From positions 62,001 to 126,000 of the forward strand of contig CAMPDV010000117.1 in NCBI GenBank assembly GCA_946699065.1: DNA of 64,000 bases. Direction: 5' to 3'. The first letter of the stretch is position 1. Every line of letters begins with the position of its first letter. The notes beneath the pieces were generated by a model. It had not been told where the DNA came from. It saw only the letters and a list, made by a program, of their open reading frames with translations, and made no database searches. The stretch is from Loxodes magnus (taxonomy: Eukaryota; Ciliophora; Karyorelictea; Loxodida; Loxodidae). The translations under genes and the position numbers were made by a program. Below, piece after piece: positions 1 to 64,000 of this stretch.

Positions 1-249
1 AAGTGAATTAACTATTGTTAAGTTCATCACTTTTTCTACTCTTGAAACTCTTGATTTCAATGTCTTTATTTTTTTCCATATCTGGATCATATTTATTTCT
101 GTATTTAAATAAAAATGATTATCTCCTTTCTTTCAGATCTTGAAATTATTTCCGAAGATCGGAGTTAGAAGAAAATAGAAGGAACTCAAATATTGGGCTA
201 AATGACACAATTAATTAAATTCTACTTCATAGTACCTTTTAATGGCTTC

Positions 250-535
250 AGTTATGTCTAGGATATTAACAAATTTCTGCCCAGATTAGCGATATGTGAA
301 GACAGGAGAACTCTGATACCTGGATTTCAGTGCCCGTTACTTCCAGCACTGATACTGAGCCACTAATCAACTTCTCGTACCAATAGAGAGAACACTAAAA
401 AAGTAGGCTTATCACACAAAAAGCTAGCCCCTATTTATATGTGGTGGCATCTATCGCGAGAGTACTCTTTATGCAGCATACACTGCTCCAAATTATCTAC
501 TCGGCTGACTAAAGCACATTGTCCATTTTCAAAAA
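250..535 (-). repeat. SINE-like repeat, subfamily 2
   Basis: This block is clearly less AT-rich than its flanks. Read on the minus strand it matches 51123-51365: both share the GTTCTCTCTA stretch, the CAGTATCAGTGCT stretch and a GTGGTGGCATCTA/TAGATACCACCAC segment. The head of the block also matches the other SINE-like family (2098-2515, 61010-61425, 62622-63020). No ORF was found. A tRNA-derived head with pol III boxes is possible but not proven. Confidence 0.6.
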
Positions 536-540
536 GTTTA

Positions 541-1372
541 TAATAGCACTATAATATCTTTTAGTTTACCTCCATTTTAAAAAACTTTCTATCAAAAACT
601 GACCTTAATTATTTAATACCTATTATTTTTCAAAATGCTTATTTCTTTCAATCACTAAAAAAGTTTTTGCTATTTTCATTATATAGAATAATTAAATAAA
701 ATAATATAAATAAAATCTTTAATATAATCTAAATTTTATTATATAAACAAATAAAGAAATAATCTAGGCAGATCTACTTATTATTTCTTTAAACCATAAA
801 TATTTCCATACAAGTTATTTTAAATAAATTAATGTAATTAATGAACTACCAAAGTATTTTATAAAGTTATCTAAATCTGAAATTGTAATTATAAAAAAGA
901 AACTTAAAGTAGAATTAAAAGGTCTTACAGAGATTTCTATGAAAATCGTTTACTTTTAATTTTATTTCCTTGGAAAAATTAAAATTGCTGAAGAAATAAA
1001 AATAAATTTTTATTTTTAATATTTATCTCAAGTCTTAAAAAAGATTCCTATTTTAAACAATATAGTTGCTTTACTAAATTAAAATTTGATTAGATTATGA
1101 TGAAGTTAATAATTCAAAGATATAGTTATGTAAATTATAAAATTTCTAATTCTATATCTATAAATCTCAAGTATATAGTAATAAATTAATTATATTAAGG
1201 GATTATTTTATAGATTTAATTAGAAGTGATAAAAGTAAAAAATAAGAGAATTGAAAAAATTTGTCTTTACACTTTTACTCACTGCTTTAAATTATTCGTA
1301 AGTCTTTTTTCCTTAATTTATTCAAGTAAATATAAAATTGCATATTAAGATTCTTCTTTTAGTGAAAATTTC
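541..1372. other. AT-rich intergenic, no gene seen
   Basis: The sequence is mostly A/T runs. No motif-bearing frame could be found on either strand under the TAA/TAG=Gln, TGA=Trp/stop code. Confidence 0.5.
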
Positions 1373-2061
1373 ATAATAATAATAATAATAATAATTGATT
1401 AAATTCGAGTCACTTTTAATTGGCTTTCCATGGATTAATAGTTTATTGTTAAGTAATAGAAACTTCAAATTTGTCTGGATCAAGTCTATCATAAATCTTA
1501 AAGATTTTTAATTTATTTTTACTAATGATTTCTTATAGTTCAATTCCTATTTATTTCTTATTCAACTCATTGACTGCTCCCTAAATACGCGGAGCTTCTT
1601 TGTTTAGTTGAAATATTTTTTCCTTCTTGAGTACAATAGATTCTAATAATATTTTCGCATTATTTTTCTATAATATTTTTCTCTAGTCTAAATTGGAAGC
1701 AATTCCGTATTTTATGTCCAGGTCTCTTGCAATATCAGCATGTCATATTCCGATAGGGAATATAAATTGTTGGAGTTTGTGGTTCGACATCCATTGGATC
1801 ATTTATCGAAATTTTCTAGAGGAATATGCTTTCAGTTAACTCTGCGAATTGGTTGAATTTTGTTTCTAGCTCTTCCATTCTGATATTTCCTGCCTATTTA
1901 TTTTCTTGTTCTCATTAATTAATCATAAGTATTCAATTTTCCTTTCGAGTTTTTTACTGTTCTTAGGAATTTAAAATTTTCTATTTACATAGCTTGGAGT
2001 TCTTAAAGTATTTTTTACTGATCATAACTTGATTGAGATGCAGCCTTTTAAGAAGAGACAT
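1373..2061 (-). pseudogene. Retroelement ORF1 relic with CCHC knuckle
   Basis: On the minus strand an ATG at 2061 opens a frame that stays open for about 170 codons when TAA/TAG are Gln and TGA is Trp. It has a Lys/Gln/Glu-rich coiled-coil-like part and then M-D-V-E-P-Q-T-P, just ahead of a zinc knuckle C-W-Y-C-x4-H-x4-C (about 1700-1745). The same order (Met-Asp-acidic linker, then knuckle) is seen in the better preserved copy at 58684. Downstream the element runs into an (ATT)n microsatellite at 1373-1396, like other copies. A hairpin (2103-2143) lies just upstream, as at the 58684 copy. Probably a 5'-altered copy of a Gag/ORF1-like protein of a non-LTR element that binds RNA. Whether it is still expressed is unknown. 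Confidence 0.6.
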
Positions 2062-2097
2062 TTTGCAATAAATTTTCCTTTTTTGTATAAATAAATA

Positions 2098-2515
2098 AAA
2101 ATGATTATAGAGCGTGTAGCACCTCATTGGCGCGCAGCTCTTTCAATATTAATATTTAATATTAAGGAAAATGTTCTCATGTTTCTTGTTAAAATTCTAG
2201 AGGTCGGATGAGTCATGTCAACTTCTCCAAATGGGGAATCTTCTTATCAAAATTTATTCTTAAATCTTGAGTCAAGCGCTTCAGTCTTCTTGAATAAGGT
2301 CCAAATAAGAATTAGTTATTAAATCGGTAATTAGAAGGCCCGTCAGTCAAACTTTCATACTGCTAGAGAGAACCCTCGGGGTAAGTTAGATATGTCTCAA
2401 CGGAGCTTATCCACCCTTCCCCGTGGTGGCATCTAGTGCGAGATTACTCGCAATGCAGTATACACTGCACCAGATTACCTACTAATTTGTCTGACGCGGC
2501 CGATATCCATTTTAT
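2098..2515 (-). repeat. SINE-like repeat, subfamily 1
   Basis: Read on the minus strand this 400-bp block matches 61010-61425 along its whole length and 62622-63020 more loosely. Shared parts include GCAGTGTATACTGCA, the CACCACGGGGAAGGGTGG stretch, GGTTCTCTCTAGCAGTATG and CCAAATGGGG/CCCCATTTGG. The 3' end of the element is the conserved hairpin at 2103-2143. The head (TAGTAGGTAATCTGGTGCAG) has a loose pol III A-box look. Non-coding; dispersed in both orientations. Confidence 0.7.
2103..2143 (-). repeat. Conserved retroelement hairpin, copy 1
   Basis: On the minus strand this reads AGAGCTGCGCGCCAATGAGG and continues GTGCTACACGCTCT. It folds as an outer stem with a single bulged base, an inner GCGCC/GGTGC stem with an AATGA loop, and a 3-nt TAC asymmetry. 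The same fold recurs at 2551, 58610, 61363, 62052 and 62973 with compensating base changes. It forms the end of the SINE-like unit and lies just upstream of the ORF1 relic. Confidence 0.65.
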
Positions 2516-2550
2516 ATAATATAATAAATAATAGATAAATAAATAAATTG

Positions 2551-2911
2551 GATTATAGAGTGCGTAGCACTCTCATTGGTGCGCAGCTCTTTAAATTAAT
2601 TTTATTTAATGTTGAAAAATAACATTTTATGGGTCTCTCTATCCGAATTTTCTCTTCCTGCAGTATGTTCCTATAATTTTTCCTTCTAAAGTATAGGATG
2701 CAATATGCGATTAAGGGTTTATCTTTCCCCGACCTATGATGAAGAAGGTTTTCTCCTTGCATTCAGAGTTCTCCAGCTTTTCGAATCTCCTTCTCTTGTT
2801 ATTGGTTTCTCTTTCTCCGATTTATCCTCCGTCCGTGCTCATTTTTTAGTTGCTTGCTGGGCCTCCAAGCAGCATCCAAGGAAAGGGCTTTTCACCCCAT
2901 TTAAAGTTTAA
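2551..2911 (+). repeat. Small repeat: hairpin plus P-T-Y-D-E-E coding block
   Basis: The block opens with a second hairpin copy (2551-2592). A frame from 2705 then encodes M-R-L-R-V-Y-L-S-P-T-Y-D-E-E-G-F and later D-L-S-S-V-R-A-H-F. The same protein block recurs at 59650-59995 (Y-D-E-E-D-F-L-L, D-L-S-S-T-R-A-H-F) after one frame change. A shorter relative (P-T-H-D-E-E) sits at 61807-62093 on the other strand. All three follow a hairpin copy. Conservation at the protein level suggests it was once coding, perhaps the start of a retroelement ORF. I do not recognise the family. Confidence 0.5.
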
Positions 2912-2919
2912 TATATAAT

Positions 2920-4350
2920 AATATTGCTTTTATTCTAATAATTATAAAAAATTTAAAGTATTAATAACAACTTTATGATAGATTCTATAGCTTAAATAAA
3001 AACATGTATAAGCTATTAGAATTTTATACTGCAAAATAAATTTTATTTTGTGAAACAAGAAAGATATTTCTTATATCTATTTTTATCTAATTGTCTTTTT
3101 GAGCTTTTTAATAAAAAATTTATGTTTGAGACTTTTTAGATTGTGGCAATTTAAAACTTTATCTAATACTCTATTGATATACATTCTCTTTATAAAAGAT
3201 TTTTATTTTTCTCAATAAACTATTTACCTTTATCAACTAAAAAGAATATCATAAATAATATTTTTTTATTAAAGCTAAACTTATAAATTTTGTACTTTTT
3301 TACCTTTTCTATGCTTTATTAATTTAAATCATATACAAAAAAATGAGTTTCTATTAGAATATTTATTTGACTTAACAGCTATATTTTAGCCATTATATTA
3401 GGTTATTAGATTAAAATATATTAAGCTCTATAAAAACTAGTAGTTATTTACTATCAAAATATATTCAAATTTAAGCGGTGAGCGTGCTTTATAAATTATA
3501 AAAATGCTATGCAAATAACGATTAATAGCTATTTGAAAAATAATGATTAAATGATTATCTAAATAAATTCATAAGCATAAAGTAATATCAAATTATTAAT
3601 ATTCCTATTTTATCAAATTTCAGCATCTAAAAATTTAACTATAGCTTCTGCAGAATTACTATAAAATTTACTCAAAAAAGAAGATATAAAAAGAAGTATA
3701 AATTTATGCATATAATTATAAAATTACTATAAGTAAGTTCAGTACGACTTTTAATCAATATTTTTTCTTCTATAAGAGTATTTATATAATTAATTGAAAA
3801 TATATTCTTAGAGTTTAAAAAATACTGAAATTGAAAGTTAAAGTGAAGAAAATATCCTTGATATATAGTTAAAACTTTTATTTATATCAATGAACAAAAA
3901 TATTTATTAATAAATAGAGAAATACTTTAAACATCATGATATTTGGAATTAAAATTATTTTGAAATTAATTAAATAGAATTATAGAATTTCCTAAGAATA
4001 AGTAGATAAAGCAGTGTAATTTATTTTTTAAGATATACACTAAATATATAATAGTTTTCTCATATCACTAATACTATTAAATACTTTTCCAATAAATATA
4101 AATTTTATAACTAAACATTAATATTATATATGTTCTATTTGTTATGATTTAAAATTAAGATAGGTGATAAGATCTTTTTGATGATTGAAGGATTGTTTAT
4201 TTATAAAATAATAATAATAATTTTAAACTTTATAATCATTTTTTCTAAATTATTAAGAAGATTTAATACTTTTATTTTCAAATCAGATTTACATCTTTAG
4301 ACTATTTAATTTATCTTTTATTTAAATTAATTATTTTATTATATCTATAT
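2920..4350. other. AT-rich intergenic, no gene seen
   Basis: No frame with recognisable motifs. Short (ATA)n runs occur near 4208 and 4353. Confidence 0.5.
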
Positions 4351-4352
4351 AT

Positions 4353-5192
4353 TAATAATAATAATAATAATATACTTTATGTTAATAAAATTGTTTGCCG
4401 ATCACAGGACTTGAAACCTGGTCGCAGCTGCCACTATTTTTTGCGTGGTTGGGTTCCACGGTCTTTATTATTGAGAAGACAACTCTCATGAACAGATTCC
4501 ATGCTAAAATTCTAAAATATTTTTCTTTTATAGATCCCTTCCTTTGTTACATAAAGTCTTGATAAAATTCTTAATGTTTTTTATTCTTCAATTTTTTGTT
4601 TGGTTTAAAAACTTTTACATCTTCTTAGGATATGTCATTATAATCTACAATATAGCATTTTTTTCTTTCTATTTTATTTTGAGTTCTTATATTCAAAATT
4701 TTTTCAATGTTTTTAATTCTTATGTTCATTTAGGTTGTTTATTTACCATTTTCTAATATGTTATTTTTCTTAGGATTGAGAGACTATTAATTTATTTTGA
4801 GGATCTTCAATCTACATTGATAAAACTAATGATGGAGGCAGTTAAGATTAGGACCAAATTTATTATCTTGTGATTTATTTATTATTTATTAATATTGTCT
4901 TTAGTTAATCTATTTCAAGGTTGAGTTGTTCGTAGTTAGTAAGAATTTCTCGATTTTAATTTTTCAGATTTCAGATAGTTTCTTCTTGTTTGACTATAAT
5001 TTTATTTAATTTTTCAACTTGTTCTTTTTCTATTCAAGAAGTTTCTGGGTCAACCATGCGCTTTCCCTAGGAAGGAGATTAAGAGCTTGATTATTCTAAG
5101 GCCTACTTTTTTTACTTTTAAATTAGACTGGCTTTTCTTCTAACCTTCTTAATTTCGGCCTTGCTAAGATGCTGTCCGATATTAAACTCCAT
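4353..5192 (-). pseudogene. Retroelement ORF1 relic
   Basis: An ATG at 5192 on the minus strand begins M-E-F-N-I-G-Q-H-L-S-K-A-E and runs on into a Gln/Lys/Glu-rich coiled-coil region (E-Q-V-E-K-L-N-K and N-L-K-N-Q-N-R-E-I-L), as in the other ORF1 copies. The knuckle region is eroded: the Cys and His positions cannot be lined up without shifting frame. The copy ends in GGTTTCAAGTCCTG and then an (ATT)n tract at 4353-4374, the same 3' layout as the copies at 9837 and 59598. Best seen as a decayed copy of the family. Confidence 0.5.
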
Positions 5193-5199
5193 TTTATCT

Positions 5200-6330
5200 T
5201 ATCTAAAGATTAAAGAATCCAAAAAATATCTTCATTAGATTTAATAGAGACAAGCATAATTAAAGTTAAGTCTATTTAGTTTTAACTTTAAAAATTAATT
5301 GCTAAAGCTCTTTGATCATTTTTTATAGTATTAGTTTTAAGTTTCATTTTCATATGATGATTTATTTATTAAGTTTTCGAGCAAAATCAATTTTTATCAA
5401 CTAATTTTTCATCAAATTTTTACTCTTTACAATTTTTTTATTCAAGTATAATTTATTGCTAATGCTCACTTTATCTTTTATTAATTTTTAATCTATAAAA
5501 ATCTTAATTTTCTCTAAAAAATTATTTTTCTAATTATTTACTCATAATATGATATGATTATTGAAATTTATCATTTTTTTTCTTTTTATTTTCCTTTTTT
5601 TCTTAAAGTTTTTGAACTATTGCAAAGTAATCTTTTTGTTGTAAATATAAACTAATCAATATTTTAAAATTGATTTTTTTCTTTCAAATCAATTATACTT
5701 AAGAATATTTTTAATGATATTCTAATTATAAAACAATTTATAAATTTTAATTTTTATGATTCACTCATACAACAATTTTTATATTACATGACTATTAGAT
5801 ATTTCTATCAGCTTAAATATAATATTATTTAAATAATTCAGTGAATTATATTCTTGATTTCGTTTGATTTATTTAGACTTTGATATTTTTATAAAACATT
5901 TAGTTAATAAAGTAATAATTAGGCATTATTTGAAGATTATAATGTATGTACCATATTAATTAAATAATCAGTAAATTCTTGTTTGCTTATCGTTCAATTA
6001 AATTACAATTTCCGAGTATTTGCTTTTTCATTTCAAAACTAAGCCTCTTTTATATAAGTCTTCTAATATCAATTTAATTTCTATAATTCTAGGTTTTCCT
6101 ACTATTTATCACTTTTGTAATTTAATATATACCTTCTAATATAACTTTAAAATATATATGTATACATTTAAATTTCTTAAATGAGCAATTTAAGAAATCA
6201 TCTCTTATAAAAGAAAAAAGAAAACTTAAATAATATAAAAGGAAACTTTATTTTCAAGTTTTTATTGAAGGATTCTAGAAAAAATAGATTAAGGAGATAA
6301 AGTTTCTATAATGAGATATGCAACAATTAG
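5200..6330. other. AT-rich intergenic, no gene seen
   Basis: Long A/T runs. No supportable coding frame or RNA gene on either strand. Confidence 0.45.
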
Positions 6331-6339
6331 AATATAAAC

Positions 6340-7335
6340 CAATTAGTTACCCAGGTTGATGATCACCTAATATTCTCTTCTGGTAAAATTTTGTTGCTAA
6401 TTATGCTTGAAGTGATTCATTAATCCGTTAAAAAATAATCAATTTTAAACTTTCTTTTTTCCTGTTGTATTAATGAGGATTAGGTCTTATATTGGATCAT
6501 TGCATTCTAATATGAATTCATTCATTATGTTTAATAGCTATTATCCTGCTGGGTTTAGTTCCTTAGGTAGAAATTATGGTATATGCGCATTAAGGTCTCC
6601 TACAAATTACGTTTTGTAATTCTAGGCTATTTGCTAAGTATATGAATTATTTGATTAATTCTTAGAAAGGGATTAATTATTCTGGTTCAGTCCTTGTAGG
6701 TGCATATACTTTGATAATTGCATTTCTATCATAAAGACTCATACAAATTATCATGCCGCCTTCAAATATTTCATTTCATTTTAATTTAATTTATTTATGT
6801 CATGTTATTTAACTCTGCATATGAGTTGCTATTTAATATATAAAGTCACTCCTTTGCTATGTCTAGTTCCTGGTTTTATAATAGCGGAGTACCCAGATAT
6901 TTAGGGTATATCTTTAATTGAGTCTATAAAAATTTCATGAATCGCCATAATGTCTATATCTTTTTCATGCATGAATTTACTTAGTTCTTCTTTGTTCGAT
7001 TTTGTTCCTCTTACATTAGCAGTTTCTATATTTAATTAGTTTCAGATAGTAAGATTTTCTTGATCTTTATTGTTTGATTCTACCTATTTAGTATCATTTA
7101 TCAAATTAGGGTCACTTACTTAAACTCTATCAAAACCAAAGTCTCTAATGTTTGCATTTATGCTTAAGTTTAAGTGTACTTGCTTATCTGATATTATTTG
7201 TTATTTTATTATTAGAGGTTATTGCCTTTATTAGTTATAAAAGCAAGTTAACTGCTTATTGGAGTTTATTTTGCTCAGTGAGTTCTGACAAAGCAATTTT
7301 TTTTCTGTCACATCACTAAATTTTGGTTTTTCCAT
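6340..7335 (-). pseudogene. LINE apurinic-type endonuclease domain, frameshifted
   Basis: Read on the minus strand from an ATG at 7335. The frame reaches I-E-T-A-N-V-R-G-T-K-S-N-K-E-E-L and then D-I-D-I-M-A-I-H-E-I-F-I, the usual opening of non-LTR retrotransposon endonucleases (N-x-R-S...D-I-x-x-x-x-E-T/I). Next come S-G-Y-S-A-I-I-K-P-G and K-G-V-T-L-Y-I. In another frame there is I-I-K-V-Y-A-P-T-R, and back in the first frame F-V-G-D-L-N-A-H (GDxNAH motif). The need to change frame around 6700-6760 marks it as decayed. This domain nicks target DNA for retrotransposition. No reverse transcriptase follows it here, so the copy is truncated. TAA/TAG are Gln throughout. Confidence 0.7.
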
Positions 7336-7339
7336 AGGA

Positions 7340-8560
7340 CAAAAGTAATTTTAATCATTTTATCCCAACATTTATTTAATTAAATGATCTGTTATTATCC
7401 TGCCATTTCTTCCATTTCTCATGCAAAGTTTCAGAATTGATTTTTGAAATTTTCATACTTTAGGTTTCAAACTTATGTTTGTTATTCATTTTTATTGTTT
7501 TTTTAATTTTCCTTTTTTTATCATTGCATTTTTTAATCGATTGTATTATTTTTATTGCATGTTTTATCCTTTTTTTAATATTTCAGTACAATTAATTATT
7601 GACTTTATTGCTTTTTTTCCTGCATTGCTTTGTACTGTGCCCAGTTTTTCGACAATCTTCATATTATCATAGTGTCGGATGATTTAATTTTAAGTGCAAA
7701 TTTTTTAGATCCAATTAAATAGGAATTTTTTCTGAATTAGTGATTTCTGATATATCTAAGTATATTGTGGTTCTACCATCCAGTCATGTTGTTCCTTTTT
7801 TTTATGTAGAATTGTTCGCTTGATATTGCCGAAGACTTTTAGTTCTTTTTCTATTTGAGGTAAATATTCGTATATACCTAGAGAACAGTGAAATGGATAA
7901 CTATTAATATTGTAGTATTTGCTAATATTTCTCTTCTCAATAAGAATATCAAATGATTAGTATTACCATTTTTTTATGTCAGAGAATTTATTAAGTTATT
8001 CTTAGTCAGAAAAGACAATTGATAATACTTTTCTTTCTAAATGTAGATGAAAATATGTTGGCAAATTATAATATAAGAAAAAAATTAAATTTTGGAATTT
8101 TATTAGCTATTTTAATCTCTTTTTCACCCTAACAACAGAAATCTTTGCTTTAATAAAATTCTAAGAATTCAATATTAAAGATTTTTATCTTAAGAAGTTA
8201 TTCTTGCTTATTACAGCATAATTTTTCTTGCTATTTCCATAAATTAAATTAGTAACAATTTGTAAATTTTTATTGCTTCTTTTAATTATTTTTTTATTAA
8301 TAAAAACTAGAAACTGTAAACAAATTTTGTAGTGATATTTCTATGAATTTCAAAATATTATTATTTTCTAAAATAGTTGATAGATAAACTATTTAACTTT
8401 ATTTTATAGTCCAAGAAGATTTTAAACTGAATCTTGAGATAAGTGTTTTTAATTTATTAATTTACATTAAATATCTTCACCAATCCTCCATTTTCCTTAA
8501 TTAATTTCTAAAAAACTAATTAGAATAAATTTATCTGCAAATAAAAATGTTTAATACGAA
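7340..8560. other. No convincing gene; possible upstream LINE remnant
   Basis: The minus strand may continue the LINE copy upstream, but no motif supports this. Otherwise the stretch is AT-rich and featureless. Confidence 0.35.
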
Positions 8561-8564
8561 AATT

Positions 8565-8795
8565 CTGCAACTAAAGGAGAAGAAGTTAAAGATCAAGATA
8601 AGATGAAAAGAATAAGGAAGATAAAGAGGATAAAGGGGATGAAGAAAAACATGAAGAGTAAAAGGAAGAATAGAAGCTATAAATTGATGAAGAAGATGAA
8701 GATAAAAGTGTGAAGAAACGAAAAAATTTAAATAACATTAAAACATCTTTAATTAAAGAAACTAATTCCAACAAAGAAAAGATGTGACAAGAATA
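8565..8795 (+). other. Purine-rich tract, possible Lys/Glu/Asp-rich exon
   Basis: About 200 bases are almost purely A/G on the plus strand. One frame is very acidic and lysine-rich (K-E-D-K-E-D-K-G-D-E-E-K) and ends within reach of a TGA near 8786. No start, domain or neighbour supports a gene. It may be an exon of a charged low-complexity protein or just a polypurine tract. Confidence 0.25.
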
Positions 8796-8799
8796 TTTT

Positions 8800-9836
8800 A
8801 GTTAAATTTAAATTTAAAATTTTTTATTTTCCTTCTTTTTTTCTTGTTTCCTGTTCATGTTAATTAAATATTACTTAAATTTGCTGAAAATTTTTTTAAA
8901 GTTCTTATAAATTAAGACCTCTTAATACAATGCTAAATTTACTATTATTTAGACTTTCTTCAGAAGTTTGAGTTGCAATTAATGTTTAACTTTCTAGTTT
9001 TCTTTAATAACCTTAAACTATAAGACTTAATATTAGGCAAATTTAGATTAAAGATATAAATATTTATTTATCCAAACTCTATGAGAAATGAAATATGATA
9101 AAAAAAGAAATCGATTGCAAATATTACAAGAGAATTTATTAAGATAGATAAATCAAAATCGAATAAGAAATTTTATTTTAAATAAAAAAGAAGAATATTA
9201 TCAAGAAACTAAAAAAATGTAATTTTAAACTATCAAATCGGAATCGTAACCAGAAGTTTATTAATATTTATCCAACTTGCAAAACGGTGATAATCTATTA
9301 AAAGAGAACCTTCTTTAATCTATTATTATTATATTCTACCTTTTCTAATATGTATTACATTTCAAGAATTAAATGAAAATATAAGGAATTTAAAATTATT
9401 TTGATTCTTTTTAATGAAATTATATAAAAATTTAAATGTAATATAACTAAGCTAAGTTTAATTGACTAATTTAAAAATAAATTACAGCAAAATAAAGATT
9501 TAATTAATAATTATATTTTATATTAAAGTTATCTTATTATTTTAATATAATTTTAAAATTTTGGTAAATTTTATTTTTTGATATTTTATAAAATAATTGA
9601 TTCAACAAAGGAAACAATTAAAAAAATTTTGATTTGAAAATATTTTGAAATAATGAAAAATTATCTTAAAATAAAAGAAAGGAAATAATCTAAGATTTAT
9701 TGATATCTGATTAAGTGTATTCTTTTCTTTTTGCAAAGTTTTAATTATTTTTAAAACTATAAAAAATAAAGCAACTTTATGGATATAAGTTTATAGATTA
9801 AAGATAAAGTAAAAAAATAGAGAATTTTTTAATTTT
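8800..9836. other. AT-rich intergenic, no gene seen
   Basis: No motif-bearing frame. Ends at the (TAA)n/(TTA)n tract that closes the ORF1 copy downstream. Confidence 0.45.
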
Positions 9837-10777
9837 AATAATAATAATTATTATTAAAAATGTCTGTGGTGTCTAAACGATCACAACTTAATAAAAATTT
9901 TGGAGTTTGAACCTGATTTTTTAAGAGTCCTAGCACTCGTAAAACTTGCATTCTTAATTCTACTTTTTCTTCTTTTATTAATTCAAATGAAGTCTTATAG
10001 TTCTACTTGTTCAAAATTCTTTTTCTATTTTTAAGTGACCATTTTTCGTTACATCAGATCTTGTTCATCTTTTACTTTTTTATTATTACAATTATTTCTT
10101 CCAAGATTACTCCTTGACTTTTCTAAGTTAAAGCTCTTACGAAGGTATCATTTACTTTTATAGTAGTGCATAATGTCTAAATCTTGAATTTTGGTTTAAT
10201 TATTTTAGCTTTTTGATAATTTTTCTCAATCTCCATCTTATTGTAATTTACTTACTCTAATGTGATCTGCTAGCTTCTCTGACTTTGCAAGATGCTTTCA
10301 ATCTGCGGAATCTAATTTGGATCCTTTGCACTTAGGAGTTAGTCTGGCTAAACTGTTCCTGGTGATACTTCCATAGCACATCATCTTCCTATCCTAAATA
10401 GACATTCTGAGGTCTAAAATATCTTACAATCCATGCTAGATTTGCAGTGATAGCTTCTCGTTCTCCTTCCTAAACTTCCTGACCTCTTCCTAGAGGTTTA
10501 GGAACACTTTGATGAGCTCTCATTGCTCATCTAGAAGAATTAACCTCAGGGACCTCCTGGTAAAGCGCAGGCTTCATCTACTTCTTTGTCTACTCCTCCG
10601 ACGTTGACGTTTCAATGTATCACTTTCTTAGGCTGTTTCCGTTTTTCTAGTTATATTTATTTTATTAAGTTGAAAAGGATAAGGTTAGATGTAAGAAGAT
10701 TGACGAGAAGCGGTTTCTGGATTTTTCTCCTTCTTCACAGAGTTGGTATAAAATACCCTTTTGTAACCTTCAACCAT
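9837..10777 (-). pseudogene. Retroelement ORF1 relic, good N-terminus
   Basis: The ATG at 10777 (minus) gives M-V-E-G-Y-K-R-V-F-Y-T-N-S, nearly the same start as the copy at 58684 (M-V-E-G-F-K-K-G-F-Y-T-T-S). A coiled-coil core L-Q-E-E-V-R-K-F-R-K-E-N-E-K-L follows, matching the copy at 61012 (L-Q-E-E-V-R-K-L-R-K-A-N-E-K-L). The knuckle position further on reads H-Y-Y-K-S-K-W and has lost its Cys residues. The element ends with GGTTCAAACTCC and a (TAA)n/(ATT)n tract at 9837-9865. A decayed copy, but the shared start and core confirm the family and its reading frame. Confidence 0.65.
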
Positions 10778-11040
10778 TTTATTTAATTTTAATTATTTAT
10801 TAAGTAGATAGAAATTACATAATAAATAGAGGCATAACTATTAAATAATTTCTTAAAAGAATTTATAAAAACTAAAAGATAAAGAATAATCTAAAACTAT
10901 AGCTAAGATAAAACATACAAATTCTAAAGATAAAATAAATCTTATTACCATAGAGAGAGTACAAATAAACATTTATATAATGCTATAAATAATATTTTTC
11001 TAAGTATTTTTAAAATTAATTTAATTAATTTCAACTTAAA

Positions 11041-11325
11041 GAGTTTTGGACTGCAACTTCTTGCAGTTTAACGACCCCAACACTCCCTTCATGGGATAAC
11101 GGGGATATCCTGTTGCTTTCGAAAAGCAGCTGCCAGGGAGCTCCATCGCTATGGGCAGCCAGGCTTCAAGCCCCTACCAGGAGTGGATAATCAAGAGGAA
11201 GGTATTCCCTTGCAAAGGTTGACTTTGACCAGGGACTTTCTCAACGACAGGAAAGGAACTTGTTCCTAGCTATAAAACCAGAAAGTATGATTCAGAAGGT
11301 CAATCTCAGCTCCCACCATCTTTTT
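11041..11325 (-). ncRNA. Structured RNA-like repeat, copy A
   Basis: This GC-richer island of about 285 bp matches 43810-44095 in opposite orientation. Read on the minus strand it starts GATGGTGGGAGCTGAG and ends in a hairpin TGCAA-GAAG-TTGCA. Conserved blocks include CTAGGAACAAGTTCCTTTCC, GGTAGGGGCTTGAAGCCTGG and AGCGATGGAGCTCCCT. GGCTTGAAGCC resembles a pol III B box and TGGCTAGGAAC (in copy B) an A box. Where the two copies differ, the changes keep stems: the terminal hairpin is GGAAA-GGAG-TTTCC in copy B, and an internal one changes from GCTTT/AAAGC to GTGC/GCAC. This suggests a functional folded RNA or an RNA-derived SINE. Identity is unknown; SRP RNA was considered but its hallmark loops were not found. 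Confidence 0.55.
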
Positions 11326-13065
11326 AATTATTTATTTTTAAAATTAAATTGGAATATTTATGAATATAAGCATAATTGAAATTTACCTAATTTACATTAT
11401 AAAATTGAATCAAATAATAATATATAATTCTATTGTAATTTTTACTTAATTTAGTTTACTTTACCAAATCATGAAGCTTATTAAAAGCATTAGAATAGAG
11501 TATATCAAATAACTTTAATAAATATGTAAATTATCAAATGTAGATTAGAGAAATATTTAGATTTGATTTAAGAATTTGCTTATTTATGTTTAATTAAAAA
11601 TCTAAAAACCAAATGCCTCAACTTCTAAATTTAAAATTTTTAAACAGAAGCAATAAAAGTTATTAGTCTTTTATGTATTTATTTTCTTAAAGTTATGAAA
11701 ATTAAAAATAATAACTAACTAGCTAATTAAATCTAATATAGACTTTATCTACTTATTTTTAAATCCTATTAACCTTTGTTGATTTATTATTTTGTATGGA
11801 GTTTTAAATTAACTTAGTTTGCTTTACAGTTTTCCTAATTTTATTTATTATTATTACTCTAAATTTATCTAAAATGCGAGTCTAGTTTTATCTTTATTCT
11901 CTTAATTTAACTATTTTTTATTTATTATTTATGTGATTTTACCTGATTTCTAAATTTCTAAGACTGAACTTTGGATAAAATGCCAGGAGTATACTAAAAT
12001 GCTGCTTAGATAACAAGCTAAAATAATTAAAACTGCTGATATTGAAATAACTTTTACATCCCCTAAAAAGCTTAAAAAGTAAACAAAGATTAGAGATAAT
12101 AACTTTCGCAATTAGATATAGGATATCGAAACAGCTCAGTCTTTACTTACAATAAGCATTTTAGAAAGATTTAATTTAATCTTTTATACAAAATACTTTT
12201 AAACTCTAAAAGTAGATAGAAATAGATCTATGTAAGGAAATGCTATTAACTAATTATATAATAATGGCATATAGATACTTCTATATTCATTATTTCTATA
12301 ATATTTGCCTTAAAATAAAGTCTATCTTTCTAAACTAACAAGGAAGTTATTTTAAACAAGTTTCTTAATAATCATTCATCACAAATTAAATAAACTTAAA
12401 ATAGAAATATATTCTTAAGACACATCTTCTACTGTTTGTATCAGCATTAGTTGGGCATAAATGATAACAACTAATGAGTTTGAATATCATTAAATTATTA
12501 CTATATTTAGCTTAAATATTAATAGTTAAATAAAACTTGGATGTATAGCTATGCTTTATTTATAACTAATTAAGCATTAGTTTAATTATAAATTATGAAG
12601 ATTGAGAAATCAGCCAATTATTTATAATTTAAGTGTATTATAAATCATTTAAACGACAATCAAATTTAGTAATTAAAGCTAAGAAATTAAATTATAAATC
12701 AGGGAAGTTTAAACCAAAAAATTATTAATTACTAGAACAGTTAAGAGCTTAAAGAGCATTATAAGTTAACAAAAGGACTTAGGAGAAGATATTTATAGCT
12801 TCTTCAGATTAATATTTCGCTTATATTATTTAAATAAAAATCATTTTACATAGAAGCAAATTAATTTTAACACTTCCATTTTCATCTTAATCCTCTAATT
12901 TCTCTACATTAATTGAAGCTAATACCTTGTAATATAGCTATTAAATGCTTAGCAAAAATAAGTTGAAGAGAATATAAATAATGATGTTGAAATAATTTCT
13001 AATGAAAATAGAGGAAATTTATTAGATAATTTGATTTATAACGAATTTATTTTAGATTTTATATA
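11326..13065. other. Upstream of the kinase gene; no gene seen
   Basis: AT-rich. One plus-strand frame near 11975-12600 lacks TGA for about 200 codons, but TGA is rare in this composition and no motif supports it. Confidence 0.35.
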
Positions 13066-16000
13066 ATGGCTAAAAAGGAACATTCAATTGATGATATTTG
13101 AAATCTCCTTTATGAGAATGGAGCAGGATAGTAACAAAATTCGAAAATTAGGATATTTGAGTATGAAAATTTAATTCCAAGTAAATAATAACTAAATACG
13201 CTGGTTAAAATAGGATAAGGAGGGTATAGCTAAGTATACAAAATCTAGATTGAAGAGAAAGATTATGCTATTAAAATTATTTCTTAGAAGAGAGGAGAGA
13301 CATAAGAGCTTCTTATCAACAGTTTCTACAACGAATGTAAATCCCTTTTATCTGTAAATCACTAAAAAGTTCTGAGAATTCGAGGAGTAGCATTAAAAGT
13401 TGATGAGAATGAATTGATTCTTTGCCATATTACTGACTATATGCAAAGAGGCAATCTTTTCAATTTGATACATAGCAAGCGTTTGTTTTAAGAAACTTTA
13501 AAAAGTGCCTCTGCAAGATATTAATAAAAGTTGAGCTTATTATTATAAATATCTGAAGGACTAGAAGCAATTCATGAAGCAGGAGTTATTCATAGAGATA
13601 TAAAATCAAATAACATTTTAGTAGATCATAGTAATAATATTAAAATAGCTGACTTTGGCATAGCAAACGAAGAATCTATTTCTAACACATTAATTGCCAG
13701 AGGAACCCTTCCATGGATGGCTCCAGAAATTTTTGACTAAAAGGTGAGCTTTGCAAGTGATATTTGGGCTCTTGGCTGTGTTGCATGTGAGATTTTTAAT
13801 GAAACAGCTGTTTATCCTTTTTCAAATAAGGAAATAAAAGACTATGTTTATAAAGAGAAAAAATACCCTTTATTCTCTTAAGAAATTTAGAAAGATTCAT
13901 AACTAGAAAATTTACTTAAACGCACATTTAGCTATGATCCTAAAGAAAGGCCTAATATCTAAGAGTTTAAAAGAGTAACTCTAAAACTGAAAGAAATTTA
14001 AAATAGCGAAAATGAAGAGGATGAAGAAATTGAACTAAATACTTATGAGAAGAAAAAATAACCTTACATGGAAAGTAATTTGTATTAAAAAGGCTATAAT
14101 ATTCAATAATTCTAACTTCTAAATAATAAAAATTAGGTTGATGAGGTTGATTAAATGAGTGAAGAAGTAGTTATAAGTTAAGACTATATTTCCAGTGAGT
14201 AAAATTAGTCTAAATTAAGAGGGTAATAGGAAAACATTTCAAATCAAAACAAATTTGAATCTGATGAACTTTAATATTCTCAAGATAATTCAAAGCAAGA
14301 GTATCCCTCAGGATCAAACTTTTAGGCTTCATAACTAAATAAGAGTTTTGAAAATCATGAGTGAAATATTGTGGATTCTTAATCAAGCTAAAATGAAAAT
14401 CTATAGAAGGAATAAAATGAAAAAAGAGAAAGAGATATCCTTGAAAATTATAACAGAGAGTTACTGTTTTAAAAGAACTAACTAGAATAGGAAAATAAAG
14501 AGAAACAGTAGTTATTGAACAAGCAAGCAGATAAAATAATGTTTATTGAATAACAGCTTTAGACTCTAAAATAAGAGCTTACTTAAAAAGAAAACAAAAA
14601 TTAAGAAGTTGAAAAGTAAAATACTAACTTAAACTAGAAAGAAGATATAAATTAGATAAAAAGCAAACTTTAGAAAGAAATACAAAATCTTCAGTAATAA
14701 AATGAAGAGTAAAAGCAATATTATTAGAAGTAAATTAACTAGCTGCAAGACAAATAAATATCTGAAAAGAAAAAAGATGAGCTTTAAATAACTGAGCTTA
14801 AATTTTAAGTATAGAAACTTAAAGAACAATTAGACACTAAAAAAGATATTGATAACAAAAAAAATAGCAAATATTAAAGAGAATCTTAAGAATAATCCTA
14901 GTATCAATTATAAATATAAAACTTGACAGAAACTTAAAACGAAAACATCTAAACTATTAATTTACTCCACGAACAAATTGATAATCTTAATCAATAAATT
15001 ATAGAAAAAGATAAATTTATAATTTCTTTATCTGAAAACTTTCAGTAAATGAAGTTCAAAATGAAAGAGAATTATTATTAAGAAAACGATAAGGAGCAGT
15101 AAGGTCTCGCGAAAAAATTAGAAGAATAGAATATTACAATTAAATCTCTAAATTAAGTAAACTAGAAATAGCAAATAGAAAATGATAGACTACAAGAAGA
15201 TTATAATAAGCAACTGCAAGAAATTAAATAAATGAAAGCTTAAGAATAAAAATACATATTAGAAAAGGGTCTAAACATAGAGTTAAATTAGCAGATATTA
15301 ACCTTAAAATAGACAATTGTATAGTTAAAAGAAGAAAATGAGAAATTAAGTGAAGGATAAAAGCAAAAAGACTCCGAAATTAAAAATATCGTAAGTTAGT
15401 TTGCTAATATAAAAGAAGAAAAATAACAAATTTAGGATTCAAATTTAAATTAAAAAAATGAGTAAAATTATAGAAAAAATTAAGAAGTAATTCAATCAAA
15501 GTAACAATAAATAAAATACACTTACTTAGATTAAAATTATGAAAATCCTTACTAATATCGTTATAATCCTTAAAATATCTAAAAAGATATTGAGTCCAAA
15601 CAAGAAAAGTAAAACATTTCATTTGAATATAAAAAGCAAAACGAAAAATTCGAGCTAAGCGTCTAATACAATATCGGAAAGATTTTAAAATTAGAAGTGA
15701 GACCTGGTAATTTAATAAAAGATGTAAAAAACTAAATATTTTAAAAGCTTTATTTTAAAGTTGAATTATAAAAACTTCTTCATAAGAAATAGCAGTTAGA
15801 AGATTATAAAACCTTAGAGTATTATAAAATCAATAAAGATCCGCTTATCGAGTTATAATTAGGCAATTCCTATTATTCTAAGGGAGATCAAGTAGATTTA
15901 TTTTCTTAAAATAAAAATATAGAAAATAAGAAAGAAAAATAGTTATAAGAGGATTTTAATTTCGAAGAAGATTTCGAGATAAATCAGCATATCTAGTATT

Positions 16001-16971
16001 AGTAAACTCCCAATAAAAAATTAATAGAAAACTAAAATGTTATTCATTAGTAGAAAAACGAACCGGAGATACAATAAAAAAATCTAAAACCTTAAAATTA
16101 TAATTAAAAATGAAATTATGAATTTTAATAAAATAGACTTTAAGAATAATAAAAGTATGGTGGGCCTAAAAAAAATTAACTGGAAGAAGAGGAACAGAAG
16201 TTATAAATTCAATAAAAAAAATTGATTTAACAATACTAAAGTGAAGGAATTTATGGTAGAAGACAGTTAAATTTGTTTAGATGTCCAGTTTGCAAAATTG
16301 AGAAAGAAGAAGAAGATAACATAATTACTCTTTACTGTGCTCATAAAGTTTGTAGACCTTGCTTAAAAAAAAGACTCACTGATCTTGTTTTATAAGGAAA
16401 ATATAAAGAAAAGGATTTAACATGTTAATTCTGTTTAAAGCCAATAGAATAAGATAAAGGTAAGTCGATTTTCTCTATGATTGTTCAAAATTTGGATAAA
16501 AAATATGTTTAATAAATTGAAGAAAAGAGAATGTAAAGTTTTGGAATAATTAAATGTCCTAATCCAAAGGGTTGTTAAAGTAACATTGATCCATCAGGAG
16601 CAAGAATTATAACATGCATTAGTTGCAGATATACCTTTTGTTCAAAGTGCCTTAAATCTTCAACCAAATGTAGTTGCTTGAATTCTAATTTAAAGATCTA
16701 TCTGAAATATGATTACTGATAAAACATTAAAAACATATTAAAGGAAAATTTACTGAATAAATTAGATTATTATCTATTCATTTCAAATCTTTACATTAAT
16801 TGCATTTATTCTTTTTTATTTTATATAAGCGTATTATTGTATTATCTCTCGATATAAAACTTCGAAGTAGCTAAAATTATAAATTTATTAATTAATATAA
16901 TTTTAGTTGTCTTCATTTTAACGGTAGACTTCGATTTTAAATCACAAAAAATTAGAAGCAGATTTAGATGA
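13066..16971 (+). CDS. Kinase-coiled coil-ubiquitin-like-RING-IBR membrane protein
   Basis: A 1301-residue frame with a TGA pair at 16969-16974 as the end. Kinase domain (about 40-300): G-Q-G-G-Y-S-Q-V at 50-57, Lys70 in A-I-K, H-R-D-I-K-S-N-N at 176-183, D-F-G at 196-198, W-M-A-P-E at 217-221, so catalytically complete and TKL/STE-like. A Gln/Lys/Glu coiled coil fills roughly 340-850. Residues 862-932 align with ubiquitin (L-E-V-R-P-G, then L-E-D-Y-K-T-L, then I-E-L-Q-L); the Ser65 position is Pro and the Lys48 position is Gln. A RING (from C1073-x2-C1076) and an IBR-like finger (C1164 to C1204) follow; no RING2 is present. Two hydrophobic segments (about 1242-1264 and 1272-1292) lie after an in-frame TGA at 16717, which I read as Trp; termination there would remove the membrane tail. 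Likely a membrane-bound kinase/ubiquitin scaffold. Other in-frame TGAs include codon 12. Confidence 0.85.
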
Positions 16972-19212
16972 TGAGATATATGATCTAACTTTAACAAGAT
17001 CATCTAATTAAATTAAATAGACTTACGTAAATGGAAAACTTAATTAATAGCTTTTATAAATAAGTTGAATTAATTCTTTCTAATCAAAGATTTTTCAGAA
17101 GTGATTAGGTTCTTATTCTCAAATAGCTAATTTATCCTCAATTTCTTGCTTAGGAACAAGAATTTTATGCTTTTAGTTATTATGTTTCGAACTTTATATT
17201 TAGTAGATTAATTTCAATAGCTATCTGATATTTAATTACCAGCTATAAAATATTTAGATTCCTAGGGATATGCACTATTAACTATTAAAATTTATTATTT
17301 AATTTAGAAAAAATTTTAGATTCTAAATTCTTAAGCTCTTATGTCTCATTTAAATAATATGCATATCATCTTACATCAAAACAATCTAATAAGTTAGACT
17401 TCTTTGGCCTAAGCTATTAAAATGATTAGAAGCACTTTAAAATAGTAGCAATATACATTTTCTTTTATTTATTCTAAATTAGTTTCTAATAATAGATTAC
17501 TTGTTTATCTTAAGTGTCAAAGAATTATAAATGGTTAATAAGTCTCTAGAACTAACTTATTATTAAATGTCTTTAATATTTGATGCTATTAATATTCTCT
17601 ATAAGGTTATTAACACACAGTCAACTTTAATATTTTAAAGGACTAAAGAGAACAGCAAAGATAAAATAGTGTATCATGTAATTATTTAATTAATTATTAA
17701 ATGAGCTTTCTTCCTCTCCTCACTTATTAAAGCATACCAATTAATAAAAGCTTAAACTTTACTAAATATCTGATATGTTTACCTAATAATTATAAGCATT
17801 CTAAATTTACATTAGCATAGTTTTAATAATTTAGATAGATATAATCTTATTAATAAAAATATAAAAGGAAAATAGTAATTTAGATATCATAAGGCTATTA
17901 TCTACTAGATATGATAGTTACCTATTTATTAATAAGAACTTAGAAGTATCTTTTAAAAGCTTTTCATTTCAAATAGCTAAACAACTCCAAAGTGAATGGT
18001 ATTCTTTACTTAAGCAAAATTTTTATTTTATGAAGTTAGTAAATAGATTTAGCTATCACTAAAGTTTAAGCTAGGGAATTGAACTTTGGATATTAGTAAT
18101 GGCATTAATAATATTCAAAATCTAAATTTTAAAGACTGAAGTGATTTAAGAGTAGGTAATTTTATTTAAGAAGAAATATAAAAATTATAAGCTTTTAAGA
18201 GTAATTACTAAATTATTAATAACAAGGTAGGAATTTCAAATACTTTATGATATTTTATTCATGTTTATAGGAATTAATATTCTAAAGTTAATAGCATAAG
18301 AATGTTTAAATCAAATAAAGCAAGATATTTAATCTTAAATCAATTTTTCCCTTCAGGTTTATATAAATAATTGCTTAATATTTACATACTCTATATAAAT
18401 CGATAGACATTTAAAAAGTTTTATATCTTCAGATTATAGACTTATATTAATTTAAAATTGCCAATCCAGTTACAAAGAAACTAACCTATAAAGCAACAAA
18501 ATTATTAAGATATTTTAAAAGAAAGTAATAAAGAATAAATAAATTTCTAGAATAATTAGAAAGGATAATAAAATTTCTCATAACTAAGTTAAATAGTAAG
18601 AGAAGCTATTTAGTTTAATATGATATAATAATAAACTCTAAAGTTTATATAAGTTAATTATTGATAATCTTAACTTTTCTTTTATGTTTCTATTAAATAT
18701 CTATTGCTGAAATCCTTTTTATTTCATAATAATACTTACTTTATTGAGTTTTCTTTATAACTTTATTTTGTAAGGGAGCTATAAATGAAAGATATTAATT
18801 TAGAGAGATAATTTAATTTAGTGCTTAGTTAGTTTAATACAAAAGCATCTTAATATTCTTTGAAAAATTTAGTTTCTCTTTAACTTTTAATTTAATTTGA
18901 TAAGATAGAACTAAATTTATTTTAATTCTACTAATAACTCTGAGGACAAGCTTAAACAGTAAATCATATAAGTATATAATAAAATGATTAAATATATGCA
19001 TAGTTATTAGTTAATAAAAGTAAATTTAGAGAGTGTAGATTTATAATTTTTATTGGATTTATATACTTTGTTGAAAATTAGGAAAATGAGTATATCTCCT
19101 TAATTTAATATAAGAAATGGATAATAGTTCTTAATAAAGGTAGCTAAGATATTATTTAATATAGTTATATTATATTTAAATTATAGCTAATAATTTTTAT
19201 TTATTTCTTAAA
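16972..19212. other. Convergent intergenic between two kinase genes
   Basis: The kinase frame continues downstream with few TGA codons, but three TGAs cluster at 16969-16983 and the rest is Leu/Ile/Gln-rich with no motif. I treat it as intergenic. The two kinase genes converge here. Confidence 0.4.
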
Positions 19213-21117
19213 TCATAAAATACTGCAGCACCCTTTTTTTTTAACTTTCTTAGATTTTTATTGTGTTTCAAATTGATCAAAACTAAGTTGTATTCATTAG
19301 TTTGTTCTGAGATCATAATTATATATTTCACTTGCTTAATCAAACTGATATAATTCTTAGTTACTAATAATAGGCTATGTATAAGAAAGTCCTTGTCCTC
19401 TATATAAGCTACCATATTCTGCAACGTTTTTAAAATCAAACATCTGAGTCTTCATTTCGGATTCTTCTCCATTCCTGTAAATAAGGAAATATTAACTTCA
19501 AGGGAGGAATACTGCTGTGGCTCAGTCTTTTTATTTCAAAGTTAATTAAGATGCTGACCAAGCGTTATTCATACTATTGTATATCTAAATTGAATTTTAA
19601 GTTGATTTATCATATTCTGCAAAACCTCCGAAAGCAAAAACTTGAGAGTTGGCATAATCACATCCAAAGTTTTTTACTTGAGAAGAAATCGGAGAAATTT
19701 TTGTAGACGTTTTAGAATTTAAGTTGAAACTCTCGCATTCAGGTTAGCCAAAAATTTAGCTATTCATTTATATGATTCCAGAAATTATATATATTATGTT
19801 CTTTTTATCAAAAATTGTTCTATGATAATTTCTTTAGAACAGAGTGTCATAATTATTCACCTTGTCTTGCTTGATTATTCGAAACTCTTAATTTTTTATA
19901 TATCCTGAAACAATTAAACTTTCTTCTAATATTTATTCAACGCAATAACCTTCATTTATCCAGGTGATTTATATTTCTTTGGATTCAAACTTTTTTTAGT
20001 TTGCAGATCAAATTTACTTAATTTTAGAATTTAACTTAATAGTTGCTATTTAATTTTGTATAGTTAGGCTTTAATTTTTATCGGTTAATTGTATCTAAAT
20101 TTTATCTTCTTAGACTATTTATTATAAAGAAATGTTCTTCTAAAGTTGTAACTTTTCTAAATTTAAATTTGGTACTAAAGATTTCTTGCTTTAAAAAGCT
20201 GGATTTTTTTAGGAATTTATAGCTGATTAGTTGCTAAACGAAGGGGATTACAAATCTTTGAATTACTTTGTAGGTGAAATTTATGGATAAAAGGAAGACG
20301 TATTTTCTAATTGCTTCGTAGCTTAGTCTAATTTAGATAAAACAGTATCTAAATTAATTCTTCTTTAAGGATCTTGATCTAAGCATCCTTGTATAATTTC
20401 AGCAAATATTTGAGGACAATCAACTGGTATATCTGGTCTTTTCCCCTATTATATTGCAAGCTTTATCTCTCCTGTTTCAGCGTCTTTAAAAGGAATTTCT
20501 CTTGCTGCTATTTCCCATAAAGTTATTCCCAAAGCATAGATATCAGAATTTTTACTAAACTGAGGTCTAATTCCGAATAATTCAGGAGCCATCCAAGAAA
20601 TAGTGCCCTCTTGCTTCAAAGTTTTTACTGACCTGGTACTTGTTTTGATATAAGCTAAGCCAAAATCACTTATTTTTGCTTTTTTATTTGAATCAAGCAG
20701 AACATTAAGACTTTTTAGATCTCTATGAAAAATATCCTTAATATGAATTTATTTGAGGCCAGCCGCTATATCTGAGCTTATTTTAAATCTAAGGCTTCAA
20801 TCTATGTCAGCTTAGCTGTGTAAAAAATTATATAAAGATTATTCCATAAGCTCCATTATTAAACTCATAGGAGAATCACAATACCCAAAGAATCTAATAA
20901 CATTAGGACTGTTTATATTTTACATTGCAGTTACTTCGTTAATAAATTCTTTTTCCTCGTTTTCAGAAAATTTAAACTCAAAGAATTCTTTTATCGCTAC
21001 TTCACCACCGTTTCATTTGCCATGCCAAACTTCTCCAAAACTTCCTTTTCCTATTTTTTTAATTTTTTAAAGTTGATTTGAAGGAATTTTTTAGACGTTT
21101 ACAGTGGTGTTTATCAT
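19213..21117 (-). CDS. TKL-type protein kinase with Kelch-like C-terminus
   Basis: A single minus-strand frame of 634 codons from ATG 21117 to TGA 19215-19213. Kinase domain: G-K-G-S-F-G-E-V at 23-30, Lys43 in A-I-K, H-R-D-L-K-S-L-N at 131-138, D-F-G at 151-153, G-T-I-S-W-M-A-P-E at 171-179. The H-R-D-L-K-S and W-M-A-P-E signatures are those of tyrosine-kinase-like (TKL) Ser/Thr kinases. A Gln/Lys linker (about 290-400) leads to Kelch-type beta-propeller repeats with F-A-F-G-G-F-A-E-Y and I-Y-N-Y-D-L-R-T-N-Q-W, where the last Trp is TGA. Trp35 and Trp107 are also TGA; Trp175 is TGG. A possible 22-nt GT-AG segment near 19480 was rejected because the unspliced frame reads on into a good Kelch repeat. 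The Kelch part probably binds a partner; no membrane segment is seen. Confidence 0.85.
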
Positions 21118-24100
21118 TTTAATACTTTTAGATAATTATATCAAATATGAAAATTTAAATAGTTACTTAATCAAATTTCATTAACTTTATTTTCTAACAA
21201 ATAACTAAGAATACTTTCTTATCCAACCATAATATATATGCCTTTTAGTTATTATACATCTAAATCAGAGATTAATGTGATATTATTATAGCATTATATT
21301 TACTTTTATATAATATGCAAATAATTAGATTCAGCAGAAACATTATTGTCAAAGACTTATTTTATTGCTTTAATAAAATTAAGATGCTAAAGAGACTAAG
21401 CTATTTCCTTTTTTTCTAAGAGCTTATTTGATAAGTAAATTTCTTTACATTTTAGCAATCTAATAATAAATCTTTTATCTTCGTTACATCATAAACTTAT
21501 TATAGCTTTTATTATGTTCATATGCTTTGGTTCTGCTATTGTATTACATTTTTATTTCTACAGTGTGTTTACTATTTATAGAATAGCAATAATCTAAAAT
21601 AATATTTTTTATTTCAATTTTGTTAAAGAACTTAGTAAGCTACACTATTAAATAAATATAAGCTTGATTTTATATATAGATAAATATAAACTTTTAAAGA
21701 AGATATAAAGAACTAGGATTTAGTTTCTTTTAGTTATTAAATTTAAATTTAATTACTAAAAATGATAGTTCCTAGACTAATATTCTAGACTTTTGATTGT
21801 TTTATTTAATTAATTAAAGTTATTTTGAATCCTTTTATTTCTCTATCTTTGTTCTGTTTTTTAAAACTTACTTATAGCTTAAATAATTTCCAGCCAAAAG
21901 GTTATATCATTGATGCTATTAATAACTTTGCTTATCTTATTATCTTTAAATAATTTAGCTTTATATAGATATAAGGTATTTTAATTGAGTTGCTAAACTT
22001 AGGTAAAGAGAAGGAAAATATTTACTAAAATTGCCTTACTTGTTTCTCTATCCTAAGTTAATTAGCTATTTTATTTTTATTATATTAAGATAGTTTATTC
22101 TAGAGTAAAGCTAAGCATTTTAAATAAGCTAATAGAATATTTAGGAAATAAAAATAATGCTTTAGTTATTAGGTAGCATTCTTTAGCAAAATCTTAGCCT
22201 TATTATAAAAATAAGGTATTAATTAATTGTTTACTATATAAATAGATACTTATATTTATTTTTATTCAGAGTTTTTTGCAAAAATAAGTATATTAAACTA
22301 AATAAAGACGCTTTTTATCTTCGAATGAAAGTAAATGCTTATTTAAGTTTATTTTGCTAGATTGCTTAATTTAAAATTTGGTAGTCCTGCTGCTTATTAG
22401 TATATTATTTATAATGGCTTTTTTAGATTAAAGATATTGCTGCTTGTTTATACTATAAATTTTTAATATATTCAAAATTCTTGTTAATTATTAAACTTTT
22501 AGCCATAATTATAAAATAATACATTATAAAACTTTAGCAAGGATGCTTAAATTAATTTATATACTAAAGCAAAAATCTTTCACATAATGCAAAGAATAAA
22601 TAGGGAATTAGACTAAAGCTAGTAGATGAAGAATCTAAATTAAAATAAAGAATAGACTTTTTACTATAATGCTAGCATTTGGCAATTAAACTAAGTATCG
22701 TTTAATTTATTATATCTTCACAGTTTAAAAAATTTGACTACTGAGAACATATAAACTCTCTGTTTATTATAATATAAAGCATAGATATATGATAACTAAG
22801 AAAATATAATAAAAATAAAATAGAAAATAATAAAATTATTGATTAAATAGCTTGATGTAGATAGCTACTAATTTATTAGCTATAATTTAAAATTATATAT
22901 AAAACTATTTACGAAGAGGAAAAATTTTGATATAACATCAGCATTGTTCAGAATGTACAAATAAGCAAACTAAATATCTGACACTGATATAAAAAATATT
23001 TATTTATCAATTAAATTGCTGAAGCTAGCTTTATTATATACAAATTGCTTTAAAATTATAGAATCTTGTAAATCTTAAAATTAAATTAAGAATGAAGAGC
23101 ATTAATCTTCTATAAGTAATCCAGAGATCTATTCAAGAAAATTAATTGAGGATTCATTCTATATTCAAGATCTACTATTAGAATCTAAATTTTTTTAAAA
23201 GCTATCACAACTTTTTGAAAACAATCAAGTTAAAATATATAATTTTGATGGTTTGGGATGATTTTTTTTTAAAAGAAAACTATAAAGACAGCAATTTGTA
23301 AGAATAATGATAAAATAACTATTTAGATCTTTAATAAATCAAATAGAAAAAACTTAGTATATATAATAACTTTAATTTTATAATTTTCTTACAACTTAAA
23401 GTATTCTTTCTTTGATTAATTATATTTTTTGCTATACCAAAATAAAATAAATTAAATATTAGACGCGAATTAATACACACCAAAAGTGATAAAAAAGAGT
23501 GAAATTTATAGTAGTAAAAGAGTAAATAACTAGTGAAAAATCACATTCCAATTTTGTTTCCAATAATACAAGAAACAAAATTTTAAATGTGATAGAAAAG
23601 AAAAATATAAAATAATAAAAATAACTGTAATAATTATGAATCCAATTTTTTAATTAAATAGATAAATAATATAAAATATTAAAAGCTCTATTCTAATAAA
23701 TTAATTTATTAAACCTAAATTTAAAAGCTAACTCTATATAATAATTAAATTACGTTAAATTTAAAAATTTAAGGATATTTTTATTTTCTTTATCCCTTTT
23801 TGATTATTTTAGAATTAAAAAATTTATCTGTTGAGATGTTGAAGCTTCAATTAAACATAAAAAGAAATGTTCTTATTTTTATTTAATAATAAAGCTATAT
23901 TGCTAAAATTAAAAATTTAATAATGTATAACCCTTACCTCTAACTTTGCTGAATGTATTTAATGTATGTTAAGAATTTTAAAATTTCTTTTATACTAAGC
24001 AAATGATAATGATATATCTATAGTAGCTGCTTCTATTATAATAACTAAAGCTTTCTATTATCACTTTAAGCTAAAATTTAAAGTTCTAAATATCTGAATA

Positions 24101-24460
24101 TAATTATAAACGAATTGTCTTAATATATGCATTTAAGTTACCTGAGAGATATTAATAAAAGAGTATATAAATCCTTAGTAAAATATACTAATTTGAATAT
24201 GCTCTTTATTTAAAGCTAAATGATAATACTACGACCACATGAGCATTCCTAATTATTCCTTCTTAATTTTAATTATCTTTTATTAAATAATTGTTATGAG
24301 ATTTTTACTCTAAAGTCAAGTTAATTGTTATATTAATAGAATCTCTTAAGCTAACTCTATTTATCAGTATTTGATATTATAAAGTTTGAATAGTAGTTAA
24401 TGATGTTTAAATAGCTTGTTTAAAGCAGGAATTAAATAATTCTGATATATAATTACGCTA
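21118..24460. other. AT-rich intergenic, no gene seen
   Basis: 3.3 kb between the Kelch-kinase gene and the RBR gene. Rich in TTTA/TAGC-type words, with no coding frame, RNA gene or retroelement motif that I can support. Confidence 0.4.
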
Positions 24461-26067
24461 ATGAAATCATTAGATAAGTAACCTCTTGTAGAACTAGATT
24501 CCTCTTAAATGCATAATTAAGACTATGATTTACCCTTATCTTCATAGTAGGATATTGAACTTCCCATACTTATTAAAAAAGGATCATCTCTTAGAGAGGA
24601 TGAAAAAATTTAGCAATAGATTGAAAATCATCCTTCTATTGCTGCTTTATTGCCACCTATCTCCTAGCATTTATTAGAAAGGCCTTTGGAAGTTTAATCT
24701 TTACAACTTACTTAAATGGGATTCAAATCCGAGGAAGTGTATTAAGTACTTTAAAGGTTAGGAGTTATTGATATAACTGAAATCATTCAGTATTTAATCA
24801 AAGACGAAAATCATCTTTTTCTGCATACTTACATTCAAAACGGAAATTCCTAGATTTGCTCAATGTGTGGATAGTTAGATTCAAGACATCAAAGTGTATC
24901 TGTACCTAGTAATTATTAATCAACTTAGATAGATTAAAAAAAGAGAAATTAATTATAAGAAATTTTGTAGAAGTAAGCTTCTTAACCTTAAAACATGCCT
25001 AAATAAGAAGAAAATAAATATAGTCTTCTATGCTCAATTTGTTATACTGAGTTCCAAGAATAGTAAATAATTAAGTTTAAATGTAATCACACGTTTTGTA
25101 ATAATTGCATTAAGTCATACCTTACCGATTTAATTTCTCAATCTAAAGTAGAAAAATTTAGTTGTCCGACTTTAAATTGCAATTTAGAACTAGGAAACAT
25201 TGAGAATCTTGTTGATTAATATACTTTTTAAAAATACCAAAAATTCAAACGTAATAACTGGGTTAATAAAAACCCAGATGCTAGATGATGTCCTACACCT
25301 GGATGTGACAGCTATATGATTGGAACTAAATAAAATGAAAAATTGCTTTGTGAAAAATGTCAAAAATTTTTTTGCTTCAGTTGCATGAGAGAATGACATT
25401 AGGGTAAGAAATGTGAATAAATTTCTGATGAGTTATATAAGGAATGAGCAGAAGGAAAATAAGTATAAATTTGTCCTAATTGTAAAAAAAGGATAGAAAA
25501 AAATGAAGGATGCGATCATATGACTTGCTATTGTGGTCATGAATTCTGCTTTATTTGTAGGTAACATTTTTGTTATTTTCTTCAGAGCAAAGCATGGATT
25601 TCCACACTACAGAAATTGCACAACAAGAAATAAAGAGTAAAAATTTAATTTTAGTTGAGATAAAAGATTCTTGGATAAACTAGATAAAAAATCCTTTCCG
25701 ATACGTATAATAATATATTTCGTTTTGATTCTTTTAGCTTTACCAATAACTTTAATTTTTTCTCTTCTTTGTGGAATTCAAATTTGATTAGGCTATTAAA
25801 AGTGCTTCCAAAATTTTGTAGAAAAAATAATTTCGAATTGTAAAAAGTGATAAGTGATAATTATAGCCCTTCTAATTTATTTAGTACTAACGATATTCAA
25901 TCCAGTTTTTGTGACGTTGTATTCATTATATTTCCTAATAAAGTTTGTTTATTTTCTAGTTAGATATTAAGGTAATTCTTTATATAGTTTTAACTTTCCC
26001 TATTTTTCTCAATAGATTCGTTACATCTCCACCAGTAATAGGTGGAATTGGAGGAGGAATGGCTTGA
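24461..26067 (+). CDS. RBR-type E3 ubiquitin ligase, UBA and two TM segments
   Basis: Three exons (24461-25560, 25586-25971, 25988-26067) give 521 residues ending at TGA. A UBA-like helix set (about 81-115, with Q-M-G-F-K-S-E-E-V) precedes a small C-x2-C pair. RING1 begins at C191-x2-C194, the IBR follows with R-W-C-P-T-P-G-C at 275-282 (Trp276 is TGA), and RING2 runs 338-366. RING2 includes G-C-D-H-M-T-C, whose last residue, Cys356, is the family's thioester-forming position; all key Cys are present, so it should be active. Hydrophobic spans at about 408-431 and 457-492 suggest a membrane-anchored ligase of the RNF144/RNF19 kind. The C-terminus ends in a Gly-rich [10 protein letters not shown]. 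The intron junctions were chosen because they restore [11 protein letters not shown] and a clean end. Confidence 0.9.
25561..25585 (+). other. 25-nt intron in the RBR gene
   Basis: Starts GTAAC and ends TTCAG, interrupting the codon after F-I-C in RING2. Removal joins AG to A, giving Arg and then A-K-H-G-F-P-H, which continues the conserved RBR sequence. Without removal the frame is lost. Confidence 0.85.
25972..25987 (+). other. 16-nt intron in the RBR gene
   Basis: GTAATTCTTTATATAG. Removal turns an aimless tail into [16 protein letters not shown] followed by a Gly-rich end and TGA. The size equals that of the introns in the two receptor genes. Confidence 0.75.
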
Positions 26068-27133
26068 TATTTATAAAAAGTTTATCCTTTATATATTTTT
26101 AGAATTTCAAATACTTTAAATAGAAGCATGCATATCTTAAAATTACCCTATTCTTTAATTCTTTGCTAATACTCTTAAAATTACTTATGTTAATTACAAT
26201 TAGATATAATTATAACTCCCTTTAAATTAATTTCAGCAGATTATTCTAAATAATAAGACTTTTAAATTCCTTAAGATTAGAACTATATATAATAGATGGC
26301 TTTATAATAAGCACACTATGCTCTTATAATTATAAAAATATTGTAAAGCATATCTTATAGCTTTATCAATTAAGTTTAGCTCTATGCTTCTAGTAATATT
26401 TTTAGACTTTAATTATTTAAGCTAACAATTATATTAGGCAGAATTTTAATTTAAAGTAAGATTATAGGATTTTTCGCTTATTATACAGATGAGATGATAT
26501 TAACTATCTGTGATTACTTATAATCTAAAAATTAAAACTTTATCTATTTATAATTTTTCTTTGATGCTTACTATATTAGCTGCTCATAGTTATGATTCTT
26601 TGACTAAAAATAAATAAAGAAAATGCTTATCATATAAAGTTTATTATATTAATTAAAAATTATTTATTTAACTAAAAAGAATAAAGTATCATCAAGATAT
26701 GCTAAATAAGCATAAAACTAAAATTAAATTATATATACATTAATATTTAGTAATATTGGTAAAAGCTTTTAGAGAGTATAATTAAAGTCTTGCTAATAAC
26801 TAAATATTTATCAAAATCTACTAAAAAAGCAAAATCATTTCTATAAAGATTTTAATTGTCTTTATCTATTTGAATAAGCTACTAGATGCATATGATTCAA
26901 AATAAAGAATGCTAAGCATAGCTATTTGTATAACAATTAAAATAATTATTTTATTGAAATTATATTAAAGATTTAATTAACTAATGTATCTACTTTAATA
27001 TTAAAGAAGAGAAGTTATTCCTTTTAATATTTAAATATTAAACAAAGATTCTAGCTATTAGATTAATTTAAGTTAGACTTAAATATCTATATATTATTTC
27101 ATTTTTTGTTTTCTATTATTTTTAAAATAAAAA
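26068..27133. other. AT-rich intergenic, no gene seen
   Basis: Nothing supportable between the RBR gene and the tRNA gene. Confidence 0.45.
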
Positions 27134-27206
27134 TGGAGAACACGGGTATCGATCCCGTTGCCTCTCGCATGCAAAGCGAGCGCTCTACCATTTGAGCTAG
27201 TTCCCC
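27134..27206 (-). tRNA. tRNA-Ala (UGC)
   Basis: A 73-nt cloverleaf on the minus strand: acceptor GGGGAAC pairs with GTTCTCC, the D arm is GCTC..GAGC, the anticodon stem CTCGC/GCGAG encloses TTTGCAT (anticodon TGC), and the T arm is ACGGG/CCCGT. The G3-U70 wobble pair, the hallmark of tRNA-Ala, is present. A poly-T run follows the 3' end as a pol III terminator. No intron and no encoded CCA. Confidence 0.97.
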
Positions 27207-27373
27207 TTTTATTATTAATATAATAATTAGTTAAATATAATAAGTAAAGCAATTAAATTTTATTTATTAAGCATCAGATCTAAATTAGAAAGATGGTTTA
27301 ATAGTTTAAATTAACTAAATGAAATGCTTATTTTAAGTAAATATTATGCTTATAATTAAAAATTGTCTCTTTA

Positions 27374-28480
27374 TCACTTTATTAATGACCATTTTCCTAC
27401 TGATTTTGTATCAAAACAATATAAATTACCTAGCTCACTTTCTTAAGCTGCAAACATAAATAGTTTACTATACTAATAAATTGCATTATGCCAAAAGCAA
27501 GAAGTACCTGTTATAGGAAACGCTCTTCCGACTTTTTAAGTTGTTTTGAAATCAAAGCCTAATGTGTTTTATAACCAGTTTCCGTTGTCGAATACTAAGA
27601 TTAAATCCTGATCTTGGGCAAATACTGATGAAACTCCAAAAGCTGCTTTTTGTAATCCATCTTAATACTCAATTCATTTATTCAATTCTATATCATAAAA
27701 GCAAATTTTATTTTAAGGAAATATAAAAAAACTTCCTCCAAAGGTAAAAATAACATCATAAGCATAACATGTTCCATTGGCAGCAGTATTAAATAAATGA
27801 TCTGCTAAACTTATCTGTTAGTTAGTAACTACATTATAGCATTCACATTTATTGCTCAGAGACTATACTCCAATTTTATCTTCATAAGCTCCATTTATTA
27901 TGAAAACATGTTGCCAATTGTTAAATGCCATAGAAGTGTATTTTTTAGGATAAATCAAACTAAATGTTTAGACTTTCATTCCCTCTATTTTTATTATATT
28001 GTTCTACTGTTGTGTTTCTGCCATTCCTCCCGCTAATATGATTTATTAATCTGAAGTCTAGATTTGGAAGCTTTAATTATTATGAAATGGATTATATAGA
28101 CTTAAAGCCTGCTAATATAGTAGATCATTTTTGAAATCATATGCTTGCAATTGATTGGAATCATATTTAATTCTTCGATACTCTTTGTATTGTATTTATT
28201 AATTATGATTTCTATCTTTTATTAATTAGCTATCTTCAGGATTAAACTTATTTTCTGCTTTTTGAAAAAGCTAGGTAAACTTTTATTTTGTAGATATACT
28301 CTTGCTATCGTTTGTTTCTTGCTATTCTTATTGAATTTAATTATTAAAGGATTTTTTATACTGACTATTTTTACCTTCAGATTATTATGATTGAATGCTA
28401 AGCTAAGAAAGTTTTAAATTAACTTTTGTCTCTGATTATTTTTATATGGAGCTTGTTTGTATTGATTTGAATTATCTCAT
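27374..28480 (-). CDS. Kelch-repeat protein
   Basis: A minus-strand frame of 368 codons from ATG 28480 to TGA 27376-27374. The N-terminal third is basic and Gln-rich (probably disordered or helical). From about residue 125 the sequence has beta-propeller blades: I-I-L-A-G-G-M-A-E-T, V-F-I-I-N-G-A-Y-E-D-K, V-I-F-T-F-G-G-S-F-F, I-C-F-Y-D-I-E-L-N-K-W (Trp is TGA) and L-Y-C-F-D-T-K-S. The paired Gly followed by a hydrophobic-Tyr-Asp strand and a Trp is the Kelch pattern. Related in style to the C-terminus of the kinase at 19213-21117, but with no kinase domain. Such proteins act as adaptors, including in ubiquitin ligases; the partner is unknown. The stretch before residue 40 could be untranslated if a later start is used. 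Confidence 0.75.
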
Positions 28481-31400
28481 TTTATTTATATAATTCTTAA
28501 CTGTTTATTTCAAAATCAATCATCTAGTCTTCACTAACTACTTTCTTGAATTTTAAACCTTTTTATTTAAAACTCCTTATATAAACAAACTCTACTTAGC
28601 CAATTAATTCACTTTATTAATATAATTCTTAATAAGATTGAGAATCTTAATGTTTTCAAAAGGTGAAAACATAAATAAAAAATAATTATAGTTATTAAGC
28701 AAATAATTAGAGTAAAGGACAATTAGATATTACTATTCAACTATATCATTCTACTTTGCATTAAGATATATAACTCTATCTTAAATAGCTTTTGATCCTC
28801 AACAATATTAAAAAATTCTTAATCAATTTTCATTTAATTATTGTTTGCTATCTAATTTTCTAAATATTTTATTAAAGCAATACAAATTAATATATCTATG
28901 CTTTTATTTTTTTAATTATATCATAAAAATTAGTTTTGCATTGCTTCCTTTCATCTTAAAGGCAGTCATAAGGAATCAATTATTTAAATTAATTAAAAAT
29001 TTGCAATAATTTGCTAGATTCAACTATTTAGCTACAACTAGGCAAAATATCTATTTCCTTTTTAATTGATTTACATTCTAATAATGATTGAAATATTAAA
29101 AAGAGTATCCTTGTAATTCTGACAACTATGATAAAAGATAAAAGTTATTAAGTGCTTAAATTAATTTATATAATTAAAACTTCGTATAACAATTACTAGA
29201 ATCTTGTTTCCATTTAATAGATGCTATGATTAAAATAAATTGTTGAGATAAGGAATAAATGCTTTGACTTCCTGCTATTTTATAAAATTTATCATATGCA
29301 TAAGTAGAACATAAACCTTTATGCATATTTAAAATTTCTCTAATTATTGCATTCCTTCTTTTCTACAAACTAATCATTTCATATCTTCAGTTTATTATTT
29401 TCTTCAGAAATATTATCAATTATTAATTTTTCTTGCTTTAAGTAATAAATATCATTATCAACGATATTTGGGCTTTAAGTTCTAAATAACTATTTAATAG
29501 TTTAATATCAATATACTTGATCATGAAAAAAATTATCTTACTAGCACTTTCTAAATTTAACTTGGCTTAATAGCTTTCTGATTTTTTTCTTTAGAGATAA
29601 ATCTTTTAAGTTTAGCTATAAAATAATTTTTACTTACAAAATTAGTTTTCTTAATATCTTCTATATAACTAGATTTAGCTTTATCATATTAAAAGAATGG
29701 ATTACCAAGTTATAGATGAATTTTATATTTTGGTTTATATTTTTAAAATCCTAAATACTAAAGAACTATGATTATCATTATTACTATTTAACTCATTAAT
29801 CTATTCTTGCGGTTTATCTATCATAAACATTTTATATAACGATTCCTCATCATTAAGCAGATGTATTTTCACACTTATGTGCTTCGTAATTTAAGAAATA
29901 ATATTAGCAAAGGAATGCTAAAACTAAAAGGAAATGTATTTATCAAGAAATATAATTCAAAGTATAATTAAATTATCTTTCAGATATACTTCTTTAATTA
30001 TTTAAACTATAAAGGAATTTATTTATCCATATAGCAATAATTATTTTTTATACTTGGTTATTTATTTAAGAATCTTTATAATTTTAAAAACTATTTTCCT
30101 TTAATTTTATAGCATAAACATACTTATATACCTTTAAATTTTCTAATTCATTTAGAATAAAATTTAAAAAATTGTAAATTATTCAGACGAAAATAAAAAA
30201 ACACCTTTTAAGTATTTAAATTTTAGTATCTTAAAAATATAATAATCCTGTATAAATAATACTCTTAAATTGATAATTATATAATAATTTATAATAAGCA
30301 CTAGCTTATTAAAGTTATGTAATCTACAATTTTTATAATTACAACAATATTTAGTTCTTAATTAATAATTTCTATAAGTGATACTTATTAATACATTAGT
30401 AGCTATTTATTTAAATTAGTTTATTTTATTTTAATTCTTTTGGATAGATAACACAGCTTTATTTATAATAGCTTCTTTTCCACTAATTTTTAGCAATATT
30501 TTAATTTTAGTAAAAGTGATAACTTTATAGTATTTTCTTATTTAAAATTTAATTTAATTTTAAGTTAAGATTTATAGAATTAGTTTAATTATAATAAAAA
30601 TAAATGTTCTTAAGAGTGTAGCTAATATCTATAAAATAAATAAATTTATTCTTATCTTTAGAAATAATTTAAATATGAATGCCTTATATTTCTATATATT
30701 ATTTTAAATATCTTTATAAGCAATTAATTATTAACAAATAGTGAAATTGCATTTATTTAATTTAATTTTAAAGTTTAATATAATCAATAGATATTCTCTA
30801 TATATTATTTCTATCTAGTTTTAAATATTCATTTTATCTTTTTATAGAAAATATAAAAAGAAGTAATTTATTTAATTTTTTAAGTGTTTATTCTTTCTAT
30901 TATATTTTTTCATACTTTTGTATAATTAAAAAATAATATTAATAAAAAGCTTTATAAATATGTTATTTTATCTTTTTAAACTAAATGATTTTTTAATAAA
31001 TAAATATAATAAAACTATATAATTAAAAGTATATATTTTATTATTTTAAATATATATAATTAATATAAATTTAAGCTAGTATTCATTTAAAATTTAAAAT
31101 CGTTTATTTCGAAATTTATTGAGTTTATATTCTTAGTTATTTAGCTTGAAACATTTAAGTCTTTATAAAAGAAAATTATTGAGAATTATTAAATTAGCAA
31201 AAGGAGAATGAAAATAAATGTATTTATTTATTTTCTTGATTGTTAGTTAAATAATTATTTATTTATAAAATTAAACAAATATATCTTTAAATTTTATTTT
31301 TGCTGCAATTTATTTGTTTGCTTTTATTTAATTAGTAGATTTAGAATGTTTCTTTTGCTTTCATTTAATTTTTCTTTAGGAAATACTCATAATTACCATT

Positions 31401-32192
31401 TTGCTAAGTTATTTACATTATAATTTGCTTCCTTTTTCTTAAATTTGGTAAATGGCTATTATCTTGATTTTTTTGATTTAAAACTTAGATTAAACTATTC
31501 TTATTTAAACATTTAGTGAATTCTACATTGATGAATATTTAAGTTAAGACAGTTAAGGATTAACCGTGTAAATTAGACCTTAAATTAAAAAGTATAATAA
31601 TTAAATACATGAATCTATATAATCAGTTTATTGGAATGCTTTATTCTTCATTATATTTTATTTGTTTCTTATTTAATTTGAAAATTAATTTTTATGATTA
31701 TTTCTAATTTAAACTAAGAATATATTAATAAAAATATTAATAGAATATAATATCTCATTTTAAAATCATTATATAATAAATCTTCACAATTTATTATGCT
31801 TTTATATTTATAAAACTATTTTTTATTAATCTAATCATATCTAAAACTACTTCTGAAGATATTTAAGGTCTCTCTTGTCAAATTTTAATTTTTCTTTAAT
31901 TTATTTTTACTTTAAATAGTTTAATTCTTAAGAATTAGAATAAACTAAGAATAATTTAAATTTTTTCTTAGTTTTTTATAATATAATAATTAATATAGGC
32001 CATATATAATTTTCCTTTTTTAATTTATGTATTTAAATATTATTTATTTTTAATATATTACTTAAAATTAAATTAATTTATCTTAATTTATCTTAATTAT
32101 ATTAAATAAGGTGAATAATGTTAAAAGAAATAAGTTATTTACAATTTTTTTTAATTTAAATATTAAAATTAATTTTCAGATTATAAAATTCT
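28481..32192. other. AT-rich intergenic, no gene seen
   Basis: 3.7 kb, extremely AT-rich from about 30200 to 32190. No motif-bearing frame or RNA gene could be found. Confidence 0.4.
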
Positions 32193-35100
32193 TCACTTTT
32201 CTTTTTCAAAATTTTTCTTACCTACTATTTTTTCAAGCTCCTCATCTGTTAAAACATGCTTGCATAAAAGACAGTTTGCTTTTATTTTTTTATCTTTTTC
32301 ATTAGCAATAATATTGCTTTCAAGATCCTTGCTTACTCAGTCTTTAAGACAAAATTTGCAAGTTAAGTGTTTACATTTTAATTACAAAAATTACTATTTT
32401 TCAAATTCTTGCTAACATACTTCACACTATAGTAATTAAGAAGGCTCTTTTTGCTAGATTTCTAAATTTTTTTTCTAGAAAGAAGAAATATCTAAAGTAC
32501 TATTATTAGGATAACCTTATTAAATTTTAAAGTCCTTAAATTCCTCGAATGGACTTTCTTAACCAGTTTAGATGATTTCGATAAAAAATGGTTTACTTGA
32601 GTTAAATATATCATAGTTTGTTGGAAGTTTAATTTCTTCATTATAATTTTCATTAACTTCATCAAATCCATCAACTAAAGATTGCTCTTTTGAATATATG
32701 ATGTCATAATGATCAGGTTTATATAAAATGAATATTAAAGGGCATTTCCCTGCTATTTTTATCTAATCTTAGGGCTTTTCTGCATAATTTTTATCAATCG
32801 TTACAATATCAATTTTTACTTTTAGAACTACTTGAAGAGGTCCAATTCCTAATCCATCTGCTTCTTTTTCCATTGTAAGTATATTTTTTATAAGCTCTTC
32901 ATAAGGAATTTAACACAAGGATTCAAAATACTCTTTATGAGACTCTAAATAATTAGCAGTTAGACATCTCATTTACCATACAAGTGCTTCATCTTATCTA
33001 TCTTTATTATCCTAAAGTTCCAAATTTAAAAATTGCTAAATTTATTTATTATTTTATTACTTTAGTTCCTTTAAATTATTAAGTAGTCTTAGGAAAGTTT
33101 ATCTTAGAATTTTACTACTATTATTATGATTATAAGGTCTAATCTAATAGTACCCTTTATCACTTTCTAATTTATTAATAAAATCTTCCAGATGTTAATG
33201 AGGAGTAGTATATCTTGATAAATGCTCTAAATAAGAATATCCCACTGCTCTAAAATAACTATTACCATCATTTCTCACATTTCTGTAGGAATCAAACTTT
33301 TGCTGCAATTCTAAAATATTTTTAGCTATATTTTCATTATGCTTTTATTCGTTCAAATAAGAGGATAGGGATTTCCTAGGAAAAACCTTTTTTAGTTCTT
33401 AAGATTCCAGTTTCTAATGAAAAATTTTACTATTTAATTATTTTTAAGAATTTTGATCGTTTTGATTTAAGAAATTATAAGGCTAAATAGAATCATTACT
33501 GCTTTATAAGTTTTATTTAAATTTAAAGATGGTATCTACTACATATTAATCACTATTTTAATTTTTCACTTATATTTATTTCAAGTTGTCTTAATTACTT
33601 TTTTAGAGAAGTTCACCTTAAAAATTTGTGGATTAAAATTACTTTAATAAGTCCTCTACTTATTTTTCAAGATCTCTTGTTTATTTCTACAGGATATTAT
33701 TGCTATTTATGATTAAATTAGATTCCTTTTTTAATTCTTCTTTTTCACTATTTATTTTTTTAATTTATTTATTTAGATTTTCATTTATTTCTTAGAGAGC
33801 TATTATTTCCTCTTAAAACCTTTATTATTTTTATTAGGTAATTTCTTGTAATTAAAGCAACTCATTTTAAATCTTTTGTACTTATTATTTATTATATTAA
33901 TTTTCTTTTACAAGCTCATTTTATTAAAGTTCAGCTTAGCTTTCTTTGATAAGTTTAAGTTGTTCTTTTTCTTTTTTTAAATTTAAGTTTTCTTATTCTA
34001 GGCTTAATATAAATATTTATGATTCTTTTTATTGCTTAAATAAAATATTTGTTTAGGTTTCATATTCTAAATTTTTGGCTTAACTTTAACTTAGTTTATT
34101 CTACAAATCTTAAAAATTATTTTCCAATTCTTTAATTTTACTGTTTAGTAGCTTTTTTTCATTTTTCTACTAATCTATCTCTTTTTCTTTATCTTCTTGC
34201 TATTTTTAAATAAGCTAAATCCTTTAATCTTCATTGTTAACTTAAGATTCTAATTTTTCTATTTGATCTTTCTAATCTTTCATTTATATCTACTTAATTT
34301 AATCGTTCTTATGATTATCATTTTCTGTTAAATTTGCTTATTAAAGTGTTGTAATAGTTAATCTAAAATAATCATTTTCCTTTTCTAATTCAGAAATTTA
34401 AGAAAGAAGTTATGAATTGATTAATTACAATTTTTTTACATTCATCAATTCGCTTTGGTAATTATTTTCAATTTATTAGTTTTTCTGTTTTAAATTAAAC
34501 TTTATATTTTCCATTTCTTGCATCTGCTCTTACAAATTATTAATATCTTTTTAATTCTAAATAATTCTATTTTATAAATCTTGAACCTACTTCTAGTTCT
34601 ATTTTTCCATGGCTTATACTTATTTTTCCTTTATAGCTAATTATTTAAATAGATTTGCTTTTTCTTTATCTAATTAATTAGTCAATAAATATCATTTATT
34701 CTTTTCTTTTTCAAGCTCTTAAATTAATAACTATAACTAATTTATTTTTTCTTAATATTCATTTTTTATTTATTATCTTATTTATTTTTATATTATCTCT
34801 TCATTTTTTTATTATTAAACACTACTTTGTGCGTCTATTTTATTATTTTACTCTTGCTCTTAGGTTATTTTTTGCTAATATGAATTTAGTTAATTTTCTA
34901 ATTCTTTAATTTTATCAATATTTTACTTATCTAAAATTATTTATAAATCTAATTAATTTTCTAGCTTTTATTTTTCTTACTAAGTCTAATCTTTTTGATT
35001 TGTAAGATCTATTATTTACTAGTTTAAAAAATTATTTTGTTTCTCTAATTATTCCAATTGAGTTTATTAGTTTGAATGTAGTACTTCTTTTTGCTTTATT

Positions 35101-36842
35101 TGCTACTAATAGTTAATATTTTGCTCTTCTGTTTATTTATTTTATTGACTGATAATTTTAAATAGCTGCTATAGTTTGTAATTTTCATCTTATGAATTTT
35201 TATTTTCTTTTTGAATGTTTTAGTAAATTAGATTTTTAACTTTCTAAAATTCTTTATTAAATTATGTTACCTCTTTACTAATATTTTAGAATCATATTTT
35301 TCATTTTGTTTTTTCTTATTTTTCTTGTTATAATTGTTCTTATTATTTACTCAATTACTACTAATATTTTAAAATCTCTTATCTTAAAATATTTCCTTGC
35401 TGTTAAATCTCTTAATATTACTTTAAGCTTTTTTCTAAATTCTAATTTTAGTTTTTAACTTAATTTAATTACTCTTCTTGAAATTCCTTTATTTATAAGA
35501 TGCTTTGATTTTCTTTTTTTATTTAATTTTACTATTGTAGATTTACTTTATTTTCTTCATAGAGATTTACTATTTTTTACTATAACTAGTCATTAAGTTC
35601 AGTTATATTCATTTCTGCCTTCAACTATTACTACTCCATTAATGCTTCATAATATTACCTTAAGTTATCTTTTTCTTTTTATTCTTTTAAAATTTTTTCC
35701 TTTAGTTCTTTTATTTAAATTTCAGTTTCTTAGATTTTAAATTTCTTTGCTTCATCTTATTACTAGATTACTTTAAGCTAATTTATTAATTGTATCTATT
35801 GCTACTCTTATTAGTCAAATTATTCAACTCTTTATTTTTATTCTTGACATTCTTTGATTTGCAGTTATAGCTATGAAATTTATTTCTTATAATTTAGACT
35901 TTAAACTTCTTATAATTCTATCTATAAGCTATATTATTTTACCTACTTACTTATTAAATCATTTTATTCCTAAACTACTTCCAATTAAATATTTCTATTT
36001 TATAATTCAAGTGTCTGCTTTTTTAAATTTCCTATTTATTCTTCATATTTAAGAATTTAGAGCTTATAGCTTTAATTTATTTCGTTTAATTCATTTACTC
36101 TAATTTTTACTTTATTATTCTAACTTTTATCTTTTTACAACTCTAAGCTAATATGTTAGCATTGCTCTTTATAAAAAACGTTATCATTTTCTTTTTCTAG
36201 AATTATAACTTACAGTTCTTATATTTTTAATTGAAATTACTCGCTTTTATTTTATAAGATATTATTCTCCTTTTTTAAGAGAAGCAATTGACTTTACAAA
36301 TCTTAGATTATCTCATTCAAGTCTTAGGTATTTTTAATTAATTCTTAATTCTATTAAGATTAAATTAGATCTTATTTAATGTTTTCATTTTACTTTTCTA
36401 AATGTTAGATTTACTAAGTTTAGCTTATTATTTATTCTTAAAGATTTTCTAAATCTTGGTTCTTTTGTTCTAAATTAACTTAATACTCTGATAGCTGAAT
36501 TTTAGTTTATTCAAACTGCTGTGTTATAATCTCATTTTCTTATATCAGTTCTTGCATTACACTTCTTAAATTTTCGTCTTTAGAATCTGGCTCTAAATGA
36601 ATTGTATTATATCGATTTTCCTCGTAAGGTAAATAAATTTCTTAAGTTTTTTCCTTTTAATTTGTTTGATTATAAATTCTAAAATTTTAACTTTCTAAAT
36701 CTTCTTCATTAATACCCAAGGTTTAGACATTTTCATTTTCATCTTTTTCTTATGGAAGACTCATAGATCTGATTTATCTTTGATTAAGTTCCTATGATTA
36801 AAAGTTTTAAATGTAATTAGATTTAAAAGTTTTTTTCTACAT
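32193..36842 (-). CDS. Coiled-coil protein with inactive otubain domain and RING
   Basis: A single minus-strand frame of 1549 codons, ATG 36842 to TGA 32195-32193. Residues from about 100 to 1120 are an almost unbroken Gln/Lys/Glu/Leu coiled coil. A C65-type (otubain) deubiquitinase-like domain follows: V-R-N-D-G-N-S-Y-F-R-A-V-G-Y-S-Y-L-E-H at 1189-1207, with Ser1195 where the family has its catalytic Cys (D-G-N-C). It ends in Y-K-P-D-H-Y-D-I-I-Y with the catalytic-type His1378 kept. A C-terminal RING runs from C1473-x2-C1476 through C-K-H-L-T-C-K-F-C to C-L-L-C. Ser for Cys (AGT, one base from TGT) predicts a ubiquitin-binding pseudo-protease joined to an E3-type RING. No introns were needed. 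In-frame TGA codons encode Trp in several places. The start is the first in-frame ATG I could find; a downstream start would shorten only the N-terminus. Confidence 0.85.
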
Positions 36843-38289
36843 TATGAACTCCTCCTAGTCCTATTACAAATATTAAAAATCTTAAGTATCAAAACCTTCT
36901 TATCTGAGCATTTCATCTTTTCTTCTATCGTTTCGAAATCTTTGAACTGCTTATATCATATAATGATAAGTAATATCCTGTTAATTGTTTCTCATTTAAA
37001 TTTCTTATAATTTAAAAAGCTTATAAATAGGCATAGCTATAGAAAATAATAGCTGCATTAGTTTACTCGTTTAATGAATATCTCAGCGTTTAGTTGTAAG
37101 TACTTAGTTATCTTTAATTTTAATTTATCCTAACAGTGAGACTCATTATTAGATAAAATAGCTATTCTACTTTATCTAAAGTGACTGATATATATTTTAT
37201 CTATATTAAGCTTTTATAAACCTCATACTCTTTTAATATTTATATTAGAGCTTATTGATTTGATTAGATATAATATCAACATTTTTAAAAGCGTAAATAA
37301 CCATCAAACATCTACTGAGAATTATAAAAAAGGTAGTTCTTTAATAAATTAAATGCTTTGAGAATATTCAAATTAGCTATCCTGAGACATTCCATGTTTA
37401 GCTATATTTAAATTTCCTATTTTAACTATTTTTCACCATTATTATTTCTAGCCTTATCTATTAATTAAATTATTAATGCAGACACAAAGACTTTGAAATA
37501 ATTAAGGAATTAATTTATATAAGTAAAGAAATAGTTAAAAGTATATAAAAGAAAGAAAAATCACATTTTTATTTTATAGAAGCTTTTAATACCAACAAGA
37601 CATAAATTAATACCATTCTGAAGCTTAAAGTTATTTTATAAATTATACTCATTGCTGGATTCATGTCTGAAAATAATCCATCATTCAAGGTAAGAAAAAG
37701 TTTAAAAATTAAAGAAATTTAAATAGTTAAAAATGTAGAATTTAAATAGAAAAAGATGCTTGTATAGCAAATATATCTTATATTTTTATTTCTTTTACTC
37801 TTAATCTGCTTAAGAATACAACACAAAAACCACTATTAATTAAGCACTTTTTTTATTGATTATAAGCTTTATTGTTATTTTATAAATGATTAAGCAATCA
37901 AACTTAAATTAATTTTTATATTTATTTAATTTAAATTTTTTCTATTATAGAATCATTTTTGCTCTAAGATATTTGCAAATATTCTTTACTTTATTAACTA
38001 CTCTAGATAAGTTATAATTATTTAGTAATTGTCTAAGTATAATTAGATTAAATTTAAAATAAAAAGAGACTATATTTGAACTTATAAGGGATCAAAGTTT
38101 AAAGTTAAGCTAAAATGATTCATAGATCTTAAATTAAATTAAATTCTTTTAATACAAGAATATTTTAATAGCATGAATAAATTTAATCTACACTGCTAAA
38201 TATACTCTTATATCCTTTTATATAAATTCTGCTATAAATTAACATTAATTCATATAAATTCTTATAATAATTTTTATTCGAATATAAAA
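36843..38289. other. AT-rich intergenic, no gene seen
   Basis: Likely contains the promoter of the otubain-like gene; no specific element is recognisable. Confidence 0.4.
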
Positions 38290-39160
38290 TAAAAGCTTGG
38301 CGTTCTTTAAGGTATTTCAATTTCTTTTCCGCGATTGTTTTATAAAATTTTTAAAGTCTCTAAATCTCTTCTCCTTGCTATACATATGGTAGATGTGTAT
38401 TTTTCATTTATATATTATTTGATATTTTTTTCTTGTATATTTTTCCTAATTAATTACAATATAATCTTTTTCTTTCCTTTTTAGCTATATTTGAAATTGT
38501 TTCGTCTTTTTGTTTTCCTACTTCTTCTAGTAGCTTCAATACTCTTATTTAAATTTATAAAATTTCAAGTATCTTTTCCACAGATGTGTTTGAGAGTTGC
38601 AGAAGTAGCATCGTTTTTTCTTGTTTAGGTTTAAATCTTGAGTTTTCTGCTCCTTCAATTATCATTGGATTATTACCTAAACTCTTAGTTCCATTTTATG
38701 ATGAAATTTTTGTTAAATTATCTTCTATATCTTCTATCTTATCGCCAAGATCTTTCTGCTTCTATTTCTGTTTTATGATTAGGTTTTTTGGGTCTTGCTA
38801 AATATTTCAAAAGGTATTACAGTCTCTTTATAGGTCATGATTCTCGTTTCTATTTCCACTTCAATTTTAAGTTTTTCCATCAGTATTTAATATCTTTCTT
38901 CAGTTTTTTTATCTCTTCATGAATATTCAGAGACACTTTTATTAGGTATTCATTGACTTATTAATTACTATATGGTGAGATTCGTGACTTCTGAGCGCTT
39001 TGTATTTTTAGCCTATTTATTAGGTTTTTCTTCAAAGGTGGAAGGGTCATCTTGATAGGTGATCATTTTGATGCCCTTTTCCTGGCTAAAGCCTTTTAGG
39101 ATGTCGTTAACTCTTGTTTCTCTAGTAACCGCGAAAAATCCCGATTTGAATTCTGACATT
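38290..39160 (-). pseudogene. Retroelement ORF1 relic with near-complete knuckle
   Basis: On the minus strand, Lys/Glu-rich coiled-coil pieces (E-E-I-K-K-L-K-K-D-I-K and K-I-E-D-I-E-D-N-L-T-K-I) lie in different frames. They are followed by N-P-M-I-I-E-G-A-E-N, then after another frame change R-C-Y-F-C-N-S-Q-T-H-L-W-K-R-Y. This lines up with the knuckle of the 58684 copy except that the last Cys is Tyr. At least two frameshifts show it is decayed. Other open frames on the plus strand here (38586 and 39059) are shadows. Confidence 0.55.
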
Positions 39161-40915
39161 TTTAATTTCCACATTAATTTTAGTTTTTTAAATTACGCTC
39201 GTTATAAAAATTTAAAAGATGCTAGCTTTGACTACATCAAGCATACCTTAAAAAGAACTTCATTAATTCAAATATACATATTTGGCAAAGAAATAAATTG
39301 TAATTATTTTATAATTAGTCTTTTAAGGTCTTTATTTTTATTTCTTAAATAGGTTTCTTTTTAAATATAAAATTTTATTATTATAATTAGATTAAGAAAA
39401 CTACTTTTTTATTTTATTTTTTCATAATTATTAGTAAATTGATAAGCATCTTTTATAAAAGTAAGCTTTGATGATATATTTGATATGAATAAGCCAATAT
39501 CCTAAAGATAGATAAAAAGAAATATTATAGTTTGTCTATTGATGTTAAAATTATTATTTCATTTTATATTATTTTCTATTTGTATATTTTAATAAAACAT
39601 TCTGGAATTATATTTCGTTGAATAAGTTGTTAAAAATAAGTTTTTTAAGTCGAAATTTTCTGGTTATTATTTCAAAATTTTTTTAATTTAATTATTCTGA
39701 AGATATTAGCTTACTAAAATTATTCTAGATGATGCTTTTAAATGGCTAGAGGAAGTACCTGGATTATTTTAAATTTTACGCTTTTTCTTTTATTTAAAAT
39801 ATTATTTAATCAAATTTCTGGAAGCCTTGATTTATCTTTATTTTTCTTCGAATTTCAACATAAAAATTCAAAATTTCTTTTCATAAGAAGCTTTTTTCTT
39901 TTTAAGTTAAAAGTTATTAAATCTCCTCATTTTATTATTCTCCTAGTAAAATAAAAAGTAGGATAAGATTAATTAATAGCAAGTAATGCATCTAACTTTA
40001 TATCAATAGATCTTATTTTTAAATTAAAGTATAAAATCGTAAGATCTTCTAAACTTCCTTATGCTTCTTTAATATTCTTGCAATAGTTTTAACTAATTTT
40101 AACTTTTCTATTAATACTAAAATCTACAATCTAGAATAATTCAAAAAATCCTTAATTTGAAAATTTCATAGATTTAGAATTTTTTTTCATTAATGCAAAT
40201 ATTTATTCAGTTTAGATAAAATATTGCTATAATAGATTTTTAATACCTCAATGAAGAATTTAGTCTTGATTATATAAAACTATGTGTCAGATGTTTAATT
40301 TATAAATAAAATAAGAGCTAAAATAAAAAAATTAGGAGGATGAATTATATGCTCTAATTTTATTTTTCTTGGCTTTGATTTTAAATCAAAAGTAGCTTAA
40401 TCACATTTAACTTTGGTTAATATTTTTAAGAAAAATAAATAGTTCTTTAATCAATTAAATTTAGTATAATTTTAACACAATTAAAGAGATGAATAATTAG
40501 ATTTCTAATAAAGACACTATAAAATTTAGAAATTCATTTTATATCTTTTGCCAGCACGTTTTTCTATGTGGAACAATAAGGAACGATAATGTTTTAAACA
40601 GGATATACATAAATTGAAATAAGTATTTTAAAAATATTAGTTTCATTAATAAAAAACAATAATAATTTAAGCTTTTAAAATTATTCTTTTTATCTTAATA
40701 TAATTGCTCGTTTCTAGTAGGCCTATTATTGAAATATTATTATTCGCAAAGTTTATTTATTAAATATCTCATTTTTTGTTTTAAATGCTAATTATTATGA
40801 TATACCATCTAGAGTTTCTTTCAATAGTTATATAAATTTTTCTTTAGTGTAAGTATTAAGAAGGTATCTTTAAAATGTAGTTGAATTAAAAAGATAATCT
40901 TTTATAAAGTTAATA
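39161..40915. other. AT-rich intergenic before receptor gene 1
   Basis: No gene supported. A plus-strand frame in phase with the receptor continues upstream of 40916 with few TGAs, but its sequence has no counterpart upstream of the paralog, so the ATG at 40916 is taken as the start. Confidence 0.4.
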
Positions 40916-42617
40916 ATGGAGTCATTTAATAGCTATAAATTCTAGAGTTCAATGCTATAAGCTTTCTTCATAAAGAAAATTGCCTTTCCACTTCACTTAT
41001 TATCATTTATTGTTGCATATTAAAACGAGGCAAATTAAGTAGAATGACTTGTCACGATTTTTCGATTCGGTATCTGATTAGGGTATGCAACTTGTAATAA
41101 TTCCAAGAATTAAAATCATCTGAATAATATAGTCTGCATTTCAATAGCTTATTGCATGATAGAAGCTTTCCTTTTGATTGCATATCAAGCTAATTTATCG
41201 TGACTTGGATTGATGATTGTAATTTGATTTCCTAATGTAAGTAATCTATTAGTAAGAAACTGAAAAATCCAACTTCCTGTTTATATTTTTTGTGTTTCTC
41301 TTGCACTTGCAAAATGTTTCTAAAATGGATTACTAAACTTTAGTTTCAATTACTAGTTTTGACTGTTCCTTATTATACTGATTAACGGAGTTAGCATAAT
41401 GTCTTCACATTATGAGCAGTATACTCTGTTTCTAACCTAAAAATAAATCCAAGAAGATGCGATTTAGTTCAAATTTATATCTTCCATCACAAGGGCAGCA
41501 ATTATAGTTATAGACGATTAATTCAAAATATTATGGGAAAATTATGCAGTTTAAGAACTATTTTAGAAGAGAAGCATTTTACAAATAATAAAGGATGCTT
41601 AGTATTATAATCAAGAAATCACAACTAAGTTTGAAAAAGACTTAGAAGATTATATTAGCAGCAAAAAACCCATTTAAAAACCATTCTAGAAAGTTTCCTT
41701 AAAGAACTTCTAGATTTATGGATCCTTAGATAATTACCAAATTTTAGAAATTGAAGCTCTTAATACTATCTGGTAAGGATAAAATGCTATCATTCTTAAT
41801 ATATTAGACATCACTGATATTTAGAAAGAGATATAGAAAATAGAAAATACTAAGTAAGAGGATAAGTATAAAGATCTTTTTCTAAGATCTCTTAATTATG
41901 AGGTTCATGATCCTGTTTAGTCTATTTAAAAAGCAAGTCACTAATTACTAACTTCACTTGAAAATATCCATAAAGACAAAGATTAAAAGGAAAATAGACT
42001 TAAAGAAGAAGTGCTTGATTTCATTGAAATTACGAAAACAATTTACTAGAAATCAAGAAAATTAATGAATGTGACAGGATAGCTTCATGAAATCGTTTAG
42101 ATTTAGAATAAAAGTATTCAAACCAACTATAGCATTTTTAAAGTTAAATAACTCCTCAAGGAAGCAATCTCTATGATTAGAAAAGATGTAGAAAGAAAGA
42201 GTATTAGCTTAAGCATTGAAATAAATTTAAAAGTACCTGCTCAAATTAATTCGGATTATAATAAAGTTTTATATACTCTTCAGAATATGCTTTTCAATTC
42301 TGTTAAATACACTGAAAGAGGAAAAATAACGATTAAAGTGAAACATTCAGTTAACTACAAGTCTTAAGAAGAAAAAGAAATGTTTGATCTGTATAAGTTC
42401 ATTGTTTATGATACTGGAAAAGGCCTAGATGTATAAACTTTCAAGTAAATTTTAATACAGAAGTAACAGTGATAAGCCCTTTTAATAAGGTTTTGGACTT
42501 GGACTCTACATATCTTCTCAAATGGCATATGTATTAAGCGAAAGATATATAGAAGTGAAGTCCGAAATAGATTCCTTTTCTAAATTTTCATTTTTTGCAA
42601 GAGCAAAGAAAGTTTGA
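40916..42617 (+). CDS. Six-TM PAS histidine-kinase-like receptor, copy 1
   Basis: Two exons (40916-42444, 42461-42617) encode 561 residues ending at TGA. The N-terminus has six hydrophobic segments within about residues 15-160, including H-L-L-S-F-I-V-A-Y and F-W-L-F-L-I-I-L-I-N-G-V. A PAS-like domain follows (A-A-I-I-V-I-D-D-Q-F-K-I-L-W-E-N to I-I-L-N-I-L-D-I-T-D). The dimerisation helix that normally carries S-H-E-L-R-T-P-L reads N-Y-E-V-H-D-P-V: Tyr328 replaces the phospho-His. The ATPase part is intact: N box N-M-L-F-N-S-V-K-Y-T (457-466), G1 D-T-G-K-G (499-503), G2 G-F-G-L-G-L (520-525). No receiver domain is present. Probably a membrane sensor that binds ATP but cannot autophosphorylate in the usual way. 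The paralog starts at 48646 with the same start, intron and length. Confidence 0.88.
42445..42460 (+). other. 16-nt intron in receptor copy 1
   Basis: GTAAATTTTAATACAG. Removing it joins T-F-K to S-N-S-D-K-P-F-Q-Q-G-F-G-L-G-L and restores the G2 ATP-binding box, which is otherwise out of frame. The same intron sits at 50175-50190 in the paralog. Confidence 0.92.
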
Positions 42618-43809
42618 GCATAAACTCAAAAAATAATTCTTTTTTTTTAATTTAAAAACTACATAAGAGTATTTTAAAAATCCTAAGTCTAAAGTTTTAA
42701 ACTAAAAGATGGTATATTTTTATTTTAATTAAACCTAAAATCCATAATATTATCTCTCAAAACTCTTAGTAATTATTTAAACTTTTAATATTATTTATAA
42801 TTATTTTGTTTATATTTGAATCAAATATTTATTTTTTTAGGAAGAGGAAGAGGAAGAAAAAGAGAAAGTAAATTATTGAAAAAATTGTGAACTAAAGGTG
42901 TTTTCTATTCTATCATGATATGTAGACTTATATTTTAACTTAAAAAATGAATTATGTCTAATATTTACTAAATTATTTGTCTTTTAAAATTATTTAAAAC
43001 ATTTCAGCATCATCAAAATTATAAAAAGCAACTTTATATTTTAGAAAATTCACATTTTGTTAAAGCAACACATTTTTAGCTTATAATTAAATTAAAAAAT
43101 TAAAAATGTTTATAAAAATAGTGTATAATGATGCTTGACTTTACTCAGCAATACTAAATTAAATTTATTTTTAAACTGGTATAAAATCTAAATTTAATTA
43201 AAAAAAATTATCTTAGTTTAAAAGATAATTTGCTATGCCACTTTTTTGTTTCAATGCAATTTAAAAATTTTCCTTAATTAAGAAACTTGCATAGAAAATT
43301 TTGGGCTTAATATTTTTTATCGAGAAGGATAACTAGGTTTAAAGAGATCATATTTTTTCCTAATTACAAATATATAAATTATAAGAATTGATCATGCTAC
43401 TAAGAAAGATATTACAGGGCTAGGAATAAAAAATTTAATTAAATAAAAAGGTAGAGAATCATTTAATTAACAAAAAATGATAAAACATATTAAATAAATC
43501 ATGTTACTATAATCCTTTACTATTTTCGGAAAATATTTAAATATTTTAAGAAAATCGTATTTAATTATTGCAGGTTTTGTCTTCATTTTTTAATTTATTA
43601 TTTTTATTTAAATTTGTTGAAAAACTAAATTTTTTTTATAACTAATTCTACCATATTTTAGTTCTATTATTTCAATTTTTAGCTTTGAAAGATTTTAATT
43701 GAAATTAATTTTTAAATTAAGTTTAAATTTTTTCAGTTTTTAAATATTTATTTATATTGAATAAAGGAAAGAATAATGAATGTTAAAAAGATTTTATATA
43801 TTTGAAAAG
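42618..43809. other. AT-rich intergenic, no gene seen
   Basis: No supportable feature besides a short purine run (GAGGAAGAGGAAG) near 42841. Confidence 0.45.
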
Positions 43810-44095
43810 ATGGTGGGAGCTGAGAATAACCTTCGTGACAGCACTTTCTGGTTTTATGGCTAGGAACAAGTTCCTTTCCTGTGCTGAGAAAGTCCCTGGT
43901 CAGAGTCATTTTCTGAAGGGAACACTGTCTTTGAGATTATCCGCTCTTGGTAGGGGCTTGAAGCCTGGCTTCTCATAGCGATGGAGCTCCCTAGCAGCTG
44001 TGCCTGGAGCACAACAGGATATCCCCGTTATTCTATAAAAAGAGAGAGTCGGATCGTGCAATCGGAAAGGAGTTTCCGGTCCAAAAACTTTTTTA
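43810..44095 (+). ncRNA. Structured RNA-like repeat, copy B
   Basis: The same unit as 11041-11325, here on the plus strand, starting GATGGTGGGAGCTGAG. It ends with the hairpin GGAAAGGAGTTTCC and then CCAAAAAC followed by a T run (pol III terminator-like). Internal stem GTGC/GCAC replaces GCTTT/AAAGC of copy A. The conserved GGTAGGGGCTTGAAGCCTGG is a B-box candidate. The 3' flank AGTTGAAATTAATTAA is shared with copy A, so the repeated unit extends slightly beyond the RNA-like part. Either a gene for a structured RNA or a SINE derived from one. Confidence 0.55.
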
Positions 44096-45177
44096 GTTGA
44101 AATTAATTAATTAAAAAGATTTTATTGGAGAAAAAGAATAAATAAGTTTCGAAATAAAATAATCTTTTTAAAGCAAAATATTTGAAATTGTAAGACGAAT
44201 GTTTATAAATGAAGCTAGCTATTTACTTTTATATTATATAAACAAATTATTAATTAAATTTTTCACTTTTTAACTTATAAGCGTGGATTTATTTGGCTCA
44301 AATTGTATTTCTTTATTTAGAAAAGATTTCTTAGATAGTAAATAAATCAAGATTTTTTATTAAAATTCATCACTTCTGATATAAAACTAAGAACCTCTTA
44401 TTTTAATAAAATTTAAATAAATTTAATATTTAATTAGCTTTATAGGCAACACAAGCACAAAAATTTAGATATTTATACTTAAATTTTTTATATAAAGCAA
44501 TAGAATTGGTTTATTTATACTTTTTACTTTGATCTTCTAAGTTGGTTTTGTAATATATATGTGTTTTTAGATTTAAAATCCGAATTCCTGTTTTATTTTT
44601 GGGAAATTTAATTGGAGATTTTATTTATTTAGCTATCTATTTGATATCTCTCTTATTGTAAAATTAAAAAATAAATTATATTTAGTTTGCAATTTTCTCA
44701 TTTTCATATTAACGTCTAAAATTTCATAATTAATTTATCAAGAAATCTGATTATTTTATAAGAGATTGAATTAATAAAGTTCTAAAGCTTATTAAATAGA
44801 CTTTATATCAAAGTAAGAATGTTCTAATTTTTAATTTTTGGAAAGAAAATTTGAAAATACTCAATCATTTAAAATAAAAATCTTAAAATAAATATCTTTA
44901 TAGTAAGTATTAAAATAAAAAAGATTTTGTTAAAACTAACTTTGGATCTAAATCAATAAATTACATAATTAATATTCTTTTTTAATATTTTAATTTATTA
45001 TGCTTATTTTCTTGCTTATAATTATAAAACTAAATCATTCAAATATTCTAATAGTTAGAGAATTTATTAGAGATTTTAAAATTAGATTTTTTTCATAAGT
45101 TTGCCAAAAAATTACAAATGGTTAGCAATTATTATATTCTAATTTATATTTAAAAAAACTTTAAATTATTATTTATA
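44096..45177. other. AT-rich intergenic, no gene seen
   Basis: Nothing supportable. Confidence 0.45.
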
Positions 45178-45250
45178 GGGGAACTAGCTCAAATGGTAGA
45201 GCGCTCGCTTTGCATGCGAGAGGCAACGGGATCGATACCCGTGTTCTCCA
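45178..45250 (+). tRNA. tRNA-Ala (UGC), second copy
   Basis: Base-for-base the same 73-nt cloverleaf as 27134-27206, with anticodon TGC, G3-U70 and a T run right after the discriminator A. Flanking sequence is unrelated to that of the other copies. Confidence 0.97.
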
Positions 45251-48200
45251 TTTTGTATTTGAATAATTAATTATAATTTTAAATTTTCTTGATAAGTATT
45301 AGTTTAATAACTAAAGCTGTATTATTTTAATGTAGTTATCTATAATACTTATTTCATTCACTATGTTTTTTTAAATTATAAATATTGCTTCAATATTTTA
45401 ATCCAATTTTAAAAACTTTAATTAATCTAAACATTTTTCAACACATTTAGTAAATAAATTTAAGGTAAAATTAGTAAAATAAAACTTTATTAATAAAAGG
45501 TCTTAATTATAATTAACTATTTAGGGTAAAAATCTATTTATAAACCTAGGATTTATATAATATCTTAATTATCTTTTATCTATTAAGCATTTTGATTATA
45601 AAATAATACAGAGAATTAAAGTATATCAATTTAAATTAAAATAAGTATACTATTATATTTTATTTATACCTTATAGATTTTTTATTTCTCTTATATTAAT
45701 TTAATTTTCTAGTCTAACTTTATAATTGTTATTTACCTCTCTTCATTTTAAATTTAAGTTTTCAAAAGAAAAATTGTATATCTATATGAAGTGATTTTAT
45801 TTCTTCTATGTCTTATCATTTTATTCGCTTTTAGACTTATTTACAAATCAAGCTGAAAAATTAATTTATCATTTTTAATTTTTTATGCTTTTTTAATAAT
45901 TTATCTAGATTAAACAAAATTTAAAAAATTATCATAAGCATCTCTCAATTTTTTTTGGTATTAATAATAAAATTAACATGAATAGTTACTTTTACACACT
46001 AAATAAGGATAATTATGTAACTTGCTTTATCTTTTTATAAACTTTTTCGAACAATTAAAGAAAATAAATTTGCTTAAAAACTTTGAATAAATCTCTATTT
46101 ATCAGAACATAAAAAAGTCTCCTTAATAGATTATATTTAACCTATTATTCACTCGTTAAGGATATTAGAATAAAAGGAGAGAAGAAGTTAAAGATATGAA
46201 TCATAAAATAAATATTTTAATTTGATTGCATACAAATTATAAAGACTTTATTTATTTTTCAAACACTACTCGAAAAATTATTTAATAAAGTCAAATTAAA
46301 ATACATAACAAGCATGTAATAAACTGAGAGCAATATAGAATAAATTTATTCTATAAAAAATAATTTAATTTAAATTTTTAAATTAAAATTACCGAATCTT
46401 GTTCTTTAATCAGATATTTAACATGTTAAAATAAAATAATATAGTCCTTAGAATCAATTTAAAGAGAACTAAAGAGAAAAAATAATAATAGCAATTAAGT
46501 TCAATGTTTTTTATGAATTTAATAAGATAATTTTTTTTAAGAAATTTAACTTAATTTTATAATTTAAAAGTTAATTTAATAAAACTTAATTATTTAGTTT
46601 TTAACTTTAAATTTTTATTTTTCATTATTCTAAATTCTAAAAATCTATAACTCTAGCTAAGAATTTTGATGTTGAAGTTTTGCCAATATTTTTTAATGAA
46701 GGTATTGATTATGCGAAAAATATTCACTTTTATAAAAATAACCAAGAATAAAGATTCAAGCTTTTGATTATATTTAGTAGGTTATCTTATCATTAATTAA
46801 AAACCGTAATTTTATCTTTTAATATTTAAGAATTGTATTGAAAATTATTTAATAAATAGCTTTATTTAATTTATTCAGATCAGCGAAAGCAACTATAATT
46901 TTAAGATGTATAATAACTTATAAACAATAAGCCTATTAATAAATAAATTCTTTTCTAATTGGCACAAATCGCTATTTTAATTTTCTTTGAGTTTAGAATA
47001 AACATTTTTAAATTTCTTAAATATCTAAATCTTCTAAACTTAAAATAAAGGGACTTAGAGATATATTAAATAAAATTAATATAATATTTATTTTATATCT
47101 AAATAAATTAGAGCTACAATTATACCAAAATATTCATATGCTCTTCTATAATTTTAATTTAATTCACTTAAAAAAGTTATTGTATGAAGATTTTGATTTT
47201 AATAAAATGCTTAAATTATTTAAATTTATAAATGCTATATCTCTTCTCTCACCTTGTTTCTTCGCTTTTTCTATCTTACTATCGATTCTCATAATTTTTT
47301 TTCTTCCTATGCCTCCTTCTATCTTTATGTTTTAACTAAATAGTAATTGTCTTTTACTCTATAAATTCTTGTGAAAATTTTGTTTTTGTGGTATGTTATT
47401 AATATCCTAACTCAGTTTTTATTAGTTTTATTATATAAACTTAGATTATTATTATTATCCTTAATGAAGCTGCTTTTTTTATACTAATTTGCTTTTCTTC
47501 TAAGTAAGGAGAATATAATCTCAATAAGCTTATATATTAAATGACTCTTGTTATTATTTTAGACTTTTAGTGCTAAAGATTTAACCTTAAAAATAAAGAT
47601 ATTTATTGCTCTCTATTAAATTTTAAGATTTTATTACTTCTAACCAAACTAATCTAGGAATTATTTTAAAATATGAAGAACTATCTATTTTTCATAGAAA
47701 TAATCTATCTAAATTAAGCTTTTATTATTTCTTTTTTAAGAGGCTATAGAGTATAATTATAATTTATAAAGTGAAATAAAAAACAGCAATTGTAAATTTC
47801 TAAAAGCTAAGTAAAGATCATAGTTCATTATTTCCAGGATTTTTTTGGTTTTTATAATTGTTATAATTTTTATTTAGACTTAATTTATTTATCTAAGGGC
47901 AAATATTAAAAATTAGCTTAGAGAATAAAGAAACTTTTTAGATGTTTTCATTTAAACTTCAATGTTTTAAATTTTAACTTAAAAACTTAAGGTTATCATG
48001 ACTTAATTCTCTAATTATAAAGATGCAACTTTTTGAAATGATACTTTTGAGAGAGCTCATAATATCATTTTTTACAAGAGAAGAAACATCCTAAAGTAGT
48101 TATCTTAATAAATTTTGAAATAATTAGATATCTAATTTTAATGAAAATGCATTATATCATATCTATATCTAGTAGCTTGTATTTCTCCTTTAGATATTTA

Positions 48201-48645
48201 GATAATGCTTAAGCTAAAATATTAAAGTTTCATTTAGGACTATATTAATTTATTATTTTCATAGCTAATTGTTGCTTTATTTTAAGAATAATTTAGATTA
48301 ATTTCTCAATTTTTTTATTATTCAAATCATTAAGTTTAGCTTATCCTATGTTTTACCTTAAGATCTATTTTGATGAATTAGTAATATTTTTATTTTTAAA
48401 ATGTTCCATAGAAGAATTTAGAAAATAGAGGCTAATGAGGAAGGATAAAGAAGGCACTTGATTATCATGTAATTGTGATTAATTATTAGTCTATCTTGGA
48501 ATTTCAATGGTAAATGCATGAATGAGAAGAACTTAAAAGTTATAAAGGTTTGATTAGAATTAAATAAGTAGATGAAGAGTATTTAATTAGATTATTTATA
48601 AAATAAATTAGATTTTTAATTAGCCTTTGCTTACATTTTATATAT
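45251..48645. other. AT-rich intergenic, no gene seen
   Basis: 3.4 kb without a motif-bearing frame. The short frame at 47138 is hydrophobic and unsupported. Confidence 0.4.
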
Positions 48646-50347
48646 ATGGAGTCTTTTAGCAGTTTTAAATTCCAAAGTTCTATTTTCTAAATTTTTTTTA
48701 TTAAAACCGTGTGCTTTCCAGTGCATATTCTTTCCTTTATTATTGCTTACCACTATGAAACTAATTCAACTGAGTGAATAATCATTGGATTGAGATTCTG
48801 TTACTGATTGGCTGTTGCTTCCCTAGATGATACGAAATATTAAAATTATTTAAAGTTAGTTTTCTATTCAACAGTTTTCTACTGCTTCTTAGAGAGCTTC
48901 CTTATAATTTAAGCTTTTCCAAATTTAACCTGACTAGGATTACAGATTATCATATGAACTCCTTCACTTGGAAATTTATGTATTAGAAACTGGAAGATTT
49001 AACTACCTTCTTATGCTATAACTGTTCTATTGGCTTTATATAAGTGCTACTAAAACGGATTGTTAAGCTTCAGTTTTAATTACTAAGTCTGACTCTATTT
49101 TATTATAGTAATAAACGGAGTTAGCATAATGTCTTCTCACTATGAGCAGTATGCTCTATTTCTCACTTAGAAGCAAATTTAAGAAGACGCTATTTAGTTT
49201 AAGTTCATTTCCTCTACTACTAGAGCAGCTATACTTGTAATTGGAAAATAATCCAATATTTTATGGGAAAATTACGCAGTTCAGGATCTTTTCTAGAAGC
49301 GTAATATAATCAAGATTTTAAAGGACGCTAACTATTACAGTTAAAGCATTCAAACCAATTTTTATAAAGACCTCAAGGAGTATATTAAAAGCAAGGACAT
49401 TGCTTAGAAGAAATTTAATAAGGTATTAATAAAGAACTTCCAAGTTTACGGATCTTAAGATAATTACCAAATAATAGAAATCGAAGCTCTTAACACTACC
49501 TGGCAAGGATAAGAAGCAGTCATACTTAATGTTCTTGATATCACTGAAATATAAAAAGAAATATAGAAGATTGAGAACATTAAGCAAGAGGATAAGTACA
49601 AAGAACTTTTTCTAAATTCCCTTAATTATGAAGTAAGAGATCCTGTCTAATCTATTTAAAAAGCAAGTCATGAGTTACTAACAACACTAGAAAATTTTTC
49701 AAGAGCATAATAATAGTAGAATACTAATCTTCAACTAGATATGTAAAGCTTTGTCGATGCTCTAAAGATAATTTATTAATAATCCAAAACCTTAATGAAT
49801 GTGACAGGATAGCTACATGAAATAGTTTAAATTTAGACTAATAATATTCAATTAAATTACAGTAATTTCGAGGTAAAATAAATTCTTAAAGAAGCAGCAT
49901 CTATGATAAGAAAAGACATTGAGAAAAAAGGCTTAAGCTTAAAACTAATAATAAAACCTCAAGTTCCATCTCTCATAACTTCTGATTGAAGCAAAATAAT
50001 CTACACTCTTCAAAATATGCTTTTCAATTCTGTTAAATACACTGAAAAAGGAAAAATAATGATTAAAGTGAAACCTTCAGTTAACTACAAGTCTTAAGAA
50101 GAAAAAGAAATGTTTGATCTGTATAAGTTCATTGTTTATGATACTGGAAAAGGCCTAGATGTATAAACTTTCAAGTAAATTTTAATACAGAAGTAACAGT
50201 GATAAGCCCTTTTAATAAGGTTTTGGACTTGGACTCTACATATCTTCTCAAATGGCATATGTATTAAGCGAAAGATATATAGAAGTGAAGTCCGAAATAG
50301 ATTCCTTTTCTAAATTTTCCTTCTATGTAAGAGCGATGAAAAATTGA
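48646..50347 (+). CDS. Six-TM PAS histidine-kinase-like receptor, copy 2
   Basis: Exons 48646-50174 and 50191-50347 give 561 residues, the same length as copy 1 with no indel (constant offset of 7,730 bp). It starts M-E-S-F-S-S-F-K-F-Q-S-S against M-E-S-F-N-S-Y-K-F-Q-S-S in copy 1. Six hydrophobic segments, a PAS-like domain, N-Y-E-V-R-D-P-V at the H-box (again Tyr, not His), N box N-M-L-F-N-S-V-K-Y-T, G1 D-T-G-K-G and G2 G-F-G-L-G-L are all present. A Trp in T-S-D-W-S-K is TGA where copy 1 has Tyr. The first 1.4 kb differs clearly from copy 1, but 50076-50319 is identical to 42346-42589, intron included, which points to recent gene conversion. Function as for copy 1. Confidence 0.88.
50175..50190 (+). 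other. 16-nt intron in receptor copy 2
   Basis: GTAAATTTTAATACAG, identical to the intron of copy 1 and inside the converted tract. Removal restores the G2 box. Confidence 0.92.
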
Positions 50348-51122
50348 ACTAAGACTTAAAGCTAAATTCTAAATAAGCATTAACTTAAATAATAGAATAA
50401 TAAAGCTTTCAAAGCATTTTAGTTATTTTAAGTATCTAATTCTTCTTTAATAAGCTTTCATGTAATAATAACTAACTTATTGCTTATTTTAGTTAACTTT
50501 TAATCTTTAGCAACTTCTATATCTTAAAATATTTTAATTTTCATTAAGTCTAAGAATTTTTAATAACTATAAGCTTCGTATTTTATAACAAATAAAATAT
50601 GGCAAATATACATAAAGATTTGATATTAAATTAAAGAAATTATTAGTTAAAAAGGGTAAAAGAGATGATAAGTGCGAATAAAATATAAATATGATAAATA
50701 TAATATTAAAATTGTTTAATTATGTAATCTATATATAATGAAGCACTTTTATTTGTTATGAAAATTAAAGTTATTATTTTTATTTAGTGATTAACTTTAA
50801 AGCAAGAAAAATTAGAAAAGCTAATTTCATAAAATAGATATTTCAAAAATAAAATGTATATGATTTAGGAGACTTAGTTCATTATAACTTTTGATATATT
50901 CATGTTCTTATTGAATATGGCTTATGAAATGTGTATTTAACCTCGGAACTTTTAATTATTTAATTTAAGATAAAAAAAGTAATTGGAAACATTTAAAATT
51001 TTAATGAATTTGAAAGAAAATTATTTTAAAAAGTGCTAGATGATTAAAATATTAAGCAATATTATAAAGTTAATTTAAATGCTTTGACTTTAATAAAGTA
51101 ATCTATTATATATATACTTCTA
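50348..51122. other. AT-rich intergenic, no gene seen
   Basis: Nothing supportable. Confidence 0.45.
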
Positions 51123-51365
51123 ACAACGGAAGACGAGCCCTAGTCAGTCAAGTAGATAATCTAGTACTGTGTGGACTATATTACAAAGACTCTCTTAATA
51201 GATACCACCACGTATAAATATGGAATTGAACTTTGTGTGATAAGCCATATTTATTTGATGGTTCTCTCTAGCGGTTCAATAAGCTGATTAATGACTCGGT
51301 ATCAGTGCTAAAAGTAATGGGTATTGAAGTCTGGGTCTCAGAGTTCTTTTGTTTGCACATACCAC
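51123..51365 (+). repeat. SINE-like repeat, subfamily 2
   Basis: Matches the minus strand of 250-535: GTTCTCTCTAGCGGTTCAAT, GACTCGGTATCAGTGCTAAA and a CTCAGAGTTC end. The head CCCTAGTCAGTCAAGTAGAT resembles the heads of subfamily 1. The tail diverges, and the terminal hairpin of subfamily 1 is not seen. Confidence 0.6.
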
Positions 51366-52360
51366 TAATTTTGGCAGGAACTAGGAAATATTCAACGACA
51401 TAATTGGGAAAAATTAAAATTTTACGTAGAAAAATTTAATTAGTTCGTAATGCTAAATAAATAAATTGTAATTTCATCCATTTCCTTCTAAAATCAGACT
51501 TTTGAAAGAATTTCAAGAATTAAGAGAAAGGGAATAAATTTCGAGTTTAAAAGTGGTGAAAAGAAGAAAAAATGATGCAAAGAATGAAAAATATATTATG
51601 GTAATGCAGATTAAGTATTTCATGAGCAGAAGTAGTGTTGAACCTATAAATGGTGGTTTACCTTAATATATTTAATTATGTAGATCTTTTTTAATTTTTT
51701 CTAAAGAAATAAACAGATAAATCTCTTTTAGAATGTATTAAAAGTGAAAATAAAAATTGTAGAGTAAATGAAGATCCTTTAAGAAAAAAATGATATTTGA
51801 TGAATTTTTAATTTGATTGTTTATTGTTATTCGAAAATTAAAAAGAAAGATATGTTTAATAAACTTTAGATTTAGATTTTAAATTAATAAAATATATTGA
51901 GCAATGATATTGATAAAAATCTATATTTAATTCATTTTTTTATTCGCTTAAAAGACTTTTATCTCTTAATTTGTAATAAACGTATTTTAGATTCAAAAAT
52001 TTAAGAGTTTTCTTGGAAATTATTAAATACAAGTCTAGTTGCCTTTTTTCTTCTAAAGAGAAGTTAAATCATTTTTCAAAAAGAGTATGCAAAATATGAT
52101 AAGACTCTGACAATAAGCTTTGAAATTTCACAAAAATAAAAGCTTATTATGTATAAAAAATATATTAATTATGTAAAAATTGAATAAAAATAGAATTGAG
52201 ATAAGTGAATCATAAAAGCATCTGAAAGCAGCACAAAAAACTCTTCTAATAAAAGATAAGAAAAAAATTTTGGGAAATAACAAAAATAATTAAATTTTTC
52301 TAAAAGGTAAAATAAAATCAGATTGAAAAATTGAAATTTAAATAGATAATAAAAAAATAA
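51366..52360. other. Possible 5' remnant of the LINE copy
   Basis: Partly Lys/Glu-rich on the plus strand ahead of the reverse transcriptase, but no endonuclease or other motif can be placed. Confidence 0.3.
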
Positions 52361-54392
52361 GGTAATAATGGTCTAAAAGCTGAACTTATTAAATATGAAG
52401 GTTAAGATTTGCATCAAATTATTACAAGTTTCATTAATAACATGCTTAGAACATTTAAAATACCTAATGCAATGAAAAAAATAAACATTTTTCAATTTTC
52501 AAAAAGGGAAGCAAAAGTAATTGATGTAATTGACGACCTATCGCTTTATTGAACTGTCTACTTAATATTTATGATAAAGCACTAACATAACGACTTTACA
52601 ATTATATTTATGAACGAAACATTTTATATCCTGCCTAATTTGGATTTATTCGTAAACGCTCCACTACTTAGCAAATTTGAACTATTTAGTAAATTATAGA
52701 CTTTCATCGTAGATGGACACATAAAAAGTAATTAATTGCTACTTTAATAGATGTAGAAAAAATGTTTGATAGCATATCTAGGAAATTACTTTTTGATTAT
52801 CTTAGAAGACTTAGGCTACCTTTGGACCTAATATTGGCACTAAAATCTTTTTACGATAATGTTGATACTAAGTTTATAATTGATGGATATCTTACAAGAA
52901 CAATTAAATATAACAATGGAGTATTATAAGGAAGTAGCCATGCACCTGTACTTGCAATTTTATACTATGATATTGTTATAAGATATTTAGAAAATAATCA
53001 GAAGGAATTAGGATTTCAAATATTATCTAAAACTTTCATAATACGAGCCTTCACTGACGACTTAATCCAATTGTCCTCTTCATAGAAAAATGCCTAAAAA
53101 TTATTACAAGCTACATCTACAGCTTTTGATTGAGTAAAACTTACAATTAATGTAGCCAAATGTGAAGTAATAGAATTCTTGAAAAAAAATCAATGAAAAG
53201 ATAGCTAACCTTCTATTAATATAAAGCTCAATGGGATTCCAATTGCTTAAAAAGATGAAGTTACCTATTTAGGATATTAGTTAGGAATAAAATAAAATTA
53301 CAAATTACATTGTACAGCAGTAGCTACCAAATACAGAGTAGCTATTTAAAAAGCTACTACAATAATTTCTAAATATGGATTAGTATCCCCTCTCAGCTTC
53401 AAAACTCTTTGTAGAACTTTTATTTTGCCTAAAGTTGAATATGGAAGTGATATTACTCCGTGAGCTACTATTTCTGGAATTAAAGGAATAAAAAATAAGA
53501 TAACAAAATCATAAAGACTTATCTCAAGATAGGCGTTTAGATATTAAGAATTCACATTCAATGAGTCATGCTTTATTGACCTAAACTGGCTTCCTTTTAC
53601 ACATATAGCAACTCAAAATTTAATGACTTTTATTAAAAATTAATGTAATATAGCAAAGAAAATCCTAACTTAGATACTACTTTTCTATTAGAAAAATGCA
53701 CTAAATTTAATTTACCATACTAGAAACATATAAAGAAATGTATCGATTTGTATAATTTTGACACGTCACATGTTTAGAGTAAGATGGATTTTTATAAACT
53801 CACAGAATAAAAAACAAAACATAAATTCTTAATGGAATGTCTCTCTAGGAATACACTTATGCCAACAGCAAAAAGAATTATAGACTAAATAGAAAATAAT
53901 TAAAGTGTATTTCCTGAAACTACTTATATCAAATATAATAAACACTATATTAGAGAGACTATTTCTATTTATAAACTGAGGACTTTTTCTTATAATTTTC
54001 AATAAGAACTTAGTAATCGCCACATTAACGTTAGATATAGCATTATTTGCTTATGTGGCTAAGACTTTGATGAAATTGATCATATTTTTGATTGCTAATA
54101 CTATGCAGACATTATTGAGGAACTTGAAAGTCATAAAGCTTTTAAAGAAAAAGACAAGAAGAAACTAATTCTTTATGACTAAAACTATATAAACAAACAT
54201 TTTTCAAAGAATCAAATTCCTAAAATAGACAAATTAATCAAAAATTTTCATTCTAAATTACTAAAAAAGCGTATTGAAATGTTTAAACTACAAGATGAGC
54301 TTTTAGAAGAGTTTCTAGAAGGAAAAAAAGACAAATTTCATCAAGACAATAAATAAAAATATATGATAGAGAAAGAACAAGAAGAAGCTTGA
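52361..54392 (+). pseudogene. LINE reverse transcriptase relic, frameshifted
   Basis: Contains the ordered motifs of a non-LTR reverse transcriptase: L-K-A-E-L-I-K, I-F-K-K-G-S-K-S-N-W-C-N-W-R-P-I-A-L-L-N, Q-F-G-F-I-R-K-R-S-T, A-T-L-I-D-V-E-K-M-F-D, G-V-L-Q-G-S-S-H-A-P-V-L, and F-T-D-D at 53050-53061 for the catalytic box. Downstream is K-V-E-Y-G-S-D, and near the end a C-x-C-x9-H-x4-C finger (C-L-C-G-Q-D-F-D-E-I-D-H-I-F-D-C), as in LINE ORF2 C-termini. Both catalytic Asp of the box remain. Frame changes near 52490 and 53640 mean it cannot make one protein as it stands. TAA/TAG are Gln and TGA is Trp (N-W-R-P-I). It copies element RNA into DNA in live relatives; this copy is likely dead. Confidence 0.85.
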
Positions 54393-55198
54393 TTAGCATT
54401 TATAAACTTTTATCTTTCAACATATTTGTAATATTTATAGTTAAAGCTATATTTATTGCAACTATGTCTCAATATTCTTAAATATTGAAACTATTATATT
54501 TTAATTAATTAATAATAAAAAAAAATAAACAAATAACAAAGTAATTCAAATATGAAAAAATATAAAAAATAAATAAAGTTTTCTTAATTATTCTAGAAGG
54601 AAAATTACATCAATGAAACTAAATTTTCAAAAAATTAAAGAGATAATACTTGTAAATAATTAAATTTAAAGTGTTATATATTGTAATTGGATATTTTCGA
54701 AGAATAAACTATAAATTTTTGTTCTTAATAATAAAAAAATATAAATACTCATTTAATCATTTAAATAATAGTTAATTAAAACTTAATTAAGAAAATCATT
54801 TTAATAATATTTTTATCCATTAAGAATTTGAAAAATGTAAAATGAATTTTTAAATACAAAAATAAATTAATTTAAACTAATATAAATTTTAATAAATTGA
54901 GGTTAATAAATTTTAGAATTAAAGTGATAAATTTTAAAGTATCATTTATGAGTAAAATTAAGGTTACAATGATATTAAATATGAAATTATAATTTTAAAA
55001 TGATTAAATAATCACTTAATTATTTAATTTAATTAGATAAATTATTAAAAAGTTGAGGGAAATATTAATAGAAATAACTAAATCCTTTTCTCATTGCTTA
55101 TTAAATAACTCTTAATATTTTCTCACGTACTGTTTGATTTAATTTTTAAATAAATATTGCGATTTAAATTTAATTATATAATTAATGAGGAATTTTAA
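54393..55198. other. AT-rich intergenic, no gene seen
   Basis: Nothing supportable. Confidence 0.45.
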
Positions 55199-55950
55199 TG
55201 ATAATAATAATATTAAATTAAAATAAATTATAGTAGATCTACTTTTATTATTCACCTCTTTTATTATCAATTTTTTTTTCAAAATAATATTTCTGCTGCT
55301 TCCTTCGAAGTCACTCATAAATTTTTGTTCTTCTTTTTCCGCACATCCGTATTCATCTTGCTTTGAGTTTCAGTCCTCTTCTTCCTCTTTATTATTATGC
55401 GTCCTATAGTTTCTTTGAACATTTTTCTTTATTATGTCATTAGTTTCCTTTATTGATTCATGGAATTATGTTCCTTGATAAAAATTTTATCTGTATTTTT
55501 ACCTTCTCACTTTTAATTTATTAGGTCAGTTTTCTCTAAATTTTTTCTTATACTCTTTACTTTTTTTAATTGTTAACATTATCTTTCTAAGTGTCCTTTC
55601 CTCTTGCAATATCTCAAAATCTTAATAAATTTTCTGCCTGCAAATCAGGCTTTTATTCTTTCTCGATATCCATAGGATTTCCATATTTTAAGTTTTTCTA
55701 GATTTTTGATTGTGTTTAAAAAATAAATTAGTTGAGTCATTCTTCTTTTATTTTATCGAAAATTTACTTCCTGATTTTCTGACCCGTTGCCTTTTCTTTT
55801 TTTAGATAATTATTTCTTACTAATTTTTCACTGTAGCAAGGTTCTAATTTTGCTTTTTAATTCCAAGACTTAAAATTTTAGAATCTGGTTCTCTAATAAC
55901 AGTTTTATATTCCTTTTTAGTAACTTATTGCTAAGGTTATTTATTTTTTG
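55199..55950 (-). pseudogene. Retroelement ORF1 relic
   Basis: Minus-strand frames give N-P-M-D-I-E-K-E-Q-K-P-D, the linker that precedes the knuckle in the family. In the next frame R-Y-C-K-R-K-G-H-L-E-R-Q-C follows, i.e. a CCHC knuckle missing its first Cys. The copy ends in GAGGTGAATAAT and an (ATT)n tract at about 55199-55211, the usual 3' end. At least one frameshift; decayed. Confidence 0.5.
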
Positions 55951-57650
55951 AAGACGATGTTTAATCCGTTTTTATATAATAGATATAAAAGTTTCAATAT
56001 TTGAGAATAGGAACGCATTTGCAAAAATATTTTGAGTGTATATGCAAATAATGTTTAAATAAAGTTTCTGAGGAATTTATCTAAAAAAGTTTAGCTGGAA
56101 AATAACGATAACGCATTAAAAGAACTTAATAAAGTTAGATTACTTAAGATTTTAGCAATTAGATCCTTAAATAGCACTTTTAGCAACTTTATAACAGCTT
56201 TTTTGCATTCATCAAGAAATATTGCTGATTAAAAGATTCTTTAGAAAAAAGTCTATAAATTTAATTAATACTTAAATTCTAAAAGAGTAGATTTATTAAA
56301 TTAGATGGAGCTTTTTAAAATTTTGGATTGACAATTTACTGAAATAAATTGAAAATTTAAGATTGAATCTTAATCTTGAGATAAAATATTAAGAATGACA
56401 CTAAAAAGAATAAATCAGACAAATTGAATAATTTTGAGCAAATAAATAAAGAGAAAATAGCTTAAAATTAATTAATATTTAAAACTAGAAATTTTACTAT
56501 AAAGCTAATAGATAAAATAGAGATTGATAGAACAGAATTATCTAACTAAAAGGTAGAATCTTTAGGATTCTTAAAAGTTTATCTTTAATATCAATTGATG
56601 AAGAGTTATTAATTTACTATGAATAAGTAATATTACTATATTAAGAAGAAAATAAATGAATTTTGAAAATTTATCTTCGTAGAAAAATTCTTGGAAGGTT
56701 ATATAAAAATAAAATAACAGAAAATCTTTAAAGGCATTCATTTTGCAAAAGCTTATAAAAGATTAAAACCTCAAAGAATAAAGAAAAAGAAGCAGTTGAT
56801 AAATCAAAGATTAAGTTCAACTTTTAGAGAAAAGAATAATTTATAAATGGCTTAGATTAATATAGGAATAAATTGATGAATTTTAAAATATTCGTAAGTC
56901 TTTAAGAATCATAGTAAGCAAAAATTTAAACTAATTTAAGATTAAAATTATTAAATCTATAAAATAGATAAATTTAAATTCAAATTAGAAGAGAGATATT
57001 ATGAAAAAAACTTGCACAAGTTAAAAATAATGAATTTAATCTAAATATATCCTAATCGATAATCTAAATCATATTTATAAAGGATTTTATAAATCAAGAA
57101 GAAATATACAAGTTTAGAAAAACATTAATTTGAAAAATATACTTACAATTGAAAAAGCTGACATAAAAAAGGGATAAAAAAATTACATTTTTTATTAAAC
57201 TCAAGTTAAAGCTGGTATTATGATAAAGATTCATAGATATTACAAGAAATTTAAATTTTATAATATATTGTTTTTATAAATTAAAATGGAAGCTTATATA
57301 TTTTTAAAAAGAGATTGAATATTAAATTTTATATTATTAAATAGCCTAGTAGGATGAAATTTTTTTTCATAAAATAAATACTTTTAAAGAAACTAGTATC
57401 ATTGTAAAATTTGTTTGGAAAAAATAAAACTTAATTATAATTTGCATATCTCCTGTAATTTATTTAATTTTATTTATTTACCTGTTTTACCTTATTTTTA
57501 TCTCTGGAAAATTTCTAAATAATAAAAGTATTTTAAATAAAATTTAATAAAAATAATAACTAATTAAAGTGATACCACCTTTCAATTAAGTTCATCACTA
57601 TTAACTATTTAATACTTGCAAATAAATACATCTTGAAAAATTGAGTAAAG
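55951..57650. other. Purine-rich on plus strand, no gene assigned
   Basis: 56040-57100 is A/G-rich and two overlapping plus-strand frames have few TGAs, both Lys/Gln/Ile-rich. Neither has a motif or a clean start, so no gene is called. Confidence 0.3.
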
Positions 57651-57689
57651 TGAGAATATCTTTTTAAAAATTACCAAAAAAATACTCAC

Positions 57690-57935
57690 TATCCACTCCA
57701 AGTCATGTTTCAAGACAAATAACCACCAGAATCAAAAATCTATATGTTCAAGATTCCAAGAATTAGCTAAAGCAAATAAAGAATATATCAAATATGGGTA
57801 TTTAAGCTCCCCAACCTCCGATTAAGCTATCCTTTTCTTCATCTCTCAATTCTGTCTTAGGTTTCTGTGCTAAAGCAACTATTCATATAAAAGCTTGGGA
57901 ATTTCTATCTAATAAAATATAATATATCAATAAGT
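57690..57935 (+). other. Short coding-like stretch, not recognised
   Basis: Less AT-rich than its flanks, with a plus-strand frame reading A-P-Q-P-P-I-K-L-S-F-S-S-S-L-N-S-V-L. No start, partner or family could be identified. It may be an exon or repeat fragment. Confidence 0.2.
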
Positions 57936-58164
57936 AAGCTAAAAGTTTCTCAATTATATTTTTAATTTAAAATTAATCTTTAAAAATAAAAATATTTATT
58001 TTAAATATTAGACTTATATATTTATCTTTACTTTTAATTTATCTTCTTAATAAGATTTTTTAATTATTTTTCAAATATGATAATTTATTAGATTTTAGTA
58101 AACTTATAAAATTAATTTTTTAATTTTCTTTATTGAAACAAAATTTATTATATTTTTTTAAAAC

Positions 58165-58460
58165 CGCCATAGTTGTTCGAAGGTGAACAACAAGGTCATT
58201 TTCATCAGAGGTTGGGGAAGTTAAGTACCCATAATCGACTTTATGTCTTCCTCTGCTTTGGTTTGGCCTCGAGACATAAGATTCTTAGACCTTCGACACT
58301 GGCTTGGCTTAGTTTATTTTTAATTCTAGAACGAAAAAGAAATAATATTGCGAATTTCATCAGAGGTGGGGAATTTAAGTACCTATAATTGACACATGTC
58401 GTCCTCTGCTTTGGTGATGCAATGAGACACAATCCTGCCATGTCCTTGAACCTCCAACAA
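58165..58460 (+). repeat. Tandem 5S-rRNA-like units
   Basis: Two related units: CATCAGAGGTTGGGGAAGTT at 58202 and CATCAGAGGTGGGGAATTTA at 58358, each followed by AAGTACC(C)ATAAT and by CCTCTGCTTTGGT. The first unit is preceded by GCCATA, GAAGGTGAA and ACA in the order seen in 5S rRNA (GCCATA, AAGGTGAA, ACA, then GAAGTTAAG). The intact 5S fold and the box C region are not evident. Probably a repeat with a 5S-derived head rather than a working 5S gene. The open frames here are shadows. Confidence 0.4.
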
Positions 58461-58484
58461 GTATTAAAGATTACGAGTATTCTT

Positions 58485-58605
58485 AAATTATATCAGTATT
58501 GAACGTTTTTGTCAGTACTGAATAATTATACCAGTATTGAACAAGGTTTATCAGTATCTGATAATTTTATCACTAAGAAACATTCTTGCCAGTATGAAAC
58601 ATTTT
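58485..58605 (+). repeat. Degenerate ~20-bp tandem repeat
   Basis: Six imperfect units of the type ATCAGTATTGAACnnnnttt: TCAGTATTGAAC, TCAGTACTGAAT, CCAGTATTGAAC, TCAGTATCTGAT, TCACTAAGAAAC, CCAGTATGAAAC. It lies between the 5S-like units and the hairpin that precedes the ORF1 gene, so it may be part of that element's 5' region. Confidence 0.6.
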
Positions 58606-58609
58606 TTTT

Positions 58610-58651
58610 AAAGAGCTGCGCACCAACGAGAGTGCTACGCGCTCTACAATC
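58610..58651 (+). repeat. Conserved retroelement hairpin, copy 3
   Basis: AGAGCTGCGCACCAACGAGA continuing GTGCTACGCGCTCT. Outer stem AGAGC-GC/GCGCTCT with a bulged T, inner GCAC/GTGC, and a 3-nt TAC asymmetry. It is 33 bp upstream of the ORF1 start, in the sense orientation, as at the 2061 copy. Confidence 0.65.
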
Positions 58652-58683
58652 AAATTTATTTATTATTTATCTATTTTAAAAAA

Positions 58684-59620
58684 ATGGTAGAAGGGTTCAA
58701 GAAAGGCTTTTATACCACCTCCTAAAAAGGGGAGAGAAAGTAAGAACCCTCATCTCTAACTAACGCGTCTTCTTCCTAGAAATAATCTTCTTCTCAAAAC
58801 CTTCAAGAATAATAGACTCAACTAGGAACTTCTGGATCAACTTAAAAGATGGGACAAAAGCGCCAAAAGGCTACCTCGATGACACCAACTGAAGAGGAAG
58901 GCCCTAGAAAGGTGCTGGAGACGCAAGAAGCAACAGCCGTGCGAGAGTTTGCGATGCCACAGTTCCAGGAAGAACAGGCATAAATTTTAGTCGCATTCTC
59001 TGACCTGAAGGAGGAAGTAAAGAAGCTACGATTAGAGAATAGAGCTCTAAAAAATCAAGTTACTGAGCTCAAGGAATGGAAAGAAAGCTTCTGGGAAGTC
59101 TACGATCGAGAGCAAAACACTTTCTTCAGGGAAATGGGATTGCTACAGCAGAGAACAACTGTGCTTGAAGAGAACAGCAAGTAGCAACAGTAGACAATTC
59201 AAGATACAATGGACATAGAAGGAGCTATTAATTTACCGAGGAGTCCAGACAAGAAATGAATTAGGAATAAACCAAGATGTTTTGTATGCTAACAAACTGG
59301 ACATAAATATAGACAATGTTAGAAATTGAAATTAATTAAATAATAGTACTGGAATAGAAAATAATAAGAAAAATAATAGTACTAATATTAGGATAAGATT
59401 AGACGAGAATTCTGTAACTAATTTTATCCGTCAGGAGGTCAAATCTACAAACCGAAGTGGTATACAATCTAAGGCGACTGAAGAAAGAGTCCTGAAGGGA
59501 GCTGGTTCCAGCCAGGTTATCAAACTGGTCCTGTGAACACGAGGTTGAAAGTCCTCCAGGTTCACTAAACTCCAATTTAAACTTTTAAAGAATCCTAATA
59601 TTATTATTATTTATCTATTT
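58684..59620 (+). CDS. Retroelement ORF1: coiled coil plus CCHC zinc knuckle
   Basis: The best preserved copy of the family. The ATG at 58684 opens M-V-E-G-F-K-K-G-F-Y-T-T-S, the start shared with the 10777 copy. A Ser/Gln-rich segment follows, then a coiled coil (about 102-165: L-K-E-E-V-K-K-L-R-L-E-N-R-A-L). Next is M-D-I-E-G-A-I-N-L-P and the knuckle C199-F-V-C-Q-Q-T-G-H-K-Y-R-Q-C212 (C-x2-C-x4-H-x4-C), which binds nucleic acid in Gag and LINE ORF1 proteins. TGA codons at 59257 (K-K-W) and 59479 (G-D-W) read as Trp or, for the second, could be the stop. No further TGA comes before 59791, beyond the (ATT)n tail at 59598-59612, so the true end is uncertain. No ORF2 follows: an ORF1-only, probably non-autonomous element. 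Its GC content is higher than that of the host genes. Confidence 0.75.
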
Positions 59621-59649
59621 TTTGTCTTTTTACTTGCTTCACCTAAAAA

Positions 59650-59995
59650 AATTAGATAAATCGTACGTAGTTCCTCATTGGCATATTACTTCTAAAGTCT
59701 TTTTCACAATTATATATAAACCTTATCCCTCTAAATTCAGTCAGGTTTACAATTTAAATATACCAAAATATAGACGCATCATGAGATTATGAGTAAATAT
59801 TTCCAATCTATGATGAAGAAGATTTTCTGCTGGTATTTAGAGTTCTTGAGTTTTGCATATCTTCAACAGAGAATACCTTGCGAAATTGATTCTTCTTCTA
59901 AGATTTATCTTCCACTAGAGCTCATTTCTAATTACCTTACTGGACCTCTAATCAGTTCTCGAGAGTAAGGGTTTACCATTCTATTTAAGTTCACT
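59650..59995 (+). repeat. Degenerate hairpin plus Y-D-E-E coding block
   Basis: Starts with a decayed hairpin (CGTAGTTCCTCATTGGCATA). A block then encodes Y-D-E-E-D-F-L-L-V-F-R-V-L-E and D-L-S-S-T-R-A-H-F, matching the repeat at 2551-2911. A frame change separates the M-R-L start from this part. Confidence 0.5.
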
Positions 59996-60051
59996 TATAT
60001 AATAAATTATAATCTATTCATCAAAATCCTTAAAAATGAATATAGCAAGCT

Positions 60052-61012
60052 TAATAATAATAATAGGATAAATTAAATTTACCAGTTATCGAGGATTTTC
60101 ACCTCTTAATGCTAGATACCAGGTTGCTCCGGTATTAAAAAAAGTTTTAAAAGTCTCTAATTCTATCTCCTTCCATTGCTCTTGTAATTTCCAACTCTGT
60201 CTTTATTTCTAATCAAATTTTCTCTTGTAGATGTATCCTAATTCATTTAAGTACAGTTTTTCTCTGACTTGTTTCAACTATATTTGTTTTCTTCCTCTGC
60301 AGTGCTTGTATTTTTCTTTATTTATTCATATACTACATCTGAAATTTTGAAATTCTTGCAACGTTTTCACAAGATTTCTGTAGAATTAGAAGAATAGTTT
60401 TTCTTCACTAATTTTTGTTGTTTAATCTTAGTCTTCCTGTTAGTCTCTTCGATCATCATTGGATCTCTTTTGCTCGTCTAGTTTCTTTTCTAATTTTTCC
60501 AGTCTATTACTCAGATCAGTTTGTTTCTGAAGCTAATTTTAAGATTAGTTATTCTGGTCTTAAGATATTTTTCAAAAAGTGCTTAGTTCTCTTTCTTAGG
60601 ACATAGGTCTGGATTCTATTCCTTTCGCTAGGCCGAGTTGTTCCATCAGCTTCTCATTTGCCTTTCTCAGTTTCCTAACCTCTTCCTAAAGGTCAGCACT
60701 TCTTTGCGGAGTTACTCCATGTTTATCTGGTCAGAAGGATTAAATTTTGACACCTTCTGGTGAAACAGATTTTTTCTTCTTCCTTTGCTTTTCCTCCGAT
60801 GTATGAATTATTACTTGATCGTTTCTAGGATTTCTTCTACTCATCATATCCTGCTTGAATTCCAAGTTATTAAGATTAAGAAAAAGATAACAGGCCAAGA
60901 TAAGATTCAGGTTTCTTCTCCAACTTTTTGGAGATGGTGTAGAAACTTCTTTTGAATCCTTCCATATTTTACTTTTATTATATATATTATATAAAATGGA
61001 TGTTGGCCTCAT
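60052..61012 (-). pseudogene. Retroelement ORF1 relic with long coiled coil
   Basis: Upstream of the core, one minus frame reads M-E-G-F-K-R-S-F-Y-T-I-S-K-K, the family start (ATG about 60967). The body continues in a second frame: S-E-E-K-Q-R-K-K-K-K-S-V-S-P-E-G-V-K-I, then L-Q-E-E-V-R-K-L-R-K-A-N-E-K-L and S-N-R-L-E-K-L-E-K-K-L-D-E-Q. The knuckle reads C-S-I-W-I-N-K-E-K-Y-K-H-C: the second Cys has become TGA and the His is lost. It ends near (ATT)n at 60052-60065. One frameshift plus knuckle decay make it a relic. It directly abuts the SINE-like unit at 61010-61425. Confidence 0.6.
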
Positions 61013-61425
61013 CAGATAAACTAGTATGTAATTTGATGCAGTGTATACTGCATTGCGAGTAATCTCGTACTAGATGCCACCACGGGGAAGGGTGGATAAG
61101 CTCCGTTGAGACATGCCTAACTTACCCCGAGGGTTCTCTCTAGCAGTATGAAAGATTGACTGACGGGCCTTCTAATTACCGACTAAATAACTAATTCTTA
61201 TTTGGACCTTATTCAAGAAGATTGAAGCATTTGACTCAAGATTTAAGAATAAATTTTAATAAGAAGATTCCCCATTTGGAGAAGCTGACATGACTCATCG
61301 GACCTCTAGAATTTTAACAAGAAACATGAGAACATTTTTCTTAATATTAAATATTAATATTGAAAGAGCTGCGCGCCAATGAAGTGCTACGCGCCCTATA
61401 ATCATTTTTATTGATTTATTGATTT
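61010..61425 (+). repeat. SINE-like repeat, subfamily 1, near-full copy
   Basis: Head GATGTTGGCCTCATCAGATA, then GCAGTGTATACTGCATTGCG, CACCACGGGGAAGGGTGG, GGTTCTCTCTAGCAGTATG and CCCCATTTGGAGAAGCTGAC, ending in the hairpin at 61363-61403 and ATTTATTGATTTATTGATTT. Nearly the exact reverse complement of 2098-2515. No coding capacity. The head may be tRNA-derived. Confidence 0.75.
61363..61403 (+). repeat. Conserved retroelement hairpin, copy 4
   Basis: AGAGCTGCGCGCCAATGAAG continuing TGCTACGCGCCCTATAATC. Terminal hairpin of the SINE-like copy, with the same bulge and inner stem as the other copies. Confidence 0.6.
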
Positions 61426-61806
61426 ATAGCAAGCTTAATAAATCCATATTTTTTATACTAAATAAGATTATAGTTTGAAAACTTAAAGTTGTTTATTAAA
61501 TATTTGAATATAAAAAGTATATTTTAATTATCTATCATTTAAATAAATAACTCTTAATAATATTATAATAAAAATATAAATTTAACTCTAAAATGCTTAT
61601 TTTTAATTTTATATACTCTACTAGACTAATTATGGCTATTTATTTTTTTAGAAATATTAAATAAATAGTTTTAAATATAATTTGGATTATTATAGATTAA
61701 GATTAATTATATTAAAAAATAAGAATCATATATAGATTTTTCTTAGCAGCAGTATAAATGCTAATTATGCTTTTTACTACAAATTTTAAATTTATTATAT
61801 AATAAT
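61426..61806. other. AT-rich, no gene seen
   Basis: Nothing supportable. Confidence 0.45.
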
Positions 61807-62093
61807 TTAAATAGGGTGGTCCTTATCTTTTAAGGTTGCGAGAAGATCTCCCAAGAGATGAACTGACTGTGAAGCAACTTTTTCTAAATGTTGGACCTGA
61901 TTAATCTCTTCATCATGGGTTGGAAATCTACCTGTAATCGCCTGTGGCGTCCTGTGTTTTTTGAGATTTTGAACCTCAACCTTGCCCATAAATAGAAGAG
62001 AGAATGCTATGGGAATATGGAGATTAATGAGACTTATAAATTCTCTTTTTTAAAGAGATACGCCCTATTGTAGGGCTATGTACTCTATAATAC
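61807..62093 (-). repeat. Hairpin plus P-T-H-D-E-E coding block
   Basis: On the minus strand a hairpin (62052-62093) is followed by a frame with M-G-K-V-E-V-Q-N-L-K-K-H-R (ATG at 61989) and F-P-T-H-D-E-E-I-N-Q-V. This resembles the P-T-Y-D-E-E blocks at 2551 and 59650 only around that motif. Short, with no recognised domain. Confidence 0.4.
62052..62093 (+). repeat. Conserved retroelement hairpin, divergent copy
   Basis: AGAGATACGCCCTATTGTAG continuing GGCTATGTACTCT. The stem sequence is changed throughout yet the shape is kept: outer AGAG-TAC/GTACTCT with a one-base bulge in the same place, inner GCCCTA/TAGGGC, and a 3-nt TAT on the 3' side. This is the strongest evidence that the fold is selected. 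Confidence 0.65.
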
Positions 62094-62337
62094 CATTTTT
62101 TTATAAGCTTTATACTCAATATCTTTGTCAATTTATTTATATTCTTCCTAAGCCTGGTAAAATTGCTATTAGCTATAATTCTACATTTAAATTCTTTTAT
62201 AAATATTATTAGGTTTATATATCTTAATTTTATAGCTTTGCTAGTTTAAGATTTTTATGAATAATATAGATTTTATTTTTATGAGCTTAGTATTCGATCA
62301 TCTTATAAGTTATAAAGTCAATTTAATATTCTGATTA

Positions 62338-62387
62338 CATCTAACTCTGAAACTAACTAGATCATCTAACTCTGAAACTAACTAGAT
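62338..62387 (+). repeat. Perfect 25-bp tandem duplication
   Basis: Two identical adjacent units beginning CATCTAACTCTGAAACTAAC (62338-62362 and 62363-62387), embedded in AT-rich DNA. Their perfect identity suggests recent origin. Confidence 0.95.
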
Positions 62388-62621
62388 ATAATATTCATTA
62401 AAGCACTAAATACAAATTTTTCTTAATAAGTTATTAATACCAAGATTATTATTTCTAGACAAGCAATAGCTTAATAAAATAATTGGCAATATAGACTAAA
62501 ATTTCTATTGAAATAAAATTATAAATAAGATTATTTTCTTTATAAGGAGTAGAAATTACAATATTCTAAATATAATTATTAGTAGCAAATAAATATATTT
62601 AAATATTATTTTAAATATTTA

Positions 62622-63020
62622 GAGGTTGGGCGCAGTCAGCTGAACTGGTTGATAATCTGGTGCAGTGTATAATGCATTGCCGAGTAATCTCGCACTAGAT
62701 GCTACCACGAGAAAGGGTGGGCATACTCAGAAGAGATAAATCTAACTTGTTCGAGAGTTCTCGCTAGTAATATGAAAGTTTGATTGATAAATCTACTAAT
62801 AACTTAATTAAAAATTCTTAATTAGATCTATTCAAGAAGACTAGAGCATTTGGTTCAAAATTCAAGAAATATTTTTAAAAAGCAGATTCTCCATTTGGAG
62901 AAACTGACGTGACTTAATGGAAGACTAGAATGGTAAGATAAAGTATGAGAGCAGTTTTTAATTTAAATATTGAAAGGACTGCGCGCCAATAAGGTGCTAC
63001 GCCTCTATAATGAAATTTAT
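62622..63020 (+). repeat. SINE-like repeat, subfamily 1, diverged copy
   Basis: Begins GAGGTTGGGCGCAGTCAGCT and GAACTGGTTGATAATCTGGT, the best candidate for a tRNA-like head with an A box. The GTTCGAGAGTTC stretch is a loose B box. The middle and the CATTTGGAGAAACTGACGTG stretch match 61010-61425. It ends with the hairpin at 62973-63011. Compared with 61010-61425 it has many substitutions. Confidence 0.65.
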
Positions 63021-63171
63021 TTATAAGCAGATAATTTAATAAAAGCAAAGGATTTGATTTAGATTAATTTAGACTACTAATCTAAATTTTTCAATTGAAA
63101 GCTATTATTGATAGATAAAATTTAATTATTTTACTTAATATATTTTAACCATCTATTATATAAGTTTTATA

Positions 63172-63244
63172 GGGGAACTAGCTCAAATGGTAGAGCGCTC
63201 GCTTTGCATGCGAGAGGCAACGGGATTGATACCCGTGTTCTCCA
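63172..63244 (+). tRNA. tRNA-Ala (UGC), third copy
   Basis: As the other two copies except for one T-loop-side change (GGGATTGATACCC instead of GGGATCGATACCC). The cloverleaf, TGC anticodon, G3-U70 and trailing T run are intact. It lies 150 bp after a SINE-like unit. Confidence 0.95.
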
Positions 63245-64000
63245 TTTTCTTGTTTATGATAGAAGCTAAGACATTTATACATTATATAGATTCTTAAATC
63301 TAACTTTACTTTTTCTTATAATTATAAGCTTTAAAATCAATTTACTTACTATAAATATTCCATTTTAAAATACTCTAAAAGGAATACATTTTTCTGATTT
63401 AAGTATAAGTGAGTAGATGGTGAAAAAGCAAATTTAAATAATTTTTAAATATAAATAATGATTTTAATAGTTGTACAAGCTTGCTTTAGCTTATCTTTAT
63501 CTATTTTAATTAATATTTCATCCTTTATTTTCTTTCCCTTTTTCTAGGATTTAATTATTTAAACTACTATTTGTGTTTATTGCTAAAAGCTTCAATTTAT
63601 TATTCTTTGACTTACAGTTAATTTAAGCGTAATTTTTAGATATTAACTATTAGACTAGCAACTTTAGTTTTAATACATTTTTATTCATATTTGTGTTTAA
63701 AAGCTCTTAAATTCTTAGTTTTATTGGATTTTTTCTAATTCTTTAAGTGAACATTCTAAAAGCACATCGATTTTAGACTTAATTAGTTTATCAAATAATT
63801 ACTAATTTCAATATAAATTTAAATAATTTTTTAATTGCATAAGCAATAACTATTATCATCAAGTACTTTCCACATTAATAGTAGAAATAGTGCTAAATGC
63901 ATAATAAGTTAGATTTAATTTAAAATAAAGAAGGAAAAAAGGATTACTAATTAATTAAAGCTTTTAATTATTTCAATCTTCCCTAAATTAGTAAAATACT
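63245..64000. other. AT-rich, no gene seen
   Basis: No supportable feature to the end of the window. Confidence 0.4.

Follow-up and report, generated by a model that had tools for sequence, protein, structure and literature searches.

Fusions show which proteins work together, and a locus of the ciliate Loxodes magnus raises the question of whether a protein kinase, a ubiquitin-like domain (UBL) and part of a ubiquitin ligase are encoded there as one protein, and what such a protein would do. The locus lies in the window, the stretch of 64,000 nucleotides that we analysed (contig CAMPDV010000117.1, positions 62,001 to 126,000); its features are collected in Table 1. We propose that it is a fused gene belonging to a family in the same genome, whose product would act as an E2-recruiting scaffold, and we give this overall reading, which is built on sequence comparison, a probability of roughly 0.6.

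Table 1. Features of the kinase-UBL-RING1-IBR locus (positions in the window)
Feature	Position	Strand	Basis or remark
Whole gene as revised	13066..16719	+	ATG to stop TGA 16717-16719; 1217 residues (TAA/TAG = Gln, TGA = Trp)
Family-wide N-terminal motif (roughly DI..LL..RGA......QIRIW.Y..L)	13081..13185	+	Alignment; contains sense TGA 13099
Sense TGA = Trp, residue 12	13099..13101	+	Same codon is TGA in a clan kinase on contig C22
Protein kinase domain	13198..13971	+	Pfam PF00069, E 2.1e-48; Gly-rich loop, VAIK-type Lys, HRD, DFG and APE present
Sense TGA = Trp, residue 433	14362..14364	+	Alternative: within 27-base intron 14361-14387
Coiled-coil-like segment, residues 455-760	14428..15345	+	Heptad power z 4.3
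UBL, residues 861-931; Pro at ubiquitin Ser65 position	15646..15858	+	phmmer to ubiquitin; paralog profile 62 bits
Sense TGA = Trp, residue 1016	16111..16113	+	No in-frame ATG from there to RING1
RING1, residues 1073-1123	16282..16434	+	Pfam sub-threshold; colinear ARIH2 match E 0.011; paralog profile 141 bits (with IBR)
IBR, residues 1146-1204	16501..16677	+	Pfam PF01485 sub-threshold, 19.4 bits (1146-1199); paralog profile
TGA most likely used as stop	16717..16719	+	14th codon past last IBR cysteine
Supposed membrane tail; most likely 3′ untranslated/non-coding	16720..16971	+	Codon score -0.163, GC 0.189

One reading frame through several TGA codons

Positions 13066-16971 (+) form 1302 codons in one frame, which opens only if TAA and TAG are read as Gln and TGA as Trp. 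The original prediction rightly placed the domains in this single frame but did not mention its four in-frame TGA codons (13099, 14362, 16111 and 16717), the last of which is most likely the stop. Judged from sequence, the code of the source ciliate is TAA and TAG for Gln, with TGA for Trp or stop according to context: in a neighbouring RBR gene two TGA codons (translated as X) align with Trp of ARIH1, which supports such a reading, and in-frame TGA is found in many IBR matches across the genome. Published text on Loxodes likewise gives UGA as Trp or stop, and 3′ UTRs of 18.6% GC. As for introns that might remove the internal TGA codons, the 40 bases preceding 13099, 16111 and 16717 contain in each case no GT; the TGA at 14362 would be lost with a GT-AG stretch of 27 bases (14361-14387), whose removal keeps the frame.

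Perhaps separate genes were misread as one, a kinase gene ending at 14362, a coil gene ending at 16111 and a RING-IBR gene following. TGA is the sole stop codon of the code and lies four times within the frame, as this division would have it. However, the first in-frame ATG after 16114 is at 16477, leaving none before RING1; the kinase N-lobe requires an ATG before the TGA at 13099, which itself sits in a motif conserved among paralogs; codon scores are coding-like throughout 13177 to 16674 (the training set took in parts of the same gene); and kinase, UBL and RING1-IBR recur in the same order among paralogs, with a frame common to all parts in 19 of the 26 kinase-bearing places described below. 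This last finding answers, as far as sequence can, the objection that kinase and UBL-RING are separate transcripts. We regard separate genes as very improbable, and have little doubt in predicting a single fused polypeptide.

The stop codon and the supposed membrane tail

Two hydrophobic segments forming a membrane tail had been read at the end of the frame, and this part of the prediction is not supported. With a GC content of 18.9%, the corresponding stretch, 16720-16968, has a codon score of -0.163 bits/codon. Values for the domains and linkers of this gene lie between +0.11 and +0.28; over downstream non-coding windows the mean is -0.113 (sd 0.060), and the last 14 codons ahead of 16717 give -0.100 bits/codon. 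In 17 of 18 family members, the window gene counted, a TGA stands as the 6th to 19th codon past the last IBR cysteine; in the remaining member, C139, no TGA was met past that cysteine within the stretch read. It is thus highly probable that the TGA at 16717 is the stop of the window gene, whose protein would end in KYDY, without a CaaX box; most likely the protein has no membrane tail, and the sequence past 16719 is 3′ untranslated DNA. Here lies a trap for annotators wherever TGA is both Trp and stop: translating past one TGA too many creates spurious membrane tails.

Domains of the window protein

The segments were searched with HMMs, which found the kinase clearly, RING and IBR below threshold, and the UBL only by phmmer and paralog profiles. 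The Pkinase match covers residues 45-302 (E 2.1e-48). A kinase profile made from paralogs in the genome, excluding the window, gives 280 bits, although the window had served as the query by which those paralogs were collected. The catalytic features (Gly-rich loop, Lys, HRD Asp and DFG Asp) are all there, so that the kinase looks active by sequence, as had been predicted, unlike most members of the family. Its best 60 solved-structure matches include MARK, CTR1, NEK1, B-Raf and TAK1. A coil-like segment does follow the kinase, but its predicted length of 500 residues shrinks to about 300 by heptad periodicity, which is significant for residues 455-760 (z 4.3) and not for 760-860 (z -0.6).

In phmmer the UBL retrieves single ubiquitin chains (best E 5.7e-8, most about 1e-6, among the matches listed). 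A profile of its paralogs in the genome, made without the window, scores 62 bits over residues 861-931 (paralogs again gathered with a window query), while no UBL is reported by Pfam at E<=1. Modelled alone and with no alignment, the segment gave a poor mean pLDDT of 54.8 and two strands followed by one long helix, not the ubiquitin fold. Ten paralogs whose UBLs had been found by profile were sent to Pfam, and all ten returned Pkinase and two ubiquitin stretches, with whole-protein ubiquitin scores of 36.6-73.1 (cut-off 25.4). In the genome, the window UBL used as sole query picked up 7 places, its own among them, and a query of two tandem UBLs returned no locus but the one it came from, so single-sequence searches overlook most UBLs of the family. 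In the alignment to ubiquitin the Ser65 position is Pro in the window UBL, as originally noted, and Ser in 8 of 22 paralog UBLs.

The RING1-IBR pair is similarly supported: Pfam scores lie under the cut-off (RING 17.9 against 21 bits, IBR 19.4 against 24.3), and the paralog profile with the window left out reaches 141 bits over residues 1070-1204 (paralogs gathered with the window query). RING2 is absent, as predicted, with no RING2-like cysteine spacing downstream of the IBR in three frames up to 19.3 kb; a RING2 displaced by a frame shift was sought in the same three frames and is likewise absent. Judged by eye, RING2 is present in none of the 26 kinase-bearing places, against 14 of the 23 other RING-IBR places.

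Might the module nevertheless be a self-contained RING-type ligase, RING1 activating E2~Ub directly, the kinase switching it in cis, and RING2 being dispensable? The zinc ligands of RING1 are retained in the window and the aligned paralogs, some with Cys for His, and kinase-RING ligases do exist, for example plant KEG. However, canonical RING E3s carry a linchpin Arg after the last zinc ligand, and this residue is Leu in the window and Arg in none of 16 aligned kinase-bearing paralogs, where E, V, D, Y, T, K, Q or G stands instead; Lys, found in 4 of the 16, might replace Arg. Moreover, direct activation of E2~Ub in RING fashion is not the usual mode of RING1 in RBR proteins. On balance we think such a ligase unlikely.

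A gene family in the same genome

The genome listing contained 123 RING-IBR places, 49 of which scored at E<1e-25. In 26 of these 49 a kinase is encoded on the same strand, at most 3.5 kb upstream; no place has one on the opposite strand over that distance, nor, in the stretch read, downstream. Two UBLs stand between kinase and RING-IBR in 20 of the 26, and any UBL in none of the 23 others. The 19 places with all parts in one frame comprise 15 of 15 outside a multi-copy cluster and 4 of 11 inside it, so that the 7 not wholly in frame all belong to that cluster. For the 23 kinase-less places 1.5-3.7 kb of upstream DNA was read (mostly 1.5-2.5 kb); among them are three copies from the multi-copy cluster, C2594:20865, C3013:11074 and C3458:18546, which lack a kinase within that range. 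Since some members carry the kinase 2.7-3.1 kb upstream, farther than was often read, 26 should be taken as a minimum. One copy of C168, C261:401207, stands outside the 26 although a kinase lies at 404732.

Twenty members were assembled and 18 kept, C246 (an unrelated weak kinase) and C397 (a distant kinase) being dropped; the multi-copy cluster is represented among the 18 by C699 and C2594_11232 only, and the latter was left out of the 17-kinase alignment, its CaaX being read separately. A C-terminal CaaX followed by TGA ends 11 of the 18 (the window gene is among the 7 without), with a chance of about 0.0006 per protein for a CaaX before the stop (the members being related). Two aliphatic residues are found in 10 of the 11 boxes, the exception being CQVM in C390, with Gln at the first 'a'. 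Thirteen of the 17 aligned kinases look like pseudokinases, having no intact DFG; the HRD Asp is missing in 12 of the 13, and in 8 an Asp stands in the preceding column, so that a shortened motif may still hold the DFG Asp. Most kinases of the family are probably dead, and those that look active belong to the window gene, C19_52004, C139 and C390. As read from sequence, the commonest form is pseudokinase - UBL - UBL - spacer - RING1 - IBR - CaaX, from which the window member departs with one UBL, no CaaX and intact catalytic residues.

The original prediction that no protein of this order had been described agrees with the matches listed from the open-access literature, among which we found no description of a kinase-UBL-RING-IBR architecture, but the protein is not unique, having a family in its own genome. 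No relatives were confirmed in the viral contigs or prokaryote genomes searched.

Origin of the window kinase

The intact catalytic residues, together with grouping with another kinase clan, suggest that the window gene acquired its kinase by domain swap. The kinase falls outside the pseudokinase clade (100/100), while the RING1-IBR, 56% identical to that of C54_547724, clusters with four pseudokinase members lacking CaaX (94/86, not starred). Forcing the kinase to join C54_547724 and C54_535230, a group picked after the tree had been seen, gives p-AU 5.5e-58, and among the 138 other best-scoring kinases nearest that of the window (139 of 4496 candidates having been scored) none lies within 5 kb of any of the 123 RING-IBR places, judged by eye. 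Let us assume, instead, that the window gene is ancestral and kept its original active kinase, all pseudokinase members stemming from one loss after its split. The discordance of kinase and RING1-IBR groupings, the forced-grouping test and the solitary nearest kinases all stand against this history. Yet the RING data reject neither a single clade of the 13 pseudokinase members without the window (p-AU 0.174) nor a union of the window with the active-kinase members C139, C19_52004 and C390 (p-AU 0.116). The kinase data thus fit a swap and the RING data are compatible with alternatives; we consider the ancestral history rather doubtful, and prefer the swap.

What the protein might do

In our model, the RING1-IBR half, whose similarity on the E2 side is that of the colinear ARIH2 match, would bind ubiquitin-charged E2. 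Without the RING2 cysteine and the linchpin Arg it could not transfer ubiquitin alone, and would act as an E2-recruiting scaffold or pass ubiquitin to a partner ligase. The UBLs might dock partners or the E2, and the kinase domain would sense a signal and switch the module, by phosphorylation in the window member and allosterically in the pseudokinase members. CaaX paralogs would be held at the membrane by a prenyl group; the window protein would be soluble, probably oligomerising through its coil. We put this mechanism forward tentatively, as a plausible proposal that may well turn out otherwise.

By analogy with MUB, a prenylated ubiquitin-fold protein reported to bind the E2 backside and inhibit charging (PMC4996978), the RING2-less proteins might instead be decoys or inhibitors, competing with the full RBR ligases of the genome for E2 or substrate. 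The same genome has relatives with RING2, and without a kinase in the stretch read, and a degenerate kinase is coupled to a truncated ligase in the 13 pseudokinase members, both of which speak for such a role; the intact catalytic residues of the window kinase, however, would be odd in a pure decoy. We judge this somewhat less probable than even a self-contained ligase. A bolder reading takes the Ser at the ubiquitin Ser65 position of some sibling UBLs to mean that the four active members phosphorylate the UBLs of their pseudokinase siblings in trans, gating E2 engagement; the family would then be a lineage-specific, often prenylated, self-contained membrane-tethered kinase-ubiquitin switch, in which PINK1/parkin-like logic evolved separately. 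This is a long shot.

Irrespective of the details, the family repeatedly joins kinases or pseudokinases to UBLs and putative E2-binding parts, with the catalytic half of the ligase gone and a lipid-anchor signal often added. It would offer a natural setting in which to ask what role RING1-IBR has when RING2 is missing, and whether pseudokinases can serve as switches of the ubiquitin system.

Comparison with known systems

Compared with RBR ligases (ARIH1/ARIH2, parkin, RNF216), the window protein has a RING1-IBR spacing colinear with ARIH2, and relatives in the genome also have RING2; unlike them, it has no RING2 transfer cysteine, is fused to a kinase and a UBL, and has Cys at the end of the IBR where RBRs have His, the C-terminus following directly. 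The parallel drawn earlier with PINK1 and parkin holds insofar as analogous kinase, UBL and RING-IBR parts are joined, but it is an analogy only, with one chain in place of two and PINK1 absent among the best 60 solved-structure matches of the kinase. With RING2 missing and Pro at the Ser65 position, the PINK1/parkin reaction would be closed to the window protein, in line with the original prediction.

Other fusions of kinases with E3s are KEG (RING-kinase-ankyrin, plant), MEKK1 (PHD/RING-kinase, animal) and the plant U-box kinases, which likewise carry a kinase and a ubiquitin-ligase-type zinc finger in one chain; the Loxodes family differs in order, in its RBR-type half-module, in its UBLs, in its mostly degenerate kinases and in the CaaX of 11 of 18 members. 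TBK1/IKK, with the order kinase-ULD-coiled coil, resemble the two-UBL paralogs in having a UBL close after the kinase. They differ in that the Loxodes family adds RING-IBR and has two UBLs, the coil of the window protein precedes its UBL, and TBK1/IKK are absent among the same best 60 matches. MUBs are small single-domain proteins with no kinase or RING-IBR, and the window member, for its part, has no CaaX. What the MUB/UBL3 proteins share with the paralogs is a ubiquitin fold combined with a lipid-anchor signal (PMC4996978).

Reading frame, genetic code and gene end

UGA in Loxodes magnus is described as encoding Trp and as being also the sole stop, and a size of 706 Mbp is reported for the macronuclear assembly (PMC11441545); the assembly searched here, in which the window occupies positions 62001–126000 of contig C117, has 705,730,643 bases. 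Judged from its translation, the window follows the same code. Translation of 11–19 kb with table 11 leaves just two ORFs of at least 60 aa, and when an RBR gene nearby is aligned to ARIH1 with its TGA codons masked as X, two of them lie opposite Trp. With TAA/TAG read as Gln and TGA as Trp, the frame from 13066 to 16971 is continuous, as originally predicted, with in-frame TGA codons at 13099, 14362, 16111 and 16717 and a TGA cluster from 16969 at its far end. TGA 13099 sits within an N-terminal motif that paralogs match on either side of it, and a kinase on contig C22, belonging to the group nearest the window's kinase (a clan kinase), has TGA at the equivalent codon. TGA 16111 is necessarily read through, since the first later in-frame ATG (16477) falls inside the module. 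No GT occurs within 40 bases upstream of TGA 13099, 16111 or 16717; around 14362 there is a 27-base GT-AG stretch, removal of which would preserve the frame.

The two hydrophobic segments at the end of this frame had been taken for a membrane tail. From the codon scores and the positions of TGA in paralogs, we consider 16719, the last base of TGA 16717, the most likely end of the gene, which excludes the tail from it. Codon usage resembles coding up to 16674; the 14 codons preceding 16717 score −0.100 bits per codon and 16720–16968 scores −0.163, in a tail of 18.9% GC, with a downstream non-coding reference at a mean of −0.113 (sd 0.060), although hydrophobic protein may skew such scores. Because of this possible distortion, the paralogs provide the stronger argument: in 17 of 18 kinase-bearing family members, the window's counted, a TGA stands somewhere from the 6th to the 19th codon past the last IBR cysteine, the exception being the member on contig C139, with no TGA in the stretch read after the IBR.

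Domains of the predicted protein

The kinase looks active, as proposed (Pfam E 2.1e-48, its own catalytic residues all kept), and heptad periodicity marks the coil (z 4.3, residues 455–760). The ubiquitin-like domain (UBL) is upheld in part: it resembles ubiquitin by phmmer and the family UBLs by a profile built without the window, and goes unreported by Pfam at E≤1; the single structure model was of too low quality for use. RING1 and IBR both score under the Pfam cut-offs, and together match ARIH2 (E 0.011, spanning both domains) and the paralog profile (141 bits). A search downstream of the IBR found no RING2, in line with its predicted absence.

A family of kinase-UBL-RING-IBR genes

The window's RING-IBR tail matches 123 genomic places (E≤1e-3), from which we scored 49 (E<1e-25, with surrounding DNA read for many of the strongest). 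A kinase lies within 3.5 kb upstream on the same strand at 26 of the 49. At no place was a kinase seen downstream, as far as the DNA was read, or on the other strand up to a distance of 3.5 kb; around 8 loci from a general IBR search, none was seen within 1.5 kb. All parts share a single frame at 19 of the 26. The seven out-of-frame cases all fall among 11 closely similar copies forming a multi-copy cluster (contigs C699, C1125, C2594 (two), C3013, C3021 (two), C3458, C4314, C4883 and C5984), and the 15 places outside it are all in frame. Two UBLs accompany 20 of the kinase-bearing places, one the window's and none the other five; none occurs at the 23 kinase-less places. By eye, RING2 is present at 14/23 kinase-less places versus 0/26 kinase-bearing ones. 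Pfam reported Pkinase and two ubiquitin stretches, with a whole-protein ubiquitin score above cut-off, in all ten paralogs submitted, which were chosen because the profile had already detected their UBLs (in three the submitted stretch excluded the RING). In the reverse direction, 19 of the 21 kinases nearest that of paralog C54_547724 (E≤6.3e-62, itself counted) have one of the 123 RING-IBR places within about 4 kb behind them, by eye. The exceptions are C54:423846, where RING, B-box and coiled coil were read by eye behind the kinase, and C341:55533, with no RING in the 1 kb read.

Intact DFG is missing in 13 of 17 aligned family kinases, eight of these having Asp one column earlier and 12 lacking also the HRD aspartate; HRD with DFG or DLG is kept in the window member, C19_52004 and the members on C139 and C390. 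In 11 of 18 members a prenylation-type CaaX box directly precedes the TGA (CIVM, CIVM, CLIM, CLVF, CAIM, CLVF, CQVM, CLIM, CLVM, CLIM, CLVM); about 6 per 10,000 proteins would be expected by composition, the 11 being related members and hence not independent events. The seven without it are the window member, four members on C54, the one on C341 and that on C139 (no stop reached).

Origin of the window member

The nearest RING1-IBR to the window's is that of C54_547724 (56% identity), and the RING1-IBR tree groups the window with C54_547724, C54_535230, C54_565097 and C341 (support 94/86, not starred), all four without CaaX, as is the window. The window's kinase is nearest to kinases with no observed RING-IBR (50–54%), and the kinase tree places it outside the pseudokinase clade (100/100). 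Forcing the kinases of the window, C54_547724 and C54_535230 together, a grouping picked after the tree had been seen, costs 147 log-likelihood units (p-AU 5.5e-58). With the RING data alone, two other groupings are not rejected: a clade of the 13 pseudokinase members that leaves out the window member (p-AU 0.174), and one that joins the window member to the active-kinase members (p-AU 0.116). From these trees, a kinase swap in the ancestry of the window member appears likely, not proven. The kinases nearest the window's own were also compared by eye with the list of RING-IBR places: among the 138 best-scoring ones besides it, none has a listed place within 5 kb.

Other genes in the window and genome

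One kinase clan is very largely expanded genome-wide (best 139 of 4496 first-look candidates, all E≤1.2e-62). On contig C164 a clan kinase has kelch-like repeats behind it (by eye); because of this and the kelch fusion in the window, kinases seem to have been shuffled onto varied partner modules in this genome.

Coordinates of the features described (window positions unless a contig is named)
Feature	Position (strand)	Observations
Kinase-coil-UBL-RING1-IBR gene	13066–16719 (+)	End most likely
Kinase-kelch repeat fusion	19231–21111 (−)	
RBR gene	24296–25475 (+)	RING1, IBR; by eye RING2 with catalytic-type cysteine (EGCDHMTC); three Trp-like TGA codons, two compared with ARIH1
Otubain-RING gene	32196–37130 (−)	Long coiled-coil-like stretch, then otubain (Peptidase_C65, 94 bits, cut-off 24.3) and RING finger (20.5 bits, cut-off 21) in one frame; deubiquitinase and ligase-type finger in a single polypeptide
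Closely similar gene pair	41363–42469 (+); 49093–50199 (+)	About 7.7 kb apart; HATPase_c 20.8 and 21.2 bits, under cut-off 26.4
tRNA-Ala(TGC), three copies	27134–27206 (−); 45178–45250 (+); 63172–63244 (+)	Spacing about 18 kb
Retroelement-like fragments	6442–7869 (−); 53580–54392 (+); 58522–59541 (+)	By eye from translations: endonuclease-like, reverse-transcriptase C-terminus-like, zinc knuckle; no Pfam support for first and third
Locus L081	C54:420900–424750 (−)	Kinase 60% identical to C54_547724 pseudokinase, fused to TRIM-like RING, B-box and coiled coil (by eye)

Possible mechanism and precedents

RBR ligases require RING2 to take ubiquitin onto cysteine, and the window protein as predicted therefore cannot alone carry out such a transfer. 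RING ligases follow a linchpin-arginine rule, and this Arg is absent from RING1 of the window and of all 16 aligned paralogs (the position is Lys in four), which argues against a RING-type ligase, a doubtful reading in our view. Because both RING2 and the linchpin Arg are missing, we favour, tentatively and with a probability of roughly 0.35, a scaffold: the RING1-IBR half would recruit E2, and the kinase domain would control the scaffold. That the protein acts as a decoy we regard as unlikely, ranking it below both the scaffold and the ligase.

KEG and other known kinase-E3 fusions differ from the window protein in domain order. Among the matches listed in searches of open-access papers, no ciliate protein of kinase-RBR or kinase-UBL-RING-IBR type appeared, in agreement with the original remark that no described protein of this order is known. 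For a ubiquitin fold that is prenylated and acts on E2s, the nearest precedent among the matches listed is MUB (PMC4996978).
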